A stretch of DNA of 51,470 bases from positions 1-51,470 of the IMG/VR virus record IMGVR_UViG_3300050821_023966; one strand, 5' to 3'. The translations under genes and the position numbers were made by a program. The notes below the pieces were generated by a model. That model saw nothing but the letters and a program-made list of their open reading frames with translations. It was not told where the DNA came from and did not search any database. This stretch comes from a virus. Below, one piece after another: positions 1 through 51,470 of the stretch (within the stretch, counting starts at the first letter, position 1; every line of letters starts with the position of its first letter).

Positions 1-1182
1 TCATACTTTCCATCCTATTGTTTCTTTATGTTTTTCCTTGTGGTTATTATCCACCTCAATATTGTAAATTTCAGCCAAACTCATTGGTTCCGTGACCTTA
101 AACGTTTTCTTTTGTTTATCAACTAAAGATTGCGCGTCCTCTATCGACAATTTCTCAAAAGCGTGTTCATAATGCAATCTTCCTTTGCGAAGTAATGCCT
201 TATCGACATTTTCACGAGCAGTGTTGAACGTCAGAATAATAGTTAAATTCAACATACTTCCAAGAATACCATCACCGATATTCAACAACGATGACACCAA
301 ACTTTCATTTCCATGATTATCTTCTCTGCTTAATACAGCTTTTTCAGCATCCTCCAATACCAATACACTGTTAGGGTGATTTAGTAATACAGGAATAATG
401 TTAGGGCTTGTCAAGGCGTCAATAAAAGTGGTAGGAATAAAAATAAACATTCTTTTTCCACCAAAATGTTTGGCCAAATATTTGATATAAGTGGTTTTTC
501 CAGTGCCAGCACTTCCATGAAACAGAAATAATCCATTACGATTACCGTCCAACTTCTCCAAAATATTCTTATGGTGATCAACAAATTGTTTCCCATAATT
601 ACACTCCATATCCAAATTCTTACTGAACTTGTCATCAATTGGGAGTTGTTTTACCTCAACACTATCCCCATTGTTCATCAATATGCCGAAAAATGTATTA
701 TTGTTATAATCATTCTTTTTAGCAAATTTCTTGTTAATGAACATGATTGCTTCTGACAATTCCGCTCTATTGAAACTGGAAGCACCGAGATAAGAATTGT
801 CCTTATCGATGGTGACTTTAATTATAATAGGGTCAGTCAGTGTCATCGTGTCCAGTTTTTTCTCAACTATAAATACATAACAGCACGATCCAACTTCATC
901 GTACATGTCAAGATTCTTCATTAATTTGACAATGTCGGAGCCTGACTTGTTTTCAGATGATTCATCTGAATCAAACATGATGGAGTCACCAAAAAGATTG
1001 GCATTCTCCTTTAAATACTCCACAAGCTTTGGGCCATCAAGTGAGTTTATATAACGCGAAGAAGTTATTCTTTTTTCATTTTTGGTTTTATATAAATACC
1101 AACACAATCCTCCAGCATCAAGATAACTATAATTGTGATTACTATAAATTGTCTTATGTTCTTTCAACGTAGTATTACTCAT
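1..1182 (-). CDS. AAA+ ATPase, BCS1-like
   Basis: 393-aa protein. Residues ~217-224 carry a Walker A motif (GSAGTGKT) and ~270-278 a Walker B motif (SVLVLEDAE). A second-region asparagine (TFN) and an arginine-rich stretch (LLRKGRLHYEHAF) follow, as in the AAA/BCS1-type core. The N-terminal ~200 residues are not recognised and probably form a substrate or oligomerisation domain. The stop codon lies at the window edge, so the gene is complete. It is the last gene of the minus-strand run starting with dCMP deaminase. AAA+ identity is firm; the substrate (protein remodelling or DNA) is unknown. Confidence 0.85.
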   Translation of the reverse strand: MSNTTLKEHKTIYSNHNYSYLDAGGLCWYLYKTKNEKRITSSRYINSLDGPKLVEYLKENANLFGDSIMFDSDESSENKSGSDIVKLMKNLDMYDEVGSCCYVFIVEKKLDTMTLTDPIIIKVTIDKDNSYLGASSFNRAELSEAIMFINKKFAKKNDYNNNTFFGILMNNGDSVEVKQLPIDDKFSKNLDMECNYGKQFVDHHKNILEKLDGNRNGLFLFHGSAGTGKTTYIKYLAKHFGGKRMFIFIPTTFIDALTSPNIIPVLLNHPNSVLVLEDAEKAVLSREDNHGNESLVSSLLNIGDGILGSMLNLTIILTFNTARENVDKALLRKGRLHYEHAFEKLSIEDAQSLVDKQKKTFKVTEPMSLAEIYNIEVDNNHKEKHKETIGWKV

Positions 1183-1190
1183 ATTTTATT

Positions 1191-1658
1191 TTACTTAGTA
1201 TAACAAATTACTTTACCAAAGTCAAACTCTTTTACAACTAATTGTTTAGGAAACAGATGTTCAAAAGGACTCATGAAAGTGTCCCCTTCATATTCCTTGT
1301 CAATTTCCGTAACATAGAATTCTGTTATTTTAGGCATTAATAATTCGTATATTGTTTTGCCCCCCGCCACAATAACATTATCTGGAACAATATTAACATT
1401 TGACGTATAATGATACATAGTCCATTCTCCTCCACCAGACATTCCTCCTGCACCCTCTTTAATTGTATTGGATAATACCCATATAGTTCTATTCTTTAAT
1501 GGCGGTAACTTCTTATATGTTCCTCCTCCAACCAATATAGATTTATTTATGGTGAATTCCTTAAACCACTTGAAATCATCTTTATATATTCTACCCCATG
1601 GAAGATCACCATTTAACCCAATTGCCCTATTCTTTGCCATTGCCATTATTGCTTGCAT
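1191..1658 (-). CDS. folA: Dihydrofolate reductase
   Basis: 155 aa, the usual DHFR length. The N-terminus MAKNRAIGLNGDLPW matches the family MAxNxxIGxxxxLPW motif, followed by DFKWFK, a GGGTYKKLP nucleotide-binding turn and VAGGKTIYELL near residue 100 (family VxGGxxIY). It reduces dihydrofolate to tetrahydrofolate with NADPH, supporting dTMP and purine synthesis. It overlaps the upstream Cys-rich gene by 13 nt and shares the operon with dCMP deaminase and a MazG-like protein, a typical phage nucleotide-supply set. Confidence 0.93.
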   Translation of the reverse strand: MQAIMAMAKNRAIGLNGDLPWGRIYKDDFKWFKEFTINKSILVGGGTYKKLPPLKNRTIWVLSNTIKEGAGGMSGGGEWTMYHYTSNVNIVPDNVIVAGGKTIYELLMPKITEFYVTEIDKEYEGDTFMSPFEHLFPKQLVVKEFDFGKVICYTK

Positions 1659-1888
1659 ATTATTTTTTCCATAAAACTACATGAATTTTGTGCCAATCCC
1701 TCACCTTTATGGTTTTTGCATGTAGGATTGCTACAATATATCCACCAATCCCAATCCACATATGGTTCATCGATTACATTACAGCATATGTCAATGAGTG
1801 GCCATCCACAATCTTTACACCAACATTCCTCGGTATCAAACATGGTTGCGGTACAAGTAGTTTTATCTTTTCCATTCATCATATACAT
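1646..1888 (-). CDS. Small cysteine-rich, probable zinc-binding protein
   Basis: 80 aa. Contains ECWCKDCGWP (CxxC type), a CC pair, and YCSNPTCKNH, suggesting one or two zinc sites. Many Trp residues sit around the Cys clusters. It overlaps both neighbours by about 10 nt, so it is translationally coupled. Function unknown. Confidence 0.7.
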   Translation of the reverse strand: MYMMNGKDKTTCTATMFDTEECWCKDCGWPLIDICCNVIDEPYVDWDWWIYCSNPTCKNHKGEGLAQNSCSFMEKIICKQ

Positions 1889-2133
1889 TGTTTCCTACTA
1901 CCGTCATCAAATGCTGATTGAGTTGCCCTAGTCATTTTTATTAAATCATTTAAATCGATCCTATATCTATCAATAGTATATGACTCAATTGCTCCAAGCA
2001 AATCGCTCAATTCGATCAATTCCATTACACGATTACCTTGCCTATTGGCGTCAATAAATTCCTCATATTCTTCTTGTATTTTGGAAGGAAATCCCAAGAT
2101 TCCCTTATTTATTTTATTTATATGATATCCCAT
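1879..2133 (-). CDS. MazG-like nucleotide pyrophosphohydrolase
   Basis: 84 aa. The segment KIQEEYEEFIDANRQ (residues 18-32) followed by ELSDLLGAIESY (42-53) matches the EExxE...ExxDxx metal-binding helices of the all-alpha NTP pyrophosphatase (MazG/dUTPase-2) superfamily. Members hydrolyse (d)NTPs to NMPs; the phage substrate cannot be told. Lies between the aaRS-like and Cys-rich genes and overlaps both. Confidence 0.72.
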   Translation of the reverse strand: MGYHINKINKGILGFPSKIQEEYEEFIDANRQGNRVMELIELSDLLGAIESYTIDRYRIDLNDLIKMTRATQSAFDDGSRKQCI

Positions 2134-2755
2134 ATGTTTCTAATAATCTACTTAATCTAGGTTCGGCCACACCAGTTCCATAAATCCATTTAAGGAAATT
2201 ACAATGTCTTATACCATAGCTACCGAGTTCTACCCCTCGATACATTAAATCATATGACGGATATAGATATGCATCATTAACATTAACTTCGGCAATCTTT
2301 TCAAATCCATCCCAAATATATACATCATCTTTTTCATCTACACCTGATATCCATGAATCATTAACTTTTGGTAATAAGCAATACTTTCTAAAGAAATCTC
2401 TAGCCGAATGAATAACATTCCTCAACTGTTCCTTACTTACATCATCCGTGATTATTAATTCATTTTTGATAAAATATTTAGTATGCCACACATCAAATGT
2501 TTCATCCCTGAAGCACGGAGTTGTTGTCTGAAACTTCCCTTTTGGTAGAAATCCCTTATTATATAGATATAAAAACGATTGTTCCCCACTTGCCACCAAC
2601 ACCTTGGATTTTTCGGAAATTGAAAAATTAGGAATTCCCTCTGGTTTCGTTATGTCCGAAATATCTTTGGTGACTGTCCAAGGAGACTCGATTCTCGAAA
2701 ATCCACACTTCTCGTAGTATTTAACGGATTCAGCAATTATATTATAATCAATCAT
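2114..2755 (-). CDS. Minimal class II aminoacyl-tRNA-synthetase-like protein
   Basis: 213 aa. All three class II signatures are visible in order: a motif-1-like GFSRIESPWTV (residues ~18-28), motif 2 CFRDE followed by WHTKYFIKNEL (~82-100), and motif 3 YGTGVAEPRLSRLLE (~192-206) with its conserved Arg. No anticodon-binding domain is present. Relatives with only a catalytic core include asparagine synthetase A, HisZ and EpmA, so it may charge something other than tRNA. It overlaps the dCMP deaminase stop (ATGA). The tRNA-rich context makes a tRNA-related role attractive but unproven. Confidence 0.78.
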   Translation of the reverse strand: MIDYNIIAESVKYYEKCGFSRIESPWTVTKDISDITKPEGIPNFSISEKSKVLVASGEQSFLYLYNKGFLPKGKFQTTTPCFRDETFDVWHTKYFIKNELIITDDVSKEQLRNVIHSARDFFRKYCLLPKVNDSWISGVDEKDDVYIWDGFEKIAEVNVNDAYLYPSYDLMYRGVELGSYGIRHCNFLKWIYGTGVAEPRLSRLLETYGISYK

Positions 2756-3333
2756 ACTGTATAAATCTTTCCACTAATCCTAGTAGTTACTCCCAATATC
2801 ATATCAAAAATTCTTATAGGTATTCCTGCTTCATTAAACATAATGGTTGTGCGATCATCATGTCCTGACCATTTTTCCTTCTTGACTGTGTCCCAAACTT
2901 CTCCCCATTGTTTATGAAATACCACTTCTTGAACACCAGCTTGAATTATTCCTCTAGCACAATCGGTGCATGGTGTGTAGTTGGTAAACATGATAGAGCC
3001 AATGGTTTTTATTCCTTTACGCGCAGCATTATAAATAGCATTCCGTTCGCCGTGCTCAAACCAGTGATACTTTTCAGGACTGATATTCCTTTCGATGACA
3101 GTGTCGGTTACTTTTCGACAGATACCATTATATCCTTCTGAGATAACACCACCATCAGACACAAGAACGGCACCAATTTGAGTTGATCTATCTTTGCTTT
3201 TTGAACCAATTAAATAGACATGCCGCATAAACAATTCATCAAATGATGGTATATGCGGTTCTTTATTATCTATTACAACGGAGCTATCTGTGGGTAGACT
3301 GCCTATATCGATATCAACACTTCTTAAAAACAT
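2752..3333 (-). CDS. Deoxycytidylate (dCMP) deaminase
   Basis: 193 aa from the chosen start. Zinc motifs: HGERNAIYNAAR (His-x-Glu, proton shuttle) and PCTDCARGII (PCxxC). Core SKDRSTQIGAVLV fits the dCMP deaminase family, which converts dCMP to dUMP for thymidylate synthesis. The open frame extends 22 codons further, but a consensus promoter (TTGACA-N17-TATACT, 3340-3368) occupies that extension and its -10 ends 6 nt before the ATG at 3333. A leaderless start at 3333 is therefore preferred. Confidence 0.92.
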   Translation of the reverse strand: MFLRSVDIDIGSLPTDSSVVIDNKEPHIPSFDELFMRHVYLIGSKSKDRSTQIGAVLVSDGGVISEGYNGICRKVTDTVIERNISPEKYHWFEHGERNAIYNAARKGIKTIGSIMFTNYTPCTDCARGIIQAGVQEVVFHKQWGEVWDTVKKEKWSGHDDRTTIMFNEAGIPIRIFDMILGVTTRISGKIYTV

Positions 3334-3339
3334 AAAAAT

Positions 3340-3368
3340 AGTATATACTATGATAAAATTATTGTCAA
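3340..3368 (-). promoter_or_regulatory. Sigma70-type promoter of dCMP deaminase
   Basis: TTGACA (3368-3363), 17-nt spacer, TATACT (3345-3340). The predicted start point falls on or next to the ATG at 3333. Confidence 0.8.
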
Positions 3369-3387
3369 CATTCATATTTATTATAAT

Positions 3388-3543
3388 ATGAATACCCATA
3401 ATGATAATGTTAGATATTTTGAATCGGAGGAATACGGAATTTGGTTGAAATTAGCTCATAATAAGCCACCACAAAAAGATACTGGGTATTGGTATTATGA
3501 CACTACAGAAAAAGTTTGGAAGTTTAAGGAAGGAACTAATTGA
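3388..3543 (+). CDS. Possible 51-aa protein on the opposite strand
   Basis: ATG at 3388, stop TGA at 3541. Composition looks protein-like (RYFESEEYGIWLKLAH, then GYWYYDTTEKVWKFKEGTN). It starts back-to-back with the dCMP deaminase promoter and is the only plus-strand frame here. No promoter of its own was seen. Function unknown. Confidence 0.4.
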   Translation: MNTHNDNVRYFESEEYGIWLKLAHNKPPQKDTGYWYYDTTEKVWKFKEGTN

Positions 3544-3544
3544 T

Positions 3545-4591
3545 TTAATGGATTTCACATAAGTGTTCCAATAGTCTATCACTAAATCGCATAGAATTTA
3601 TCAGCCTGAGATTACAGCTTCAATGTCAACCTTTTGTTACATTATACCTATCTTGCGGACAGGCTTCTTAACTTATCCACTAATACGCTTGCGCTATACT
3701 AGTATTTGACACGACTGCTTTTTTAGAGTTGTAGCTTTTCAACTTTAACATCAGAATATTCTACCTTTATCCATCCGTCTACCATCGCTGGCAGTTAAGG
3801 CTTGCGGGCCACCGTTCAGACTCCGATAAACAACTACATCCTTGCGAGATTTCATTGCCTGTATTACCTTGCGGCTACAGAATTAAGTCACTTTCATCTG
3901 ACATAAGCACCGACTTTGCTTTTTTATGTGATAGTTGGTTTGACCCAACAACCTATTGTTTAATATACAATTGCTCTACCATGAGCTATATCGAACTTAA
4001 CGATGACGTGCGGTGCTTGTGGTTTCATTATCTTTTGGATAACAATATGCCACACACCATCTGAGTTTCTCTTGCGGATACTTCTCCGAATTTCAAGATT
4101 ATGTGCCTTGGTTGCCTTCTAGCCCACTCTCTATCATTCTACATATAAACTCTTGATTGCGGTCTTGAATCTATACGTTTAGCTTAATCCTTAACCTTAA
4201 ATGTTTTGCTGTGCCAGAGGATAGTCGGCTAAACTACCTAGAATACTTACAGTGTTACCCTCAGTACTCATTTAACACCATCTTCAGATATACCACCACC
4301 TTTTGAGTGATAGATAACGGATTTGCTGGTTGCTTGAGTGTCCTAATATTGCTACTAGGCGCAGATCGGTTAAGCGATTACTGCTTTCATAACCATTGCT
4401 GGTTACTATCTTATGGAGATCAAGCTCCCCAAATTCATCTAACAAAGATCAATGGTTTAATTCCTGTTTTCACACCATAAGTTCGATAACGCACAGAAAC
4501 TGCGATCAGTCATTATATTCGCCGTTCGTCAGACTGATAATTGAGAACGTGCCATTCAGTTTACTAGGAACTGACACCCAAATCCAACTGT
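3545..4591 (-). ncRNA. Large structured non-coding RNA (~1 kb), GOLLD/ROOL-like class suspected
   Basis: A ~1,050-nt stretch with no sustained reading frame sits behind a consensus promoter (4598-4625) on the minus strand. The RNA has at least six stem-loops capped by GCAA (sequences CCGCAAG or GCGCAAGC), many other hairpins, and a tRNA-like domain (3930-3992). Its 3' end carries a possible hairpin (GGAACAC/GTGAAATCC around 3549-3568). Giant ornate RNAs such as GOLLD and ROOL are known from phages and often lie near tRNA arrays, as here. Family assignment is inference from size, structure and context. Confidence 0.7.
3930..3992 (-). ncRNA. tRNA-like domain inside the large RNA
   Basis: Read on the minus strand: a 4-bp closing stem GATA/TATC, a D-arm-like GCTC-ATGGTA-GAGC, an anticodon-arm-like ATTGT-ATATTAA-ACAAT (ATT at positions 34-36, T at 33), and a T-arm-like GTTGG/CCAAC stem with a 6-nt loop. 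No CCA end and only a 4-bp acceptor, so it is not an ordinary tRNA gene. Confidence 0.55.
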
Positions 4592-4597
4592 TTATAT

Positions 4598-4625
4598 ATT
4601 ATATCAGACTTTTGTCCGATGTCAA
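4598..4625 (-). promoter_or_regulatory. Promoter of the large RNA, with dyad spacer
   Basis: TTGACA (4625-4620), 16-nt spacer, TATAAT (4603-4598) with an extended -10 TGA. The spacer is an imperfect inverted repeat TCGGAC-AAAA-GTCTGA, a possible operator. Confidence 0.85.
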
Positions 4626-4745
4626 AGGTTTTTTTAGGAATTCTTTAAGAATCTTTTTCTTTTCCTTTACCCATTTTTTGGGATCGCCAAGACCTTTATA
4701 CGCTTCTTTCTTGGTAATTTCCTTTCCACTAATAAATTGTTTCAT
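4599..4745 (-). CDS. Small lysine-rich protein (48 aa), unknown
   Basis: MKQFISGKEITKKEAYKG start, then a Lys-rich helix-like segment. The downstream RNA promoter is embedded in its last codons. Oddly, a TTGACA-N16-TATAAT promoter abuts its ATG with no gap, so a transcript from that promoter would begin inside the gene. Translation would then need readthrough from the upstream gene. Confidence 0.5.
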   Translation of the reverse strand: MKQFISGKEITKKEAYKGLGDPKKWVKEKKKILKEFLKKPLTSDKSLI

Positions 4746-4773
4746 ATTATATCACCGATTCAATCAATGTCAA
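4746..4773 (-). promoter_or_regulatory. Sigma70-type promoter abutting an ATG
   Basis: TTGACA (4773-4768), N16, TATAAT (4751-4746), extended -10 TGA. The -35 overlaps the end of the TrpC-like gene. The -10 touches the ATG at 4745. Confidence 0.75.
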
Positions 4774-5407
4774 CTAGTTTCCCACAAAAATCTATCAAAT
4801 TTGTTCCAACTATGTATCCAAACACATATGGATTAACCTGACTAATATCGGATATATTACTGGCTTGTATTACTTTTCCACACTTTTTAATATATTTATC
4901 TAATTCAGATATCGTGTGCTGCTTTCCAGTTAACAAGTCTCTTGAATTACACACTACTGTATTTTCCATTAAAAATTTATTCCATTTTGTCTTATGGAGA
5001 TTATCCATGTAATCATAACTTTGTTTGTCACCAACCGACAAAAACGCTTCATATGATTTTCTCTTATCGTCAGGTAATTCAATGTTTGATAATTCAAAAA
5101 TGCAACGACTGGCCAGATATTCAGATTTCGGTACTCTATCGACTGATAATACAAAATCCGCCCCATGATACAATGCCGTTTGAACTGCTTCGTCGGAACC
5201 ATGTAAACCTTTTGCTAAAATAGGTTTATCTGTGAACTTCCTAACGTATGATATGGTATCAAAATCACCACCCCATAACGCATTAGTATGAACCGATATC
5301 CAATCCCCATAATTAATAGCATATTCCATTAATTTTGAAAAAGTGTATTTGGATTCATAACCAAATGGTGATTTGGTCTTTATTTCCGCTATAAAAATTG
5401 GTTTCAT
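4760..5407 (-). CDS. Indole-3-glycerol-phosphate synthase-like TIM-barrel protein
   Basis: 215 aa. IAEIKTKSPFG at residues 6-16 matches the TrpC IAEIKRxSPS strand 1. GDWISVHTNALWGGDFDTI resembles the TrpC strand-2 region (ISVLTExxFFGG), KPILAKGL the strand-3 region, GADFVLSV the strand-4 region, and NSRDLLT the conserved N(N/S)RDL. It is shorter than full TrpC (~255 aa), lacking the N-terminal extension. TrpC closes the indole ring in tryptophan synthesis; activity here is uncertain. Confidence 0.7.
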   Translation of the reverse strand: MKPIFIAEIKTKSPFGYESKYTFSKLMEYAINYGDWISVHTNALWGGDFDTISYVRKFTDKPILAKGLHGSDEAVQTALYHGADFVLSVDRVPKSEYLASRCIFELSNIELPDDKRKSYEAFLSVGDKQSYDYMDNLHKTKWNKFLMENTVVCNSRDLLTGKQHTISELDKYIKKCGKVIQASNISDISQVNPYVFGYIVGTNLIDFCGKLVDID

Positions 5408-5625
5408 TGTTTACTTGATGTGATAAATGCTTCATCATCCACAATATCGACATTAACATTCTTAAACTTTAAACTGCCTTTGGTATGTGGATTATTCGGA
5501 GTTTCTTTTGTTGACCAACCTACCGTTGACGTTACATGTTTCACATAATAGGTATTACCTTTCGCTTTTAACACCCACATTGGCACAGTATTGTCAACCA
5601 AATGATGTTTGTTAAAGTGAAACAC
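5404..5625 (-). CDS. Hypothetical protein (73 aa)
   Basis: Unrecognised. The frame starts with GTG at 5625; an internal ATG (MWVLKAKGNTYYVKHVTST) at 5580 is a plausible alternative. It overlaps the TrpC-like start by 4 nt (ATGA), suggesting coupling. Confidence 0.6.
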   Translation of the reverse strand: MFHFNKHHLVDNTVPMWVLKAKGNTYYVKHVTSTVGWSTKETPNNPHTKGSLKFKNVNVDIVDDEAFITSSKQ

Positions 5626-5665
5626 AACTTCACTACATTCCTACAGTTTTTCGTTTTTCATAAAT

Positions 5666-5741
5666 TGGAGGTCAGGGGAGGGATTAAACCTCCGATATGC
5701 TGCTTTGCAGACAGCCGCCTTAGTCTCTTGGCTACCCGACC
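5666..5741 (-). tRNA. tRNA-Cys(GCA)
   Basis: Acceptor GGTCGGG/CCTGACC, anticodon loop CTGCAAA, T73 as in Cys tRNAs, CCA encoded. Confidence 0.93.
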
Positions 5742-5761
5742 ATTTAAATTTTATACTTCAT

Positions 5762-5789
5762 AGTATATCACCACTTTTTATAAAGTCAA
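5762..5789 (-). promoter_or_regulatory. Promoter of tRNA-Cys
   Basis: TTGACT, N16, TATACT with TGA before the -10. It ends 20 nt upstream of the tRNA. Confidence 0.8.
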
Positions 5790-5809
5790 ATACTATTTTA
5801 AACTATTTT

Positions 5810-5887
5810 TGGTGGGCTAGGAGGGACTCGAACCCTCATTATCCAATTATGCACAATACGGGTAGAAACCGTCGCCATTACACGCCC
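5810..5887 (-). tRNA. Atypical tRNA, anticodon TCT (Arg?)
   Basis: Anticodon arm ACGG-TTTCTAC-CCGT and T arm GAGGG-TTCGAGT-CCCTC are sound and CCA is encoded. Only 4 of 7 acceptor pairs form in a row (GGGC/GCCC), the D arm is nearly absent, and the variable region is about 20 nt. Possibly degenerate. Confidence 0.6.
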
Positions 5888-5905
5888 ATTAAAATTCTAC
5901 TAAAT

Positions 5906-6016
5906 TCATTCACACAATATTACAATTAAAATCATGGTAAATGCCAATTTAATTCTAAACCGCATCGCCATGTACTCATTGATGGTAATATCAGAGAATT
6001 TCTTATATTTAATCAT
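5906..6016 (-). CDS. Small membrane peptide (36 aa)
   Basis: MIKYKKFSDIT start, hydrophobic C-terminal stretch LAFTMILIVILC, so a single membrane segment is likely. A TTGACA-N16-TATAAT promoter (6023-6050) ends 6 nt before the ATG, predicting a leaderless mRNA. Function unknown. Confidence 0.55.
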   Translation of the reverse strand: MIKYKKFSDITINEYMAMRFRIKLAFTMILIVILCE

Positions 6017-6022
6017 ATACTT

Positions 6023-6050
6023 ATTATATATCTATTCAGATAAATGTCAA
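6023..6050 (-). promoter_or_regulatory. Leaderless-type promoter of the 36-aa gene
   Basis: TTGACA, N16, TATAAT, then AAGTAT and the ATG. Confidence 0.8.
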
Positions 6051-6058
6051 GTATAAAA

Positions 6059-6134
6059 TGGTAGGTCAGCAGGGACTCGAACCCTGAAAAACACGTTCGA
6101 AGCGTATTATGATATCCAATTTCATCACCAACCC
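6059..6134 (-). tRNA. tRNA-Arg(TCG)
   Basis: Acceptor GGGTTGG/CTGACCT, anticodon loop CTTCGAA, T arm CAGGG-TTCGAGT-CCCTG, CCA encoded. Promoter at 6153-6181. Confidence 0.9.
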
Positions 6135-6152
6135 GTTAAAAATTTCTCAATA

Positions 6153-6181
6153 AGAATATATTATCTTTGAGAAGAAGTCAA
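6153..6181 (-). promoter_or_regulatory. Promoter of tRNA-Arg(TCG)
   Basis: TTGACT, N17, TATTCT, embedded in the 3' end of the upstream small gene. Confidence 0.7.
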
Positions 6182-6325
6182 GTGGAATTTCTTACAAAAT
6201 TTGCACTTATAAAACCGCAAATCCGTTACTCCACCATATGATTCTTGATTCATACGATTAATGGCAGCACCAGCTTCCTCTTTACTAGTATATTGCCGCT
6301 TATTCTTACATTCCCACTTGCTCAT
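6161..6325 (-). CDS. Small CxxC protein (54 aa)
   Basis: MSKWECKNKRQYTSKEEAG start and YKCKFCKKFHL near the C-terminus give a Cys pair plus a CxxC, a probable zinc knuckle. The start overlaps the stop of the preceding 40-aa gene (ATGA). Function unknown. Confidence 0.6.
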   Translation of the reverse strand: MSKWECKNKRQYTSKEEAGAAINRMNQESYGGVTDLRFYKCKFCKKFHLTSSQR

Positions 6326-6444
6326 ATACCATATTTTGTTATAAATCTATTAATTAATTTGGCTAATCTAGCCGCTCTGAATGAATCACATGATTTGATT
6401 TCAATTAATAGTTTTTTGATTCGCCGTTTATTGTTTATATTCAT
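6322..6444 (-). CDS. Small basic protein (40 aa)
   Basis: MNINNKRRIKKLLIEIKSC start; basic, helix-like. Coupled to the following CxxC gene. Unknown. Confidence 0.5.
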   Translation of the reverse strand: MNINNKRRIKKLLIEIKSCDSFRAARLAKLINRFITKYGI

Positions 6445-6483
6445 ATTATAAATCCTCTTTATCTAAATATTTTTTCATAAAAA

Positions 6484-6571
6484 TGGCGGTAAGCAGAAGA
6501 ATCGAACTCCACCCCCTTGCGGGAGCCATCATCTTTCCAAGATGCGCCCATACCATACGGGTTTACTTACC
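6484..6571 (-). tRNA. tRNA-Ser(GGA)
   Basis: Acceptor GGTAAGT/GCTTACC, anticodon loop TTGGAAA, long variable arm with CTCCC/GGGGG as expected for Ser, G73, CCA encoded. Confidence 0.92.
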
Positions 6572-6575
6572 AAAA

Positions 6576-6663
6576 TGGAGGAAGAAGTGAGATTCGAACT
6601 CACGGAACTGTTACGTTCAGTAATTTAGTAGATTACCGCCTTAAGCCACTCGGCCATTCTTCC
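6576..6663 (-). tRNA. tRNA-Ser(ACT)
   Basis: Acceptor GGAAGAA/TTCTTCC, anticodon stem GTAAT/ATTAC with loop CTACTAA, class II variable arm, CCA encoded. A at position 34 is unusual for this box (normally GCT). Confidence 0.85.
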
Positions 6664-6664
6664 G

Positions 6665-6761
6665 TGGCGGAACACACAGAGCACGATTCTGATGCGCAAT
6701 CATAACGAAAGGCACGATGAGTTTAGCAAACTCTCCTAATTCCCCGACTAGTTTATGTTCC
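6665..6761 (-). tRNA. tRNA-Ser(GCT)
   Basis: Acceptor GGAACAT/GTGTTCC, anticodon loop TTGCTAA, very long variable arm shared almost verbatim with tRNA-Ser(TGA). The T loop ATCGTGC deviates from TTCNANN. CCA encoded. Confidence 0.85.
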
Positions 6762-6764
6762 ATT

Positions 6765-7082
6765 TTACAAATTTATACTATCATTATACGCTTTTTCGTA
6801 TGAACTGTCAATCATTTTATACAAATCATTTGGGTGAAATTCATCAACATGCGTTGTATTGTTACTGATATGATATTGTTCAGCCTTTAAATGGCATTCT
6901 GAGCACAATGAGATACCGTTACTTAATACATATCCACCATTGGGCATTTCATGTCTATCCGTAATATGGTGAGCATCTAACAATTCATTACATTGACAGA
7001 CTTTACATTTATGGGAATCACGGGCAAACACACTTTCTCTAAATGTTTTTCGCCATTCTTTATGTAATTGTTTGTCGCTCAT
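6765..7082 (-). CDS. HNH endonuclease (105 aa)
   Basis: CKVCQCNELLDAHHIT (CxxC, then the HH of HNH), SNGISLCSECH, His-rich tail. Classic minimal HNH homing-type nuclease. It sits immediately upstream of a tRNA cluster, 4 nt after the preceding small gene. Confidence 0.85.
   Translation of the reverse strand: MSDKQLHKEWRKTFRESVFARDSHKCKVCQCNELLDAHHITDRHEMPNGGYVLSNGISLCSECHLKAEQYHISNNTTHVDEFHPNDLYKMIDSSYEKAYNDSINL
6783..6811 (-). promoter_or_regulatory. Promoter of the Ser tRNA cluster
   Basis: TTGACA, N17, TATAAT, 22 nt upstream of tRNA-Ser(GCT), inside the end of the HNH gene. Confidence 0.8.
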
Positions 7083-7085
7083 AAC

Positions 7086-7277
7086 TCACCTTATAACTTT
7101 TGCATCCTTATATGGATTTCTCCATTCATATTCTTCACATGCTCTCATTTGAGCACGGATTTTTTCGACAGATGGCTTAGGCATATTCCTTAATTTTTCC
7201 ATTCTATCTTTCAACCATTGCGGTGCCTGTATAACTTCTCGTTCAGAGAGTTCACCATACATTGTTATTTTTTCCAT
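7086..7277 (-). CDS. Hypothetical protein (63 aa)
   Basis: MEKITMYGELSEREVIQAP start, Arg/Glu-rich, no motif recognised. Directly upstream of and probably co-transcribed with the HNH gene. Confidence 0.6.
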   Translation of the reverse strand: MEKITMYGELSEREVIQAPQWLKDRMEKLRNMPKPSVEKIRAQMRACEEYEWRNPYKDAKVIR

Positions 7278-7331
7278 ATTAAATTTTGGCGGATTATGAA
7301 GGTTTCAAAAATTCAAATCATATTTATATAT

Positions 7332-8057
7332 ATGAAATCATTATATACTGATTTAGAATTTAATCAAGCAAAATCCAGAGATAAATTAAAACTTGACTGT
7401 GAACTATGTCACAATATGTTTTTCGCCATTAAAAAAGATATACAGTGGGCATTAAAATGTTCATATAAAGACTGTTTAAAATTCTGTAGCAGAAAATGCC
7501 GAATCCACAATTCTATCACACGAAAAAATCACATTTGTAAAAATTGTGGAATCAAAGTTATTAGAACCCCTATAGAAATAAAGAAATCCAAATCTGGAAA
7601 TGTATTTTGTTCGGGATCATGTTCGGTGACTTACAATAATACACATAAAAAACACGGATTAATTAGGTCTAAATTGGAAATATGGACAGAACAACAATTA
7701 ATCAGATTATATCCCACTTTAACTATTCATTACAATAGAAAGGATGCAATTAATTCTGAATTAGATATTTATATCCCATCTTTGAGATTGGCATTTGAAT
7801 TAAATGGCATTTTTCATTATGAACCTATTTTCGGTGAAAACAAATTACAAAAAACGAAAAATAATGATAATCGTAAATTTCAAGCATGTTTAGAAAAACA
7901 AATCGAATTATGTATCATTGATACATCAAAAATCAAATATTTTAAAGAATCAACGTCCGCACCAATATTAAAAATAATAACAAACATAATCAATAAAAAA
8001 ACTGAGGAAGATACTGGTGTCGATCCAGATGCGCAGTCATACGAAAGGCACGTATAG
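7332..8057 (+). CDS. Vsr-like/PD-(D/E)XK homing endonuclease with zinc knuckles
   Basis: 241 aa from the ATG at 7332. The N-terminal half has several CxxC pairs (CELCHN, CSRKC, CKNCG, CSGSC). The C-terminal half SKLEIWTEQQLI...SELDIYIPSLRLAFELNG.FHY...C.ID matches the Vsr-like fold used by some phage homing endonucleases. It is the only plus-strand gene in this array. Its last ~17 codons run through the antisense of tRNA-Ser(TGA), whose CCA end is lost. Confidence 0.75.
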   Translation: MKSLYTDLEFNQAKSRDKLKLDCELCHNMFFAIKKDIQWALKCSYKDCLKFCSRKCRIHNSITRKNHICKNCGIKVIRTPIEIKKSKSGNVFCSGSCSVTYNNTHKKHGLIRSKLEIWTEQQLIRLYPTLTIHYNRKDAINSELDIYIPSLRLAFELNGIFHYEPIFGENKLQKTKNNDNRKFQACLEKQIELCIIDTSKIKYFKESTSAPILKIITNIINKKTEEDTGVDPDAQSYERHV

Positions 8058-8097
8058 TTTTCAAAACTATCCTTAGAGCCGTCTAAGTTTATCATCC
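8005..8097 (-). tRNA. tRNA-Ser(TGA)
   Basis: Acceptor GGATGAT/ATCTTCC with one mismatch, anticodon arm ATAGT-TTTGAAA-ACTAT, long variable arm like Ser(GCT). The 3' end reads TCAG, not CCA, and overlaps the convergent endonuclease gene. Confidence 0.8.
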
Positions 8098-8098
8098 A

Positions 8099-8224
8099 CT
8101 AAATCAATTTTGCCTTTTTAAGTCTAGCCAATTGCTGTTTACTTAAAAATTCTAATGCCTTAACCAATTCTGAAACTGGTAATGGCACACATTTGCATAA
8201 TATATTGTTTGTTTTATTCTTCAT
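8099..8224 (-). CDS. Small protein (41 aa)
   Basis: MKNKTNNILCKCVPLPVSEL start, then LEFLSKQQLARLKKAKLI. Stop lies 1 nt from the tRNA-Ser 5' end. Unknown. Confidence 0.5.
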   Translation of the reverse strand: MKNKTNNILCKCVPLPVSELVKALEFLSKQQLARLKKAKLI

Positions 8225-8241
8225 TAAATTCTTCTATGGTT

Positions 8242-8406
8242 TCACGATTGCTCTCTAATCCATTCAGTAACTGGTATAAATTTCTCACATTTGCAATTGG
8301 GACATTGTTTAAATACTTTATCCAGATCGTATATTTCAGAACAGCCAACACATTTTTTGAAATTTTGTAGTCTGGGTTTTATCTTAAAATATTCTGATAT
8401 TGTCAT
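8242..8406 (-). CDS. Zinc-ribbon protein (54 aa)
   Basis: MTISEYFKIKPRLQNF start, then CVGC...CPNCKC: two CxxC pairs 18 residues apart. Overlaps the next gene by 4 nt. Unknown role. Confidence 0.6.
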   Translation of the reverse strand: MTISEYFKIKPRLQNFKKCVGCSEIYDLDKVFKQCPNCKCEKFIPVTEWIREQS

Positions 8407-8540
8407 ACTTTATACCTTTTTCTTCCTTCATGCCACCCACAAATGTGACATTTTGCTCCTGCTGGAACCAATGCTCTATCACAACCACCACAATAAGTAT
8501 TTCCGCGTTTAGGATTTAATACCTTTTCGCGGTTAGACAT
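8403..8540 (-). CDS. Zinc-ribbon protein (45 aa)
   Basis: YCGGCDRALVPAGAKCHICG: double CxxC ribbon. The frame opens at 8594, but the ATG at 8540 (MSNREKVLNPKRG) avoids overlap with the upstream gene and is preferred. Confidence 0.6.
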   Translation of the reverse strand: MSNREKVLNPKRGNTYCGGCDRALVPAGAKCHICGWHEGRKRYKV

Positions 8541-8553
8541 TTTATAATCGGTA

Positions 8554-8739
8554 TCATAATATGATTTGTGCATAAATAGTTTCGGAATGACCACATTTCG
8601 GACATTTCCAACATTTTATTAGTTTACCTTCTGAATAGTTGTTAAATTCTGAACGAACATTCTGGTCTTTAAAATCCAATGATTTGCCGATCTCCATATT
8701 AATTTTACAATATGAACATTGTTTTAATTTATCTTTCAT
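8554..8739 (-). CDS. Zinc-ribbon protein (61 aa)
   Basis: CSYCKINME near the N-terminus and CWKCPKCGHSETIY near the C-terminus. Resembles the 74-aa protein at 9981-10205 (CPHCSRTETSY). Unknown role. Confidence 0.65.
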   Translation of the reverse strand: MKDKLKQCSYCKINMEIGKSLDFKDQNVRSEFNNYSEGKLIKCWKCPKCGHSETIYAQIIL

Positions 8740-8740
8740 A

Positions 8741-8816
8741 TGGCGTTCTCATTCGGAATCGAACCGAAATTTTAGATTTAGGAAATCCACACTCTATCCA
8801 TTTGAGTTATGAGAAC
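8741..8816 (-). tRNA. tRNA-Arg(CCT)
   Basis: Acceptor GTTCTCA/TGAGAAC, anticodon loop TTCCTAA, T arm TTCGG-TTCGATT-CCGAA, CCA encoded. Overlaps the tail of the HNH gene. Confidence 0.9.
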
Positions 8817-9075
8817 TTTCAGAAATACTTCTTATATATTTCCAATGATTAAATTCTTTTGCAGTTTTTCGTTTATGACAATAACTACACAATACTTGAC
8901 ATTTTTTTATTTCTTCTATTAGAATTTTCATATTTGTGGAATTACACATTATCGCACAAATATCGTATTCTTTTTCTGTATGTTTTATATGGTCAAATTC
9001 CAATACAATTGGGTCGTTTTCGCCACAGTTTTCACATGGATGTGATTTTAAATACTCCCAAATAAAATCTTGCAT
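8794..9075 (-). CDS. HNH endonuclease domain (93 aa)
   Basis: CENCGENDPIVLEFDHIKHTEK (CxxC and DH of HNH), then CQVLCSYCHKRKTA. Starts by TAATG overlap with the stop of the zinc protein upstream. In other phages these two modules often occur in one polypeptide, so this may be a split gene. Confidence 0.82.
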   Translation of the reverse strand: MQDFIWEYLKSHPCENCGENDPIVLEFDHIKHTEKEYDICAIMCNSTNMKILIEEIKKCQVLCSYCHKRKTAKEFNHWKYIRSISESSHNSNG

Positions 9076-9266
9076 TATTTTTCTGTATCGAATATTATTT
9101 TTTTAACACTTGCAAGATGTGTTTGTCGTCCTGCACCATTATACCAATTTTTAGCGATTTGTTTTTTACATTCACGGCAATATTTTTGCAATCCATCAGC
9201 AGTGGATTTATTTTTACAAAATTCAGATTCTAATTTACGGTTTTTACATTTACAGCATGTTTTCAT
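9075..9266 (-). CDS. Zinc-binding N-module of an HNH protein (63 aa)
   Basis: MKTCCKCKNRKLESEFCKN followed by GLQKYCRECKK: the CxxC...CxxC domain that commonly precedes HNH in homing endonucleases. Ends at the start of the HNH module (TAATG). Either a frameshifted single gene or two coupled subunits. Confidence 0.65.
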   Translation of the reverse strand: MKTCCKCKNRKLESEFCKNKSTADGLQKYCRECKKQIAKNWYNGAGRQTHLASVKKIIFDTEK

Positions 9267-9302
9267 AGTTTCCTTAGGAAATTTATCAAAAAGATGAAAA
9301 TA

Positions 9303-9389
9303 TGGCGGAAGATAATTGAATCGAACAATCGTCTTTTTAGGGACGGGAGAGTTTTCGAGACTCTTTAACCACCAAGGTTCCTACCTTCC
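9303..9389 (-). tRNA. tRNA-Ser(CGA)
   Basis: Acceptor GGAAGGT/ATCTTCC, anticodon arm AGAGT-CTCGAAA-ACTCT, class II variable arm, CCA encoded. Confidence 0.92.
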
Positions 9390-9538
9390 AAATTATATAT
9401 GGGTTTAATCTCTAAAGATTCATCCCATAACCAATATGTTCCATCACATTCAGGACATATTAAATATTCATCTGACCATATATCATCAGTTGGAAACACT
9501 ATATTAAGTCCAACTTTACATTGTGGGCAAACTTTCAT
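9365..9538 (-). CDS. Zinc-ribbon protein (57 aa)
   Basis: MKVCPQCKVGLNIVF and LICPECDGTYWLWDE: two CPxC knuckles. Its last codons overlap the 5' 25 nt of tRNA-Ser(CGA). Start overlaps the upstream stop. Confidence 0.6.
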   Translation of the reverse strand: MKVCPQCKVGLNIVFPTDDIWSDEYLICPECDGTYWLWDESLEIKPIYNLEGRNLGG

Positions 9539-9699
9539 GGTAAACTCCCAACATGTGAACCGTAATTTATAATATCTAAACCTTTTCGGAAATATTCTTT
9601 TCGTTGCTTATCGGTAAGTTTATTACATTTCTCACGTATTTTTCTGGCCAATTTTGATCCTTCCGTTTCTTCTGGATAATCAATCTTTACTTTTTTCAT
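9535..9699 (-). CDS. Small basic protein (54 aa)
   Basis: MKKVKIDYPEETEGSKLARK start, no motif. Overlaps neighbours on both sides (ATGA at 9535-9538). Confidence 0.55.
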   Translation of the reverse strand: MKKVKIDYPEETEGSKLARKIREKCNKLTDKQRKEYFRKGLDIINYGSHVGSLP

Positions 9700-9880
9700 A
9701 TTGCGATCTCACTTTTCTTAAAATATTGTTTAATTGACCATCTGCTATAAAGTAATTTTTACAATCACAACAAACTGTCACGGAAGTATTTATGGTGTAA
9801 GTTTTGTTTTTAAAAATTTGAAATATGTCTCGTTTTTCTGATACGAAACTATCTTCATTACCACATTTAAAACATATCAT
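9680..9880 (-). CDS. Zinc-ribbon protein (66 aa)
   Basis: MICFKCGNEDSF and VCCDCKNYF, two CxxC pairs. Part of the chain of overlapping small genes. Unknown role. Confidence 0.62.
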   Translation of the reverse strand: MICFKCGNEDSFVSEKRDIFQIFKNKTYTINTSVTVCCDCKNYFIADGQLNNILRKVRSQYEKSKD

Positions 9881-9984
9881 ACTTCTTTTTGATTATTAAT
9901 AATTCGCTGAATAACAATGTAATCAACTTCTTCATCAATTTTATCTAACTGTGATTCTATAATATCTATTGTTAATTGTTTCAT
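9877..9984 (-). CDS. Small protein (35 aa)
   Basis: MKQLTIDIIESQLDKIDEEV start, acidic amphipathic. Overlaps both neighbours by 4 nt, supporting translation in the operon. Confidence 0.5.
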   Translation of the reverse strand: MKQLTIDIIESQLDKIDEEVDYIVIQRIINNQKEV

Positions 9985-10205
9985 AAAGCTTTAAGTATAT
10001 TATTTAAAATCTTTTTATCGATATGTTGTGCTAAATCATTAGCGGCACCATTGTAAGAAGTTTCCGTTCTACTACAATGTGGGCATTCATAATACTCATG
10101 ATGATAAGGTATTCCCATGGCACCGATTTCTTCACCGAATTGAATTAAATCCATGGCAATTTCACACTTTTTACATTGTTTCATAATTAATTTTACACGT
10201 TCCAT
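9981..10205 (-). CDS. Zinc-ribbon protein (74 aa)
   Basis: CKKCEIAMDL and YYECPHCSRTETSYNG. An ATG at 10184 (MKQCKKCEI) is an alternative start. Similar layout to the protein at 8554-8739, suggesting paralogues. Confidence 0.62.
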   Translation of the reverse strand: MERVKLIMKQCKKCEIAMDLIQFGEEIGAMGIPYHHEYYECPHCSRTETSYNGAANDLAQHIDKKILNNILKAL

Positions 10206-10208
10206 AAC

Positions 10209-10592
10209 TCATAGTATTATTAATCCCTCATGTAATTCACTATGGCAATTACCACATAATAATATACATTTTTCTGCTTCCTTTCTGGCCGTCGCTATAC
10301 CTCTACTATCAAGTAAAGTACTCACTGAATTTTCTTTTGTTGTTGAATCCATATGATGGAAATCTAATGCTGATAAACATTTATCATATCCACATTTTTT
10401 ACATTTCCCGCCATATTCCATTTTGAGATCATATCTGGCTTTATTTCGATTAATATTTCGATTTTTTTTAGAAACCGTTCTAACATCTTCAGAACAATGC
10501 CAAGCTACGGTGGATTTTGAACAGTTTAATATTTCACAAATTTCATCATATGTTTTATTGGCTGCTCGTAATTCTAATATTTTTTCTTTCAT
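10209..10592 (-). CDS. HNH homing endonuclease with N-terminal helix-turn-helix (127 aa)
   Basis: The N-terminus TYDEICEILNCSKSTVAWHCS looks like a helix-turn-helix. KCKKCGYDKCLSALDFHHMD and CILLCGNCHSELHEGL form the zinc-stabilised HNH. Same family as the gene at 35763-36236 (shared ending CxNCHxExHxGLI(I/V)L). Confidence 0.85.
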   Translation of the reverse strand: MKEKILELRAANKTYDEICEILNCSKSTVAWHCSEDVRTVSKKNRNINRNKARYDLKMEYGGKCKKCGYDKCLSALDFHHMDSTTKENSVSTLLDSRGIATARKEAEKCILLCGNCHSELHEGLIIL

Positions 10593-10696
10593 ATTAATAT
10601 ATAGTTCGAGTCTGTCCTAAAGACTAAAAATAATTTTTATAAATGAATGAGATGACAAAATTCAACTACTGACTAAGATGGCTTCCATTTACCCCA

Positions 10697-10999
10697 CTAT
10701 ACTCCGTTAACACGTTTTAAAAAATCTGACCACCAATTTCGATTGTATATGGTTTCATCACTTAATTTTCTCCATACCCAAAGTTCTTTATCATCATCGA
10801 ACTGCGGTTCAATCTCTAAATTATCAGTCTCAACTTCAAGAACACAATAATGACCTTCCATCTCATTACCAACATGAAAACTGAAATGACCGTTATTATC
10901 TTCATCCTCAATACAATCACTATAACGTGGTGGTTGAGGGTCTAAAATTTTACCTTCTTCTGGTACAATTTTATCAAAATTAAATTGTAAATTTTCCAT
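10697..10999 (-). CDS. Hypothetical acidic protein (100 aa)
   Basis: MENLQFNFDKIVPEEGK start at 10999, which avoids overlap with the HNH gene (the frame opens at 11056). Very acidic and Trp-rich near the end (WVWRKLSDETIYNRNWW). Unrecognised. Confidence 0.65.
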   Translation of the reverse strand: MENLQFNFDKIVPEEGKILDPQPPRYSDCIEDEDNNGHFSFHVGNEMEGHYCVLEVETDNLEIEPQFDDDKELWVWRKLSDETIYNRNWWSDFLKRVNGV

Positions 11000-11003
11000 A
11001 TTG

Positions 11004-11726
11004 TTAAATCCCGAATGATATCGCCCATTTCTTAATCGCGTTGTCACTGACACCATATTTCTTTCCTAAGTCAACTAATGATATCATTTTCATTTCTTCT
11101 TGTAAAGTTTCTTTTGATGGCCTCGGTACTTTTCTTTTATTTATATTAGAACATTCTGTACAAAATCGTGCTCTTTTACAAATTGCATTCCCACATTCAC
11201 AATAATATTTTTTAATATTAGATTTACCAGCAAAAGTGTCAGTTTGACTGTGACAGTTTGGGCATAACCACCTTAGATTTTCCAATCTATTATCATCACC
11301 AATTCCATTTATATGATCAATTTGTAAACTTAATATCTCTCCATTCCAAATTGCTTCATTATTACATATACCACAAATGTATGGTAATAAATTATAAAAT
11401 TTTAAATATGTCCTAAGGGTATTCCTAGAATATTGACAGTTTTCAATAAATAAACATTGTTTACACTCAACCAACGTTAATTTATATAAATTTAAAAAAT
11501 TTCGTCCTTTATTTGAATTATTGCCAAGTTTAATATGACTGAAATCTATATCATCGGCAATTAATCTACATTTTAATGTTTTTATATTACCCCCTTTGGA
11601 TTTTAATCCACAGTGATTCAGGATTTTACTTAATGAATCGGATATATTGACAATGGATTTTAACTCTTCTAATGGTATGTGCCATATCGGACTTCGTTTT
11701 TTTCGAACATTTTTTTGTTTTATCAT
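11004..11726 (-). CDS. HNH homing endonuclease (240 aa)
   Basis: CGICNNEAIWNGEILSLQIDHI then NLRWLCPNCHSQTDTF form the HNH core near residues 115-165. A second zinc ribbon (CECGNAICKRARFCTECS) and a C-terminal helix-turn-helix (MISLVDLGKKYGVSDNAIKK) follow, the NUMOD-type layout of DNA-binding homing nucleases. Confidence 0.87.
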   Translation of the reverse strand: MIKQKNVRKKRSPIWHIPLEELKSIVNISDSLSKILNHCGLKSKGGNIKTLKCRLIADDIDFSHIKLGNNSNKGRNFLNLYKLTLVECKQCLFIENCQYSRNTLRTYLKFYNLLPYICGICNNEAIWNGEILSLQIDHINGIGDDNRLENLRWLCPNCHSQTDTFAGKSNIKKYYCECGNAICKRARFCTECSNINKRKVPRPSKETLQEEMKMISLVDLGKKYGVSDNAIKKWAISFGI

Positions 11727-11787
11727 ATCAATAAACAGTGTAATGGTAACACAAAATTACATATATTTTATGTGATACTAATAATAA

Positions 11788-11863
11788 TGGCTCCCTGTGA
11801 TGGTTACGCTCCACCCTTATCTGGTTCAAAGCCAGTAGTAATCAACTAATATACGAACAGGGA
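11788..11863 (-). tRNA. tRNA-Gln(TTG)
   Basis: Acceptor TCCCTGT/ACAGGGA, anticodon loop CTTTGAA, CCA encoded, G73. T loop AGCGTAA is non-canonical although its stem GGTGG/CCATC pairs. Confidence 0.8.
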
Positions 11864-11873
11864 ATAAAAAATA

Positions 11874-11951
11874 TGGTTGGGGTAGATGGAATCGAACCAT
11901 CGGATACTTTTTCTTTCAGAGAGAAACGTGCCGCCACTACACTATACCCCA
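11874..11951 (-). tRNA. tRNA-Gln(CTG)
   Basis: Acceptor TGGGGTA/TACCCCA, anticodon arm TTTCT-CTCTGAA-AGAAA, T arm GATGG-TTCGATT-CCATC, CCA encoded. Confidence 0.9.
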
Positions 11952-11982
11952 ATAAATGGTGGAGACGAAAATGCAATGAATC

Positions 11983-12062
11983 TGGTGGAGCATGAGAGGG
12001 TTGAACTCTTAAATTTAACTTGCTTGCAAAGCAAGTGCTACACCCGTGTAGCCACACACCCC
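11983..12062 (-). tRNA. tRNA-Ala(TGC), copy 1
   Basis: Acceptor GGGGTGT/ATGCTCC with the Ala-type G3-T70 pair, anticodon arm CTTGC-TTTGCAA-GCAAG, CCA encoded. Confidence 0.87.
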
Positions 12063-12147
12063 ATTTAAATCGCTTCGCCCCCCTCGTAACACTACGAACA
12101 TCATTTATTCTTGACAAGTGCGATAACTTGTGGGGACTACTGAAATT

Positions 12148-12175
12148 ATTATATCATATGCCGAGTGGAGAGCAA
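12148..12175 (-). promoter_or_regulatory. Promoter of the Ala/Gln tRNA cluster
   Basis: TTGCTC, N16, TATAAT with extended TGA. A perfect 6-bp hairpin ACAAGT/ACTTGT (12114-12131) lies between it and the tRNA. The remaining 12176-12358 shows no convincing gene. Confidence 0.6.
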
Positions 12176-12358
12176 TATGACAGTTTAGTTATTCTTACCG
12201 AATACCCGTCTAGTCCACCATTCACATTATTCAGATCAATACGATTTTGTATTCATTCAATAATGCGTAACTTTAAACTTGTGGTGCTTGGGATTTTTAC
12301 CCCTTTCTTTAATCACGTCAATCGGCACCAAATTGTCGGAACTTTCTTTATATATAAA

Positions 12359-12496
12359 TTATAACCAAAATTCTTTATCTTCATTAACTGGTTTGATTTT
12401 ACCAGCTTTTCTATCTTCTTCAAATTGACGTATGGCATTTTCTACCTCACACTTCAATTCTTCTAAAGTTCCTTCATAATCAGTTTTTATCCACAT
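12359..12496 (-). CDS. Small protein (45 aa)
   Basis: MWIKTDYEGTLEELKCEVEN start, then a charged helix and KEFWL end. Unknown. Confidence 0.55.
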   Translation of the reverse strand: MWIKTDYEGTLEELKCEVENAIRQFEEDRKAGKIKPVNEDKEFWL

Positions 12497-12602
12497 ATAT
12501 TATATAAAATGTAGCAATTGCCAAGATTATTGAATGGTTGATCATTCCCATCCTCAATTGGTTTACTAAGGCAACCTCCAATTGGTTATAATTGCTATCA
12601 TA

Positions 12603-12697
12603 TGGTAGTCTCGCCCGGATTCGAACCGAGAATGCGCCCCAATCTAGGACATATCAGAGGTATAAGCTCTGCATTTTACCAGTTAAATTACGAGACT
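12603..12697 (-). tRNA. tRNA with anticodon TAT (Ile?) and long variable arm
   Basis: Acceptor AGTCTCG/CGAGACT, D arm ATTT-AACTGGTA-AAAT, anticodon arm CAGAG-CTTATAC-CTCTG, CCA encoded. The variable region is about 24 nt, which is not expected for Ile. Confidence 0.8.
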
Positions 12698-12698
12698 A

Positions 12699-12772
12699 TG
12701 GTGCAGTAGGGGAGAATCGAACTCCCACGTCAACATTGGCAATGTCATAGGCTACCATTACATCACTACTGC
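12699..12772 (-). tRNA. tRNA-Gly(GCC)
   Basis: Acceptor GCAGTAG/CTACTGC, anticodon loop TTGCCAA, T arm GGGAG-TTCGATT-CTCCC, CCA encoded. Confidence 0.9.
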
Positions 12773-12868
12773 AATTCTAAATTATTGTTGATAAACCCAT
12801 AGACCTTTTTTTACATATAGGATTTTTTACATTGGTTTTGATATTCCTCAATATCACTGTTTATCATA

Positions 12869-12942
12869 TGGAGCGGGTGAAGGGAATCGAACCCTCACAG
12901 AAACATTGGAAGTGTTTCAGGCTACCATTACATCACACCCGC
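12869..12942 (-). tRNA. tRNA-Gly(TCC), copy 1
   Basis: Acceptor GCGGGTG/CACCCGC, anticodon stem GAAACA/TGTTTC with loop CTTCCAA, CCA encoded. Confidence 0.9.
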
Positions 12943-13055
12943 ATTTAACGATGAATTTATAATTTCCACCGACATTCACATTTCTCCGTAAGGCCAAAAC
13001 GTAAGTACAAACATAACCGTTGACTTTTTAATTTAAGGTATAATCAACTAACCTA

Positions 13056-13129
13056 CGGAGCATCGTGTGAGAATCGAACTCACATGACGAGATTGGAAAT
13101 CTCGGACACAGCCATTATGCCAACAATGC
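13056..13129 (-). tRNA. tRNA-Gly(TCC), copy 2
   Basis: Acceptor GCATTGT/ACGATGC, anticodon arm CGAGA-TTTCCAA-TCTCG. The tail reads CCG instead of CCA. Confidence 0.87.
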
Positions 13130-13283
13130 ATTTGGAGGGTATTCGTTATTTTGATAACTTAACTCCATTAGATGGATGGAAAACATTATCACTTTACGCT
13201 TTTATCATCTAATCCTCTCGCCCTACCCAAGAGAATATACTCTTTACAAATGGTATCTTACTATATACATATTAATTTGTCAA
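13130..13283 (-). ncRNA. Structured leader between a promoter and tRNA-Gly
   Basis: A TTGACA-N17-TAAGAT promoter is read on the minus strand near 13256-13284. The downstream leader holds the hairpin AAGAG-TATATT-CTCTT and an 8-bp inverted repeat ATTAGATG/CATCTAAT around a ~30-nt loop. No credible reading frame. May only be a long tRNA leader. Confidence 0.4.
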
Positions 13284-13289
13284 GAAAAA

Positions 13290-13475
13290 TTACCGAATTT
13301 CATCACGATCTTTATAATGATCAACTATCATCACATGTCCACCAACTATAAACATTTCTGAACATACGGGTTCTTCTTGAATAACTGGTGTGGGTACTGG
13401 TACTCTAATTATTGCCACACAACCTGTTACAAGCATTACTCCAATAACCGCCATTGATATTACTATTTTTCTCAT
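13290..13475 (-). CDS. Small lipoprotein (61 aa)
   Basis: From ATG at 13475: MRKIVISMAVIGVMLVTGC is a lipoprotein signal peptide with lipobox LVTGC. The rest is Pro/Val-rich. Predicted to be lipidated and membrane-anchored after export. It begins 3 nt beyond the end of an oversized tRNA-like gene. Role unknown (perhaps lysis or superinfection exclusion). Confidence 0.75.
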   Translation of the reverse strand: MRKIVISMAVIGVMLVTGCVAIIRVPVPTPVIQEEPVCSEMFIVGGHVMIVDHYKDRDEIR

Positions 13476-13478
13476 AGA

Positions 13479-13651
13479 TGAAGAACGAGATTGGAATCGA
13501 ACCAATTACTCTAAACTTGTATCAAGATTTACTGTTATTAATTGGTGACTTTATACTGGTTATGAGCCAGATTTTCTTTATATGAGGTTTCTCCTCAAAC
13601 CAACAAGTTAAACATACTATCGTTTATACTCTACCAATGAGTTACCCGTTC
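13479..13651 (-). tRNA. Oversized tRNA-like gene 1 (173 nt)
   Basis: Acceptor GAACGGG/CTCGTTC (7 of 7 with one G-T), D arm ACTC-ATTGGTA-GAGT and T arm ATTGG-TTCGATT-CCAAT are intact. Between D and T arms lie ~125 nt instead of ~25, including a Met-like hairpin CTGG-CTCATAA-CCAG, the hairpin TGAGG-AGAAA-CCTCA, and an enclosing AACTTGT/ACAAGTT. The tail reads TCA. Confidence 0.55.
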
Positions 13652-13656
13652 ATAAA

Positions 13657-13801
13657 TGGTGACGAATACGGGATTCGAACCCGCTACTTTATCTACAAAC
13701 CCTTATCAGGTCTTACCTACTATTTTCAGGAACGTCGCATCGCAACTATTTACCTACTTTTCGGTGATATCGTTTTAATCCAGCTATACAACTAATTCGG
13801 C
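13657..13801 (-). tRNA. Oversized tRNA-like gene 2 (145 nt)
   Basis: Acceptor GCCGAAT/ATTCGTC (6 of 7), T arm GCGGG-TTCGAAT-CCCGT, CCA encoded. An Ile-like segment CCTGATAAGG lies before the T arm with imperfect stem pairing. About 70-80 extra nt separate D arm and anticodon-like arm. Confidence 0.5.
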
Positions 13802-13809
13802 ATTTAAAA

Positions 13810-13883
13810 TGGTGGAAACTGTGGGATTTGAACCCAACCTTCTCGGTGCAAACGAAATGTGCTCCCAACTACACTACAGCCCC
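13810..13883 (-). tRNA. tRNA-Ala(TGC), copy 2
   Basis: Anticodon arm TTTCG-TTTGCAC-CGAGA, G3-T70 present, CCA encoded. Acceptor GGGGCTG/AGTTTCC is weak (two mismatches). Confidence 0.78.
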
Positions 13884-13978
13884 ATTAAAATTTATTGATA
13901 AAGTCTTGAATCGGCATGTGTTATAACACCCCAAACCGCTAAATTATCGTCAAGCTATATTGGTTTTTCTCTATCAAA

Positions 13979-14068
13979 TGGTGGGCAAGGTGAGAATCGA
14001 ACTCACGTTGTTTCTTAAGTAGCAGATTTTAAGTCTACCGCGTTTCAGCCTAGCTTCGCCACATGCCC
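13979..14068 (-). tRNA. tRNA-Leu(TAA)
   Basis: Acceptor GGGCATG/CTTGCCC, anticodon loop CTTAAAA, long variable arm as expected for Leu, A73, CCA encoded. Confidence 0.9.
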
Positions 14069-14165
14069 ATAAACCTGTCTAGGTAATTACTCCTTATGAC
14101 AGGAATTAGTATTTTTGCGGAATCGACCACAATTGTGATGAATTCCATCGGACTTCTCCGAGAAG

Positions 14166-14243
14166 TGGTAGATGCACTCGGATTCGAACCGAGACTACTA
14201 TAGGTTTGAGCTATATGACTCCTGCCAATTGGTCTATGCATCC
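14166..14243 (-). tRNA. tRNA with Leu anticodon CAA, short variable loop
   Basis: Acceptor GGATGCA/TGCATCT, anticodon arm TATAG-CTCAAAC-CTATA, A73, CCA encoded. The variable loop is only ~5 nt, so the body is class I although Leu tRNAs are class II. Confidence 0.85.
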
Positions 14244-14468
14244 ATTATAATTCGTGTGGTGAATCACCCCTTACATTATAACTTCACAATCAATTTACTT
14301 GAATGTAAACTTTCAATTGATTATCTCGCTCATTTCTAACGAGTCATTAAACCAAGTTTAATGCGTAATTTTATTCCTAAATTAACTCCATCTCATATCG
14401 TCATATGGGACACCATGTTTTTCTCATGGATGACTGATGTTATAAATAACAGAGCAATATCGGAGAAA
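14244..14468. other. Non-coding spacer with hairpins (225 nt)
   Basis: No gene recognised. On the minus strand it holds hairpins CTCGTT-AGA-AATGAG, TTTAC-ATTCAA-GTAAA flanked by TCAATT/AATTGA, and a partially paired CCATATGAC/GATATGAGATGG region. Likely structured RNA or tRNA leader. Confidence 0.4.
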
Positions 14469-14546
14469 TGGTAGCATCGAAGGGATTCGAACCCATACTG
14501 CCTAGATTCTAAGACTAGTGACTCCTGCCAATTGGTCTACGATGCC
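14469..14546 (-). tRNA. tRNA with Leu anticodon TAG, short variable loop
   Basis: Acceptor GGCATCG/CGATGCT, anticodon loop CTTAGAA (one stem mismatch), A73, CCA encoded. D arm identical to the CAA and GAG copies. Variable loop short. Confidence 0.82.
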
Positions 14547-14799
14547 ATTAAATTAATAACGTTCATGGATGATGGAGGTAATGATCATTCTGATTACTCA
14601 TTTTTCATTTTACCTGTACATTATTACTAATTATACTTTCCAAGAAATTAATAACGTTTATGGAAACGTTGAAACCGTGACTGGTTAAGGTTAAGCATCA
14701 CGACCTGAATTTACGTTCTCGCTCTAAATCCCAATAATCATGCGTTCATCTTTTTATTTTAAGGTAATAGACGAATAACCCATTTCTTATAAGAAATTA
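14547..14799. other. Non-coding spacer with strong dyads (253 nt)
   Basis: Contains AACGTTT-CCAT-AAACGTT, CGTGA/TCACG, and the perfect 16-bp palindrome ATTTCTTATAAGAAAT at 14782-14797. A direct repeat CAT(A/G)AACGTTATTAATTT occurs twice. No gene seen. Confidence 0.45.
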
Positions 14800-15003
14800 T
14801 TAAGCATGGAGCGGCGCACCAATCAAATCAGCCATTCTGTTAACCTGTTCAAACCAAGAATCCAAATCCTTAGTGATGTCATTATTACAATCGGTACACT
14901 TCCAAAAATCACCACAAAATTTGACTTTACCCAATTTCTTGAGTTCTTCAAATCTGCGGTTACACTTTTTACATTCAAAATATGTTTCTTTTTTGTTCTT
15001 CAT
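14800..15003 (-). CDS. Zinc-ribbon protein (67 aa)
   Basis: From ATG 15003: YFECKKCNRRFEEL and WKCTDCNNDITKDL, two CxxC pairs. The frame opens at 15072 with a basic extension (MRFFRRLKPRPVRPSK) that could also be used. Unknown function. Confidence 0.65.
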   Translation of the reverse strand: MKNKKETYFECKKCNRRFEELKKLGKVKFCGDFWKCTDCNNDITKDLDSWFEQVNRMADLIGAPLHA

Positions 15004-15263
15004 AAAATTGGTCGTCAGATTTATTTTGCTCGGTCTAACGGGACGAGGTTTCAATCTGCGAAAAAATCGCACAAGCTGATAGAAATAATCACATGTATTA
15101 TTCCGTCTTGTTGATTGGTTTGATTAAATAAATTAGCTGAGAATCTTCCATCATATACCCTCACGGATGTATAGGCTTAAACACTGTTCCTATTTATACC
15201 ATTGCCGATCCTCTTTATGATGTTTCACATTGACCTCCAGTGTCGAGGCTTTTAACTAATTTA
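15004..15263. other. Mostly non-coding spacer
   Basis: Apart from the possible extension of the zinc-ribbon gene, no frame, tRNA or terminator was recognised here. Confidence 0.4.
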
Positions 15264-15341
15264 TGGTGGGCACACTGGGACTCGAACCCAGACATTTTCA
15301 GTTCTCAGCCGAACGACTCCTGCCAATTGGTCTATGTGCCC
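15264..15341 (-). tRNA. tRNA with Leu anticodon GAG, short variable loop
   Basis: Acceptor GGGCACA/TGTGCCC, anticodon arm TTCGG-CTGAGAA-CTGAA, T arm CTGGG-TTCGAGT-CCCAG, A73, CCA encoded. Variable loop ~5 nt. Confidence 0.87.
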
Positions 15342-15761
15342 ATAATCAAACAATATACGTGTCACCTATTATGCTATAAGTTATTCTAGCGAGCCTTAAC
15401 TCGGATGATTGCGATAAAAGATATATTATTATCCACCATTCACATTTTGTCCACCCTCTTCAGGGGATTTGTTTGAAATTGTTTTAATACAGCCATAGCC
15501 GCGTTTTTGTTTTATCTCTACATTTATCTCAATCACACTTAGGCAGATAATCTGCGGTGATGGTAGATACTATCTACTGCCTCAACCCGAACTTTACTAC
15601 GATAAGCACTAATCTTTGTTCTGTTTGAGTTGCTCCTAATTTGTGGTATTAATGGAATTGTCCTGTTATAATTACAGGAGACTGTTCCTCCCAATCATCT
15701 GCTTTGGAGACGCGAACTTCCTCTAACTATTTCTAGTCAGCGTAGAGTCGCTTGTATTAAA
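15342..15761 (-). ncRNA. Long structured non-coding region (420 nt)
   Basis: No gene frame. Read on the minus strand it has nested palindromes GTAGATA-G-TATCTAC and GCAGAT/ATCTGC within one GGCAG...CTGCC stem, and a T-arm-like CCTGT-AATTATA-ACAGG. Could be a structured RNA or a run of decayed tRNAs; the strand is inferred from neighbours. Confidence 0.4.
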
Positions 15762-15837
15762 TGGTCGGGGCGGTGAGATTCGAACTCACAGTATCTTGCT
15801 CCCAAAGCAAGCGGAATAGCCATTATCCTACGCCCCG
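15762..15837 (-). tRNA. tRNA-Pro(TGG)
   Basis: Acceptor CGGGGCG/CGCCCCG, anticodon arm CTTGC-TTTGGGA-GCAAG, CCA encoded. Confidence 0.93.
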
Positions 15838-15844
15838 ATAAAAA

Positions 15845-15924
15845 TGGTAGTCTGGGAGGGACTCGAACCCCCGTTGATAAACACAGTGTAAATGTGTCGC
15901 CGTCGCCGCTGGTGCCACCAGACT
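15845..15924 (-). tRNA. tRNA-Val(TAC)
   Basis: Acceptor AGTCTGG/CCAGACT, anticodon arm ACACA-TTTACAC-TGTGT, CCA encoded. The D arm is unusually GC-rich and irregular. Confidence 0.87.
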
Positions 15925-15962
15925 ATAAATTTAATCGCTAATTCAGTTCTGCAATGACGCAT

Positions 15963-16030
15963 AACACCGATTAACCAATCACAGTTTTTGATTATAGTGG
16001 ATAAACCCGATGGAGTTACAAACCACTCTA
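15963..16030. repeat. Dispersed repeat, copy 1
   Basis: Shares blocks AACACCG, ACCAATCA.AGTTTTTG, ATAAACCCGATGGAGTT and CAAACCACTCT with 37348-37416; shorter matches at 12783-12805 and 13921-13950. Read on the minus strand this copy stays open (EWFVTPSGLSTIIKN), so it may be a gene relic. Confidence 0.55.
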
Positions 16031-16035
16031 AAATT

Positions 16036-16191
16036 CTAATTTCTACCTAACAATCTACGAACTTTATTTACTTTTGCCTTATTACCTTGACCATATTCAA
16101 TTAAAGCTTCCGTTGTTTCCTTACTGGCCATAAATACCATGTCTTTCGGCATATACTTGTTCCAAATTTCACTAAATCGTTCGTATTTCAT
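16036..16191 (-). CDS. Small basic protein (51 aa)
   Basis: MKYERFSEIWNKYMPKDM start and basic tail KVRRLLGRN. Preceded by TTGACA-N16-TAATAT at 16207-16234. Unknown. Confidence 0.6.
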   Translation of the reverse strand: MKYERFSEIWNKYMPKDMVFMASKETTEALIEYGQGNKAKVNKVRRLLGRN

Positions 16192-16206
16192 TTCGATTGT
16201 TTTTAT

Positions 16207-16234
16207 ATATTACACTATCTTTTCAAATTGTCAA
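16207..16234 (-). promoter_or_regulatory. Promoter of the 51-aa gene
   Basis: TTGACA, N16, TAATAT, then about 15 nt to the ATG. Confidence 0.7.
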
Positions 16235-16254
16235 TCACTATTTTCATCAAACTT

Positions 16255-16288
16255 AAAACCCTCTTCGACTTTCGCCAGAGAGGGTTTT
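16255..16288. terminator. Rho-independent terminator
   Basis: Perfect 10-bp stem AAAACCCTCT/AGAGGGTTTT with an inner GCGAAAG hairpin loop. T-tracts on both sides make it usable in both directions. Confidence 0.85.
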
Positions 16289-16426
16289 TTCTATTTCTGC
16301 TGTATTTCCTCGTTGGCGTTAAGTACCCTTTATGGATAAAGCGGGACTCAATGGTTGGAGCGATGCTCCCCCGTTTGATCTGCTGACTGCTACAAGTTGT
16401 GATACGATTAAATTCATACTCTATTA
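16289..16426 (-). ncRNA. Small discrete transcript (sRNA or 32-aa peptide)
   Basis: Bounded by a promoter (16433-16460) and the terminator at 16255-16288, giving an RNA of about 170 nt. It contains the hairpin GGAGC-ATC-GCTCC. It could also encode a 32-aa peptide (MNLIVSQLVAVSRSNGGAS...) starting ~10 nt after the predicted start point. Confidence 0.5.
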
Positions 16427-16432
16427 ACAATA

Positions 16433-16460
16433 AGTATATACTAAAAACAGAAAACGTCAA
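16433..16460 (-). promoter_or_regulatory. Promoter of the small transcript
   Basis: TTGACG, N16, TATACT. Confidence 0.8.
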
Positions 16461-16488
16461 GTATTTTTTTAGGTTTTTTTAATTATAT

Positions 16489-16884
16489 TTATGCCCCTTC
16501 GTCTGTAAACGTGAAATATAATAGTTCATAATCACTCACAACATGCTGTCCCTGTTCGTTTTGTGTTAATTTTCCGAACCCAACCGGGCGAACTGACCAT
16601 GGTTTATCGATGTTTTCCTTTATATAATTCCCCATTGGGGTATTAAGTAATTCAATATCAGCAACAACCATATCATTTTCGATTTTACAGTCGTTTACAA
16701 ATGCCGCCACTTTAGTCAAATTTATCGTATTGGATGGATCAGAGTGTTCATCATAAACACTCACCATAAACCCTTTATTTTTAATAAGTTGCTCATTATC
16801 ATTAATTGCCTTCTCCATTACCTCTTTTGGGTAAATTCTTCCATTTTTGTTCGGTACTCCCAATTTTGTTATTTCGTATTTCAT
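16489..16884 (-). CDS. Prohead-protease-like protein (131 aa)
   Basis: NKNGRIYPKEVMEKAI at the N-terminus matches the start of T4 gp21-type prohead proteases, followed by DEHSDP (catalytic-His region), VVADIELLNTPMG (family strand ExLNTPxG) and VVSDYELLYFTF. The serine region reads SVRPVGFGKL instead of VGISSRG, so the nucleophile seems displaced or lost. It may be an inactive homologue or a divergent enzyme. Last gene of the 16.5-22.8 kb operon. Confidence 0.6.
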   Translation of the reverse strand: MKYEITKLGVPNKNGRIYPKEVMEKAINDNEQLIKNKGFMVSVYDEHSDPSNTINLTKVAAFVNDCKIENDMVVADIELLNTPMGNYIKENIDKPWSVRPVGFGKLTQNEQGQHVVSDYELLYFTFTDEGA

Positions 16885-17372
16885 AATTTTAGATCATCAG
16901 TTGGTTTTAAATCTTTAATATACATATTGTAGCAATCTTCTTTAAATTTCCATCCATTACCATCAGGGTCAATGTCACCCTGTTTACAAAACTTTGCATT
17001 TTTAAAGTATTCATCTTTTGGCATATAACCAAGAATCCATCCCAAATTCAAGCCATCATTTATTCTTACAAATATATATGCATCACATTGCTGTGATGTA
17101 TTTAAAGCACACACACTTACAGTATAATTCAATTCAGGTTTAAATCCACATCTTTTTGTCTTGACATCGTACCGTTTTTTATCTGGTGATATCAAATCAT
17201 ATTCGTATGTGTTCTGTCTTTTATATTTCAAATATTGTGCCACCATCATTTCACCAAGAAATCCCGCTATGTTGCCCTCACCCTTTGTGATAGAATTAGT
17301 CAATTTCCCCATTTGGTCGGAATATCTCATTGCCAAAACAATGGCTTTAGGATCAATTTTGAACTCAATCAT
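16881..17372 (-). CDS. PD-(D/E)XK nuclease-like protein (163 aa)
   Basis: GEMMVAQYLKYK (conserved Glu helix), YEYDLISPDKKRYDVKTKR (D...D-x-K: the PD-(D/E)XK metal site) and CDAYIFVRI match the restriction-endonuclease fold. Overlaps both neighbours by 4 nt. Substrate unknown. Confidence 0.7.
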   Translation of the reverse strand: MIEFKIDPKAIVLAMRYSDQMGKLTNSITKGEGNIAGFLGEMMVAQYLKYKRQNTYEYDLISPDKKRYDVKTKRCGFKPELNYTVSVCALNTSQQCDAYIFVRINDGLNLGWILGYMPKDEYFKNAKFCKQGDIDPDGNGWKFKEDCYNMYIKDLKPTDDLKL

Positions 17373-17578
17373 ACAAAATTTGGTGGATAATCAATGGTCA
17401 TTCGTTTATGCATTTTATCCATAATTTTTCTCAATCTTTCTATATTAGCCATTCTCACTTCGCGTACATAAATCGGTTCATTTATATTATTTGCTATCAA
17501 ACAATATGAATTCAATGCGTAATAGATTTCTTCATATTCTGGACCAGTTAGACTTCCTGTATCAATTTTTATGTTCAT
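17369..17578 (-). CDS. Hypothetical protein (69 aa)
   Basis: MNIKIDTGSLTGPEYEEIYY start, Arg-rich C-terminal half (VRMANIERLRKIMDKMHKRM). No motif. Overlaps its neighbours. Confidence 0.65.
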   Translation of the reverse strand: MNIKIDTGSLTGPEYEEIYYALNSYCLIANNINEPIYVREVRMANIERLRKIMDKMHKRMTIDYPPNFV

Positions 17579-17996
17579 GCTCTTTTTTTATTTTTTCAAT
17601 ATACTGTTCATACCTGAGTTTATCAAATCCTCTTACGGATGGGGAATAATGTTTCTTGCATTGTTCCTCCCCACACAAACACGGGGTTAATAAATATGCA
17701 ACGGAAGAAACATATGCCAGTCGACTTTTAAGTTCAGTTATTAACGATTGTTTAATCTCAGATGTCATACTAGAAATGACGGAATTAACCTCGTTAACAT
17801 CATCCGATGGTATCCTAGGTAATGATTGTATTATATGGTGTTTCACCACAAAAGGGGTGTTCTTCTTTTGGTCATACCCAACGTCACCATAAAACAAGCC
17901 ATTTATATCAATACAGCTTGCGGAATATATGGCACATCGTATTCCATGAGTTTTTAATTCATCTAAGGATATTATTTCAATGTAATCGTTGACCAT
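17562..17996 (-). CDS. Hypothetical protein (144 aa)
   Basis: Contains CLCGEEQCKKHY (possible zinc site) near residue 110. Long beta-like N-terminal half and basic tail. Not recognised. Confidence 0.7.
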   Translation of the reverse strand: MVNDYIEIISLDELKTHGIRCAIYSASCIDINGLFYGDVGYDQKKNTPFVVKHHIIQSLPRIPSDDVNEVNSVISSMTSEIKQSLITELKSRLAYVSSVAYLLTPCLCGEEQCKKHYSPSVRGFDKLRYEQYIEKIKKEHEHKN

Positions 17997-18472
17997 AATA
18001 ATTCTTTTGCTTCATTTCTTATATTGTTAAAACGTTCTTTTAAACTTGGTTTATGTGAAGATTCCATGGAATAATGCTCTTTAAATCCTTCATCTACATA
18101 ATCCATCCATGACACGAACCTATGACCGGAATAATGTGATACATGTGGTTTACCATACGTATTGCCATGCAATCCAATTATCTCATTTGAGCGTCCGTCA
18201 GTTTCACGATCCGAATATGAAAATGTAATACGTAACCAGTGGCTAAAAGTTGGCTCGGATTCTATTTTAAATAAAACGCTAAAATCGTTATCATATCCTC
18301 TAAATTCTATTTTAGAACTTTTGGAATCATGATGATAATATTGTGGCGTTAACCATATATACGTTGAACACACATATCCCTTCTTGGTTTCAAATTCTAT
18401 ATTTAATCCCTGCGCGAATTTGCTTTTTTTTGCTATACCTAATAACACTTCTACTAATAATGTTGAATTCAT
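17972..18472 (-). CDS. Hypothetical protein (166 aa)
   Basis: Beta-rich sequence with many aromatic residues and a GHRFVSWMDYVDEGF segment. Not recognised. Overlaps both neighbouring genes. Confidence 0.7.
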   Translation of the reverse strand: MNSTLLVEVLLGIAKKSKFAQGLNIEFETKKGYVCSTYIWLTPQYYHHDSKSSKIEFRGYDNDFSVLFKIESEPTFSHWLRITFSYSDRETDGRSNEIIGLHGNTYGKPHVSHYSGHRFVSWMDYVDEGFKEHYSMESSHKPSLKERFNNIRNEAKELLWSTITLK

Positions 18473-18912
18473 AATAATTTCCTTTCTATTTCAAACCAAT
18501 CATTCACAATTTGTGTATTTTTCAGTAAATGTTTATATTTCACGTATTCATCTTCCTCGGGAACAAGTAAAAATTTTACAACTTGCCAAGGTAAGAAAGC
18601 CATCACTTCCGATCTATCGTCAACCATGATATTGATTTCCAATGCTTTAACAAACAAAGCTTTATGTGGCCTTTCATAGCAAAAGTAAACATTTGCTGGA
18701 TTCACTCCCGTTTTATTAAAGAAATCAATTTCTCTTAGAAAATTTTCACAATCCTCTTTTTGCGCGGAATTGGCTTTTGATATTAAATATACAATGTCAC
18801 CGCGATCAACTAGTTTTTTTATTGTATCAACACTATTGGGTGCCACTATTTTACTATTACCTTCACGCCTGACCCCTTTTATTGTATATCCAATATCGAT
18901 ACCTATATTCAT
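18469..18912 (-). CDS. HAD-superfamily phosphatase-like protein (147 aa)
   Basis: Motif I NIGIDIGYTI, motif II YLISK, a conserved Lys in RPHKALFVKAL and motif IV MVDDRSEVMAF follow HAD order and spacing. The second Asp of DxDx(T/V) is replaced (DIGYT), as in some HAD-like proteins. Could act as nucleotide or polynucleotide phosphatase; substrate unknown. Confidence 0.72.
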   Translation of the reverse strand: MNIGIDIGYTIKGVRREGNSKIVAPNSVDTIKKLVDRGDIVYLISKANSAQKEDCENFLREIDFFNKTGVNPANVYFCYERPHKALFVKALEINIMVDDRSEVMAFLPWQVVKFLLVPEEDEYVKYKHLLKNTQIVNDWFEIERKLL

Positions 18913-19100
18913 TTATATAATCCTTGTTTTTTACACCGCATTATTTGTTGTAGACATTTATCACACTCATTTAATCGATCACATGTAATTGGGTCAGATT
19001 CATAACCAAGTGCCTGTTTCCTCAAATCAAATATTAATTTAGTCAATGGGCCAACCTCCAATAAGTGTGTCATAATTCCTTTATCCGCTGATCTTTTCAT
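18909..19100 (-). CDS. Hypothetical protein (63 aa), CxxC-containing
   Basis: Start at 19100 (MKRSADKGIMTHLLEVGPL), after the upstream gene ends. CDRLNECDKCLQQIMRC gives a Cys cluster. Unknown. Confidence 0.62.
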   Translation of the reverse strand: MKRSADKGIMTHLLEVGPLTKLIFDLRKQALGYESDPITCDRLNECDKCLQQIMRCKKQGLYK

Positions 19101-19101
19101 A

Positions 19102-19506
19102 TTATTCACAGTTATTCTGCCACCATTTATTCCATGGTATAAATCCATTCTTTTCCCAAAAACCCCAAATCCGATGTTCCTTGAAACGGAATACGATAGT
19201 CCAACATGGTTTATTATCAATCAATTCAACCCTGTGACGATGTAATGCTTTTCTATAATGGATGGTCAAAGGCCATCTACGGAATACACCGTTCTCTTGA
19301 TGTTCATTATATCCTCTCCATATAATAAACGTCATAAACGCCCATGGATGGTCATGTAATGCTCTATCTTCATCTGATCTAAAAAACCTATGAAGAAATA
19401 TAGCCAACGGTTTAGTTCTAAACAAATACCAACGTTTTAGATAGGGTTTTCTATCACAGTTCACGATAACCTTATTAGGTATTCTATCTAATATAGCATC
19501 AATCAT
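19102..19506 (-). CDS. Cupin-like protein (134 aa)
   Basis: YLFRTKPLAIFLHRFFRSDEDRALHDHPW...GYNEH...HRHRVEL...WTIVFR...RIWGFW matches a phage family with a cupin-type HxH metal motif (DHPW and HRH). Molecular function unknown. Coupled to the 63-aa genes on both sides. Confidence 0.68.
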   Translation of the reverse strand: MIDAILDRIPNKVIVNCDRKPYLKRWYLFRTKPLAIFLHRFFRSDEDRALHDHPWAFMTFIIWRGYNEHQENGVFRRWPLTIHYRKALHRHRVELIDNKPCWTIVFRFKEHRIWGFWEKNGFIPWNKWWQNNCE

Positions 19507-19694
19507 AATTTCTTAAAATGTTTTTTGGTGATATAGAACCATCCACATTTATATGGATATTGTTTGATATGACCAACGGTAGTGGTATCAGATTCAGTCC
19601 GCAATGTCCTTTGTATAATATCAACGGTATCTCCTTTACTGTGATATACTTCATTGTATGAGTCTCTTAAATCAATTAATAATTTAGCTTTCAT
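19503..19694 (-). CDS. Hypothetical protein (63 aa)
   Basis: MKAKLLIDLRDSYNEVYHSK start, small beta-like. Not recognised. Confidence 0.62.
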   Translation of the reverse strand: MKAKLLIDLRDSYNEVYHSKGDTVDIIQRTLRTESDTTTVGHIKQYPYKCGWFYITKKHFKKL

Positions 19695-19697
19695 ATA

Positions 19698-20429
19698 TTA
19701 TCCACAGATTTCAAACCATCTTGATGATAACATTTCAGAATACCATATATGGTATAATCCATAATTCCCCAGACTGGTCGCATCATTAAATTCAACCAAT
19801 GTAGTTTTTCCATCATCGGTGACACCAAAATCCAAAGCATATGCACAAGGAGCCTTAGACCCAAATTCCTTTATGGCTTCCTTGATCACCCCAATATCAG
19901 GAGTTTTTGTCCAGTTTCCACGGTAATGTTTACCTTCCAATATCTCCGTATCTTGAATATAGATTCGAAATTCTGACTCGAAATTAACAATACTGGACAA
20001 ATATACTTCCACGGCATCATCCACATTACCTAACTGAATCCAATCCAATATGGATCGTATTTGCAATCCATTAAATTTCTTCTGGTGAATTGGCTTCATA
20101 AATTTCTTTTGTGGCCATGATTCCCATTCCTTTCTTACCTGACCAATCGTTGATTTCTCGATTGAGCGATTCATAAAACCATACAACTCCTCGGGATAAG
20201 TGTCAATCTTATTATATGTTACTCCAAGTTTTTGTATAATTTTATCAAATATCGTGACGCCAGCGAATACAGGAGTACCACGAGTACAACTCATCCAGAA
20301 AGAAGGATCATCCAATTCTTCTTCCTCGAACTTTATAACATCATAATTGGTGTCAACCCAACCCTTCCAAGCTAAATAAAAATTCGGATTGGGGAAATTA
20401 CCTTTAGTTGTTTTTACGAAAGCGTTCAT
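19698..20429 (-). CDS. ATP-grasp (R2K-type) protein (243 aa)
   Basis: The C-terminal half EFRIYIQDTEILEGKHYRG...APCAYALDFGVTDDGKTTLVEFNDATSLGNYGL contains the ATP-grasp metal triad pattern (D...E-x-N). R2K-clade ATP-grasp proteins are frequent in phages; they are predicted carboxylate-amine ligases modifying proteins or metabolites. Overlaps the next gene by 4 nt. Confidence 0.75.
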   Translation of the reverse strand: MNAFVKTTKGNFPNPNFYLAWKGWVDTNYDVIKFEEEELDDPSFWMSCTRGTPVFAGVTIFDKIIQKLGVTYNKIDTYPEELYGFMNRSIEKSTIGQVRKEWESWPQKKFMKPIHQKKFNGLQIRSILDWIQLGNVDDAVEVYLSSIVNFESEFRIYIQDTEILEGKHYRGNWTKTPDIGVIKEAIKEFGSKAPCAYALDFGVTDDGKTTLVEFNDATSLGNYGLYHIWYSEMLSSRWFEICG

Positions 20430-20695
20430 AACTTATATTTCTCTTGCAATTTTCTGATTTCTCTCATCAAAGCATTCTCTTCTGAAGTAGGCTCATAAAA
20501 TTTATATGGATAGCTATTAGCATATGGATATCTATTAAATACAGCATACTCTTTTAATAATTGAGTTAATGCCGCAAGATAGGCATCTTCATTTTTCATA
20601 ATAAGTTCATATGCATCTTTATATGCACGATCATAAACCTCCTTTTCATTGAATTTGATCTTATTATATTCTTCTTCGGTCAAAGTTATTATCAT
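20426..20695 (-). CDS. Hypothetical protein (89 aa)
   Basis: Charged helical protein (MIITLTEEEYNKIKFNEKEV). Sits between the ATP-grasp and CoaD-CoaE genes with 4-nt overlaps on both sides. Unknown. Confidence 0.65.
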   Translation of the reverse strand: MIITLTEEEYNKIKFNEKEVYDRAYKDAYELIMKNEDAYLAALTQLLKEYAVFNRYPYANSYPYKFYEPTSEENALMREIRKLQEKYKL

Positions 20696-21879
20696 ACAAA
20701 TATTGATTTAAATAAAAATGAATCTTTTAATTTTTCATTCAGTTCGATTGATTTAGCTTCATCTGTTGGAGAATCATGTACTGGATCGCCAACATCATTA
20801 TTAATAACATGTAGTGCTCCATTATTATCCTTTACCATAGCCAATATCATAAATGCTTTTCGTGCATCATTTGACATCTGTGAATTTATTCTTTTCACGG
20901 ATTCCTCTGGTGAATAGCCTCTGGATTTTAATCTAGCTAACACGGTTTCCTTACTACTATCAACAATAATCACATTATTATTACATAGATAAGTCATGTC
21001 ACCATCAACTAACAATGCTCCATTCAACAATATTAATCCAGATTTACCAGCAATTTTCTTACGCATTTCTCGAATCATGACTGGTTTATACAATTCTAAT
21101 AAAGTAGCATTGAATTTAGGATCATTAAATACACGTTCAGCCAATCTACTTTTCACAATTGATGGGAATTGATCAGCATCATTGCCCATTAACATCTTTT
21201 GAACAGTGCTTCTCAATTCCATTACTTCATGATTGTTCTGCCATGAATATTTATCAGAATAAGTGATTTCATTGGATATTACATCAAAATCTACATTTGT
21301 CACTGGTACACCTGAACTCACCCCGAATTTGGATAACAAGTTGGCAATATACGATTTGCCACACCCAATGCCGCCAGTCAATCCAACAATATATTGTTTA
21401 TTCTGGCGAATCTCAAGCATCTGTTTCGTGTATAACGGAACATAATCACGAACATCAGCATTATATTTAATCAACTCTTTGACGGCTGACGAACTAATCT
21501 TTTGATCTTTTGGATCGGAAAATAATACAAACGTGTCAATACCGTTCTCCTGAGACACGGTAACTTCATGTAACATTTTCTCATATTCCGTATCTTGGAT
21601 ATTTCTAATCCCTTTCAAAACAGATGTAATACCATGTTCCCTAGCAAAATCACTTACTAAACTAGTGTCTGGTAAAATGTGAACACTGACACTGTCATTG
21701 TTCGCAAACATCTTATGTATGATCTTAATACGTTCATCTATATTAAACAAATACTTCTTATTAGGATTATTTGCCACCAATATATAAACATGATCAAACG
21801 CTTTTAATGCACGATTGACAATATTAGCATGACCATTGTGAAAACAGTCAAAACTACCAGCATAAATACAGCTTTTCAT
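20692..21879 (-). CDS. Bifunctional CoaD-CoaE fusion (395 aa)
   Basis: Residues 1-~155 are phosphopantetheine adenylyltransferase: GSFDCFHNGHANI (TxGH-type nucleotidyltransferase motif), KGIRNIQDTEYE (family RGLRxxxDFEYE) and ISSSAVKEL. Residues ~160-395 are dephospho-CoA kinase: P-loop GLTGGIGCGKS, DFDVI, and VKRINSQM. Together they would run the last two steps of coenzyme A synthesis, 4'-phosphopantetheine to CoA, in the cytoplasm. The same order occurs in animal CoA synthase; bacteria usually encode separate enzymes. Overlaps the NADAR gene by 4 nt. Confidence 0.88.
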   Translation of the reverse strand: MKSCIYAGSFDCFHNGHANIVNRALKAFDHVYILVANNPNKKYLFNIDERIKIIHKMFANNDSVSVHILPDTSLVSDFAREHGITSVLKGIRNIQDTEYEKMLHEVTVSQENGIDTFVLFSDPKDQKISSSAVKELIKYNADVRDYVPLYTKQMLEIRQNKQYIVGLTGGIGCGKSYIANLLSKFGVSSGVPVTNVDFDVISNEITYSDKYSWQNNHEVMELRSTVQKMLMGNDADQFPSIVKSRLAERVFNDPKFNATLLELYKPVMIREMRKKIAGKSGLILLNGALLVDGDMTYLCNNNVIIVDSSKETVLARLKSRGYSPEESVKRINSQMSNDARKAFMILAMVKDNNGALHVINNDVGDPVHDSPTDEAKSIELNEKLKDSFLFKSIFV

Positions 21880-22406
21880 AATCCATTTTCCCTTAAAATA
21901 TCCCTGATTTCCATTAACACTTTACCTAAATTATTTTCTCCGTACTTCAAATTCACATCAAATCCCCAATATACGTCTTTCCAGTTGTTATATTCCGCCA
22001 GCGATTTGTGACCAGTATCTAACAACATTTCATTCAAATGTCGATTACGATAAAACTTATCAAATACCAACCGTTTCATGATTAGATATTTCCTATCATC
22101 AAATTGATCGGCGGTATATAAAATCTTTTCAGGATTTTTGATATCTTCCTTAATCATTCTCTTGGAGTCTTTGGCAGAACACTTATAATAAGGTGACCTA
22201 AATTCAACTTTCAATTTAGATGCTTGATATGCCGCTTCGGATGATGGATACGTTACACCATCAAACATAACTTCCGCAGGATGAAAATTAGACAAAAATC
22301 GATATTCACCAAAAAATCCACTAATCCTAGTACTATCATGGATGGCATATTCCTTCCATTGTCCAACTTTGTATCCCTCAACTTCATTGTACATTATGTC
22401 GCTCAT
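21876..22406 (-). CDS. NADAR/YbiA-like protein (176 aa)
   Basis: GEYRFLSNFHPAEVMFDGVTYPSSEAAYQASK is the NADAR signature (FLSNF, SxEAxYQ), with WKDVYWGFD...NNLGKVLMEIR completing the fold. NADAR proteins are N-glycosidases on riboflavin intermediates, and some remove ADP-ribose from guanine, reversing DarT-type toxins. Overlaps both neighbours. Confidence 0.85.
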   Translation of the reverse strand: MSDIMYNEVEGYKVGQWKEYAIHDSTRISGFFGEYRFLSNFHPAEVMFDGVTYPSSEAAYQASKLKVEFRSPYYKCSAKDSKRMIKEDIKNPEKILYTADQFDDRKYLIMKRLVFDKFYRNRHLNEMLLDTGHKSLAEYNNWKDVYWGFDVNLKYGENNLGKVLMEIRDILRENGL

Positions 22407-22828
22407 AGATATTTTAAAGCAAAAAAATTAATGGTTAAGTGAAACAAATTGTCGGTGATGATATATACCCACCATGAAATAAAAGGAGGACGAAGTTTGT
22501 CCATGTTATTCTCTCCCCATTCATCTCCAACGTGGTCATAATAACCATTGTGATTGGATGATGCCCATGTTGCTTGCCAAGATTTAGGATTATAAATCCA
22601 TTCCTTGGCAAAAATTAGATATTTGGGAAGGGAAAATCGATCAATGAAAAAATGGGTTATACCAATGACTAACAACGCTTTCCATGAAAATGTCAAAACC
22701 AGAAAACACAACGTGTATAATGTAGCATGTAACAGTGCGGGAGAGGTTTTTTTACTCTTATTTACTGCCTGATAGCTTCCTTGGGTAAAGAAAAAATCAG
22801 CTAAACCGTGTGTCAATAATTGTTCCAT
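22403..22828 (-). CDS. DUF3307-like membrane protein (141 aa)
   Basis: LLTHGLADFFFTQ...HATLYTLCFL...THFFIDRFSL matches DUF3307 (His/Asp in predicted membrane helices), with 3-4 hydrophobic segments. First gene of the operon. Promoter TTGACA-N17-TATAAT ends 8 nt before the ATG. Function unknown. Confidence 0.75.
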   Translation of the reverse strand: MEQLLTHGLADFFFTQGSYQAVNKSKKTSPALLHATLYTLCFLVLTFSWKALLVIGITHFFIDRFSLPKYLIFAKEWIYNPKSWQATWASSNHNGYYDHVGDEWGENNMDKLRPPFISWWVYIITDNLFHLTINFFALKYL

Positions 22829-22836
22829 ATAACAGT

Positions 22837-22865
22837 ATTATATCAGAGAGACATAATATTGTCAA
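22837..22865 (-). promoter_or_regulatory. Promoter of the 22.8-16.5 kb operon
   Basis: TTGACA, N17, TATAAT, extended TGA, 8 nt before the ATG: near-leaderless. Confidence 0.85.
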
Positions 22866-22937
22866 TTATTTTATATTGATAGTCCTTCGATAAAAGCCGT
22901 CAATAGTTCAAATATATAAATTATCCTACGACACATA

Positions 22938-23558
22938 TTATTTATCGGTATACGCTGGTAATTTATCGTATTCCAAATTATATTTATGACACAATTCCAT
23001 AGCTTTTCCGAAAGCCGCATATTGTTCAGGAGTAGTAGGTTTTGAGGTAGCAAGCGTTTTCAATTTCTTAACCTTCTTAAATATTTCAGATGTAACATTC
23101 TCGTACACATACTCAAGAATTTCTGGAATATCTTGCTCAATATCTTCCATACTCAATCCACCAAATTTCTCATTAAGATTGTCTTTTAATTGATTATAAT
23201 TAACACTTCGGTCTTTTTCCTCTCGTAAAAATTGAACGGCTTCACTGGCTCCATCATATTCATGTAAAAGAAAATATAACATGTTGAGGATGGGTGTGTT
23301 TTTATCTGGGATAAAAACCGCCATGTTTTTTAATGTTTCCTCTGGAGACAAACCTTGTCGCTTACCATTCTCGATCAATATTTTACGTTTCTCCGTTCCC
23401 TCGTTAACTTCCTTTTGGTATTTCTTAGAGTATTCAGAAGCGGCACTCAATAATCCAGCTTTGTCTTTTTCCACTTCTTGTTTCTTTTTCGCCATTCGAC
23501 GAATGAAACTATCATCGGTACTATTTAAAATTGTTGCTAGTGATAGGTCGTTATTCAT
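22938..23558 (-). CDS. Hypothetical helical protein (206 aa)
   Basis: Lys/Glu-rich, coiled-coil-like N-terminal half (MAKKKQEVEKDKAGLLS). No family recognised. Last gene of a short operon starting at 24401. Confidence 0.7.
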   Translation of the reverse strand: MNNDLSLATILNSTDDSFIRRMAKKKQEVEKDKAGLLSAASEYSKKYQKEVNEGTEKRKILIENGKRQGLSPEETLKNMAVFIPDKNTPILNMLYFLLHEYDGASEAVQFLREEKDRSVNYNQLKDNLNEKFGGLSMEDIEQDIPEILEYVYENVTSEIFKKVKKLKTLATSKPTTPEQYAAFGKAMELCHKYNLEYDKLPAYTDK

Positions 23559-23564
23559 AAATTT

Positions 23565-23759
23565 TTAATAAGTATCATGAGCTACATGATGTGCCAACAT
23601 CCCAAGACAGAAAATGGCTCCAAGTAAACATATCGATCCAATGATCCATTCCAAAATCGTTGGGTTTTGTGGCTTATCTATAAGATAATTGGAAAATAAA
23701 GCACATGCTATTCCTCCAATCATATATGATATATCCCAGTAGCAATCGACATTATTCAT
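23565..23759 (-). CDS. Small membrane protein, two TM segments (64 aa)
   Basis: Hydrophobic stretches around residues 10-26 (SYMIGGIACALFSNYLI) and 36-58 (WIIGSICLLGAIFCLGML). Unknown. Confidence 0.65.
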   Translation of the reverse strand: MNNVDCYWDISYMIGGIACALFSNYLIDKPQNPTILEWIIGSICLLGAIFCLGMLAHHVAHDTY

Positions 23760-23760
23760 C

Positions 23761-24177
23761 TTATTTTTTCTCTTTTAAAACTTCGTATTTGATGCCACAA
23801 ATCTTGTAACGTAGAATCTCAAATAATGTAGGATAATCATTTAATGTAATCTCACCAACATTCTTTAAAACTAATCTAGCTACTGGAGTAGGACTGATCC
23901 CTGCTAATTTTTGAAGTCGTGAAGCACATGGAATCAATACTGGGCCAGACACAAATCCCTTTGTGAAATTAGTTTTAATTTGGGTGAGCCAAGATGGTTT
24001 GTTATCTTTAAGTTCCGTGTCTTCTTCGTTAACATTAACCTCCACTTGACGACTTGATAATTCAGTCTCAAGTCCATCGACGAATTCATAAAACTCAGAA
24101 TTATCCACAACAGTTCCTTCTAATATATTTCCATTATTATCCACAACAGTTTCTACTAATATATCTCCATTATTCAT
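23761..24177 (-). CDS. Hypothetical protein with N-terminal repeat (138 aa)
   Basis: The first ~26 residues are two copies of a 12-residue unit NNG(D/N)IL..TVVD encoded by a 36-bp tandem DNA repeat. The C-terminal half is unrecognised. Confidence 0.65.
   Translation of the reverse strand: MNNGDILVETVVDNNGNILEGTVVDNSEFYEFVDGLETELSSRQVEVNVNEEDTELKDNKPSWLTQIKTNFTKGFVSGPVLIPCASRLQKLAGISPTPVARLVLKNVGEITLNDYPTLFEILRYKICGIKYEVLKEKK
24101..24172. repeat. Tandem 36-bp repeat, 2 copies
   Basis: Unit begins TTATCCACAACAGTT; copies 24101-24136 and 24137-24172 differ at three or four positions and keep the frame. Confidence 0.8.
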
Positions 24178-24179
24178 AA

Positions 24180-24401
24180 TTATCCTTTTAATAGTGTTCT
24201 CTTATTAGGCTTGGTAAGACTTTCTTTGAGGAGAGTAATCAATTCATCAACATCATCTTTGGAATTTTCTTTATTGGCTATCTTATCTAATGCGATCTTT
24301 TCAAGCCACTTTGGAAGATCAAGAGCATTATTTTCACAATACTCCCGAATCAATTGGTAGGAATCTTTATTTATATTTACAACTCTTCTTTCTTGTGCCA
24401 T
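24180..24401 (-). CDS. Small protein, possible ribbon-helix-helix type (73 aa)
   Basis: From ATG 24401: MAQERRVVNINKDSYQLIRE, a short strand followed by helices, as in RHH-type regulators, though not diagnostic. The frame opens at 24437 (MNFLEF); the internal start is favoured. Confidence 0.5.
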   Translation of the reverse strand: MAQERRVVNINKDSYQLIREYCENNALDLPKWLEKIALDKIANKENSKDDVDELITLLKESLTKPNKRTLLKG

Positions 24402-24449
24402 ATACAATATATATGACACAAATTCCAAAAAGTTCAAAAATATTCAGAA

Positions 24450-24620
24450 TTATTCAAGGAATTTAAGAAGTTTAACGTTTTTTACACTAGCAAATTGATT
24501 GAAACATTTGTCACATAAATCTATGATAGGCATATCATATAAAATGCTACTTGTCCACTCAATATATTCTCCACATCGTCTACATTCCGAACTACGGGGA
24601 TACATTTTGACTTTCTTCAT
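24450..24620 (-). CDS. Zinc-ribbon protein (56 aa)
   Basis: MKKVKMYPRSSECRRCGEY and LCDKCFNQFASVKN, two CxxC pairs ~30 residues apart. Starts 11 nt past the tmRNA 3' end. Unknown. Confidence 0.6.
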   Translation of the reverse strand: MKKVKMYPRSSECRRCGEYIEWTSSILYDMPIIDLCDKCFNQFASVKNVKLLKFLE

Positions 24621-24630
24621 AACTTTTTAA

Positions 24631-25011
24631 TGGTGGACTGAACGGGATTCGAACCCGTGTGTTAGCTAAAACAATACGAATGACTACGTGTGTATTCACT
24701 TTAAGTTTACTCATGATGATGATTAAATGTGTCCAAAACACCATCCGTGAGATTTGTTAAATTTCGATCTATAACCCAAATCATTGTTATATCTCTAGTC
24801 CAATTTTTAACGCAGTTGATAACTATCAGACTTCACTACCAATCTACGGGTAACCTATTAGGCTACAGCAACTTCGTCCATCTCTGGAACAAAGTCATAT
24901 GCTTCAATGTTTTCAGCATTTGATTTTCGAATGAATTTTAAAGTAGCCTTTCATTCAACTACTACACGCCATCCTATACTAATTCTATCTAGTCGATGCC
25001 AGTATCAGCCC
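24631..25011 (-). ncRNA. ssrA: tmRNA (transfer-messenger RNA)
   Basis: 5' end GGGCTGATACTGGCATCGAC matches the conserved tmRNA start (GGGGCTGATTCTGGATTCGAC). It pairs 7 of 7 with the 3' acceptor TCAGTCC, then A and encoded CCA. T arm CGGG-TTCGAAT-CCCG. An internal tag frame (24858-24917) encodes about AENIEAYDFVPEMDEVAVA followed by tandem stops TAA TAG. Length 381 nt is typical. A TTGACT-N16-TATAAT promoter lies just upstream. It would rescue stalled ribosomes and tag the nascent peptide. The exact resume codon (GCT proposed) is uncertain. Confidence 0.92.
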
Positions 25012-25034
25012 AAAATTCCAAAGAACTATATATA

Positions 25035-25062
25035 ATTATACACCAATCACCCCAAAAGTCAA
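25035..25062 (-). promoter_or_regulatory. Promoter of tmRNA
   Basis: TTGACT, N16, TATAAT, about 20 nt before the mature 5' end. Confidence 0.85.
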
Positions 25063-25064
25063 CA

Positions 25065-26093
25065 TTATTTTACGTGACTTAACCAAATTTTCTTGGCAAA
25101 TATGTTATGACTATTCAGTAAATCACGATTTAATGCCACTAATTCATCACGTTTTTTACCATAAACTAAATTCATAGCGTTTAAAATTGAATCCCTATTC
25201 GATGGGTTTACCGTTGATAAAGAATTAACAAAATCAATTTCTGTAGATACCACCACGGGAACATTAGTATGAACAAAGTCCGCAGCAACTATATTAAAAG
25301 TCTCAGTGAATGATATTTGCATACCAAAATCCATTTGGGATACTAACGTAATAAAATCTTGGTGTGATAACCACATATGTTCAAATAATGTATGATTCGT
25401 TCTCTTAAATATAGCTCTTAAATTCTTTAATACAGGGCAAGTTTCATCCGTTTCATAATTGGAAACGTTAACATGAAAATTAAGCTTCTTCTTATGTTTA
25501 TCAGCAAACTCGATTGCCCACACCGCTTGTTGACAATGATTTTTTAGAATACGCAACGCTCCAAAACATCCAATATTTAATATATTGTCTCCCTTTTCAA
25601 CTTTGATATCATCAGAATACGGTGCTTTATCAGGATAATATATGTTAGGAGCAAACTCAACGCTACTATATATACAACGTAAATCGGAAAATAGCTTATT
25701 ATTATTACAGCTTACGTATATATTTATACCCTTTTCAGTACGAAGTGCCTCATATTGATCAATCCAATCAAAACTCATACCTTCTGAAACCAAAAATGGT
25801 ATCATACTATGTAACCTCACAGTCCATTTAACAGTTGGATGAAGTTTAGATAACACTTCAAACTTCTCAGGAACTACCCATAATGCTTCAATAAAACAAT
25901 GTGTTGGTTTAAAATCCGTAACTTCTTTATCGATGTAGTTATTATCAATGACCTGAACAACCTTTGACTCAATACCGTGCTCGTTTAACACGTTTACAAT
26001 GAACTGACACGAGTTAACAAGACCGTAAGATGTGGTCTTAGTGCCATAAACTTTTCGTTCTTTGACAATAAATAATACTCGTGCGTTACTCAT
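25065..26093 (-). CDS. Glycosyltransferase-like protein (342 aa)
   Basis: From ATG 26093 (MSNARVLFIVKERKVYG). N-terminal Rossmann-like strands, ILNIGCFGALRILKNH (GT-B donor-domain start) and MQISFTETFNIVAADFVHTNVPVVVS (the ExFxxVxAD.V...PVV pattern of GT4-like enzymes). Probably transfers a sugar to phage DNA, protein or a host glycan; acceptor unknown. Confidence 0.72.
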   Translation of the reverse strand: MSNARVLFIVKERKVYGTKTTSYGLVNSCQFIVNVLNEHGIESKVVQVIDNNYIDKEVTDFKPTHCFIEALWVVPEKFEVLSKLHPTVKWTVRLHSMIPFLVSEGMSFDWIDQYEALRTEKGINIYVSCNNNKLFSDLRCIYSSVEFAPNIYYPDKAPYSDDIKVEKGDNILNIGCFGALRILKNHCQQAVWAIEFADKHKKKLNFHVNVSNYETDETCPVLKNLRAIFKRTNHTLFEHMWLSHQDFITLVSQMDFGMQISFTETFNIVAADFVHTNVPVVVSTEIDFVNSLSTVNPSNRDSILNAMNLVYGKKRDELVALNRDLLNSHNIFAKKIWLSHVK

Positions 26094-26170
26094 AACATTG
26101 ATAAATAGAATCATGCCCGAACATTATTTAAAAAATGTATTTTATATTTTTTATTCATACCACAAAAACA

Positions 26171-26205
26171 AAAAACTCTGAATAACTTAATATTCAGAGT
26201 TTTTT
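26171..26205. terminator. Rho-independent terminator
   Basis: 14-bp stem AAAAACTCTGAATA/TATTCAGAGTTTTT, loop ACTTAA. Separates the tRNA cluster from the glycosyltransferase gene. Confidence 0.88.
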
Positions 26206-26268
26206 AAACGGGTAACTTTCGCCACCTCCACCAGTGAACTCGCCAAAAAGAGGCAATTCACAAATCTA

Positions 26269-26343
26269 TGGAGTCCCCAGAGGGAATCGAACCCCCGTAT
26301 AATCGTTTTGCAGACGATAGCATTTCCACTTTGCTATGGAGAC
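26269..26343 (-). tRNA. tRNA-Cys(GCA), copy 2
   Basis: Acceptor GTCTCCA/TGGGGAC, anticodon arm ATCGT-CTGCAAA-ACGAT, T73, CCA encoded. Confidence 0.9.
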
Positions 26344-26348
26344 ATAAC

Positions 26349-26423
26349 TGGAGCCGAATCAGGAACTTGAATCCTGTTTCTCAGTTTACGAAACTGTAGT
26401 AATACCACATATACTAATTCGGC
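26349..26423 (-). tRNA. tRNA-Thr(CGT)
   Basis: Acceptor GCCGAAT/ATTCGGC, anticodon loop TTCGTAA, CCA encoded. Confidence 0.9.
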
Positions 26424-26426
26424 AAT

Positions 26427-26603
26427 TTATTGAAATACACATACAAACATAGCAGCCATTTGAATATTGAGTTGAGCCTGTCTTTGTTCGGCTTCTTCAC
26501 GCTCATTTCTCTCTGCTACCAACCTATTGTGATTATCCGTGACTTTCTTTATCAAATCATCACTAAGTTCCACTGGCGTTTTTGTTGAATGTTTAATATA
26601 CAT
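26427..26603 (-). CDS. Hypothetical protein (58 aa)
   Basis: MYIKHSTKTPVELSDDLIKK start, charged coil (ERNEREEAEQRQAQ), hydrophobic end (MAAMFVCVF). Start chosen downstream of the adjacent tRNA-like gene. Confidence 0.55.
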   Translation of the reverse strand: MYIKHSTKTPVELSDDLIKKVTDNHNRLVAERNEREEAEQRQAQLNIQMAAMFVCVFQ

Positions 26604-26607
26604 AAAT

Positions 26608-26683
26608 TGGGACTGTGGTTGGATTAGAGCCAACATCGTCTAGTCGCTCACCGCTAGAGATTCTTCCATTAAAATACACAGTC
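26608..26683 (-). tRNA. Atypical tRNA (anticodon unclear)
   Basis: Acceptor GACTGTG/CACAGTC, T stem GTTGG/CCAAC, CCA encoded, but no discriminator base fits and the anticodon stem TCTAG/CTAGA encloses a 10-nt loop containing GTG. Possibly decayed. Confidence 0.5.
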
Positions 26684-26686
26684 AAA

Positions 26687-26762
26687 TGGTCAGGTGGATG
26701 GGATTTGAACCCACACAGTTTCATTCACACAGAAAGATGCTTACCATTACATCACGCACCTG
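26687..26762 (-). tRNA. tRNA with anticodon GTG (His-like)
   Basis: Acceptor CAGGTGC/CCACCTG (6 of 7), anticodon loop GTGTGAA with one stem mismatch, A73, CCA encoded. It lacks the C73 expected of His tRNAs. Confidence 0.65.
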
Positions 26763-26768
26763 ATAAAT

Positions 26769-26844
26769 TGGGGTGAATAACGGGTCAACGCTCCCGTATA
26801 ATCGGCTTCACAGGCCAAGGCTCTACTCTTGAGCTATATTCACC
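26769..26844 (-). tRNA. tRNA-His(GTG)
   Basis: Acceptor GTGAATA/TATTCAC plus the His-specific extra pair G-1:C73, anticodon arm TTGGC-CTGTGAA-GCCGA, CCA encoded. T loop is 8 nt. Confidence 0.88.
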
Positions 26845-26846
26845 AT

Positions 26847-27323
26847 TCAGTAAAACAATTCAAAAAATTCTTTCTTAAAATATATATTGTCAGGAATATC
26901 AAACGCCCCAAACATTTTACACATTTCTTTGGCTGAATACCCATTCAGCCCAGTCTTATTCTCTTGGGCAACCAAGAATTCCCAAAAAGGATGTATATTG
27001 GCAAATTCATATAATGAACCAATAGATTTAATAATCTCCTCTGGTGTACGACTTCTCCTACACCCAGCATTAGTTACAGTTGGTAACGCATAAGATTTTC
27101 CTATTTCACCCTCTTGAAAACCTTCGCCAATACCTTTTACATTCCATTTACCCTTCCATCCATTAGGTTTATTTGCATAATCAAATGCTCTCCAATGGTT
27201 GCCAACTAAATTAAATGAGGCATATCCAGCCGAACCAGCACCATGGAAACCCTTTAAATTTGATCCAAATACAAAAACTTGGTCAATAGTTAAATTGGTT
27301 ACAAAATCTACGTAAAATTTCAT
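26847..27323 (-). CDS. Macro-domain-like protein (158 aa)
   Basis: QVFVFGSNLKGFHGAGSAGYA near residue 16 resembles the ADP-ribose-binding start of a macro-like phage family (VFGSNLxGxHGxGxA). GIGEGFQEGEIGKSYALPT and a C-terminal helix follow. Members are predicted to bind or hydrolyse ADP-ribose derivatives. Start overlaps the stop of the MoaD-like gene by 1 nt, so both are co-transcribed. Confidence 0.72.
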   Translation of the reverse strand: MKFYVDFVTNLTIDQVFVFGSNLKGFHGAGSAGYASFNLVGNHWRAFDYANKPNGWKGKWNVKGIGEGFQEGEIGKSYALPTVTNAGCRRSRTPEEIIKSIGSLYEFANIHPFWEFLVAQENKTGLNGYSAKEMCKMFGAFDIPDNIYFKKEFFELFY

Positions 27324-27595
27324 TATCCTCCAGCCATTGCTGGTACAATACTAATTTCATCACCGCTAGTTATTTTGGTATCCATATTATTCAAAAATCT
27401 AATATCTTCACCATTTACATAAATGTTAACAAACTTGTTAAAGTTTCCATTAATATCAAAAAGACGATCTTTGGCTAACGGATAAAACGCAAATATATGA
27501 CTTCTCAATCCTTCCACCGAATCCAGTTCCAGTTCTAATGTACTGGCTCCATTCATTACTTTCCTTAATTGTTCTGGAATTGAAATTGTGTTCAT
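27323..27595 (-). CDS. MoaD/ThiS-like ubiquitin-fold sulfur carrier (90 aa)
   Basis: Beta-grasp pattern: FVNIYVNGEDIRFLNNMDTKITSGDEISIVPAMAGG, with the family motif (VNGxxxR, xGDEIxIVPxxxGG) and the diagnostic C-terminal Gly-Gly. MoaD/ThiS relatives are activated by E1-like adenylation and carry sulfur as thiocarboxylate, or are conjugated to proteins. No E1-like partner is visible in the window. First gene of a two-gene operon with the macro-like protein. Confidence 0.85.
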   Translation of the reverse strand: MNTISIPEQLRKVMNGASTLELELDSVEGLRSHIFAFYPLAKDRLFDINGNFNKFVNIYVNGEDIRFLNNMDTKITSGDEISIVPAMAGG

Positions 27596-27603
27596 CTTTC
27601 AAT

Positions 27604-27632
27604 AATATATCAGACATTATCTGATATGTCAA
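27604..27632 (-). promoter_or_regulatory. Promoter of the MoaD-like/macro-like operon
   Basis: TTGACA, N17, TATATT, 8 nt before the ATG. The spacer contains a perfect inverted repeat ATCAGA-TAATG-TCTGAT, similar to the dyad in the large-RNA promoter. Confidence 0.8.
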
Positions 27633-27640
27633 CATTAAAA

Positions 27641-27715
27641 TGGTGGCTATACTGTGAATCGAACACAGATAAAGAGCTTATGAAACTCCTGTATTTGCCA
27701 TTATACGATACAGCC
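27641..27715 (-). tRNA. tRNA-Met(CAT)
   Basis: Acceptor GGCTGTA/TATAGCC, anticodon loop TTCATAA, normal variable loop, CCA encoded. Confidence 0.88.
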
Positions 27716-27716
27716 A

Positions 27717-27884
27717 TTATTTTTGCAACATTCTTAAAATTAACCTTGCTTTTTTCAGTTTCTTTTCAGTTTCTTCGATTTCTTCCTTTGAAACATTGCG
27801 CTTGAAATTAACACTGCCTAAACGCCTTTCTAAGAAAGCAATATAATCTTCTTCATGTTTGATTTTCTTTTCATTACTTTTCAT
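27717..27884 (-). CDS. Small charged protein (55 aa)
   Basis: MKSNEKKIKHEEDYIAFLER start, predicted coiled coil. Fills the gap between two tRNAs exactly. Unknown. Confidence 0.55.
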   Translation of the reverse strand: MKSNEKKIKHEEDYIAFLERRLGSVNFKRNVSKEEIEETEKKLKKARLILRMLQK

Positions 27885-27885
27885 A

Positions 27886-27973
27886 TGGAGCCGAAGGTCG
27901 GATTCGAACCGACGAGGGATGTTACTCCGTTAGTTTACAAAACTAATCCTATCGACCACTAAGGGACTTCGGC
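27886..27973 (-). tRNA. tRNA-Thr(TGT) with long variable arm
   Basis: Acceptor GCCGAAG/CTTCGGC, anticodon arm TTAGT-TTTGTAA-ACTAA, CCA encoded. Variable region ~16 nt with a GGA/TCC stem, unlike normal Thr tRNAs. Confidence 0.88.
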
Positions 27974-27988
27974 ATTTAACTATTATAA

Positions 27989-28141
27989 TTAAATTAAATT
28001 AAAAAACTTATAGACACACCATCTTCCGTGAGGATAATCATTCTCCAAATGATATAAATTGCGAATAAGCTTAATCTTAAATTTATTAGACAGTTGAAGA
28101 TGCAATGTGAATATTCTTATGTTAATTATTAAATTTTGCAT
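27989..28141 (-). CDS. Small basic protein (50 aa) behind a leaderless promoter
   Basis: MQNLIINIRIFTLHLQLSNK start, then HLENDYPHGRWCVYKFFN. TTGACA-N17-TATAAT ends 6 nt before the ATG. Unknown function. Confidence 0.6.
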   Translation of the reverse strand: MQNLIINIRIFTLHLQLSNKFKIKLIRNLYHLENDYPHGRWCVYKFFNLI

Positions 28142-28147
28142 GAACTT

Positions 28148-28176
28148 ATTATATTAAATTTTCTAAAAATTGTCAA
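28148..28176 (-). promoter_or_regulatory. Leaderless-type promoter of the 50-aa gene
   Basis: TTGACA, N17, TATAAT, AAGTTC, ATG. The -35 overlaps the end of the HNH gene. Confidence 0.85.
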
Positions 28177-28707
28177 GTATTATATTCGGCCACTGATTTA
28201 CACATGCTTAAAAATTCATTTTTATTAAATGTTGATTTCATCCTGTTTACCATTGAACCACATGGTACTATATTATTATCACAATAAGGTTTTGAACTAT
28301 CCACACGATCAATTGACAATGTGTTAGGAAAGCCAACATCAAGTGTAAGAGTTTGACCAGTATAGTGACAAATTAATGGCAACGATTTTATAAATTCTTT
28401 AGTCACATTCCATTCTATATTACGACGTTTAGCTCCCAATTTCCAACAATAAATTTTACCATCGATAGATTGTTTTTTACTTCTATTTTTCCTTATTATT
28501 CGTTGCTTATTTTTTTGATACCATGCATTTGATACCATGCATTTGATACCATGCATTTGATGTTTCATTATATCTTTTTTTATTTTTAAAATAACGTTCT
28601 CTCGATTGTTTTTTTATTTTTTCTTCGTTTTCCAATCTATAATTTTCTAACCATTTACGATTATTAACTCGCCAGTTTTTCTGATATTCTTTTCTGTTAT
28701 AGCTCAT
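28173..28707 (-). pseudogene. HNH endonuclease interrupted by a 14-bp repeat frameshift
   Basis: The N-terminal part starts at 28707 (MSYNRKEYQKNWRVNNRKWL) and stops at 28507. The C-terminal part (frame 28173-28568) holds the nuclease core CHYTGQTL...SIDRVDSSKPYCDNNIVPC...NRMKSTF. Both overlap across three copies of a 14-bp repeat; removing two copies (28 bp), or adding one, restores a single frame. Currently off unless frameshifting occurs. Confidence 0.75.
28517..28558. repeat. 14-bp tandem repeat, 3 copies
   Basis: Unit GATACCATGCATTT (28517-28530, 28531-28544, 28545-28558). 14 is not a multiple of 3, so copy number sets the frame. Confidence 0.92.
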
Positions 28708-28713
28708 ATAAAT

Positions 28714-28788
28714 TGGAGCCTCCGCTGGCGTTCGAATCCAGTATTCAACATTACCAATGTCGTTTTTTACCACATAAAATACGAAGGC
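28714..28788 (-). tRNA. tRNA-Thr(GGT)
   Basis: Acceptor GCCTTCG/CGGAGGC, anticodon arm CGACA-TTGGTAA-TGTTG, CCA encoded. T stem has one mismatch. Confidence 0.85.
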
Positions 28789-28888
28789 ATAAAAGTCATA
28801 TTATTGATTCTGATCATGACCATCATCAGAAACCATCGTGGTATCATTAATAAATATTAAATCCCACTGCGAAATTAATATATAAAAT

Positions 28889-29001
28889 TGGTGGAAGTAA
28901 TGGGAGTTGAACCCATGATGGCGATATCACCAGTCCAAACAAGTCCCATACGGTGGAACTTACGGGAATCGAACCCGTTTGTCTGTCCAACACATACTCC
29001 C
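28889..29001 (-). tRNA. Oversized tRNA-like gene 3 (113 nt)
   Basis: Acceptor GGGAGTA/TACTTCC (7 of 7 with one G-T), T arm ATGGG-TTCAACT-CCCAT, CCA encoded. The centre contains ACGGG-TTCGATT-CCCGT, itself like a T arm, and a perfect 7-bp stem AAGTTCC/GGGACTT. The insert resembles the 3' half of another tRNA followed by its 5' half. Confidence 0.55.
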
Positions 29002-29007
29002 AAATTC

Positions 29008-29137
29008 TGGTGGAGCAATGGAGATTCGAACTCCCACATGTCACTTTTACCTTAAAGATATAGATTCATAAGTAATGTTATAAATCAAGCTGCAATCAAC
29101 TTCTGGATTGCGTTAGTGTCAACCTATACTATGCCCC
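29008..29137 (-). tRNA. Oversized tRNA-like gene 4 (130 nt)
   Basis: Acceptor GGGGCAT/TTGCTCC (6 of 7), T arm with TTCGAAT, CCA encoded, D-like arm AGT/ACT, hairpin GCAATC/GATTGC with 8-nt loop in the centre. ~55 extra nt. Confidence 0.5.
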
Positions 29138-29141
29138 AAAT

Positions 29142-29219
29142 TGGTGTCGGAAGAGGGATTCGAACCCTTCATTTCTACTGATTGAGAATCAGTTATGTTG
29201 CCAATTACACCATACCGAC
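29142..29219 (-). tRNA. tRNA-Glu(CTC)
   Basis: Acceptor GTCGGTA/TTCCGAC (6 of 7), anticodon arm ACTGA-TTCTCAA-TCAGT, CCA encoded. Confidence 0.87.
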
Positions 29220-29224
29220 AAAAT

Positions 29225-29776
29225 TCATTGATTTTTGAAATTATCTCTATATATATCTTTAATGGCGTTTATGCCATATTTGTTCAATTCTCTTGTTCCA
29301 ATACCAGCGAAATTCTCTGTCAGTATTGGCATTACCTGTAATGGTTTAAATTCTTTTATTTCATGTATATACTTATTCCATATATTATTTTCTTGATCAA
29401 AGAAGAATACAGGCTTCTCATTATCTATGGCCATTTGTACAGCCCAACCTGTTCCTCCAGCAACCATTGATTTATTTAAAAACTTACCAATTGCAAAAAT
29501 AGATTCAGCATTCTTGACTTGATACCAATTACGTGATAACAAATTCTTAACATACTGATATGGATGATTAGGATTCCTTTTAATGGTTTTCGAAGCAATT
29601 ATAACATGCTCAAATCCTTCTTTTAATTCATCCACCGTCAAAATTTTTTGATTCTCACCTGATTGTTTGTGGTTCCAAAATGAATATGATATGGTTTTTA
29701 CCCCATATTGCTTGCCTGTGTTCTCCCATTCCATATCAGCACCATCACAACCACCACTATGACAAATATAATTCAT
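29225..29776 (-). CDS. SLOG-superfamily protein (183 aa)
   Basis: YICHSGGCDGADMEWENTG (SGGAxGAD-type glycine loop), SIFAIGKF, GGTGWAVQMAI and PVFFFDQ, FAGIGTREL are the nucleotide-binding elements of the SLOG (LOG/DprA-like) fold. Such proteins bind or cleave nucleotide-derived ligands such as NAD/ADP-ribose-type molecules. No obvious partner gene. Confidence 0.75.
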   Translation of the reverse strand: MNYICHSGGCDGADMEWENTGKQYGVKTISYSFWNHKQSGENQKILTVDELKEGFEHVIIASKTIKRNPNHPYQYVKNLLSRNWYQVKNAESIFAIGKFLNKSMVAGGTGWAVQMAIDNEKPVFFFDQENNIWNKYIHEIKEFKPLQVMPILTENFAGIGTRELNKYGINAIKDIYRDNFKNQ

Positions 29777-29819
29777 TTTTGAATTATACTATGGTAAATA
29801 TAAAATGTCAAACAGAAAA

Positions 29820-29895
29820 TGGTAGTCCCAGAGGGATTCGAACCCCCAACGTCTCGCTAATCGGGCAAGCATTCTGCCAATTGAATTATAGGACT
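29820..29895 (-). tRNA. tRNA-Ile(GAT)-like with C33
   Basis: Acceptor AGTCCTA/TGGGACT, anticodon stem CTTGC/GCGAG with loop CCGATTA, T arm GGGGG-TTCGAAT-CCCTC, CCA encoded. Position 33 is C, not the near-universal T. Confidence 0.72.
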
Positions 29896-29896
29896 A

Positions 29897-30109
29897 TTAT
29901 ATAAAAATTATCTCACTATGAGTCATGTTTAACACTTGATGTTTAAACGTCATTAACTCGTTTTCATCTAAAACAAACCGTTTGTTTAATCTAAAATATA
30001 CTTTCAATGGTACATTATTAGATAGTTTATGAGATGATTTAAAATTTCTTATCATCTTAATCACCGTTTGTTTTGTTTCCACCAAATCAATTATTGTTAA
30101 TGTTTTCAT
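29897..30109 (-). CDS. Hypothetical basic protein (70 aa)
   Basis: MKTLTIIDLVETKQTVIKMI start. Lies exactly between two tRNAs. Unrecognised. Confidence 0.6.
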   Translation of the reverse strand: MKTLTIIDLVETKQTVIKMIRNFKSSHKLSNNVPLKVYFRLNKRFVLDENELMTFKHQVLNMTHSEIIFI

Positions 30110-30110
30110 A

Positions 30111-30186
30111 TGGTGCTCATATCAGGACTCGAACCTGAAATTTAACGTCCGTAGCGTTATGTGATATCCAATTTCACCATACGAGC
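30111..30186 (-). tRNA. tRNA-Arg(ACG)
   Basis: Acceptor GCTCGTA/TATGAGC, anticodon arm TAACG-CTACGGA-CGTTA, CCA encoded. A34 would need TadA deamination to read CGC/CGA. Confidence 0.9.
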
Positions 30187-30240
30187 ATTTGTTTAAATTA
30201 CCATCCATAACTCAGCTTTAAAACCAAGTTCTGGTAAAGG

Positions 30241-30354
30241 TTAATTATTCCTTGCGGCTTTAATTCTATCTTTTCTGTTCTGTTCAATCAATCTAATATA
30301 TTCATTCTTTTTCTTGATGAATTCTTTGATTGATAATGTGTTGTTTGTTTTCAT
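30241..30354 (-). CDS. Small basic protein (37 aa)
   Basis: MKTNNTLSIKEFIKKKNEYI start and KAARNN end. Begins 2 nt past the next tRNA. Unknown. Confidence 0.5.
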   Translation of the reverse strand: MKTNNTLSIKEFIKKKNEYIRLIEQNRKDRIKAARNN

Positions 30355-30355
30355 A

Positions 30356-30433
30356 TGGTAGGCAAGCGGAGATTCGAACTCCATTCTTTCGATTATCAGT
30401 CGAGTGCTCTTAATCCAATTGAGCTACATGCCT
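30356..30433 (-). tRNA. tRNA-Ile(GAT)
   Basis: Acceptor AGGCATG/CTTGCCT, anticodon loop CTGATAA, CCA encoded. Confidence 0.9.
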
Positions 30434-30455
30434 ATTAATAAGTTATAACTTAATT

Positions 30456-30591
30456 TGGAGCCGTGTACTAGAATTGGTACTAGAAACTCACCTGACCTAA
30501 TTACATCGCAGGACAAATATCCCTCTAACTGTTCCGTTCAAGGAACCTATTGGTTTTTCAAGAGATGTGTTTTACATTAAACTAACACGGC
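30456..30591 (-). tRNA. Oversized tRNA-like gene 5 (136 nt)
   Basis: Acceptor GCCGTGT/ACACGGC (7 of 7), D arm GTTT-AATGTA-AAAC, T73 and CCA. A stem ACATC/GATGT encloses ~60 nt with hairpins AACC-AATA-GGTT and GTTCC-TTGAAC-GGAAC. T loop lacks TTC. Confidence 0.5.
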
Positions 30592-30669
30592 AAAAAGTGT
30601 CGTTAACATCACCTTAAGTAGCAAAAAATGGATATTGTTTAATTATATTCCATCATAAACTACAAAAAG

Positions 30670-30758
30670 TGGTAGCAGAGAAGAGAATCGAACTCTACAT
30701 AGCTCTTACTCAGAGCCGAGGTTATGAGCCTCGTCAGCGTCCCATGGCTTGTCCCTGC
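30670..30758 (-). tRNA. tRNA with anticodon CAT and class II variable arm
   Basis: Acceptor GCAGGGA/TCTCTGC, anticodon arm CGAGG-CTCATAA-CCTCG, variable arm GCTCT-GAGTA-AGAGC (perfect 5-bp stem), CCA encoded. Could be Met, or Ile if C34 is lysidinylated. Confidence 0.85.
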
Positions 30759-30768
30759 AAATTAATAT

Positions 30769-30841
30769 TGGTGGTTGGTACAGAATCGAACTGTAATCTT
30801 AAGAGTGTCATTCTTATATTCTTCCATTAAAATAACCAACC
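30769..30841 (-). tRNA. tRNA-Val(GAC)
   Basis: Acceptor GGTTGGT/ACCAACC, anticodon arm TAAGA-ATGACAC-TCTTA, CCA encoded. Confidence 0.88.
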
Positions 30842-30891
30842 ATGTAAATTGTAAGTTTTATGAGGATTTCACGAAAGTCAAATTAATGACT

Positions 30892-30966
30892 TGTTCCGAT
30901 GTATTGGATTTGCACCAATGACTCCCCTCAACAAGAGGGGCGAGTTAACTACTTCTCGAACGTCGT
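30892..30966 (-). tRNA. tRNA-like, anticodon TGT (Thr?)
   Basis: Anticodon arm CCCCT-CTTGTTG-AGGGG, T arm ATTGG-TGCAAAT-CCAAT and D stem GAG/CTC are good. The acceptor ACGACGT/ACATCGG has two mismatches and the tail is ACA. Confidence 0.5.
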
Positions 30967-31023
30967 CTATCTCATGCGGGATACTTTGAGGTAATTAATC
31001 TCATGAACCGCTTTCTTTGGCCG

Positions 31024-31284
31024 TTAGAAATTGATTGGATTGTATTTACCTAATACATCTTTATCAGATAAGTCTGGTGAATTCCTTATCTTCATAAATT
31101 CTTCACAAAATGTTGCATAATCAACTGTATTTTGATTCAATCCTTCACCGTAAAATATATTAACGTAAAGTAAACCATCTTGTCTTGCTGTTTCTAACCA
31201 TGCTTCAAATTGATCTGTATAAGGGGTTGATATTGTGTCTGGTTTCCTTTTGGGAATGTTCTCATGTTGTTTATAACTATTCAT
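31024..31284 (-). CDS. Hypothetical protein (86 aa)
   Basis: MNSYKQHENIPKRKPDTIST start; acidic C-terminal half. No motif recognised. Stands alone between tRNAs. Confidence 0.6.
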   Translation of the reverse strand: MNSYKQHENIPKRKPDTISTPYTDQFEAWLETARQDGLLYVNIFYGEGLNQNTVDYATFCEEFMKIRNSPDLSDKDVLGKYNPINF

Positions 31285-31381
31285 ATTTTCCTTTCTTATT
31301 GATGCCGTTTTTACCAGACTTCTTCTTGGTATCTCCGTCCCTGACGGTGCGTTAGATTTTACACTATAAACAGCTACAAAT

Positions 31382-31500
31382 TGGTGGGGACGGAGGGATT
31401 TGCACCGCTCACTAACTCATAGAGTATCTGGATTACGATTTCCAAACTGGCTTGCCACAATTCGTTGTAGTGGTTGTACTATGTACTGCCTACGTTCCCC
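31382..31500 (-). tRNA. Oversized tRNA-like gene 6 (119 nt)
   Basis: Acceptor GGGGAACG/CGTCCCC (pairs with one bulge), T arm loop TGCAAAT with a bulged stem, CCA encoded. Centre expanded by ~45 nt with CCAC/GTGG hairpin. Confidence 0.45.
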
Positions 31501-31507
31501 GTAAAAT

Positions 31508-31595
31508 TGGTGGTAGCGATAGGATTCGAACCTACATGTTTAGCCAGAGGCAACGCATTTACAGTGCGTCTCCTTCACCGTTTGGATACACTACC
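31508..31595 (-). tRNA. tRNA-Tyr(GTA), copy 1
   Basis: Acceptor GGTAGTG/CGCTACC, anticodon arm ACGCA-CTGTAAA-TGCGT, long variable arm normal for bacterial Tyr, CCA encoded. Confidence 0.92.
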
Positions 31596-31877
31596 ATTTT
31601 AAATTAATCCATCTGTCAATATCAGGCTTACTCAAAAGTCATGACAACCTCTGGTTGGGATTTAAACCCCTTACAACCGTATCATCAGCCGTTTTTTATT
31701 TGTCGGTTCATTGACGATGAAATTCTTTCAGCTTGGGGATTGCACCCTGTATTATACTCACTAAACATTGTGAACTGTGGCTCGCGTAACTAGTAATTTC
31801 TACGTATCTCTGTAATCCTATTCACCAATAGGCCATTGATGCTTTGCCTTAACAGCTAACACTACTGAAATTTATTG
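31596..31877. other. Spacer with T-arm-like relics (282 nt)
   Basis: No gene. Two minus-strand segments resemble tRNA T arms (GGGG-TTTAAAT-CCC and GGG-TGCAATC-CCC) but no acceptor partners were found: possible decayed tRNAs. Confidence 0.35.
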
Positions 31878-31960
31878 GTGGTAATAACAAGACTCGAACT
31901 TGTGAACCTCGAAAGGAGTTGATCTACAGTCAACCGGAATTGCCGCTATCCCATACTACC
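31878..31960 (-). tRNA. tRNA-Tyr(GTA), copy 2
   Basis: Acceptor GGTAGTA/TATTACC, anticodon arm GTTGA-CTGTAGA-TCAAC, class II variable arm, CCA encoded. Confidence 0.9.
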
Positions 31961-32064
31961 AGATGATGGCTGTTGATTATTTATTGACGGATGCGGCTAC
32001 ATCATATCCCCGTCATGATCGTTTTGATATTAGCAGTAAATGCCGATATTTTATTTTTAATCTA

Positions 32065-32118
32065 TTGCGGTCAGCATATGCCTCCTACTAGATTGCTATT
32101 TTATTATTATCGCTGCAA
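32065..32118. repeat. Repeated hairpin element, copy 1
   Basis: Shares the core CGGTCAGCATA(T)GC.TCCTACT...TTATTATTATCG with 35581-35630. Ends pair (TTGC/GCAA). Confidence 0.6.
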
Positions 32119-32141
32119 TGTCAGACCATCCTAACTGACTA

Positions 32142-32219
32142 TGGTGCTCTCGGAGACTTGCGATTTCTCATCTTGTGGCTTAAAAGGCCCAATCATTTAC
32201 ACGTTTGGTTGACGAGAGC
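32142..32219 (-). tRNA. tRNA-Lys(TTT), copy 1
   Basis: Acceptor GCTCTCG/CGAGAGC, D stem CCAA/TTGG, anticodon loop CTTTTAA (short stem), CCA encoded. T loop ATCGCAA. Confidence 0.75.
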
Positions 32220-32323
32220 ATATTTTAAAAGTTTTTTGTAAATACAGTGGTATCTTTAATTCTGGTACTAACCACCATCCTAAACGAATTAACCAGTATT
32301 AGTTTCGGATTGTATCTACAAAT

Positions 32324-32953
32324 TTAAAAAGGAGAATTACTGATAATCACTGTACTATTATAATAATACTTCGGTTGATTAGTTATTACAAATAATGGAT
32401 ACACATTGGTCGTCAACGATGTAAGATTGGTTCCATATTGAACAATCGCATCTAAATATGTGTATTGATTTGTATCAGTTGGTTTAACTCCGACAAGCGG
32501 ATTATTTGTTATTATCAAACTATCCGTGAAAAAATAATTAGGATTTATTACCATCGACATCACTCTAATACTTTGAGAATTTGTTAATGGTTCTTTTAAT
32601 CCATAATTGACTTGAACTCCTATGTAAGTAAGATTAGTTGACATTGTGTTAATCCAAGCTACTTCAGGACTATATGATGATTCCCATCCAGCAGCATTAT
32701 AAGATGTTGCTACGAAATAATACGTAGAAGCGTAAATAAAATTTGTGGTATCTATTAAATAATTTGTTACACCACCAGCAATAATTGAAGTAGTATATAT
32801 TCCACTCTGACTGCCGTAATATATCTTATATCCTACAACATTAGTGTCAGGCGACGGATTCCAAACTACATTTACAAAGGAATCAGCCTCGCAATTATTA
32901 ATAAAACCCAATGTTATTATTAAAATAATATAAAATATTATTTTAAACTTCAT
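32324..32953 (-). CDS. Secreted fibronectin type III-like protein (209 aa)
   Basis: Signal peptide MKFKIIFYIILIITLGFI, then one FnIII domain (VNVVWNPSPDTNVVGYKIYYGSQSG...YYFVATSYNAAGWESSYSPEV). The C-terminal ~110 residues are Asn/Thr-rich. Probably an exported or virion-surface adhesion protein. Followed upstream by an Ig-like gene with 9-nt gap. Confidence 0.75.
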   Translation of the reverse strand: MKFKIIFYIILIITLGFINNCEADSFVNVVWNPSPDTNVVGYKIYYGSQSGIYTTSIIAGGVTNYLIDTTNFIYASTYYFVATSYNAAGWESSYSPEVAWINTMSTNLTYIGVQVNYGLKEPLTNSQSIRVMSMVINPNYFFTDSLIITNNPLVGVKPTDTNQYTYLDAIVQYGTNLTSLTTNVYPLFVITNQPKYYYNSTVIISNSPF

Positions 32954-32962
32954 GATAACTTA

Positions 32963-33271
32963 TTAGATCAATACTGGTGCCGATGCACTGATACTCAATT
33001 GAACTGGAGGAGCTTGCGTAACCGTAATTAAAATCGATCCAGAAATTTGACTTCCTAATGCACTAGCAATTGTACTAATCGTTGACGATCCTATACCAGT
33101 CGCCGCAGCAGTAGCAGTTAATCCGTTAGCAGCAACTACTAATGATACAGCGTTCACATTGGAACTATTCCATGCTGGTGAACCAGTTATTGCCGTTACA
33201 GGCACTACATTACCAAGTGCGTCTTGTGGTACGAGTGTCAACGTTGTTTGTTGTACAGTTGTTAAATTCAT
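32963..33271 (-). CDS. Ig-like (BIG2-type) domain protein (102 aa)
   Basis: From MNLTTVQQTTLTLVPQD. GSPAWNSSNVNAVSLVVAANGLTATAAATGIGSSTISTIA is the BIG2 pattern (xWxSSNxxVAxVxxxGxVTAxxxGxxxI). Likely a capsid or tail decoration protein. Ala/Thr-rich, unlike its AT-rich neighbours. Confidence 0.75.
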   Translation of the reverse strand: MNLTTVQQTTLTLVPQDALGNVVPVTAITGSPAWNSSNVNAVSLVVAANGLTATAAATGIGSSTISTIASALGSQISGSILITVTQAPPVQLSISASAPVLI

Positions 33272-33311
33272 ACCTATAAATATCATTCATAAATATATAA
33301 ATAACAAAAAA

Positions 33312-33385
33312 TGGTGGGTTCACTGAGAATCGAACTCAGGCAAAGAGATTAAGAGTCTCTCGGTCTACCACTAGCTTATGAACCC
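33312..33385 (-). tRNA. tRNA-Lys(CTT)
   Basis: Acceptor GGGTTCA/TGAACCC, anticodon arm AGAGA-CTCTTAA-TCTCT, CCA encoded. Confidence 0.93.
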
Positions 33386-33466
33386 ATTTGGTGCCATGTT
33401 TTTATTTAATGTGAGCAATGAACATATTTTAATTCCCTTCCTGACAAGGCGTAACTCACGGGAAAA

Positions 33467-33540
33467 TGGCGGGCAGAGAGGGATTTGAACCCCCGTCGTC
33501 TCCTAAAGCGGAGCCGTTCTAAACACTAAACTATCTGCCC
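33467..33540 (-). tRNA. tRNA, anticodon uncertain (TTT?)
   Basis: Acceptor GGGCAGA/TCTGCCC, T arm GGGGG-TTCAAAT-CCCTC, G73, CCA encoded. The anticodon stem CTCC/GGAG closes a 6-nt loop GCTTTA; reading a 7-nt loop gives TTT with C33 but poor pairing. Confidence 0.62.
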
Positions 33541-33678
33541 ATAAAATAGTTTATAAGAATTCACATCCATCTCTCATAATCCAAATGAACCTTTGCAGGA
33601 TTGTGTTTTACCATTTAAAGTCAACCTTTGAAGAATGTTTATTCAATGATTGATATCATACTATTTTAAATTCAAATT

Positions 33679-33768
33679 TGGTGGAGACGATGGGATTCGA
33701 ACCCATGATGGTTGTTACACTTCGGATTAAAAGTCCGATGCTTTCGGCCAGACTAAGCGAACGTCTCC
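33679..33768 (-). tRNA. tRNA-Lys(TTT) with long variable region
   Basis: Acceptor GGAGACG/CGTCTCC, anticodon arm TCGGA-CTTTTAA-TCCGA, T arm ATGGG-TTCGAAT-CCCAT, CCA encoded. Variable region ~15 nt. Confidence 0.88.
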
Positions 33769-34100
33769 ATTGGTGACCATCATTTTTTAAACAGGATAGG
33801 TCAGTGAACCTGTCAAATTATTTATTAAATAGTGTGTTATTACACCAAAAGGACGGGTTTCGAGGAGCGAATATTATCTCCTATTCGAACGACAAACCAA
33901 TGTTATTTCACTGGTTATTACTGTCACAAAGTATTGTTATCCTCCAGTCCTTCAATTGAATACGTCAACCTTCATGTTTGTTATCAACCTTCACAACATT
34001 ACAATGGAAACTACTTTACGCTGCTTCCATAATGGACGAGGAGACTTGTTCCTACTCATTATAAGATGGCTACCTCTAAGCCAACTTCCTACTTAACAAA
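33769..34100. other. Non-coding spacer (332 nt)
   Basis: No gene or clear tRNA. Contains hairpins (for example GGAGCGAATA/TATTCG region) and a T-arm-like AGG-TTCACTGA-CCT without acceptor partner. Probably structured RNA or decayed tRNA. Confidence 0.35.
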
Positions 34101-34174
34101 TGGCACGGCGAGAAGGAATCGAACCTTCGTAATTAGTTTTGGAGACTAACGTTCTTCCATTGAACTACCGCCGT
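34101..34174 (-). tRNA. tRNA-Trp(CCA)
   Basis: Acceptor ACGGCGG/TCGCCGT, anticodon arm TTAGT-CTCCAAA-ACTAA, G73, CCA encoded. Confidence 0.93.
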
Positions 34175-34357
34175 ATTAAAATTTTCTGTTGGCTTAGTGA
34201 GCAAGATAGCTCCATAGTGTATCACCATCACGAATTTGGTGCAGCCTCCTAAAGTGTACCCACAACCGTTGGCCTTATTTCAACACAGGAATTGCAGTCC
34301 TCACGAGAGATATCATTCTCATTACATACCACCTGTTATTTTTGTGGATAAAATTAA

Positions 34358-34436
34358 TGGCGGGGCTAGGGGGATTTGAACCCACCAAGTCTTCGCAGTG
34401 ACAGTGCGACATGTTAGCCAATTACACTATAGCCCC
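34358..34436 (-). tRNA. tRNA-Asp(GTC), copy 1
   Basis: Acceptor GGGGCTA/TAGCCCC, anticodon arm TCGCA-CTGTCAC-TGCGA, G73, CCA encoded. Confidence 0.93.
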
Positions 34437-34442
34437 GTTTGT

Positions 34443-34652
34443 TTACTTCTGATCAGACTTAGATATTTTTTTAGTCTTAACTACTCTAACACTCTTACTT
34501 ATTACATCTACATATCCAGCCCTATCTAAAGGCCATGTTGATACTGTGTAATATTTTGAATCAGATACATTTGTATATGATCTAACTTCTTCATCATACT
34601 TTAATGGATCACTAACATACTTATCGAACAACTCATTTGTTAATTTTTTCAT
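34443..34652 (-). CDS. Hypothetical protein (69 aa)
   Basis: From ATG 34652: MKKLTNELFDKYVSDPLKYD, ending in a basic tail. Start chosen because the frame upstream runs through tRNA-Asp. Unknown. Confidence 0.6.
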   Translation of the reverse strand: MKKLTNELFDKYVSDPLKYDEEVRSYTNVSDSKYYTVSTWPLDRAGYVDVISKSVRVVKTKKISKSDQK

Positions 34653-34655
34653 AAA

Positions 34656-34731
34656 TGGCGGAACTGGTCGGATTCGAACCGAACGTTTCAATCGTGACAG
34701 GATTGACGAGAGGCCACTTTTTCACAGTTCC
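34656..34731 (-). tRNA. tRNA-Asp(GTC), copy 2
   Basis: Acceptor GGAACTG/CAGTTCC, anticodon arm CAATC-CTGTCAC-GATTG, G73, CCA encoded. Confidence 0.92.
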
Positions 34732-34734
34732 ATT

Positions 34735-34754
34735 GGTGATTTTTAAAAATCACC
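34735..34754. terminator. Perfect palindrome, probable terminator
   Basis: GGTGATTTTT/AAAAATCACC, a 20-bp perfect palindrome between a gene end and tRNA-Asp. Confidence 0.6.
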
Positions 34755-34763
34755 GAAAATTTA

Positions 34764-35420
34764 TTATTTAATTAATTTGATAAAATCTTTGTCTATCTCA
34801 ACAACATGGGGAACATGCAATTTTACATGCTCAATCAAGTCTTTCCATCTAAGATATTCTATATTCAATCCATATTTTCCATTAAGACTGGTGTATACCT
34901 CACCAAGTGTTTGAGTATTGTATATTTTCACTTTTGTTGTATCATATATAATTCCTTTTATATCTTTAATGATTACACTTTGATCCAACAATCCCGTAGG
35001 AACAATGTCGGTATGTGGATGATATAAACGATATATATTAATATTTCCACCTTTCTTAAGGTGATTGAATATAAATTGTCTATCAGATGAATTATTCAAA
35101 TGATAGTTAATATCCACTATTTGGTATTCATTTTTACGAAACATATCTATTTCCAATAAAAATGTTGCAAGAATTGATTCAACCAATGTTTCAGCAAAAC
35201 ATTCTAATACATTGGTGGTTGCATTTCCACGGTTTAATGAATATTCTATCTCGTCTAATGACCATCCATTGAAATCACATTCACCCGATATTTTTGATAT
35301 TTTAGTTGAGTCAGATATTATTGATACATTTTTTCCGAAAACATTGAAAAACTTTTCATCAAATTTATCTACAAGGTATTTACTGGAGTATATAGGAAAA
35401 CTATCTATTGTATTTGTCAT
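34764..35420 (-). CDS. Hypothetical protein (218 aa)
   Basis: MTNTIDSFPIYSSKYLVDKF start. No recognised domain. Upstream (35430-35465) there is a dyad TCACT-AAAT-AGTGA overlapping a direct repeat of GGTCACT, possibly an operator. Confidence 0.68.
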   Translation of the reverse strand: MTNTIDSFPIYSSKYLVDKFDEKFFNVFGKNVSIISDSTKISKISGECDFNGWSLDEIEYSLNRGNATTNVLECFAETLVESILATFLLEIDMFRKNEYQIVDINYHLNNSSDRQFIFNHLKKGGNINIYRLYHPHTDIVPTGLLDQSVIIKDIKGIIYDTTKVKIYNTQTLGEVYTSLNGKYGLNIEYLRWKDLIEHVKLHVPHVVEIDKDFIKLIK

Positions 35421-35659
35421 ATTATTCTATCTGTGGTCACTCTGGTCACTATTTAGTGATCATTTTAAAAGTTGCTCACATTGATATGTAGTTTTCATAT
35501 CGTTATAAACATCAAGTTTTTTAATTATATTTTAGTGCTAAGTGTGTGACCCACCACAGTTACAATTTTTATTACATTGATTACGGTCAGCATAGCTTCC
35601 TACTCAATGTTTATTTATTATCGTAACAACACATGGGGTTGTGTTCATAGCGTTTTAAA
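35421..35659. promoter_or_regulatory. Regulatory/structured spacer
   Basis: Holds the GGTCACT direct repeat with dyad near the gene start, and copy 2 of the repeated hairpin element at 35581-35630 (TTACG/CGTAA closing stem). No gene longer than 12 codons was convincing. Confidence 0.4.
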
Positions 35660-35755
35660 TGGCTGGGAGCAGAGGACTTGAACCTCCATACGGTAATTTC
35701 TACCGATTACAACAGGGTAACAACCTGTCCACATTACCAATTAGTGTAACTCCCA
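35660..35755 (-). tRNA. tRNA-Asn(GTT) with class II variable arm
   Basis: Acceptor TGGGAGT/GCTCCCA, anticodon arm ACAGG-TTGTTAC-CCTGT, variable arm CGGTA-GAAAT-TACCG, G73, CCA encoded. Confidence 0.9.
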
Positions 35756-35762
35756 ATTAAAA

Positions 35763-36236
35763 TTATAATACAATTAAACCAGCGTGAATTTCTCCATGAC
35801 AATTTGAACATACTAATTCACATTTATCGACTTCCGCTTTTAACTTCTCAAATGAAATTGTTTTCGCTGTTATAGAGAAATCTTTTTCTAAAGGATTTAA
35901 ATGATGAAATACTAAGCTTCCTATGTACCTATTGTAGCCACATACTTTACATTTTCCACCTTTATAATCAACCAATTTTTGTTTGGTTCGTTGTCTCCAA
36001 CTGACCACACTTTTAACATTTTGTTGTTTCTTTTGTTCAGCTTGAAGTTTTGTTCGCGGTCTTGTAGTAAGATATTTCATTAAAGTATGTCTACAATAAC
36101 CAAATTGTTTAGCACAATCATTTAACGTATGATTATCATCATAAAATTTTTGAAATTCATTAATTTCCGTTAGTGATATTGTCTTTACTTTTTTAGACCG
36201 CGCCATTTTTTGTTTTACTAATTCTTGTATTTCCAT
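35763..36236 (-). CDS. HNH homing endonuclease with helix-turn-helix (157 aa)
   Basis: TLNDCAKQFGYCRHTLMKYL looks like a helix-turn-helix. CKVCGYNRYIGSLVFHHLNP and CELVCSNCHGEIHAGL form the HNH core. Paralogue of the gene at 10209-10592. Confidence 0.87.
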   Translation of the reverse strand: MEIQELVKQKMARSKKVKTISLTEINEFQKFYDDNHTLNDCAKQFGYCRHTLMKYLTTRPRTKLQAEQKKQQNVKSVVSWRQRTKQKLVDYKGGKCKVCGYNRYIGSLVFHHLNPLEKDFSITAKTISFEKLKAEVDKCELVCSNCHGEIHAGLIVL

Positions 36237-36277
36237 AATATTAACTTTATATGTTAATAACTATGTATAAGGAACAT

Positions 36278-36301
36278 AAAACAACAAAAATATGTTGTTT
36301 T
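36278..36301. terminator. Hairpin, probable terminator
   Basis: AAAACAAC/GTTGTTTT, 8-bp stem with T/A tracts, just upstream of the HNH gene. Confidence 0.6.
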
Positions 36302-36309
36302 ATTTTAAA

Positions 36310-36385
36310 TGGCTCCATCCCTCTGATTTGAACAGAGATAGTACAAATTAACAGTTTGTCTCATTACCAATTATGATAGAATGGA
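36310..36385 (-). tRNA. tRNA-Asn(GTT), copy 2
   Basis: Acceptor TCCATTC/GGATGGA, anticodon arm ACAAA-CTGTTAA-TTTGT, normal variable loop, G73, CCA encoded. Confidence 0.92.
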
Positions 36386-36396
36386 ATTAAATTAAA

Positions 36397-36556
36397 TGGT
36401 GGGGACAGCAGGATTTAAACCTGCGGTGTTTGTCATAACTTCGTTAAACAACTTACGATCTTATACTAGTTTATCTCGCTGCCGTTGCTTAATTACTATA
36501 TGATTCTTGTGGCCTTATTCATGCCACTGACTTTCGTCTCTCTTGTCTACATCCCC
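36397..36556 (-). tRNA. Oversized tRNA-like gene 7 (160 nt), Phe-like
   Basis: Acceptor GGGGATG/TGTCCCC (7 of 7 with two G-T), D stem GAC/GTC, anticodon-like arm GTGGC-ATGAATAAG-GCCAC (9-nt loop containing GAA after T), T arm GCAGG-TTTAAAT-CCTGC, CCA encoded. About 80 extra nt lie between the anticodon-like and T arms. Confidence 0.55.
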
Positions 36557-36562
36557 GTAAAA

Positions 36563-36638
36563 TGGAAGTGCTGGTGGGAATCGAACCCGACGTAGCTAAT
36601 TTGAAGGACTAGCGAATCTACCAATATTCTACAGCACC
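36563..36638 (-). tRNA. tRNA-Glu(TTC)-like with C33
   Basis: Acceptor GGTGCTG/CAGCACT, anticodon stem CTAGT/ATTAG with loop CCTTCAA, CCA encoded. Position 33 is C. Confidence 0.72.
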
Positions 36639-36646
36639 GTTAAAAA

Positions 36647-36720
36647 TGGTGTTCCTATGGAGAATCGAACTCCAGCACTTTGGGTGAAAACCAAAGGTTC
36701 TGCCATTAAACTATAGGAAC
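36647..36720 (-). tRNA. tRNA-Glu(TTC)
   Basis: Acceptor GTTCCTA/TAGGAAC, anticodon arm TTTGG-TTTTCAC-CCAAA, CCA encoded. Confidence 0.92.
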
Positions 36721-36726
36721 ATGAAC

Positions 36727-36801
36727 TGGTGGCTTGGACTGGACTTGAACCAGCATCGCGAGGTGCTTCAAACCTCCGCTCTACATTGGAGCTACCAAGC
36801 C
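36727..36801 (-). tRNA. tRNA-Phe(GAA)
   Basis: Acceptor GGCTTGG/CCAAGCC, anticodon arm GAGGT-TTGAAGC-ACCTC, CCA encoded. Confidence 0.9.
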
Positions 36802-36806
36802 GTAAA

Positions 36807-37268
36807 TTAATAATGAATCGTAACGCATGTATTTAAATGTTTATTGGCATTCATGTCATTTGCTTTATTTTCATCCCATCTTTTAATTTGTTGACGCTGA
36901 TATTTTGACAACCTTCGCTCAGATGCCTCTTTCGGTAGAGATAAACTAGATGCCTTAGTGTTTGCATTTAAAAGTTTTTTATCTACATGAATGATTTTAA
37001 TGGAGTGTACAATTTTATGACAATCTCTGCATAATACCTGCAAATCTTCGAGCGTTACGTCATATAATCCTCTATAATTTAAATGGTGTACATCAAGATT
37101 GTTTATAGCACCGCATTTTTCACATACGGAAACTTGTTCTAACTTCTCTTTTCTAAGAGTTTTCCAATGATCACTATACAAATAAACCTCTCTGTAATAG
37201 CAAGATTTATTGGTAATTACATAATAATTATTAGTACATGTCGCTAAAATGTTTGAGGCCGAATACAT
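36807..37268 (-). CDS. HNH endonuclease (153 aa)
   Basis: From ATG 37268 (MYSASNILATCT): promoter TTGACA-N17-TAATAT ends 7 nt before it. YLYSDHWKTLRKEKLEQ, CEKCGAINNLDVHHLNYRG and LQVLCRDCHKIVH give a complete HNH. The basic C-terminal tail may bind DNA. Confidence 0.87.
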   Translation of the reverse strand: MYSASNILATCTNNYYVITNKSCYYREVYLYSDHWKTLRKEKLEQVSVCEKCGAINNLDVHHLNYRGLYDVTLEDLQVLCRDCHKIVHSIKIIHVDKKLLNANTKASSLSLPKEASERRLSKYQRQQIKRWDENKANDMNANKHLNTCVTIHY

Positions 37269-37275
37269 AGATTTA

Positions 37276-37304
37276 ATATTAACATAAATGAATACTAATG
37301 TCAA
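37276..37304 (-). promoter_or_regulatory. Leaderless-type promoter of the HNH gene
   Basis: TTGACA, N17, TAATAT, 7 nt, ATG at 37268. Confidence 0.78.
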
Positions 37305-37347
37305 TCACTTTATCGCATTATCGCTGGCACAGTTCTGGAATTACCCA

Positions 37348-37416
37348 TAACACCGCCCAACCAATCATAGTTTTTGTTTTTCTAGTGGTAAACCTGATGG
37401 AGTTGCAAACCACTCT
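37348..37416. repeat. Dispersed repeat, copy 2
   Basis: Homologous to 15963-16030. Here the minus-strand frame (EWFATPSGLPLEKQKL) ends at a stop, so this copy is not coding. Confidence 0.55.
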
Positions 37417-37431
37417 CCGCCGATTGAAAAG

Positions 37432-37575
37432 CTAATTCATTAAAGACTTTGCTTTTCTATAAAATTCTTTTCTTTGACTCTTGGAATACATTTCAAACCT
37501 TTTGTTTGATTCATCCACCGAAGCGAATATCGCTTTTCTATCAAAACTTTCCTTCGGCTTTTCTAACTTTTTCAT
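37432..37575 (-). CDS. Small basic protein (47 aa)
   Basis: MKKLEKPKESFDRKAIFASV start, charged helix. Follows a terminator on its upstream side. Unknown. Confidence 0.55.
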   Translation of the reverse strand: MKKLEKPKESFDRKAIFASVDESNKRFEMYSKSQRKEFYRKAKSLMN

Positions 37576-37586
37576 AAATTTTACCA

Positions 37587-37621
37587 ACAAAAAACCCGTT
37601 TTCCTTTTCGGTTAACGGGTT
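37587..37621 (-). terminator. Rho-independent terminator (minus strand)
   Basis: AACCCGTT/AACGGGTT stem followed on the minus strand by a run of Ts. Confidence 0.8.
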
Positions 37622-37870
37622 GATCAAAGTCTTTTTTTACAAGATGTCACCCGTTACTTCTATTATCATAGAAGCGTTCCCATTTCATCGTTGTATTAAT
37701 ATGTTGCATTTACTTTTTTCTTTCCGTTTAAATTGTTATTCGTATAGAATACACTATGTTTCTCATTTCGTCAAGGACTTTTTTTCATCTTTTTCTGTCA
37801 CTTGTTTTGAACCACAGCCGTTCTTTACTATATATACATATTATCAGAAAATAGAAATATGTCAAGAAAT
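37622..37870 (-). ncRNA. Short transcription unit with two promoters (sRNA candidate)
   Basis: Two minus-strand promoters are visible: TTGACA-N16-TAATAT around 37838-37865 and TTGACG-N17-TATTCT around 37747-37775. Downstream are a hairpin CTTCTAT-GATA-ATAGAAG and then the terminator at 37587-37621. Only a 20-aa frame (MQHINTTMKWERFYDNRSNG) is present. Confidence 0.5.
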
Positions 37871-37899
37871 CTTTAAAATATTTTTAATGTACCGTAAAT

Positions 37900-38130
37900 T
37901 TATACCTTTGAGGCACTTAATTTGGCCTCAAGTTCCTTACATTTAGCGATTAATATATCGGTGGCACAACAATTATCAATGGGTGACGTGAAAAATTGGT
38001 CATCTTTTTCACTTAATGGTAATCCTCCATAGTGCATTTCACATACATAATTCAACGCACGAGAATAAGCATCCTTAAAGTGTTGAAGGACTTCGACTTC
38101 CGATGCTAAATCATGGGCTTTAGTAATCAT
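37900..38130 (-). CDS. Hypothetical protein (76 aa)
   Basis: MITKAHDLASEVEVLQHFKD start, ends in a short coil. Two adjacent Cys (NCCATD). Follows the large zinc protein gene by 12 nt. Unknown. Confidence 0.65.
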   Translation of the reverse strand: MITKAHDLASEVEVLQHFKDAYSRALNYVCEMHYGGLPLSEKDDQFFTSPIDNCCATDILIAKCKELEAKLSASKV

Positions 38131-38142
38131 TATTGTCCTCTT

Positions 38143-40416
38143 TTATAAGTGTGTGATATCCAACGCAGTAGGATTTTTATCCTTTTCAAGACATTTATCA
38201 CATTTCTTTTGACCAGCGTCTTTTTGTTTCTTGGTTATTTTACCCTGTCTACAATTTGGACAGGTATAATCTGCTTCCATATGCTCTTGAATTGGTGTCC
38301 ATCCATTTGCTCTGACACCAGCATCAAAATAAAACCATTGATTTCTTGAATTTTTGACAATTGTTCGGAAGTATGTTGAATTGGTATCAACCTTCCACAC
38401 AAGTGTCTGGTGTTCATCTTTTTTAACAAATTCTATGGATTTAAAATCATTGCCCCATACTTTCTTTGCCAATTCCGTGGCTTTATTGGTATCCTCTTGT
38501 GATACTGGTGGAGTTGCCGCAGCTTTTTCTTTCGCGGCGGCATCAGCGGCAGCTTGATCAACAACATCATCACCCTGTAATAAATCTTCGTTTGTGTCCT
38601 TTTTACTCAAATAAGCTTTAAACTTCTCAAACGGGTTTTCATTTATTCTACCGATTTTCCAATCAACACTATCCTGACCAACTTCATCAGGAGATTTCTT
38701 GGGTTTGCCCTGTTCATCACTTGCTTGATGTGAATGATCCGTAGCATTAATCGTATCAATGGCCGTATGAGTTTCTCTCATGCTATTCCATGCTTCCTCA
38801 AGACTATCACCATGCTTATTATGTAATGACCACATAGTGGCATATGCTTTCTCAGAATTACCATATTGTTTAATCAATTTATCTCTTAAATCAGCAGGAA
38901 AGTTTGGCGGTACTGTTTCCGATAAATTATACATCTCTTTCATTAAACTAGAATATCTAAAATCAACTTCTTCATTTATACCACCAGTTTCTTTGTCACC
39001 ACAGGTCTTACATAGTTTCTGACCAGCAGGATTCTTGCTAATAGCAGGTTCCTTCAAACATACATCACATTTACCCGATACAGTACTAGTCTTTGCTAAT
39101 GGGCCTGATGGCGCAGCATTAGCAGTATTATGAGATTCAGGTGAATGAACCCATTGTTTGTAATGATCATCGGAACAAAAATTACTGGGATACATATGTC
39201 CTCCTACTTCATTACCACAAAATTTACATTTCTTAACACCATTCTCTCTTTTTACATCCATACTCTCGTTAGGACTTGGTGGCTCAAACTTCATATTCAA
39301 TTGTGACTCCGTCCATCCCCACCAACGTTTACCAGTATTTTGGACATCCTCTTCGGCTTCTTCTTTTGATGGTAAATCAGTTATATTAAATCCATTTTGT
39401 AAAAGATACTTACATGCCGTATCATAATCAACAACCTCTGTGGATTTAAGCATATGCTCATTCATTCCATTACTTACGGGATCACCCATGGATGGTGACC
39501 ATTCATTCTTCATGTATCCCTTTCCATCACAATGCACACATGGCTTCACTAATTTAATACCATTGCAGTGTGGACATTTATTCTTGTTTTTATAATCATC
39601 CCATCTCTCTTTTCTCTTCTCCCATCTATCACTTCCCATGTCATTTTCCTCTAACCAAGGCTGACTCTTAAAATGTGCATTAACATCAGCAATCGCTTTA
39701 GCAATCTCTGGTTTCTTTAACCATTCACCGTGTGCCCAACTGCCTTTAAATTTTTCAAACGACGCATTACCAGAAGTGTTACCCAATGATCTATAATAAA
39801 CCATAGCTTCTACGTTCTTATCTTTCTTGGCCTTATTATATGCCATTCTCAATTGATCACTATAATCAGCTTTATCTCCACCACCAGATGGATAATGTTC
39901 TTCGACGCCCGTTGCTTTTTCGCCAGCATCATGTTGTGAGGAAAGACAACTTGGACATCTCTTATATTCTCCGTAAGATGGTGTAAACGTTTTACCACAT
40001 TTACATTTCACTGGTTTTGGGTTAGTGCCATCATCTTTGGATAAATCCTTTTCTTCGTGTTCACCGAAATATTTCAATTCCATATTACGAATATTCTTCT
40101 GTCTAGGCTCAACACGAACAGTATCACCAAATCCTTTAGCAAAACTATCCGCTTTTTCTTTATCTCTATCCATAAAAATACAAGTATTGGTATCCTTGTC
40201 ATATACACAATATAAGGTTTCGTCCCCAGTGGCTTCATCTACACCAGTTTTCTTTTTATAAACATTACATGTATCTTTGTGTGGGTCATGCTCAGATTTA
40301 TCTTGTGCTCCGCAATTACAATCATTATCTTCATGATCGGATAGTGCCTCCATTAACAATGCCTTGTGTTTTTCAAAAGTATTGTTAAATCTTTCTTGAT
40401 TGAATTCTTTGTTCAT
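38143..40416 (-). CDS. Large multi-zinc-ribbon protein (757 aa)
   Basis: The largest gene. It contains at least six CxxC-type modules: CNCG, CKCGKTF...RCPSC, DnaJ-like CPHCNGIKL...CVHCDGKGY, CKFCGNEV...FCSDDH, CDVCLKE...LCKTCG and CPNCRQGK...KKCDKC. The N-terminus (NKEFNQERFNNTFEKHKALL) mirrors that of the next gene (KEFNQQLFGDTFNRHRSLL). A segment EKAYATMWSLHNKHGDSLEEAWNS lies in the middle. Possibly a virion or scaffold protein; function unknown. Confidence 0.72.
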   Translation of the reverse strand: MNKEFNQERFNNTFEKHKALLMEALSDHEDNDCNCGAQDKSEHDPHKDTCNVYKKKTGVDEATGDETLYCVYDKDTNTCIFMDRDKEKADSFAKGFGDTVRVEPRQKNIRNMELKYFGEHEEKDLSKDDGTNPKPVKCKCGKTFTPSYGEYKRCPSCLSSQHDAGEKATGVEEHYPSGGGDKADYSDQLRMAYNKAKKDKNVEAMVYYRSLGNTSGNASFEKFKGSWAHGEWLKKPEIAKAIADVNAHFKSQPWLEENDMGSDRWEKRKERWDDYKNKNKCPHCNGIKLVKPCVHCDGKGYMKNEWSPSMGDPVSNGMNEHMLKSTEVVDYDTACKYLLQNGFNITDLPSKEEAEEDVQNTGKRWWGWTESQLNMKFEPPSPNESMDVKRENGVKKCKFCGNEVGGHMYPSNFCSDDHYKQWVHSPESHNTANAAPSGPLAKTSTVSGKCDVCLKEPAISKNPAGQKLCKTCGDKETGGINEEVDFRYSSLMKEMYNLSETVPPNFPADLRDKLIKQYGNSEKAYATMWSLHNKHGDSLEEAWNSMRETHTAIDTINATDHSHQASDEQGKPKKSPDEVGQDSVDWKIGRINENPFEKFKAYLSKKDTNEDLLQGDDVVDQAAADAAAKEKAAATPPVSQEDTNKATELAKKVWGNDFKSIEFVKKDEHQTLVWKVDTNSTYFRTIVKNSRNQWFYFDAGVRANGWTPIQEHMEADYTCPNCRQGKITKKQKDAGQKKCDKCLEKDKNPTALDITHL

Positions 40417-40421
40417 AAATT

Positions 40422-41303
40422 TTATATCGGTTTTACATAATTTAAAGCGGTAAACTTAATACCAACTATTTCTTTATGTGCCTTGATCTTTGCTTTTATA
40501 TTTATCTTATCACCAACTTTGGCATTAGGAAAATTCCCACCCAAATTAAACGTCAAAAACTTATTATCATTACCATCCTTTAACTTATATACAGTATAAC
40601 TTCCCTGTGGACTATTCTTGACACTAATATTATATATCTCCAATTCACCATTATACTTCTCCCCGACTTGTCCAATAAACTGACTCGCTGATGTCTCAAG
40701 ATTCTTCTTCGTCATATCTTGAAAATATAAATCAGCAAAATATCTTATATTAGTTGATGCCTCTGTACCAGCATACTTCGGGTCTTGATTCTGGGCTAAC
40801 CATGCAAAATATCCCGGATTATCTAAATAAACTTCAGCAAACGTCTTACCACGGTACTTACCAAATGTAAAGGTCGGTGTATTCTTAGTCTTACCAATCA
40901 ATCCATGTGCCGTGGCATCCGTCCAAAGTTGCAATTCAACATTCTTAACCGCAGGAAATGCCAACGCTTTCGTCACGGCACTTAAAAGATTAGTAGTCAA
41001 ATTACCCATATATATAGGATTTTTTATAAATCCAGCAAACCTCGGATCAATCTGCTTAACTCTCCAAAATGTATAATAAACCTGATGCTTACCAGTCACA
41101 TCAATAGCATAATACCCCTTCTTATCTTCCTTCGTTACACTCTTATTATGCTCACCAATTAAATTCATCGCCTGTGTTCTATCTTCTTCAGGAATATCCT
41201 TCCACTCCATTGCCTCGTTCATTTGAATACCAACACTTTCACTCAATAAACTTCTATGTCTATTAAAAGTATCACCGAATAATTGTTGATTGAACTCTTT
41301 CAT
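40422..41303 (-). CDS. Hypothetical protein with ExoX-C-like motif (293 aa)
   Basis: FTFGKYRGKTFAEVYLDNPG followed by YFAWLAQNQD matches the FGKYKGxxxxEVxxxDPxYLxWL motif found at exonuclease X C-termini and in phage proteins. The C-terminal GDKINIKAKIKAH region looks like an OB fold. Shares its N-terminal ~20-residue tag with the 757-aa protein. Overlaps the next gene (TAATG). Confidence 0.65.
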   Translation of the reverse strand: MKEFNQQLFGDTFNRHRSLLSESVGIQMNEAMEWKDIPEEDRTQAMNLIGEHNKSVTKEDKKGYYAIDVTGKHQVYYTFWRVKQIDPRFAGFIKNPIYMGNLTTNLLSAVTKALAFPAVKNVELQLWTDATAHGLIGKTKNTPTFTFGKYRGKTFAEVYLDNPGYFAWLAQNQDPKYAGTEASTNIRYFADLYFQDMTKKNLETSASQFIGQVGEKYNGELEIYNISVKNSPQGSYTVYKLKDGNDNKFLTFNLGGNFPNAKVGDKINIKAKIKAHKEIVGIKFTALNYVKPI

Positions 41304-42226
41304 TAAATTCTATCTTGAACATCCTTGGCTATCTCCAATTTCAACTTATTGCGAATCACGTTCGGTAATGAATCAAAATCAACACCCTCATTACTCGTGG
41401 GGCTTACGTCATCTAATTCAATACCATTATATTTTCCCTTATAATATTCAACGGTAACCTTATAACGATACTCATATTCATCGCCAGTAGGTGGATCAAT
41501 ATATTTAACAATTCCGTTAACTATACTATGTTCAGTATCATCCGCTCTACCAGCATCCTCCACATCATCATCACCAAAATCTTCATTGGCCATCTTCATG
41601 AACACCTTCAAATTCTTGACATGATGTTCTCTTTTAAGTAATTCAATAAACTTCTTAAATGCCTCATGACTACTAACATTTATATCAAATCTAAATTCGG
41701 TATTAGTGCCTTCTTTCTTAGCATTAATTAGCGTATATGTAGGACTAGCAGGACTTCCCTCACCAACATCAATCATACTCCTCAAAACCAATTCACTAGC
41801 CATAGTACTGGCATTATATCCAAAAAAATCATCCATCGTGAACTTTATAGTAGCATGATACTCACCATTAGCCACTTCTAATAAACATTCCTTAATTATA
41901 GCTATTAATTTATTCTTATTGATCTTATTCTCACTGAATCCGTTTCCCCATCCACTATCATTAGCCCATTTAACTAATTCAGGCCATTCACCATGAAACA
42001 ATTCTTCGTTAGAGTCATATTCCGATGAATGCTCAACGGAATATACTTTAAGTGATTGATCCAAACACCAGACTTCTAAACTATTATCATATCTACCTTC
42101 TTTATGAAAATGTATCGCATCAATCCTCACAAATCCATTATCCTCTAAAAATTTAATCTGTTCAGGTGAGAAACATAAATCCTCAACGGCTTCCTTAATT
42201 AATTCTTTTAATTCCAACTTGTTCAT
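41303..42226 (-). CDS. Hypothetical protein with repeated LIKE-type peptides (307 aa)
   Basis: Begins MNKLELKELIKEAVEDL and carries a second copy NKNKLIAIIKECLLEVANG near residue 103, the same peptide that starts the next gene. The body is acidic and beta-rich. Fusion of two tagged proteins seems possible. Function unknown. Confidence 0.65.
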   Translation of the reverse strand: MNKLELKELIKEAVEDLCFSPEQIKFLEDNGFVRIDAIHFHKEGRYDNSLEVWCLDQSLKVYSVEHSSEYDSNEELFHGEWPELVKWANDSGWGNGFSENKINKNKLIAIIKECLLEVANGEYHATIKFTMDDFFGYNASTMASELVLRSMIDVGEGSPASPTYTLINAKKEGTNTEFRFDINVSSHEAFKKFIELLKREHHVKNLKVFMKMANEDFGDDDVEDAGRADDTEHSIVNGIVKYIDPPTGDEYEYRYKVTVEYYKGKYNGIELDDVSPTSNEGVDFDSLPNVIRNKLKLEIAKDVQDRI

Positions 42227-42651
42227 ATGTTCTTATCAATGAAATCTTTTACTTGTGGTAATATTTGTCCAATTTGTTTATTACTCATTGTATATCTGGT
42301 GGCTTGTTGTAATCCACCAAATCCAAACGATCCACTCACACCTTGAACACGATAATACTCTTCATTAGTATTGGCTGCGACATTATGCAATTTTACTTTC
42401 TTTAAAGCAACCTTGGCAAGATATTTCTGACCTCCATGACCTTGTATGTCATATTTAACTTCTAACGGTAAATAAAACCATCCATCCTCTATAACTTTTA
42501 CACCACTTAAAGTTTTTAATTTATCACCAGTTTCGATAGATACATACATCTTATCACCCTTTATAACGTATGGAGTATTAATTTTAGTTCGTTCATCAGC
42601 AATCTCTAAAAGAGATTCTTTAATTAAAATTTTTAAATCATTCTTGTTCAT
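42223..42651 (-). CDS. Hypothetical protein with LIKE-type N-terminus (142 aa)
   Basis: From ATG 42651: MNKNDLKILIKESLLEIADE. Beta-rich body (SGVKVIEDGWFYLPLEVKYD). A TTGAGT-N17-TATATT promoter lies ~10 nt upstream of the ATG. Unknown. Confidence 0.65.
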   Translation of the reverse strand: MNKNDLKILIKESLLEIADERTKINTPYVIKGDKMYVSIETGDKLKTLSGVKVIEDGWFYLPLEVKYDIQGHGGQKYLAKVALKKVKLHNVAANTNEEYYRVQGVSGSFGFGGLQQATRYTMSNKQIGQILPQVKDFIDKNI

Positions 42652-42712
42652 ATAATAAATAAATATACAAACAATTATGTAAGTACTCAAAAATTAACAT
42701 ATTTATACCCAT

Positions 42713-43441
42713 ATGACATATCGAAGCATTTGGCTATCAGACCTCCACATGGGGGCAAATAATTGTAATATCTCCAAACTCCTAGATTTCCTCAAACATA
42801 ACGATTGCGAAAACCTTTTCATCGTCGGTGACTTCATTGATGGTTGGGAATTAAAACGTAAATGGAACTGGACTAATGAATATAATACCCTCATCCAAAA
42901 ACTCCTCAGAAAATCCAGACACGGCACCAATATCTTCATCATCATCGGTAATCATGACGAATTCCTCTTCAATTTCGAAAATTTTGAATTCGGTAATATA
43001 AAAATTCTAAGAGAATATATCCATACTACCAATAATAACCAAAAAGTACTAGTAATCCATGGTGACCAATTCGACGGTATTATCAAATATACTAAATGGC
43101 TCCAACACCTCGGCTCTTACCTATACAATTATATTATAGATATTAATACATTAATCAATAAATTATCAAAGAAACATGGCAGTGGAAAGACCTTCTCCTT
43201 TGCTAAATTCATTAAACAAAATACTAAATCAATCCTTAGCTTCATTAACGAATTTGAAACCTGCATCTCAACCTATACCATCAAAAAAGAATGCCAGTCA
43301 GTCATCGCTGGTCATATCCACACACCCATCCATAAAGTAATCAACGGTATCAACTATTTTAACTGCGGATCATTTCAAGAAAATGAATATCATGCAGTCG
43401 TTGAGCACATCGATGGAAGGTTAGAACTCATAAAAATATAA
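42713..43441 (+). CDS. LpxH-like metallophosphoesterase (242 aa)
   Basis: All calcineurin-like motifs are present in order: WLSDLHMG, VGDFIDGWE, IIGNHDEF, VIHGDQFDG, AGHIHTP. The order and the FIDGWE variant resemble UDP-2,3-diacylglucosamine diphosphatase (LpxH family) of lipid A synthesis, though the substrate is uncertain. Isolated plus-strand gene between minus-strand genes, suggesting separate acquisition. Confidence 0.85.
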   Translation: MTYRSIWLSDLHMGANNCNISKLLDFLKHNDCENLFIVGDFIDGWELKRKWNWTNEYNTLIQKLLRKSRHGTNIFIIIGNHDEFLFNFENFEFGNIKILREYIHTTNNNQKVLVIHGDQFDGIIKYTKWLQHLGSYLYNYIIDINTLINKLSKKHGSGKTFSFAKFIKQNTKSILSFINEFETCISTYTIKKECQSVIAGHIHTPIHKVINGINYFNCGSFQENEYHAVVEHIDGRLELIKI

Positions 43442-43470
43442 TTTAGACCAAGGTGGTGTAGGAAAATTAG

Positions 43471-43788
43471 TTAATCGAAAATGGAAATATTATAAAAATG
43501 GCAATTAATCTCTAACTGATTAACCATATCCTTAATATAGTCATATATATAATTACCCTTTAACCACTTGTAATACCTATCCACTTCCTCCCAATTAGTA
43601 ACTTCTACAACACACTCATACTCCTTAAATACACTCGCATACATCGTTAATGTCCGAAATGCATATATCTCACTCGGTGGAGCACTATATTCCGCACTAA
43701 TTATTAAATTATTACTCATATATCTCTTATACATATACTTCCATACATACAAATCTCCCATAAAAAATTTACCAAAAATTTTAAACAC
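43471..43788 (-). CDS. Hypothetical protein (105 aa)
   Basis: MFKIFGKFFMGDLYVWKYMY start, aromatic-rich. No motif. Convergent with the LpxH-like gene. Confidence 0.6.
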   Translation of the reverse strand: MFKIFGKFFMGDLYVWKYMYKRYMSNNLIISAEYSAPPSEIYAFRTLTMYASVFKEYECVVEVTNWEEVDRYYKWLKGNYIYDYIKDMVNQLEINCHFYNISIFD

Positions 43789-44038
43789 ACTTAATGTACA
43801 TCTCTATCAAAAACTTCATATCCAAACTCAATAAATACACAAGTATAAAATTAGTCATAAAAAAGTATCTGAATATATTGAACGTATCTCGTCGGGGTCC
43901 TGAGGACCCCCCTTTCCCATGTTAAGAAGCAGGGGGTCACGGGTGGGGAGAGTATGCCTTTTTTGACCCTTTTTTGATGGCTACCTATACGGGGGCATAT
44001 GGTCATTATAACAACCCCTATGCCCCCGTCTAACTACC
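43789..44038. other. GC-rich hairpin region (250 nt)
   Basis: No gene. Two strong dyads: GGGGTCC-TGA-GGACCCC (43894-43910) and an 11-bp perfect stem ACGGGGGCATA/TATGCCCCCGT (43989-44029). Much more GC-rich than its surroundings. Could be terminators or a regulatory/replication site. Confidence 0.5.
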
Positions 44039-44362
44039 TTAGTGGCACCAACTTGTGTAATGTGCCTTGGTCTTATCAGCCTCGAAGTAAGCATAAGCAT
44101 AGCTGGTAATCTTTAAACTATACCTGAAGTGGTTGCTTGGCTTGACGAGCTTAGTCATTACTGGGCCTTCAAAGGTATTCATAACGGGCGTTGCTTTACC
44201 AGCCATGACACCATCTTCGATTACCTTGCTACTAATCTTCTGTATCTTAATGGTTTTGCCTGAAGGGTTTACACCGACGACTTGATAGAAGTCTATGTTG
44301 GTTTGGTCATAGCCCCATGAGCTTACGAATAGATCACCGACAACGATTGTGTGTTTGTTCAT
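44039..44362 (-). CDS. Hypothetical protein (107 aa)
   Basis: MNKHTIVVGDLFVSSWGYDQ start, beta-rich. Promoter TTGACC-N17-TATAAT ends exactly 6 nt (AACACT) before the ATG. Found at the divergent boundary. Unknown. Confidence 0.68.
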   Translation of the reverse strand: MNKHTIVVGDLFVSSWGYDQTNIDFYQVVGVNPSGKTIKIQKISSKVIEDGVMAGKATPVMNTFEGPVMTKLVKPSNHFRYSLKITSYAYAYFEADKTKAHYTSWCH

Positions 44363-44368
44363 AGTGTT

Positions 44369-44397
44369 ATTATATTAAATTACTTCTGATGGGTCAA
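44369..44397 (-). promoter_or_regulatory. Leaderless-type promoter
   Basis: TTGACC, N17, TATAAT, AACACT, ATG at 44362. Confidence 0.85.
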
Positions 44398-44575
44398 TGA
44401 CGATATGAGTATCTTTGAGGAAATCTTTGGTGTTTTGATTCAATTTAATGACGGGCATATCTGGACGATAGGTATCATAGCGAATAAATGTTCCTGTTCC
44501 TTCATGTGCTGGATTACCATCGAGGCGAAAATGGATAGTTTGATTTGGTTTATAGCCAAGCATTTGTGTTTTCAT
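44375..44575 (-). CDS. Hypothetical protein (66 aa)
   Basis: MKTQMLGYKPNQTIHFRLDG start. TTGACA-N16-CATAAT ends 6 nt before the ATG. Unknown. Confidence 0.65.
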   Translation of the reverse strand: MKTQMLGYKPNQTIHFRLDGNPAHEGTGTFIRYDTYRPDMPVIKLNQNTKDFLKDTHIVIDPSEVI

Positions 44576-44581
44576 GCCCTT

Positions 44582-44609
44582 ATTATGACAGAATCAAATG
44601 AAGTGTCAA
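44582..44609 (-). promoter_or_regulatory. Divergent leaderless promoter, minus side
   Basis: TTGACA, N16 ending ATTCTGT, CATAAT, AAGGGC, ATG. Confidence 0.83.
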
Positions 44610-44672
44610 GGGATATTTTATAAAAAGATTGATTTATTGCAGTTAATTTGGGAAAATAGTTTAAAATAAGTG

Positions 44673-44700
44673 TTGACGTGGTGGATATATCTGTCATAAT
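44673..44700 (+). promoter_or_regulatory. Divergent leaderless promoter, plus side
   Basis: TTGACG, N16 ending ATCTGT, CATAAT, GTGTAT, ATG at 44707. Near-copy of the minus-side promoter. Confidence 0.83.
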
Positions 44701-44706
44701 GTGTAT

Positions 44707-44982
44707 ATGAGTCAACATGGAAGTTTTACGAGGTCATTTGTTGCGATTGCTGTAAAGAGCAATTGGGACAGTGAAGTTACATCGAAGAATTATGCTGAAT
44801 TGCTTGATTCTCTTGAATATGATCGGAAATTTCAGAATCCTCAGCATATCTATGACAATGCTCATTATATGCTTACGCAAACCGATGGGATTTATGGTGT
44901 TAGTCATAAGCAATTGGGTGATTGGCTTATGAGGGAAATTGCTGGATTGGTGGTTGACCAAGTTTTATTTGAAAACTCATGA
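44707..44982 (+). CDS. Hypothetical protein (91 aa)
   Basis: MSQHGSFTRSFVAIAVKSNW start, chosen from the promoter spacing (a GTG 6 nt earlier would lie between -10 and start point). Helical. First gene of the plus arm. Unknown. Confidence 0.68.
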   Translation: MSQHGSFTRSFVAIAVKSNWDSEVTSKNYAELLDSLEYDRKFQNPQHIYDNAHYMLTQTDGIYGVSHKQLGDWLMREIAGLVVDQVLFENS

Positions 44983-45200
44983 AACATCTTATTGGCAAGA
45001 CAATTACATTTTGGATACCGAACGGGATTTCCATCACGCGACAGGATAACAAGATCATTCGTGGTATGACTTCCAAAAAGAAGTCTGGCAGAGTTGTGAT
45101 GGCATTTGACACTCATTGTGTGGTTAATGGTGGTGGTCGTTATGGAACACCGTATGTTGTTGATTCCGATAACTTTATCTCGGAGGGAAGAAAACTATGA
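44979..45200 (+). CDS. Hypothetical protein (73 aa)
   Basis: MKHLIGKTITFWIPNGISIT start, small beta-barrel-like composition. Overlaps both neighbours by 4 nt. Confidence 0.65.
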   Translation: MKHLIGKTITFWIPNGISITRQDNKIIRGMTSKKKSGRVVMAFDTHCVVNGGGRYGTPYVVDSDNFISEGRKL

Positions 45201-45445
45201 ATGCTGAAACTTACCGACAAGCGTATAATGCGGTGATTAAACGATATACTGATAATCCAGAGGATCATTGGCGATTACAGGCTATTAAAGATGCTCAATC
45301 TGGTACATTTCCTCATACAACTGTGATGAATCGGTTGACATTTGATGTTGAGGAAACCGTCAATATCATGGAAATCACTGATCCTCTGGTTGATACGTTT
45401 GTTAAATGTGCCGTCGAATCTTCAAATAAAAGCTTGACTGTCTGA
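45197..45445 (+). CDS. Hypothetical protein (82 aa)
   Basis: MNAETYRQAYNAVIKRYTDN start. One of the few genes with a Shine-Dalgarno-like GGAGG about 10 nt before ATG. Unknown. Confidence 0.65.
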   Translation: MNAETYRQAYNAVIKRYTDNPEDHWRLQAIKDAQSGTFPHTTVMNRLTFDVEETVNIMEITDPLVDTFVKCAVESSNKSLTV

Positions 45446-45464
45446 GTGAGTATGTTATTATATT
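45434..45464 (+). promoter_or_regulatory. Promoter of the 70-aa gene
   Basis: TTGACT, N16, TATTAT (or N19, TATATT), followed by AACACT and ATG at 45471. Confidence 0.75.
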
Positions 45465-45470
45465 AACACT

Positions 45471-45683
45471 ATGAAAAACAAAAAGACTAACGTTCAAATT
45501 GTCACCAGTTACATGAATACTGGTTCACCATTAAATCAAGCGTTTGTGATGGAAGCGATCACCAAGTATGCTGAACAGGTTCGTAATCAACGACTTACCG
45601 TGATTGATTCCATGAAGAACACCTTTGTTTCTGGTGAAGCATGGGTACAATGTGCTGATGAATGGGCTAAAATCCAGAGGTAA
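45471..45683 (+). CDS. Hypothetical protein (70 aa)
   Basis: MKNKKTNVQIVTSYMNTGSP start, helical. Near-leaderless. Unknown. Confidence 0.65.
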   Translation: MKNKKTNVQIVTSYMNTGSPLNQAFVMEAITKYAEQVRNQRLTVIDSMKNTFVSGEAWVQCADEWAKIQR

Positions 45684-45685
45684 TT

Positions 45686-45934
45686 ATGGAATGTTCCAAG
45701 TATATTATCTTTGATAGTGGTGGATTGGAAGTACCGATGGTATTTTCACCACTATTGGAACATGCTCAAGTGGCTTCTGGTATTGGATTACCAGTGATTT
45801 CTGCGGGGTTTTGTAGATTGGATGAACATGAACCATACTACGAAACATGGGGCAAAAGTGTGTCTTTGGGTGTTTCATCCAAAGAATTTGACGGAATATT
45901 AATGACAGATAAACTTCATCGGGAAATTATATGA
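45686..45934 (+). CDS. Hypothetical protein (82 aa)
   Basis: MECSKYIIFDSGGLEVPMVF start; the sequence resembles small phage proteins of unknown role. Preceded by AGAGG five nt before the ATG (possible RBS). Overlaps the next gene by 4 nt. Confidence 0.65.
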   Translation: MECSKYIIFDSGGLEVPMVFSPLLEHAQVASGIGLPVISAGFCRLDEHEPYYETWGKSVSLGVSSKEFDGILMTDKLHREII

Positions 45935-46197
45935 AAACTAAACGGATTAACAAAACTAATCAAGGTAGTTATATTCCAAGACAGGGAGAACTGTTTGGGT
46001 ATGACACAACTGTATCTGATAATTGTGTATATATGTGTGTGAATAGCAATCTTGATAATTTTGGTTCTTTTTCAGCGGTCAGAATTTCTTCACCTAAAAA
46101 CGATTATCCCATTGGACTTATTTGTGCCTGTAATCCAAAAGATCGAACAATGAGGCCATTGGAGCAGGTTGGTGAATTGGTGGTAAAAGAAGTTTAA
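45931..46197 (+). CDS. Hypothetical protein (88 aa)
   Basis: MKTKRINKTNQGSYIPRQGE start, ends LEQVGELVVKEV. Coupled to the gene upstream. Unknown. Confidence 0.65.
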   Translation: MKTKRINKTNQGSYIPRQGELFGYDTTVSDNCVYMCVNSNLDNFGSFSAVRISSPKNDYPIGLICACNPKDRTMRPLEQVGELVVKEV

Positions 46198-46205
46198 ATA
46201 TATTC

Positions 46206-46236
46206 TTGACAGTTTACCGTATTTCCTTCATACTAT
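46206..46236 (+). promoter_or_regulatory. Promoter of the 62-aa gene
   Basis: TTGACA, N17, CATACT (or N19, TACTAT), then ATG at 46243. Confidence 0.65.
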
Positions 46237-46242
46237 CACTAC

Positions 46243-46431
46243 ATGAACACCATTACATTAAATTTGGGCGGTAATGAATACAATTTTAAATACAACCACG
46301 ATTTTTCCAATATCGGTGTCAATTTCTTAGGATACTTCTATACCTTCACTGTCCTTAATTTGGAATGTGGTACGGTTGTCACAAAACAGGACATTCAGAC
46401 AATCATCGAAAATAAAATCAAAAATAATTGA
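46243..46431 (+). CDS. Hypothetical protein (62 aa)
   Basis: MNTITLNLGGNEYNFKYNHD start, beta-rich, Asn-rich. Unknown. Confidence 0.62.
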   Translation: MNTITLNLGGNEYNFKYNHDFSNIGVNFLGYFYTFTVLNLECGTVVTKQDIQTIIENKIKNN

Positions 46432-46434
46432 AAT

Positions 46435-46611
46435 ATGAAAAACTATCATCCTTTTCTTATAGCATTCTTTGTATTTGGAATCATGTCAGGCATTACTTGT
46501 TCAGATTTTAAAAATCCTGATATGTCCGTGATGTTCAACAAATTGGAGGGATTGTTGAGTTTGGTTTCCTTCGCGGTGTCCTCAACAATTTATTTTTCAA
46601 AAAGTCATTGA
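46435..46611 (+). CDS. Small membrane protein (58 aa)
   Basis: MKNYHPFLIAFFVFGIMSGI at the N-terminus and LLSLVSFAVSSTIYF near the end give two hydrophobic segments. Follows the previous stop by 3 nt. Unknown. Confidence 0.6.
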   Translation: MKNYHPFLIAFFVFGIMSGITCSDFKNPDMSVMFNKLEGLLSLVSFAVSSTIYFSKSH

Positions 46612-46635
46612 CATTGGTTACGGTTTTGGTATTAT
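46608..46635 (+). promoter_or_regulatory. Promoter of the 96-aa gene
   Basis: TTGACA, N16, TATTAT, ATTAACACT, ATG. Confidence 0.8.
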
Positions 46636-46644
46636 ATTAACACT

Positions 46645-46935
46645 ATGAATCGCACATCACCGAAGATTAACAACATTGTAAACACACTCGTTCGTATGGT
46701 AAATTCAACTCATAATTCAAAGGATAAGGCAATCCGTCGTAATGCCGCCAAGGAAACCCGTAATACTCGTAAAGCCATGTTCAAATTGCTTACGGATTGC
46801 GGTGGTGGCTCAACTCCTAACGTCTATTGCCAGAATAATCCCGATGACGTTATCTTCAAGAATAAACGGGAAAATTACCCCAAGGAAGTCAGCAAATGGA
46901 CGCAAAATGATGCGCCTCCACTTTTAGTTGCTTGA
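46645..46935 (+). CDS. Hypothetical basic protein (96 aa)
   Basis: MNRTSPKINNIVNTLVRMVN start, rich in Arg, Lys and Asn (NAAKETRNTRKAMFKLL). Nucleic-acid binding is conceivable. Unknown. Confidence 0.62.
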   Translation: MNRTSPKINNIVNTLVRMVNSTHNSKDKAIRRNAAKETRNTRKAMFKLLTDCGGGSTPNVYCQNNPDDVIFKNKRENYPKEVSKWTQNDAPPLLVA

Positions 46936-46959
46936 CATTTATAAAATCTCTGATAATAT
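46932..46959 (+). promoter_or_regulatory. Promoter of the 133-aa gene
   Basis: TTGACA, N16, TAATAT with extended TGA, ATG at 46969. Confidence 0.8.
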
Positions 46960-46968
46960 AATAACAAT

Positions 46969-47370
46969 ATGACAAAAGATCAAATTAGAGGTTATCGTGT
47001 TCGTGTTTCAACCATTGCCGAAAAACTGGCAGCGTCGTTTTATTTCGCCAATCTATTTGGAACCAAATGTGGTACGACTGTCGATGAAATCTTGGCAGGA
47101 ACGTATACACTCCATCAAGTTCTTGAATTTCCTTTCGTTGGTCTATCTTATGATGGTTGTGTTGGTGGACATAGGCTTGCTGATCATTGTGAAACGGTTA
47201 CGTTTGACGAAATGTTTCGTGTGTTCAATGCTCCTTCTTTCGTCTCGGTCAAACTGAATGACACCAATACAGCAAATGTGTATGCCGATAAGATTGTTGT
47301 CGGTTGCCAAACTTTCCCTATCTCAATCGTTAAAGATTTACAAACCGCTATTAACAAATATAATAAATAA
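46969..47370 (+). CDS. Hypothetical protein (133 aa), paralogue group member
   Basis: The C-terminal module (VKLNDTNTANVYADKIVVGC then FPISIVKDLQTAINKY) resembles the end of the protein at 50899-51309 (VQLNNSYTAIVTKEFVHVGC). Start overlaps no gene; the next gene starts on its last base (TAATG). Unknown function. Confidence 0.68.
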   Translation: MTKDQIRGYRVRVSTIAEKLAASFYFANLFGTKCGTTVDEILAGTYTLHQVLEFPFVGLSYDGCVGGHRLADHCETVTFDEMFRVFNAPSFVSVKLNDTNTANVYADKIVVGCQTFPISIVKDLQTAINKYNK

Positions 47371-47648
47371 TGAAAACACTCGTTACATCCAAAACCCCTT
47401 CTAAACAAGTCCTGTTGTCTGAAGTCAAAGACACCAATCTCATTGGTATTGAAGCTGATAATACCAAGTATATCCTGTCTCCCATGTTCAATAATGAGTA
47501 TGTCACCGTCGGATTCCTTAATGGTAAATCCCGTTGGTCAAGTTCTCAATCAGTTGATAGTCTCATCAAAGAAGCTCAACGTGATAATCGTGTCACCATC
47601 TTCGTTTTCGACACAATAGGCGAGTTGGCCGATTGGTATATCGGGTAA
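47370..47648 (+). CDS. Hypothetical protein (92 aa)
   Basis: MKTLVTSKTPSKQVLLSEVK start. Coupled to the upstream gene. No motif. Confidence 0.65.
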   Translation: MKTLVTSKTPSKQVLLSEVKDTNLIGIEADNTKYILSPMFNNEYVTVGFLNGKSRWSSSQSVDSLIKEAQRDNRVTIFVFDTIGELADWYIG

Positions 47649-47658
47649 TATACAATTT

Positions 47659-47928
47659 ATGAATAAACTAAAAATGTTGGTATTAGCATGTCTCTGTGTT
47701 GGACTTGTTGGTTGTACACAGAATGAACGGGCGAAAGAATGGGGTGGAACGGCTGATATTAAGCTTCCACCTAATCAAAAGCTGGTGAATGTGGATTGGG
47801 AACAGACTCATTTGTGGGTTTTAACTCGTCCAATGCGAGCCAACGAAACTCCTGAACAGTATTTGTACAAGGAAAACAGTTCATGGGGATTGCTCCAAGG
47901 TTCGTATAATATTTACGAATCACGGTAA
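47659..47928 (+). CDS. Phage lipoprotein (89 aa)
   Basis: MNKLKMLVLACLCVGLVGC is a lipoprotein signal with lipobox LVGC. The mature part ERAKEWGGTADIKLPPNQKL and VLTRPMRANETPE follows a pattern seen in short phage lipoproteins of unknown role. Likely lipidated by host Lgt. Confidence 0.8.
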   Translation: MNKLKMLVLACLCVGLVGCTQNERAKEWGGTADIKLPPNQKLVNVDWEQTHLWVLTRPMRANETPEQYLYKENSSWGLLQGSYNIYESR

Positions 47929-47952
47929 TTTCGGTCAGGTAAATCATAGTAG

Positions 47953-47980
47953 ATATGGCAACATCTTAACGGGTGTTGCC
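47953..47980 (+). terminator. Hairpin terminator
   Basis: ATGGCAACA/TGTTGCCAT, 9-bp perfect stem followed by ATTCTTTG. Confidence 0.7.
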
Positions 47981-48018
47981 ATATTCTTTGCAGGGAAAAA
48001 CAATTTATAGAATTATCC

Positions 48019-48047
48019 TTGACATTAAATATAAAATATTATATAGT
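48019..48047 (+). promoter_or_regulatory. Promoter of the 66-aa gene
   Basis: TTGACA, N17, TATAGT, ATG at 48057. Confidence 0.75.
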
Positions 48048-48056
48048 TATACCACT

Positions 48057-48257
48057 ATGAAATTTGAGAATCTTCCAAAGCAGCAACGAACGAACATCGC
48101 AAATCGTGTCAAACAACTTCGTGGCAATCTCGTTGAATATCAATATCAAGTTGCCAATCTCAAAAATCGTTTGGTAGAGGCTGAGTATCAGGTATATAAA
48201 ACTTCAAAAGAATTGAATAAAATGCTTGACTCTTTTGAGGATTCTGTCAAAATATAA
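48057..48257 (+). CDS. Coiled-coil protein (66 aa)
   Basis: MKFENLPKQQRTNIANRVKQ start; heptad-like LRGNLVEYQYQVANLKNRLV. The frame is open further upstream, but promoter spacing supports this ATG. Unknown. Confidence 0.65.
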   Translation: MKFENLPKQQRTNIANRVKQLRGNLVEYQYQVANLKNRLVEAEYQVYKTSKELNKMLDSFEDSVKI

Positions 48258-48262
48258 GCACT

Positions 48263-48508
48263 ATGCGAAACAAATGCCGATCATCCTTTGATATTGTTGA
48301 GGTCACCGATGAAATTGTCTTTATTGTGGACAATGACATTGGATGTAGTGTTACGAATGATGCTGAGAATGTGGTTGAATTGGTGTCACAACTTCATCCA
48401 AATAAGCGTATTGTGTATTGTGATACGGATGGTTGTTGGGATGAATTGGTTCATACCGATGGTATTTTTGCCAATTTCAAGCATTATGCTGGTGAATTGC
48501 CTTATTAA
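48263..48508 (+). CDS. Hypothetical acidic protein (81 aa)
   Basis: MRNKCRSSFDIVEVTDEIVF start, acidic. Unknown. Confidence 0.62.
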   Translation: MRNKCRSSFDIVEVTDEIVFIVDNDIGCSVTNDAENVVELVSQLHPNKRIVYCDTDGCWDELVHTDGIFANFKHYAGELPY

Positions 48509-48514
48509 TGATTT

Positions 48515-48709
48515 ATGGGAAAAATTCTATTAGTTAATTGTCCACAATATGTTGAGGATCAATGTGTTTGTGATGATGATGGTGAACCAAAAGGTCAATG
48601 TGCTGTTTGTGGTGCTAAATGGTATGAGCATCCGTTATGGCATTTTGAATATGGGAGCGATGATTATACGTCGGCGGAAGATCATCAATTAATATTCGGT
48701 ACAATATGA
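48515..48709 (+). CDS. Small Cys-rich protein (64 aa)
   Basis: CVCDDDGEPKGQCAVCGAKW contains several Cys (C.C...CxxC), a possible zinc site. Overlaps the next gene by 4 nt. Confidence 0.65.
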   Translation: MGKILLVNCPQYVEDQCVCDDDGEPKGQCAVCGAKWYEHPLWHFEYGSDDYTSAEDHQLIFGTI

Positions 48710-48918
48710 GTTTAAAAATCAAAATTAACAAATACCGTCTTGCTCACAAGGAATTTATAAATGCTGAAACGGCACTTGATTGTTATGTTGGGCCTGAAAT
48801 TAGCAAACGTAATACCGTTGATGATTTAATGGAACTGCTTGATATTCTACCACTTGAGTATAGAGGCCGTCGGCGCATTTACCAGAAAATTCATGAGATT
48901 TCCACCCCAATGAAATAA
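48706..48918 (+). CDS. Hypothetical basic protein (70 aa)
   Basis: MSLKIKINKYRLAHKEFINA start, helical. Unknown. Confidence 0.62.
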   Translation: MSLKIKINKYRLAHKEFINAETALDCYVGPEISKRNTVDDLMELLDILPLEYRGRRRIYQKIHEISTPMK

Positions 48919-48922
48919 ACCC

Positions 48923-48950
48923 TTGACAGTTACCACCATTCTGTTATTAT
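48923..48950 (+). promoter_or_regulatory. Promoter of the 73-aa gene
   Basis: TTGACA, N16, TATTAT, ATTAACACT, ATG at 48960. Confidence 0.82.
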
Positions 48951-48959
48951 ATTAACACT

Positions 48960-49181
48960 ATGAACGCACTATTTATCACTGAATTGGATGTTAAGTTTGA
49001 ATCTCGGCATGATTTTGAGAATGCCTTGTGTATAATGTACGATAATGACATTGTGGCGTCTGAATATGATGTTACTGTTACGTCCAATCAGGTCATTTCG
49101 TTTGATGATACTCTACAATTCACGTCGTTTGTGACCTTGTGTCGTGAGGCTGGTTTAACTTTCGTTGCTGATACCATTTAA
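48960..49181 (+). CDS. Hypothetical acidic protein (73 aa)
   Basis: MNALFITELDVKFESRHDFE start, alternating strands and helices. Unknown. Confidence 0.62.
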   Translation: MNALFITELDVKFESRHDFENALCIMYDNDIVASEYDVTVTSNQVISFDDTLQFTSFVTLCREAGLTFVADTI

Positions 49182-49185
49182 GTTT

Positions 49186-49371
49186 ATGATTAGGACATTT
49201 GAACAATTAAAGGATATGTCGAATTTCGTTGACTGGTTGAATGAAATCAATAAATATTTACCTTGTCACCGCGATGATTTGCCTGATGTTCCGTATCGGG
49301 ATTGGTTTGATAAGGGTGTTTCAGCAAAATCAGCGGCTAAAAGAGCGTTAAAATACGCTGGTGAAAACTAA
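49186..49371 (+). CDS. Hypothetical protein (61 aa)
   Basis: MIRTFEQLKDMSNFVDWLNE start, chosen over the upstream in-frame codon that overlaps the previous gene. Unknown. Confidence 0.6.
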   Translation: MIRTFEQLKDMSNFVDWLNEINKYLPCHRDDLPDVPYRDWFDKGVSAKSAAKRALKYAGEN

Positions 49372-49376
49372 GATTT

Positions 49377-49649
49377 ATGATTATCATTATTATCATTGCG
49401 GTGTTTTTTATATTATTCATTTGGTCAGCGTGGGGATTAAGTTCTCAGTCTAAAAAAGTTTATGACCAATTAGATACATATTGGACTAAAGCAAAAGAAG
49501 CCACGACCAAAGTTGAGTTGACTGCTATTCATCAGGATTTACAAAAATTTGCTCGGTCAAAATGTCTATTAAGGGCGTATGGTCAATATGCCATGAAAGT
49601 TGACCAATATATTCGCGGTAAATATGATGGTATGATTGTTGACCGATGA
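49377..49649 (+). CDS. Single-pass membrane protein (90 aa)
   Basis: MIIIIIIAVFFILFIWSAWG is a transmembrane anchor; the remaining helix faces one side of the membrane. Overlaps the next gene by 4 nt. Confidence 0.7.
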   Translation: MIIIIIIAVFFILFIWSAWGLSSQSKKVYDQLDTYWTKAKEATTKVELTAIHQDLQKFARSKCLLRAYGQYAMKVDQYIRGKYDGMIVDR

Positions 49650-49834
49650 ACTTCATCCTTGGCCAACTCATTAAGTTTAAGCTGTATGGAGAGTATTGCG
49701 GTGAAGGAACTTACGTTGAGAATTTATTTGGTGGAAATCGAATTGTTTTAAAACTCACCAAAGATTTACGTGTTGGAAGTGATTGGAAAGTAGTGGGTTC
49801 CAAAGTATTCATTTTTGACGAAGAAATTGTTTGA
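49646..49834 (+). CDS. Hypothetical protein (62 aa)
   Basis: MNFILGQLIKFKLYGEYCGE start, beta-rich. Its stop overlaps the next promoter. Confidence 0.62.
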   Translation: MNFILGQLIKFKLYGEYCGEGTYVENLFGGNRIVLKLTKDLRVGSDWKVVGSKVFIFDEEIV

Positions 49835-49858
49835 CATTAACCACGATTCTGTTATTAT
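49831..49858 (+). promoter_or_regulatory. Promoter of the 135-aa gene
   Basis: TTGACA, N16, TATTAT, ATTGTTA, ATG at 49866. Confidence 0.8.
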
Positions 49859-49865
49859 ATTGTTA

Positions 49866-50273
49866 ATGAAAAACACTTTTGCTATTCGTTGTTTTCGTAA
49901 CGATAAACGTAAATTAACACATCAAATTGACCAAACGGGAAGCAAGGATTTTTCATCGTACTGCTCTCCATCTCGCCAAATATTTAAAAAAAGAATACTC
50001 ACTATGAAACGCAAAATTACGGTTTGGTTGTATGAACCGCATGAAATGGCGGAAGTAAAAGAAGGGGATTTTAGTCTTAACATGGGTAATTATTGGGATT
50101 TTCATTCAGGATGCGCGGGAACCGTACAACCTTTTGCCGACGGTACTGAAATCGATTTCGATAAAGAATGGACTGACGATATTAATCGTCCTATTCCTTT
50201 TGCTGAAATGGTAGCAAAAAAGATTAATGCTACCGTGGAAATTAAATATCGGAAAACTCCATTTGAGTGTTGA
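49866..50273 (+). CDS. Hypothetical protein (135 aa)
   Basis: Starts MKNTFAIRCFRNDKRKLTHQ from the promoter-linked ATG. An internal ATG at 50004 (MKRKITVWLYEPHEMAE) could start a 89-aa form. Acidic, Trp-rich body. Unknown. Confidence 0.6.
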   Translation: MKNTFAIRCFRNDKRKLTHQIDQTGSKDFSSYCSPSRQIFKKRILTMKRKITVWLYEPHEMAEVKEGDFSLNMGNYWDFHSGCAGTVQPFADGTEIDFDKEWTDDINRPIPFAEMVAKKINATVEIKYRKTPFEC

Positions 50274-50298
50274 CATTTATTTTTATTTCAGTTAATAT
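50270..50298 (+). promoter_or_regulatory. Promoter of the 114-aa gene
   Basis: TTGACA, N17, TAATAT, ATTAACACT, ATG at 50308. Confidence 0.8.
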
Positions 50299-50307
50299 AT
50301 TAACACT

Positions 50308-50652
50308 ATGAAACTGATTACCAAAGAAATCGAAACGAAACTCGCCAATCCCAATCTTACGGGTCAAAACGCCCAAGTTCCCATCTGTAAATTCTTCAAT
50401 CCTTGTGGTGCTGCCACATGGTTGATTTTTGCTCGGGAACATGATGAACAAGACATTTTGTGGGGTGTTGCTGATCTTGGCTTCCAATGTGTTGAATATG
50501 GCACAATTAGCATGTCTGAATTGGAAGGAATTACACTTCGATTTGGATTGAAGATTGAACGAGATTTACATTGGACTAACAAAACTCATGCCGATGGAAA
50601 ACCTTGGGTACTTGCGGATTATCTTAAGCTTGATAGTTTGAGCGGTATTTAA
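50308..50652 (+). CDS. Hypothetical protein resembling a small phage family (114 aa)
   Basis: MKLITKEIETKLANPNLTGQ start, then KFFNPCGAATWLIF and DLHWTNKTHADGKPW. The pattern is reminiscent of a DUF2958-type plasmid/phage protein (KFFxPxGxxTWL), family assigned from memory. Function unknown. Confidence 0.65.
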   Translation: MKLITKEIETKLANPNLTGQNAQVPICKFFNPCGAATWLIFAREHDEQDILWGVADLGFQCVEYGTISMSELEGITLRFGLKIERDLHWTNKTHADGKPWVLADYLKLDSLSGI

Positions 50653-50656
50653 TCCC

Positions 50657-50857
50657 ATGAATATTGAAGTTTACATTTCACCATTTAATCTTGAACGATT
50701 TAAAAACTACGGCAATGTCCCAGTTTTTCAATCACCTACAAATTATAGCATTATAAAGATGATTGTTGATATCAAAGAAGTAGAAATTTATCCAACCACC
50801 GACGGTAAAGACTTTTCAATTAAACGTTATTCACCAACTCCACCAAGTACAAAATAA
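50657..50857 (+). CDS. Hypothetical protein (66 aa)
   Basis: MNIEVYISPFNLERFKNYGN start. Unknown. Confidence 0.6.
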   Translation: MNIEVYISPFNLERFKNYGNVPVFQSPTNYSIIKMIVDIKEVEIYPTTDGKDFSIKRYSPTPPSTK

Positions 50858-50860
50858 TCC

Positions 50861-50888
50861 TTGACTTTAATAAAATAACATATATAAT
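50861..50888 (+). promoter_or_regulatory. Promoter of the 136-aa gene
   Basis: TTGACT, N16, TATAAT, 10 nt to ATG at 50899. Confidence 0.8.
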
Positions 50889-50898
50889 AAGTAAAATT

Positions 50899-51309
50899 AT
50901 GAAAAGCTTACAACTCGACTTGTCAAAGATTAACCCCGCACTCAAACCTGCTCTTTTCCCTGTGATTCTGGAACAACTTAGAAATCAAGGTTGGGGAATT
51001 GATGGACTTGACAGCCATATCAACTATTATCCTGATTGTAGCATTATCTTCGGTGAAAGTTATAATGGAAGCAATCGTTGGATGTTTCATGCCATTCCTT
51101 ATACTATTGATAAGATTCCCGTATATGATCCCATTATTGATTGGAATCTCTGGACAAAGATCAAATTCGTGGCACAACCTAAATCCATTAAGGTTCAACT
51201 CAATAACAGTTACACCGCCATTGTCACCAAAGAATTTGTCCACGTGGGTTGTCAGAAATTTACACATGCCGTAATTCTTGATGTGGCTAACGCAATCAAA
51301 AACCTTTAA
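50899..51309 (+). CDS. Hypothetical protein (136 aa), paralogue group member
   Basis: N-terminal ALKPALFPVILEQLRNQGWGID resembles the start of the next gene (ALAPVIIETLEKNGWTMD). C-terminal module resembles the protein at 46969-47370. Unknown function. Confidence 0.68.
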   Translation: MKSLQLDLSKINPALKPALFPVILEQLRNQGWGIDGLDSHINYYPDCSIIFGESYNGSNRWMFHAIPYTIDKIPVYDPIIDWNLWTKIKFVAQPKSIKVQLNNSYTAIVTKEFVHVGCQKFTHAVILDVANAIKNL

Positions 51310-51335
51310 TAAAACAAACAATAAATAAAATAAAT

Positions 51336-51470
51336 ATGAGTAGAATTACATTCGGTATTAACTTCGCTGGTGTTCCTATTGCTGTTCGTCAAGCATTGGC
51401 TCCCGTCATCATCGAAACTCTTGAGAAAAATGGTTGGACGATGGATAAACTTCATGTTCTAAGCTCCAAT
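51336..51470 (+). CDS. Partial gene, paralogue of 50899-51309
   Basis: MSRITFGINFAGVPIAVRQA start; runs off the window after 45 codons. Shares the GW.(M/I)D.L segment with its neighbour, indicating tandem duplication. Confidence 0.6.
   Translation, partial: MSRITFGINFAGVPIAVRQALAPVIIETLEKNGWTMDKLHVLSSN

Follow-up and report, generated by a model that had tools for sequence, protein, structure and literature searches.

A probable phage GOLLD RNA with a shortened tRNA look-alike in its linker

GOLLD RNA was reportedly presented by Weinberg in 2009. A tRNA-mimic module that is not used for decoding is found in another non-coding RNA, the bacterial Y RNA YrlA; a tRNA-like module is common to YrlA and the GOLLD described here, while the RNA and the host context differ. 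In GOLLD the 3′ region is conserved and the 5′ domain variable, and the Rfam model covers the 3′ region only; expression that rises during lysis is a further mark of the family. Cryo-EM has revealed GOLLD env-38 as a 14-mer RNA cage (PMC12286853), and tRNAs in GOLLD linkers have already been reported (PMC12286853, PMC6582537). In mycobacteria, a GOLLD containing a tRNA-like gene was described from a tRNA cluster of horizontal origin, and that gene was treated as one pseudogene (Behra 2019, PMC6582537). ROOL is likewise a phage RNA cage found near tRNA islands and has a lumen-facing variable linker, but its sequence and secondary structure are unrelated to those of GOLLD (PMC12286853). For one Lactobacillus prophage, GOLLD was dispensable for production (PMC7567579).

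We analysed positions 3545-4625 of the virus record IMGVR_UViG_3300050821_023966, whose whole 51,470-nt stretch is referred to here as the window. A first-pass annotation had described this region as a structured RNA with its own promoter and an embedded tRNA-like domain, and had placed it as a member or relative of GOLLD or ROOL or as a new class. A covariance-model search of the window, which that annotation had suggested as a check, returned Rfam GOLLD (RF02032) at 3603-4062 on the minus strand with 217.7 bits (E 2.4e-60; gathering score 150). The match spans the whole model, positions 1-416, which establishes membership in GOLLD and rules out a new RNA class. In the same Rfam search, neither ROOL nor Y RNA had a match in the window. 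The features of the locus are as follows.

4598..4625, minus strand: sigma70-type promoter TTGACA-N16-TATAAT with TG before the -10 (12/12; start expected near 4590)
4063..4591, minus strand: GOLLD 5′ domain, variable and family-specific (homology to L147, RNAalifold covariation)
4246-4262, minus strand: 17-nt conserved block GAGGGTAACACTGTAAG in the GOLLD 5′ domain
3603..4062, minus strand: GOLLD conserved 3′ region, RF02032 positions 1-416 (covariance-model match)
3930..3992, minus strand: tRNA-like domain in the GOLLD linker (RF00005 match, descriptor score)
3912..3925, minus strand: conserved GOLLD core element AAAAAAGCAAAGUC, directly after the linker (aligned to the Rfam consensus)
3545..3602, minus strand: 3′ flank element GAUAGAC...GGAAC...UGUGAAAUCC (kept in the closest relatives, L147 and L190)

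The locus shares with the RF02032 family the full-length match of the 3′ region, a variable 5′ domain, a phage setting near a tRNA array, usual for GOLLD (46 tRNAs and a tmRNA in this viral window, the neighbourhood that the annotation had named for such giant RNAs) and a linker flanked by the same core elements, the place where tRNAs had already been noted. It differs in its 5′ domain, a subtype common to L147, L389 and L391, and in its linker, which is short and disordered in env-38 and here is an acceptor-shortened tRNA-like domain. When 3545-4625 was examined on both strands, the signal lay on the minus strand. The predicted fold energy has a z of -2.1 and beats 20/20 shuffles. A coding gene on either strand was rejected: open frames in 3545-4592 reach at most 109 codons, whichever strand is read, within the range of dinucleotide shuffles (median 80, 95th percentile 122); the annotation had described ~1,050 nt as free of a coding frame. 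The six or more GCAA-capped hairpins of the first-pass annotation correspond to six CGCAAG loops on the minus strand (3652, 3688, 3801, 3841, 3868 and 4071; the whole window has 13 CGCAAG) and, near 4399 and 4352, two 7-bp stems closed by perfect GCAA tetraloops; the count is borne out, but "GCAA-capped" is loose, most of these being CGCAA loops.

The consensus promoter that had been proposed is present at 4625-4598 (-). Another perfect TTGACA-N16-TATAAT site, at 4773-4746 (-), abuts the ATG of a 48-aa frame. In the window there are seven perfect TTGACA-N15-18-TATAAT sites, all on the minus strand (expected 0.23), and TTGACA is present at the equivalent upstream place in L147, L389 and L391. 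A GOLLD of ~1 kb would thus be transcribed from its own sigma70-type promoter, as judged from the promoter sequence. From this promoter to the GOLLD 3′ end is about 990 nt, in the range above 800 nt that GOLLD RNAs have in total. In L147 and L190, conservation of the 3′ flank extends to about 3550, and a pattern search of this flank detected no canonical terminator after GOLLD. The proposed boundaries therefore hold, with the promoter at the 5′ end, the GOLLD 3′ end at 3603 and the conserved flank beyond it.

By the GOLLD 3′ region, the closest relatives are L147 (80%) and L190, and the upstream ~530 nt, the 5′ domain, are homologous to L147 (71% over 370 nt). No named phage closely related to the window itself by DNA was found; such phages were found only for other members of the clade. 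Comparative folding of the window with L147, L389 and L391 gave a consensus fold of the whole RNA with 213 pairs, 94 of them with both partners changed in one or more sequences (RNAalifold), and no failure to keep pairs was seen; with four sequences and a predicted structure, this is support rather than proof. We conclude from these sequence comparisons that the ~1-kb RNA at 3545-4625 is very probably a phage GOLLD with a tRNA-like linker, in both identity and anatomy.

Other genes of the window were noted in passing. Two genes downstream of GOLLD, a 213-aa protein (2114-2755, minus strand) matches phrog_4806 "histidyl tRNA synthetase" (E 3e-35) and has no Pfam match. A phage tmRNA with the tag AENIEAYDFVPEMDEVAVA lies at 24631-25011 (-) among the 46 tRNAs. 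The phage also encodes a fused cytidylyltransferase-like/CoaE protein (20692-21879, minus strand) and an IGPS-like protein (4760-5407, minus strand).

The internal tRNA-like fold seen in the first pass is recognized by the Rfam tRNA model (RF00005), which matches inside the linker at 3926-3995 (-) with 43.5 bits (E 1.3e-7), and the tRNA descriptor scores 43 against a shuffle maximum of 29. ARAGORN makes no tRNA call for this domain. The D arm is GCUC-AUGGUA-GAGC with a 6-nt loop, the anticodon arm AUUGU-AUAUUAA-ACAAU with the anticodon AUU, and the T arm GUUGG-GUCAAA-CCAAC, with a 6-nt loop instead of the 7-nt TTCRANN. The acceptor has 4 bp, GAUA/UAUC (3989-3992 with 3930-3933): only pairs 4-69 to 7-66 are contiguous, and 2-71 (U-C) and 3-70 (C-A) are broken. 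CCA is absent, whereas it is encoded in 41/46 free tRNAs of the window. Thus the domain has the model match of a functional tRNA and lacks its 7-bp acceptor, CCA and 7-nt T-loop. The phage already encodes two tRNA-Asn(GUU). Fresh capture of a neighbouring tRNA was considered and rejected, the best identity to the window's own tRNAs being 71%. The domain in the linker resembles a tRNA in shortened form and is not likely to be charged with an amino acid.

Relatives were searched for with the core element AAAAAAGCAAAGUC as anchor. A GOLLD-only pattern scan of IMG/VR gave more than 119 loci, and 40/40 tested match RF02032 (39/40 over the cut-off). Prevalence was determined from a scan without a tRNA term; of the 71 distinct linkers that it found in front of AANGCAAAGNC, 51 reach the strict tRNA descriptor threshold (>=42), and the highest score among 710 shuffles is 30. 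Independently, Rfam places an RF00005 match within RF02032 for most of the loci sampled; L246 and L248 have none. A relaxed descriptor yielded 77 non-redundant tRNA-like domains for comparison; the T-loop scan selects for T-loops, and we claim no T-loop conservation from it. Acceptor pairs 4-69 to 7-66 are formed in 92-97% of the 77 domains, against 48-61% with shuffled partners (z about 9-11), although the 92-97% is somewhat inflated because the descriptor favours paired inner acceptor positions; these inner four pairs show many pair types and compensatory changes. At the outer positions, which are unselected, pairs 1-72, 2-71 and 3-70 are at the shuffled level (0.45/0.48, 0.51/0.55 and 0.59/0.59) in the 51 domains of the main (AGGTT) clade. 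A separate alignment of 13 diverse linkers shows the inner four acceptor pairs, with compensatory changes, and the D, anticodon and T stems paired in 13/13; 2-71 is broken in 9/13 and 3-70 in 8/13. Some linker domains align to the Rfam tRNA model only at positions 4-67 or 3-68. CCA is encoded in 1/81 ARAGORN-called linker domains versus 92% of 762 free tRNAs from the same loci, the 762 being a clean subset, chosen because in redundant loci some linkers had been counted among the "free" tRNAs.

A minority of linkers have longer acceptors: L144 and L206 (7 bp), and L278 and L393, which also encode CCA. Some GOLLD linkers may therefore hold true tRNAs. Of 12 pattern matches in bacterial chromosomes, one, L393 (in the assembly of Gammaproteobacteria bacterium 45_16_T64), is clearly a GOLLD linker that holds a tRNA, and most others were clearly chance. 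The module is looser in the subclade to which the window belongs (D- and T-loops of 6 nt), and it is gone from L391; about 10 members of the wider clade also do without it, which makes it dispensable. One phage contig, L038 (IMGVR_UViG_3300042869_000878), carries two GOLLDs, at 19736-20149 and 36280-36673, both above 310 bits. At L087:13550-13690 (-), a GOLLD linker (RF02032 E 6e-40, below gathering) apparently holds a circularly permuted tRNA with a 7-bp acceptor, in the order T arm, acceptor 3′ strand, GCCA, 26-nt spacer, acceptor 5′ strand, D arm and anticodon arm. A scan for further circularly permuted linker tRNAs found none, with a pattern that would miss L087's own flank; as a common theme they were rejected, L087 being the one clear case.

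All 63 linker domains compared (63/63) are closer to another phage's linker domain than to tRNAs of their own locus, which argues that the module is inherited with GOLLD; median identities over all domains are 0.84 to linker domains and 0.68 to own-locus tRNAs. A tree of the 3′ region requires at least 7 changes to explain where the domain occurs and 43 to explain its anticodons. NUU anticodons occur in 40/71 linkers (56%) versus 7.9% of free tRNAs (Fisher p 5e-22, a value without phylogeny correction). Linkers also differ between near-identical GOLLDs: L123/L261 and L204/L208 have identical 3′ regions and linkers that are 69% identical, and in L173/L277 and L143/L230 both flanks are 92-98% identical and the linkers 75-81%. 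These comparisons look as if linkers were replaced like cassettes, by recombination.

GOLLD with the module is also present in the Caulobacter phages phiCbK, Magneto, Karma, Swift, Ccr10, Ccr29 and BL57, in Phaeobacter phage MD18, in DSS3_MAL1 and in Mesorhizobium phage Cp1R7A-A1. In these named phages it is annotated as tRNA-Lys, -Gly, -Arg or -Leu (tRNA-Lys or tRNA-Gly in the phiCbK-like phages). Across linker and 3′ region, seven phiCbK-like phages vary in 8 of 465 columns, and five of the eight lie in the 7-nt anticodon loop; the associated p = 7e-9 overstates this, as the five changes are consecutive and maybe one event. The loops read CUCUUAA versus CGUCCUA or CAUCCUA, and because the latter two are without U33, the tRNA-Gly label is doubtful. 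In L405, L410, L406, L407 and L409, which are Caulobacter and Roseobacter-group phages, GOLLD has a permuted tmRNA (RF04321) as a neighbour, no more than about 1.5 kb away.

How might such a module be used? By homology to the env-38 14-mer, GOLLD would self-assemble into an RNA nanocage, and the env-38 structure would place the linker, with its tRNA-like module, inside the cage. The module has the D, T and anticodon arms and the inner four acceptor pairs, without the outer pairs and CCA. The substrate rules of RNase P, CCA addition and synthetases disfavour excision or charging of such a short-acceptor module. With a short acceptor and no CCA, it should therefore escape these steps and would stay in GOLLD, without pre-tRNA-type excision, CCA addition or aminoacylation. 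Many copies of the mimic could then use elbow and anticodon loop to bind a host factor that reads tRNAs; an anticodon nuclease, a synthetase or a modifying enzyme would be candidates. It is possible, and we propose it tentatively, that the cage displays an uncleavable, unchargeable tRNA mimic as bait for an anticodon-reading host factor. We are somewhat more hesitant about the extension to a large GOLLD clade, in which diversifying selection would act on the anticodon loop of a dedicated acceptor-shortened mimic in the nanocage, a decoy against host enzymes that cleave or read tRNAs, and the "tRNA-Lys/Gly/Arg/Leu" annotated there, phiCbK included, would not be tRNAs.

The main rival to the bait proposal is that the module is an inert filler of the lumen, a compact, pre-evolved fold that spaces GOLLD segments or aids folding and binds nothing. 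This is a possibility that we hold tentatively as well: the module sits at one fixed place between core elements, its sequence varies freely around a constant shape, and in most other GOLLDs an A/T-rich sequence occupies the linker. An inert filler leaves unexplained the conserved elbow loops (D-loop GG and TTCRA T-loops, in a set partly selected for these), the NUU skew and the anticodon-loop turnover in phiCbK-like phages. The module could also be a decaying pseudo-tRNA, a tRNA gene that jumped into the linker and is now drifting. The 6-nt D- and T-loops of the window, the disappearance of the module from L391 and others, and a mycobacterial GOLLD "pseudo tRNA" without detectable expression (PMC6582537) fit decay; this reading is weakened by covariation, since the four stems show compensatory changes across diverse domains, and by the separate lineage of the linker domains, which are not fresh captures from arrays (63/63), and we consider it unlikely.

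Two further explanations were weighed. If it docked GOLLD on ribosomes or translation factors, instead of a defence or processing enzyme, the retained elbow and anticodon arm would make sense, as would a ribosome pull-down by GOLLD that is cited in a passage of PMC12286853; the loops without U33 and the missing acceptor end speak against use in a decoding site, and some GOLLDs exist without the module, which leaves docking rather improbable. Least probable is a precursor role for GOLLD, with a functional tRNA released from it or carried by it. A published sketch shows linker tRNAs exposed once the cage opens (PMC12286853), and a few linkers do have long acceptors, with CCA in L278 and L393. 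Against this reading stand the rarity of CCA in linkers (just 1/81), the phiCbK loop CGUCCUA without U33 and the window's own linker, with a 4-bp acceptor, no CCA and A34 in the anticodon, in a phage that has two tRNA-Asn(GUU).

Compared with the single pseudogene of the mycobacterial GOLLD (PMC6582537), the module here recurs across many phage lineages with covarying stems. In the GOLLD literature covered here, neither the short acceptor and its recurrence nor the skew in anticodons and the turnover is described; we claim no priority, and the short acceptor may have been mentioned earlier, for example in Weinberg 2009 or Morgado 2020. A caution for annotation is that tRNA finders report GOLLD linkers among phage tRNAs. 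ARAGORN calls tRNA-Pyl(CUA) or tRNA-Stop(UUA) for the linkers of L025, L276 and L240; these false suppressor-tRNA calls, amber ones in L025 and L276 among them, bear on recoded-phage surveys. For the role of GOLLD cages, a recurring mimic in the lumen linker would be a concrete clue, pointing to a reader of the tRNA elbow and anticodon rather than of the acceptor end. Caulobacter crescentus is a laboratory system, and its phiCbK-like phages have the same module, so this role could be tested there directly.

What the first reader, a model, noticed from the sequence alone, without database searches (positions are those of the whole stretch)
20692..21879. CoaD-CoaE fusion in a phage
One 395-aa protein carries both final CoA biosynthesis enzymes, with key motifs of each intact. 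The same fusion order is known in animal CoA synthase but bacteria keep them separate. It could boost or redirect CoA, or make CoA/NAD-capped RNA precursors.
Basis: partly seen in the sequence, partly recalled or inferred. Interest (0 to 1): 0.72.

Follow-up and report, generated by a model that had tools for sequence, protein, structure and literature searches.

The report
Phage gene fusing two CoA-making enzymes
A giant-phage gene joins the last two enzymes that make coenzyme A into one protein, and relatives of this joined gene are shared by other giant phages, large plasmids and a few bacteria in which it stands in for both normal genes.

Summary
Window 20692-21879, on the minus strand, is one intact 395-aa ORF with a CoaD domain (phosphopantetheine adenylyltransferase) and a CoaE domain (dephospho-CoA kinase); both pass curated cut-offs and the core catalytic motifs are kept. 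It is not an assembly artefact: eighteen records, the window included, carry the same fusion, one a 354-kb phage contig at 54% identity. Separate CoaD and CoaE trees both join the 17 non-redundant fusions as one clade (100/99 and 100/100).

The claim that bacteria keep the enzymes separate is too strong. Five of 248 genomes from one spirochaete class, one Aminicenantes MAG and two Pseudomonas megaplasmids carry it. In all five spirochaete genomes the fusion is the only CoaD and only CoaE found, and CoaBC is present, so it very probably does both steps.

Related phages extend the pathway: a 312-kb phage also encodes CoaB and CoaC, and a 104-kb viral contig has a CoaB-CoaC-CoaDE operon.

Best reading: a bifunctional CoA synthase finishing CoA in infected cells. 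RNA-cap precursor supply is unlikely, because CoaE consumes dephospho-CoA. In the CoaD tree the cellular copies nest inside viral and plasmid ones, which suggests, but does not prove, virus-to-cell displacement.

The parts
20692..21879 (-). CoaDE: 395-aa fused phosphopantetheine adenylyltransferase / dephospho-CoA kinase
   Evidence: ORF; Pfam and NCBIfam; model with pLDDT 85.3, pTM 0.84
21412..21879 (-). CoaD domain (residues 1-156)
   Evidence: TIGR01510 135.2 bits over cut-off; Foldseek best match E. coli CoaD 6b7a, TM 0.91 by target length
20848..21396 (-). CoaE domain (about residues 162-344) with P-loop GGIGCGKS and DFD catalytic motif
   Evidence: PF01121 75.9 bits, TIGR00152 73.0 bits over cut-off; alignment with solved CoaE chains
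21876..22406 (-). NADAR-domain gene directly upstream (ATGA overlap); probably the same transcript, not shown to act with CoaDE
   Evidence: PF08719 74.9 bits; junction sequence; not found beside the fusion in L133
22403..22828 (-). DUF3307 membrane-protein gene two genes upstream; its homologue lies about 0.6 kb upstream of the fusion in L133
   Evidence: PF11750 26.0 bits; 49% identity to L133 6925-7368
20426..20695 (-). 89-aa gene of unknown function directly downstream, 4-base overlap
   Evidence: weak phrog_7626 match
19698..20429 (-). R2K-clade ATP-grasp gene; another R2K gene lies 1.6 kb downstream of the fusion in L151
   Evidence: PF18299 127.3 bits; L151 8752-9588 PF18299 34.7 bits

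Best explanation
It is a bifunctional CoA synthase carried by a large phage. The CoaD half joins AMP from ATP to 4'-phosphopantetheine, giving dephospho-CoA. The CoaE half phosphorylates its 3'-hydroxyl, giving CoA. Shown by sequence: both domains, both cores, one ORF, one shared fusion origin with 16 others. Inferred: both halves are active; the pair draws host phosphopantetheine (or that made by phage CoaB/CoaC in some relatives) into CoA during infection, independently of the host's own CoaD and CoaE, and so sustains acetyl-CoA and lipid metabolism in a long infection.
For: Both domains over curated cut-offs, with matching folds or alignments to solved enzymes. Asp32 and Arg140 of M. tuberculosis CoaE, called catalytic or phosphate-binding in PMC2765170 (passages), correspond to D199 and R330, present in 14 of 14 fusions. 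The fusion seems to suffice in cells: in 5 of 5 spirochaete-class genomes that carry it, it is the only CoaD over cut-off and the only CoaE, against 11 of 12 and 12 of 12 genomes with separate genes among those searched beside them (p 0.001 and 0.0002); CoaBC is present in 5 of 5. Pathway context in relatives: CoaB-CoaC-CoaDE with 1-base overlaps in L153; CoaB and CoaC near a Gp23 capsid gene in the 312-kb phage of L005; CoaB on the 354-kb contig of L133; adjacent unfused CoaD and CoaE in the 735-kb phage LR756501, L020 and L077-L079. PMC11097641 (passages) reports coaD and coaE among abundant viral metabolic genes in snow and cites a study in which CoA-pathway intermediates rose during infection.
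Against: No activity is shown. TIGR00152 is only 7 bits over its cut-off; of eight other viral fusions scanned, four fall below it (L133 65.2, L134 52.9, L135 40.3, L006 38.3 bits). Substrate-binding residues named in PMC2765170 vary: Arg36 is N in the window (R in 3 of 14), Arg66 is K, Gln144 is kept in 12 of 14, Pro113 is Ala in 13 of 14. Two later members depart at a core position: L152 has C for one P-loop glycine, L153 has SSG for SSS. The five spirochaete genomes are drafts of unstated completeness and related to one another, and three of the 12 comparison genomes had been seen to have CoaD. CoaB or CoaC was found in 3 of 11 viral records with a fusion, not in the window, which is a 51-kb fragment.
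Confidence: 0.82

Rival explanations
1. Counter-defence: the enzyme rebuilds CoA after a host defence or the infection itself depletes it, as phage pathways do for NAD.
For: NAD- and ADP-ribose-related genes lie near it or near its partners: NADAR in the window, NAPRT upstream in L134, ADP-ribosylglycohydrolase near CoaB in L163.
Against: No CoA-depleting defence is known to me; the one paper search for it returned none. The neighbours differ from phage to phage. Chromosomal use in spirochaetes needs no defence.
Confidence: 0.1
2. RNA capping: the protein supplies dephospho-CoA or CoA as a 5' cap precursor for phage transcripts.
For: CoaD makes dephospho-CoA, a known RNA cap (PMC7293010, abstract in the listing).
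Against: The fused, conserved CoaE half consumes dephospho-CoA. The family is also the sole CoaD and CoaE candidate of some cells.
Confidence: 0.03
3. The CoaE half has drifted to another small-molecule or nucleotide kinase, and only CoaD works on the CoA pathway.
For: Weak CoaE scores in several members and changes at Arg36, Arg66 and Pro113 equivalents.
Against: In five spirochaete genomes no other CoaE is found. P-loop lysine, catalytic Asp and Arg140 equivalent are invariant in 14 of 14. Ordinary spirochaete CoaE also has Ala-type motifs at the Pro113 site (L119, L120, L124 read by eye).
Confidence: 0.08
4. The window is a plasmid or bacterial fragment, not a phage.
For: Fusions also sit on Pseudomonas megaplasmids and chromosomes, and no terminase or capsid gene was seen in this fragment.
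Against: IMG/VR record; head-maturation-protease match phrog_207; 46 tRNA genes and a tmRNA; nearest fusion on a 354-kb contig with a terminase.
Confidence: 0.08

Closest known systems
Bacterial CoaD (PPAT, TIGR01510) and CoaE (DPCK, TIGR00152 / PF01121)
   Same: Each half matches its bacterial family over the curated cut-off, with core motifs.
   Different: One polypeptide instead of two unlinked genes; CoaE half divergent, with Ala at the Pro113 site.
Animal CoA synthase (COASY, PPAT-DPCK)
   Same: Same domain order and the same two reactions; Pro113 replaced by Ala, as PMC2765170 reports for mammals (passages).
   Different: No N-terminal targeting/regulatory domain; CoaD half of the bacterial type (TIGR01510 135 bits; NF001985 20 of 104 bits needed); the fusion profile fits bacterial CoaE (99 bits) better than mouse CoA synthase 2f6r (72 bits). 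Likely convergent.
CoaD + CoaE adjacent genes of huge phages (LR756501 735-kb phage, L020, L077-L079)
   Same: Both enzymes, same order, overlapping genes.
   Different: Unfused; outside the fusion clade in both trees.
Viral coaD and coaE reported as auxiliary metabolic genes (PMC11097641, passages)
   Same: Same two enzymes on viral contigs.
   Different: The passages name them as separate genes; no fusion is mentioned there.
CoaE-UPF0157 fusion of mycobacteria (PMC2765170, passages) and HAD-DPCK of mycoplasmas (PMC8721197, passages)
   Same: CoaE fused to another domain in bacteria.
   Different: The partner is not CoaD.

Membership tests
CoaD (pantetheine-phosphate adenylyltransferase, TIGR01510) | Score over curated cut-off | tested here: met
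   135.2 bits, cut-off 103.3
CoaD (pantetheine-phosphate adenylyltransferase, TIGR01510) | HxGH/TxGH and ISSS motif residues (recalled as catalytic) | tested here: met
   H14-N-G-H17, R92, E100, S129-S131 aligned with E. coli CoaD
CoaE (dephospho-CoA kinase, TIGR00152 / PF01121) | Score over curated cut-off | tested here: met
   73.0 of 65.55 bits; 75.9 of 27 bits
CoaE (dephospho-CoA kinase, TIGR00152 / PF01121) | P-loop, DXD with catalytic Asp32, Arg140 (PMC2765170) | tested here: met
   GGIGCGKS, D197-F-D199, R330
CoaE (dephospho-CoA kinase, TIGR00152 / PF01121) | Dephospho-CoA contacts Arg36, Arg66, Gln144, Pro113 | tested here: inconclusive
   Window has N, K, Q, A at these sites
Animal CoA synthase (COASY) | PPAT then DPCK in one chain | tested here: met
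Animal CoA synthase (COASY) | N-terminal targeting/regulatory domain of about 200 residues (PMC2765170) | tested here: not met
   CoaD match starts at residue 4
Animal CoA synthase (COASY) | Common descent of the fusion | tested here: inconclusive
   Only a profile comparison; animal sequences were not in the trees
Bifunctional CoaDE clade described here | Same clade for both domains, trees built apart | tested here: met
   17 fusions: CoaD 100/99, CoaE 100/100
Bifunctional CoaDE clade described here | Both enzyme activities | not testable with these tools
   Indirect only: sole CoaD and CoaE in 5 of 5 genomes

The most novel reading that the evidence does not exclude
A CoA-synthase fusion arose and diversified in giant phages and other mobile elements, which in some cases carry the pathway from phosphopantothenate to CoA (CoaB, CoaC, CoaDE). 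It was then taken up by spirochaetes and Aminicenantes, where in the spirochaetes it displaced both essential cellular genes: a virus-derived enzyme became the cell's only way to finish CoA.
Probability: 0.4. Interest if true: 0.82.

Novelty: new variant of a known kind. Interest (0 to 1): 0.64.

Why it matters
CoA is essential and its last steps are usually made by two separate bacterial enzymes. A fused form shared by giant phages, megaplasmids and a few cell lineages gives a bacterial-type counterpart of animal CoA synthase to study. It shows that some jumbo phages carry much of the CoA pathway, and it offers a testable case of an essential cellular gene pair displaced by a gene whose relatives are mostly on mobile elements.

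Tried and rejected
First viral scan with the window protein alone gave no relative; alignments were needed. The idea that the CoaE half derives from ordinary spirochaete CoaE, suggested by shared motifs, was rejected: one clade of spirochaete fusions plus ordinary spirochaete genes is rejected for CoaD (p 5e-10) and CoaE (p 0.009). One origin for all fusions was rejected for L021 by CoaD (p 0.0002) but not by CoaE (p 0.054). A clade of phage fusions alone was not rejected (p 0.14, 0.36), so the virus-to-cell direction is not proven. A role for the HD-like partner was sought: no Pfam or NCBIfam match, no PDB sequence match, and Foldseek found phosphodiesterase and HD-superfamily folds only at E 0.02 or worse. 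A comparison with PANK4, a phosphopantetheine phosphatase (abstracts in the listing), is only an idea. The viral structure library gave no clear fused match among its top 50. Megaplasmid papers were listed but not read.

Rows dropped: the CoaD trees used 37 of 106 unfused CoaD ORFs (most of the rest are near-copies, some were left out by choice); the CoaE trees used 21 of 28 unfused CoaE ORFs (six repeats of the same gene and one weak hit were left out). The pPL1 fusion (L003) was left out of the trees as 96% identical to L086. Conservation counts cover the first 14 fusions, not L151-L153.

Full report
What is there. The window is a 51,470-base IMG/VR virus record. At 20692-21879 on the minus strand lies one 395-aa ORF. 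Residues 4-156 match CoaD (TIGR01510, 135.2 bits, cut-off 103.3) and residues 164-354 match CoaE (TIGR00152, 73.0 bits, cut-off 65.55; PF01121 75.9 bits, cut-off 27). Its start overlaps the stop of a NADAR gene and its end overlaps the next gene by 4 bases, so it sits in a tight run of minus-strand genes. The record has 46 tRNA genes and one tmRNA gene and a head-maturation-protease match, which fits a fragment of a large phage. No terminase or capsid gene was seen among the window proteins scanned.

Is it real? Yes. An AlphaFold2 model from 11 fusions has pLDDT 85.3 and pTM 0.84; its best PDB matches are CoaD enzymes, and the profile also finds CoaE enzymes by sequence at up to 99 bits. In 14 aligned fusions 37 of 395 window positions are invariant, including P-loop glycines and lysine, the catalytic Asp (D199), the Arg140 equivalent (R330), H17, R92, E100 and the SSS motif. 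The linker is conserved too (K152, L155, E156 invariant). I chose the 12 core positions after seeing earlier alignments. Other CoaE contacts named in PMC2765170 (passages) vary: Arg36 is N in the window and R in 3 of 14; Pro113 is Ala in 13 of 14. Of the three fusions found later, L152 lacks one P-loop glycine and L153 has SSG in place of SSS.

Where else it occurs. Among 50,697 phage records, 69 match by tblastn and none holds 80% of the query in one place. The best two, copies of a 735-kb phage, have CoaD and CoaE as adjacent genes with a 4-base overlap. Among 72,556 plasmid records, 79 match and one holds over 80%: Pseudomonas silesiensis pPL1, 1.17 Mb. Four alignment-guided viral scans gave fusions on nine further viral records of the clade: L004, L005, L006, L133, L134, L135, L151, L152 and L153. 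A tenth, L021, is probably an independent fusion. L004 is 82-83% identical to the plasmid fusions and may be plasmid DNA. A scan of 84,980 bacterial and archaeal species genomes gave fusions in a Spirochaetales MAG (L084), an Aminicenantes MAG (L085) and the P. serbica plasmid (L086). The Spirochaetales copy lies next to two FAD-dependent oxidoreductase-type genes, and the Aminicenantes copy next to uracil-DNA-glycosylase-type and PriA-type genes, so both look chromosomal (gene names by eye). Terminase was found on the contigs of L133, L005 and L006 and not on those of L134, L135, L004, L021, L151, L152 or L153.

Does the fusion work? In the class of the Spirochaetales MAG, 5 of 248 genomes carry a CoaD-CoaE fusion, each with an added C-terminal domain. 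In those five the fusion is the only CoaD over cut-off and the only CoaE. Of 12 genomes of the class searched with them, 11 have a separate CoaD and 12 a separate CoaE (p 0.001 and 0.0002; with the nine not chosen for a visible CoaD match, p 0.003). CoaBC is over cut-off in 5 of 5, against 0 of 3 others searched. These drafts have no stated completeness and the five are related, but the pattern is what a working bifunctional CoA synthase predicts. The P. serbica plasmid copy is additional to chromosomal coaD and coaE. The Aminicenantes MAG has the fusion as its only CoaD but a second, separate CoaE.

Pathway context. Of 11 viral records with a fusion that were searched for CoaBC, three match (three further viral records with adjacent unfused genes had none). 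The 104-kb contig of L153 has CoaB (PF04127 98.6 bits), CoaC (PF02441 121.4 bits) and CoaDE in a row with 1-base overlaps; its phage nature rests on IMG/VR and phage-type small genes. The 312-kb contig of L005 has CoaB (83.3 bits) and CoaC (87.1 bits) near a Gp23 major capsid gene (108.8 bits), and a terminase. The 354-kb contig of L133, the window's closest relative, has CoaB (84.5 bits). Scores against the NCBIfam CoaB, CoaC and CoaBC models stay below their cut-offs. Pantothenate kinase was not searched for.

Phylogeny. Trees of the CoaD and CoaE domains, built apart, each hold the same 17 fusions as one clade (100/99 and 100/100). The window pairs with L133. With unfused CoaD as outgroup, viral branches split first and the plasmid and cellular copies nest within (92/78, 98/88, 99/89, 98/85, 98/89 along the path). 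The CoaE tree does not resolve this, and a clade of phage fusions alone is not rejected. The fusions of spirochaetes do not derive from ordinary spirochaete CoaD (p 5e-10) or CoaE (p 0.009). So these spirochaetes acquired the fusion; the donor being viral is likely but unproven. L021 falls outside in both trees; one origin with the rest is rejected for CoaD (p 0.0002), not for CoaE (p 0.054).

An unknown partner. The C-terminal domain of the spirochaete fusions has homologues as the next gene in L005 and L006, as the gene overlapping the fusion start in L151 (by eye), and fused to CoaD alone in L073/L074. It has H...HD...D residues; an HD-type phosphohydrolase is a fair guess, but no library named it. 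It was not seen in the window.

Mechanism and rivals. The best-supported reading is a bifunctional CoA synthase finishing CoA in infected cells. Why a phage needs it is inference: CoA and acetyl-CoA supply for membranes and energy, free of host control. PMC11097641 (passages) notes viral coaD and coaE and cites a rise in CoA intermediates during infection. Supply of RNA cap precursors is unlikely because CoaE removes dephospho-CoA. Counter-defence is open but without direct evidence.

Novelty. Viral CoaD and CoaE are known (PMC11097641). The fused form in phages, megaplasmids and bacteria was not in any listing of my paper searches on it, which cover only open-licence PMC papers. It is a new variant of a known kind.

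Noticed in passing
L152 2268-10329 (298-kb IMG/VR contig): Fifteen short ORFs, otherwise unlike by eye, end in a shared C-terminal peptide of the type R-x-x-(I/L)-L-D-L-stop; synonymous codons and stop codons vary, so the constraint looks peptide-level. Purpose unknown.
   Followed up: partly
window 27323-27595 (-): 90-aa ThiS/MoaD-type sulfur-carrier protein ending in Gly-Gly (PF02597 44.5 bits), next to an A1S_2505-family phage gene.
   Followed up: no
window 24631-25011 (-); L135 9679-10113: Phage tmRNA with its own tag in the window, and a phage SmpB two genes downstream of CoaDE in L135 (PF01668 192.9 bits).
   Followed up: no
window 21876-22406 (-): NADAR gene overlapping the start of CoaDE; possibly reversal of nucleic-acid ADP-ribosylation (recalled), not tested.
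   Followed up: no
L073 and L074 7977-9113: CoaD fused directly to the HD-like domain that follows CoaDE in spirochaetes.
   Followed up: partly
L021 7959-9053: Second, probably independent CoaD-CoaE fusion on an 82-kb viral contig.
   Followed up: partly
L006 7479-7997; L134 5361-6578: SpoT/Mesh1-type HD gene directly upstream of CoaDE (PF13328 40.4 bits), and nicotinate phosphoribosyltransferase 1.4 kb upstream (TIGR01514 over cut-off).
   Followed up: no
L163 680-1564 (-): ADP-ribosylglycohydrolase gene near CoaB on the 354-kb contig of the window's closest relative.
   Followed up: no
window 2114-2755 (-): 213-aa histidyl-tRNA-synthetase-like protein, shorter than a full enzyme (phrog_4806), on a record with 46 tRNA genes.
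   Followed up: no
one search hits H3, H20, H21: Some records in the phage collection are bacterial assemblies (Salmonella) and should not be counted as phage CoaD or CoaE.
   Followed up: no

Follow-up and report, generated by a model that had tools for sequence, protein, structure and literature searches.

A CysO-like sulfur carrier gene and a gene for a predicted macro-fold protein, adjacent in a large-phage tRNA island

The DNA analysed here (the window) comprises positions 1 to 51,470 of the IMG/VR virus record IMGVR_UViG_3300050821_023966, which is possibly a fragment. ARAGORN detected 46 tRNA genes and one tmRNA in its 51,470 nucleotides, and Rfam confirmed the tmRNA and most of the tRNAs; the window is a large-phage tRNA island. 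The locus under study, on the minus strand, consists of the following features.

27604-27632, minus strand: sigma-70-like promoter, TTGACA-17-TATATT, with TG before the -10, between a tRNA-Met gene and the ThiS-like gene
27608-27626, unstranded: dyad in the promoter spacer, 7-bp arms (TATCAGA and TCTGATA) around a 5-nt loop (TAATG), TATCAGATAATGTCTGATA
27323-27595, minus strand: ThiS/MoaD-type, CysO-like sulfur carrier of 90 aa with a C-terminal Gly-Gly (ending VPAMAGG)
26847-27323, minus strand: A1S_2505-family protein of 158 aa with a predicted macro-domain fold

The gene pair begins 45 nt past the tRNA-Met gene and ends 3 nt short of a tRNA-His gene. The two open reading frames overlap by 1 nt in the sequence TAATG, which joins a TAA stop to an ATG start, and the Gly-Gly codons GGAGGA directly before the stop of the ThiS-like gene double as a Shine-Dalgarno sequence for the macro frame. 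The promoter, which scores 11/12, is the sole exact occurrence of its hexamer pair in the window, and as its -10 ends only 8 nt from the ATG of the ThiS-like gene, the message would be nearly leaderless. The spacer dyad shares two bases with the -10 and is a candidate operator-like element, unique in the window even when up to two mismatches were allowed. Since perfect 7-bp dyads with 3-8-nt loops occur 50 times in the window, the presence of one in a given promoter spacer, for which we estimate a chance of roughly 1%, is unusual rather than remarkable. The two genes are likely to form one transcription unit.

The 90-residue protein was assigned by profile, sequence and predicted structure. 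It matched Pfam ThiS (PF02597) with 44.5 bits against a cut-off of 22.5, and its best sequence match among solved structures was CysO of M. tuberculosis (54.5 bits, residues 3-90). An AF2 model built from 42 phage and bacterial relatives (pLDDT 91.6) adopted a beta-grasp fold, to which Foldseek placed CysO closest (TM 0.88), followed by SAMP1 and MoaD-type proteins; Urm1 was also among the structural matches. As the protein did not reach the NCBIfam equivalog cut-offs for SAMP1 (42.5 bits against 60), MoaD (18 against 66.15) or ThiS (16 against 37.45), we name it CysO-like and not CysO. It shares fold, length, sequence and the P-A-x-A-G-G tail with CysO of M. tuberculosis (3dwg) and Amycolatopsis (4n6e), but in contrast to these it is phage-borne, in a record devoid of a cysteine synthase, JAB or E1 gene. 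Related proteins have been met in viruses before. TAPI, of the lambda gpI type, is likewise a phage-encoded ThiS/MoaD-related beta-grasp protein (PMC1779556), but carries an extra domain and lies among tail genes beside JAB/NlpC, whereas the window gene lies in a tRNA island and encodes a free Gly-Gly carrier. A moaD-type carrier has also been reported among viral moaD/mec/moeZR sulfur-relay auxiliary metabolic genes (PMC12092443), although as an annotation only, without the CysO-like subtype, the phage clade or the tRNA-island setting.

The ThiS-like gene was found in 12 viral records including the window, which together encode nine distinct proteins, and the free C-terminal Gly-Gly is kept in every phage copy. 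The window gene is sister to that of L004 (support 97/84), and the two group with L007 and L109 in a clade made up of phage sequences only (99/98). Monophyly of all phage copies was not rejected (p-AU 0.20), while the free tree spreads them over about four clusters, on an alignment of 90 columns that is too short for the deep branches. Among the phage genes dN lies at 0.2-0.4 with synonymous sites saturated or nearly so, and the protein is therefore under purifying selection. The surroundings of the gene vary. Clusters of tRNA genes flank it in the window, L004-6, L110/111 and L113, whereas no tRNA lies within 3 kb in L001, L007, L008, L109 or L112. In L007 and L109 an exonuclease-like gene, identified by reading, overlaps the ThiS-like start by one base, and in L008 a prohead protease lies nearby. 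Directly downstream are the macro gene in the window, unassigned proteins in L110/111 and L007/L109, a tRNA in L113, and in L112 (8001-8737, plus strand) a gene for AdoMet decarboxylase (PF02675, 59 bits) after a gap of 8 nt. Since these surroundings differ by lineage, the pattern is that of single-gene cargo. As separate observations, a phage adenylosuccinate synthetase (PF00709, 271.6 bits) is encoded close to the ThiS-like gene in L110 (490-1503, plus strand), and L113 has an ORF resembling it (9272-10276).

The 158-residue product of the second gene belongs to the NCBIfam family A1S_2505 (NF049995; 68.3 bits against a cut-off of 45) and also matches phrog_2072, neither of which has an assigned function; a literature search found no paper under the name A1S_2505. 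The window copy, while a full member of this phage non-structural family, is a divergent one, given the 153-157 bits reached by the canonical members in G024, G025 and G027. The macro resemblance was detected by structure comparison only. Pfam gave no hit on the window protein and 13.3 bits on a canonical relative, against a Macro cut-off of 22, and searches of solved structures by sequence, using the window protein, a canonical relative and a profile, did not reach macro domains. The AF2 model (pLDDT 90.3, with five models spanning 56 to 90), compared through Foldseek and VIA-align, aligned with macro domains at Z up to 11.9 over 131 residues (rmsd 3.0). Its top matches were macro domains and designed proteins with the macro fold, the leading macro domains being TTHA0132, TARG1, the alphavirus macro, Poa1p and DarG. 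The predicted fold is thus that of TARG1/alphavirus-type macro domains (4j5r, 2l8r, 3gqo) and TTHA0132 (2dx6), at Z 11-12 over about 130 residues, but identity to them is about 14% with no match at the level of sequence. The motifs AIPTK and IGCGL of canonical members read ALPTV and NKTGL in the window copy, which makes the activity of the protein uncertain; TARG1 relies on a lysine and an aspartate in regions that may correspond to these motifs. The modelled fold suggests that the protein may be a hydrolase or a binder of ADP-ribose.

A first-pass annotation of this DNA had described a MoaD/ThiS-like protein ending in GG, overlapping by 1 nt a macro-like gene under one promoter with a spacer dyad. 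All of these elements are present, the structure prediction it had called for returned the beta-grasp fold, and 'macro-like' holds for the predicted fold. It had also proposed a single system made up of both genes, which the genomic evidence does not support. The macro gene adjoins the ThiS-like gene in 1/12 viral records, the window, and in none of the other 11, so that, as regards adjacency, the pair did not withstand the co-occurrence comparison. The macro family and the ThiS-like gene share a record in 4/12 cases, three of them from related phages, and the macro family is absent from the remaining eight. In the near-identical phages G024 and G025 the macro gene lies about 7.6 kb from the ThiS-like gene on the opposite strand, and in G027 about 17 kb away. 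Conversely, a ThiS gene was absent from all 16 contigs carrying close macro relatives, and among GenBank phages the macro protein had matches in 27 records, the ThiS protein in none. Given that the pair lacks conservation, a joint ThiS-macro system was rejected as the principal explanation. When DNA was scanned with a degenerate pattern for a second ThiS tail running into TAATG, a single viral contig matched, and as the hit there runs antisense to a recombinase-like ORF, we regard it as a chance match.

Two further genes of the window suit the macro gene as partners better than the ThiS-like gene does.

29225-29776, minus strand: SLOG/DprA-like protein (phrog_768, 69.9 bits)
21876-22406, minus strand: NADAR-domain protein (PF08719, 74.9 bits against a cut-off of 35.1)

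Macro, NADAR and SLOG proteins co-occur and share neighbourhoods in phages, where they have been read as countermeasures against ADP-ribose signals (PMC9503650). The macro gene with the NADAR and SLOG genes fits this described phage NAD/ADP-ribose repertoire, in which the SLOG/DprA-like protein is a likely functional companion of the macro gene. Since 56% of jumbo phages are reported to have macro domains (PMC9503650), the presence of ThiS-like and macro genes in one genome is to be expected. As an aside, L003 contains an ORF of 3840 aa (6359-17881, plus strand) with what appear to be SLOG-, AlkB-, A1S_2505- and helicase-like regions and two NADAR-like regions, the A1S_2505 part being assigned by profile and the others by reading.

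The sulfur partners expected of a CysO-type carrier were sought in the phages and in bacteria. None of the 12 ThiS-bearing viral records, which may be fragments and one of which is 365 kb, contained ThiF (E1), PALP or Prok-JAB; the CysO companions cysM, mec (JAB) and a MoeZ-type E1 are thus not encoded in any of them, nor do the E1 and JAB of ubiquitin-like conjugation and defence operons lie beside the ThiS-like gene. The earlier remark that no E1-like enzyme is visible agrees with the lack of a ThiF match in the 51-kb window record, itself possibly a fragment, and its suggestion of reliance on a host E1 is borne out in so far as a working carrier would have to be both charged and used by enzymes of the host. 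ATP_bind_3 (TtuA-type) passed its cut-off in 0/12 records, with one weak partial match, below cut-off, in G026. NifU_N was found in one of the 12 only, L008, where an iron-sulfur scaffold protein of this type (10848-11270, plus strand, about 161 bits) lies 2 kb from the ThiS-like gene.

Bacterial relatives gave a different picture. The closest cellular sequences found, with up to 53% identity, are ThiS-like carriers of loci L025-L104, which in contrast to the phage gene are encoded with metabolic partners. A PALP-family PLP enzyme lies within 3.5 kb in 53 of the 80 close relatives; in 46/80 loci it belongs to a threonine-synthase-like group, an identity checked on four representatives, and the other PALPs are cysteine synthase-like. 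A NIL-type protein just downstream (22 of the 80), ThiF (12) and JAB (6) were also recorded, each call being checked by profile on one representative. The recurrent threonine-synthase-like/ThiS-like/NIL-domain neighbourhood, mainly in Chloroflexi and Verrucomicrobia, is an observation in its own right and a possible protein-thiocarboxylate pathway to amino acids. Such routes are known for cysteine (PMC3227635) and, through work cited in PMC5764234, for methionine, and NIL/ferredoxin proteins contribute to making homocysteine in other settings (PMC5764234). In cells, this branch of carriers would most likely serve to assimilate sulfur into amino acids. As MoeZR charges both MoaD and CysO carriers while MoeBR does not charge CysO (PMC3227635), a phage carrier could plausibly be charged by a borrowed host E1, provided that the host has an E1 of a suitable type.

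Several explanations of the locus were weighed against these results. That the Gly-Gly protein is conjugated through, or acts as a decoy for, a host E1, with the macro protein reading or processing an ADP-ribosylated product as part of one dedicated system, draws on the 1-nt overlap, the common promoter, the Shine-Dalgarno sequence inside the Gly-Gly codons and a macro fold that is real as far as the prediction goes; against this, the single case of adjacency, the sparse co-presence largely from related phages, the 16 macro contigs lacking ThiS and a tail-overlap scan that gave a chance match only leave it very improbable. The one-transcript arrangement could nevertheless reflect a joint function in this phage alone. 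Marginally more remote still is the idea that large phages tag or block proteins of the host or of defence by means of a stand-alone ubiquitin-like Gly-Gly protein working through the host E1, with the macro gene coupled to it in this phage as a joint counter-defence unit.

Two other readings concern the ThiS-like protein by itself. A TtuB-type carrier for tRNA thiolation would suit the tRNA clusters around the gene in the window, L004-6, L110/111 and L113, but the five records with no tRNA within 3 kb do not share this setting, and cargo of unrelated kinds would be expected to gather in tRNA islands. Moreover, no TtuA-type enzyme exceeded the cut-off in the 12 records, although a host enzyme could serve, and TtuB is a poor structural match to the 90-residue model (E 0.14, against 1.4e-9 for CysO). 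We consider this reading unlikely. A ubiquitin-like modifier or decoy directed against host ubiquitin-like defence, and independent of the macro gene, is a little less likely again: SAMP1 and Urm1 appear among the structural matches, the Gly-Gly tail is invariant and the phages encode no metabolic partner, but the SAMP1 model fell short of its cut-off, the bacterial relatives sit in metabolic loci, and PADLOC gave no match, either for the protein or for the ThiS-like/macro pair. A search of defence-related literature found nothing on phage-encoded ThiS decoys, and nothing in our results speaks positively for the E1 decoy or the undescribed modification that the first-pass annotation had raised.

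We therefore favour, at a probability of roughly 0.68, an independent sulfur carrier, whichever sulfur pathway it serves, next to a macro-type ADP-ribose protein; both genes are known kinds of phage cargo which stand side by side and probably work separately. They would be two independent cargo genes on one transcription unit within the tRNA island, the 1-nt overlap reflecting translational coupling eased by the GGAGGA codons and not necessarily implying a shared pathway. The C-terminus of the CysO/MoaD-type carrier would be adenylated by a host MoeZ/ThiF-type E1 and converted to a thiocarboxylate, which would supply a sulfur-transfer enzyme of the host, the likeliest candidate being a PLP enzyme of the cysteine/homocysteine type, and the carrier may in this way raise sulfur flux during infection. 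With no sulfur-transfer enzyme, E1 or JAB in the phage records, every catalytic step rests on the host. The A1S_2505 protein may bind or cleave ADP-ribose derivatives and, with the NADAR and SLOG proteins, could blunt host defence based on NAD/ADP-ribose or clear by-products of RNA repair.

If the carrier reading is true, several unrelated large phages bring a protein-bound sulfur donor that the host charges, a little-examined contact between infection and the sulfur supply of the host. If the macro reading is true, it provides the A1S_2505 phage family, which has no assigned function, with a fold and with an activity in NAD/ADP-ribose conflict that can be tested. The ThiS-macro pairing itself carries little weight unless independent cases appear.

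Elsewhere in the window, all on the minus strand, lie several other features. The phage-encoded tmRNA (24631-25011; Rfam 73.9 bits) has the ARAGORN tag AENIEAYDFVPEMDEVAVA, and a GOLLD RNA (RF02032, 217.7 bits) at 3603-4062 contains a tRNA at 3926-3995. An ORF of 395 aa (20692-21879) fuses cytidylyltransferase-like (CoaD type) and dephospho-CoA kinase (CoaE) domains. A short aminoacyl-tRNA-synthetase-like protein at 2114-2755 (phrog_4806, histidyl tRNA synthetase, 122.6 bits) is undersized for a complete synthetase, and residues 1-90 of the product of 4760-5407 match indole-3-glycerol phosphate synthase (PF00218, 29.2 bits).
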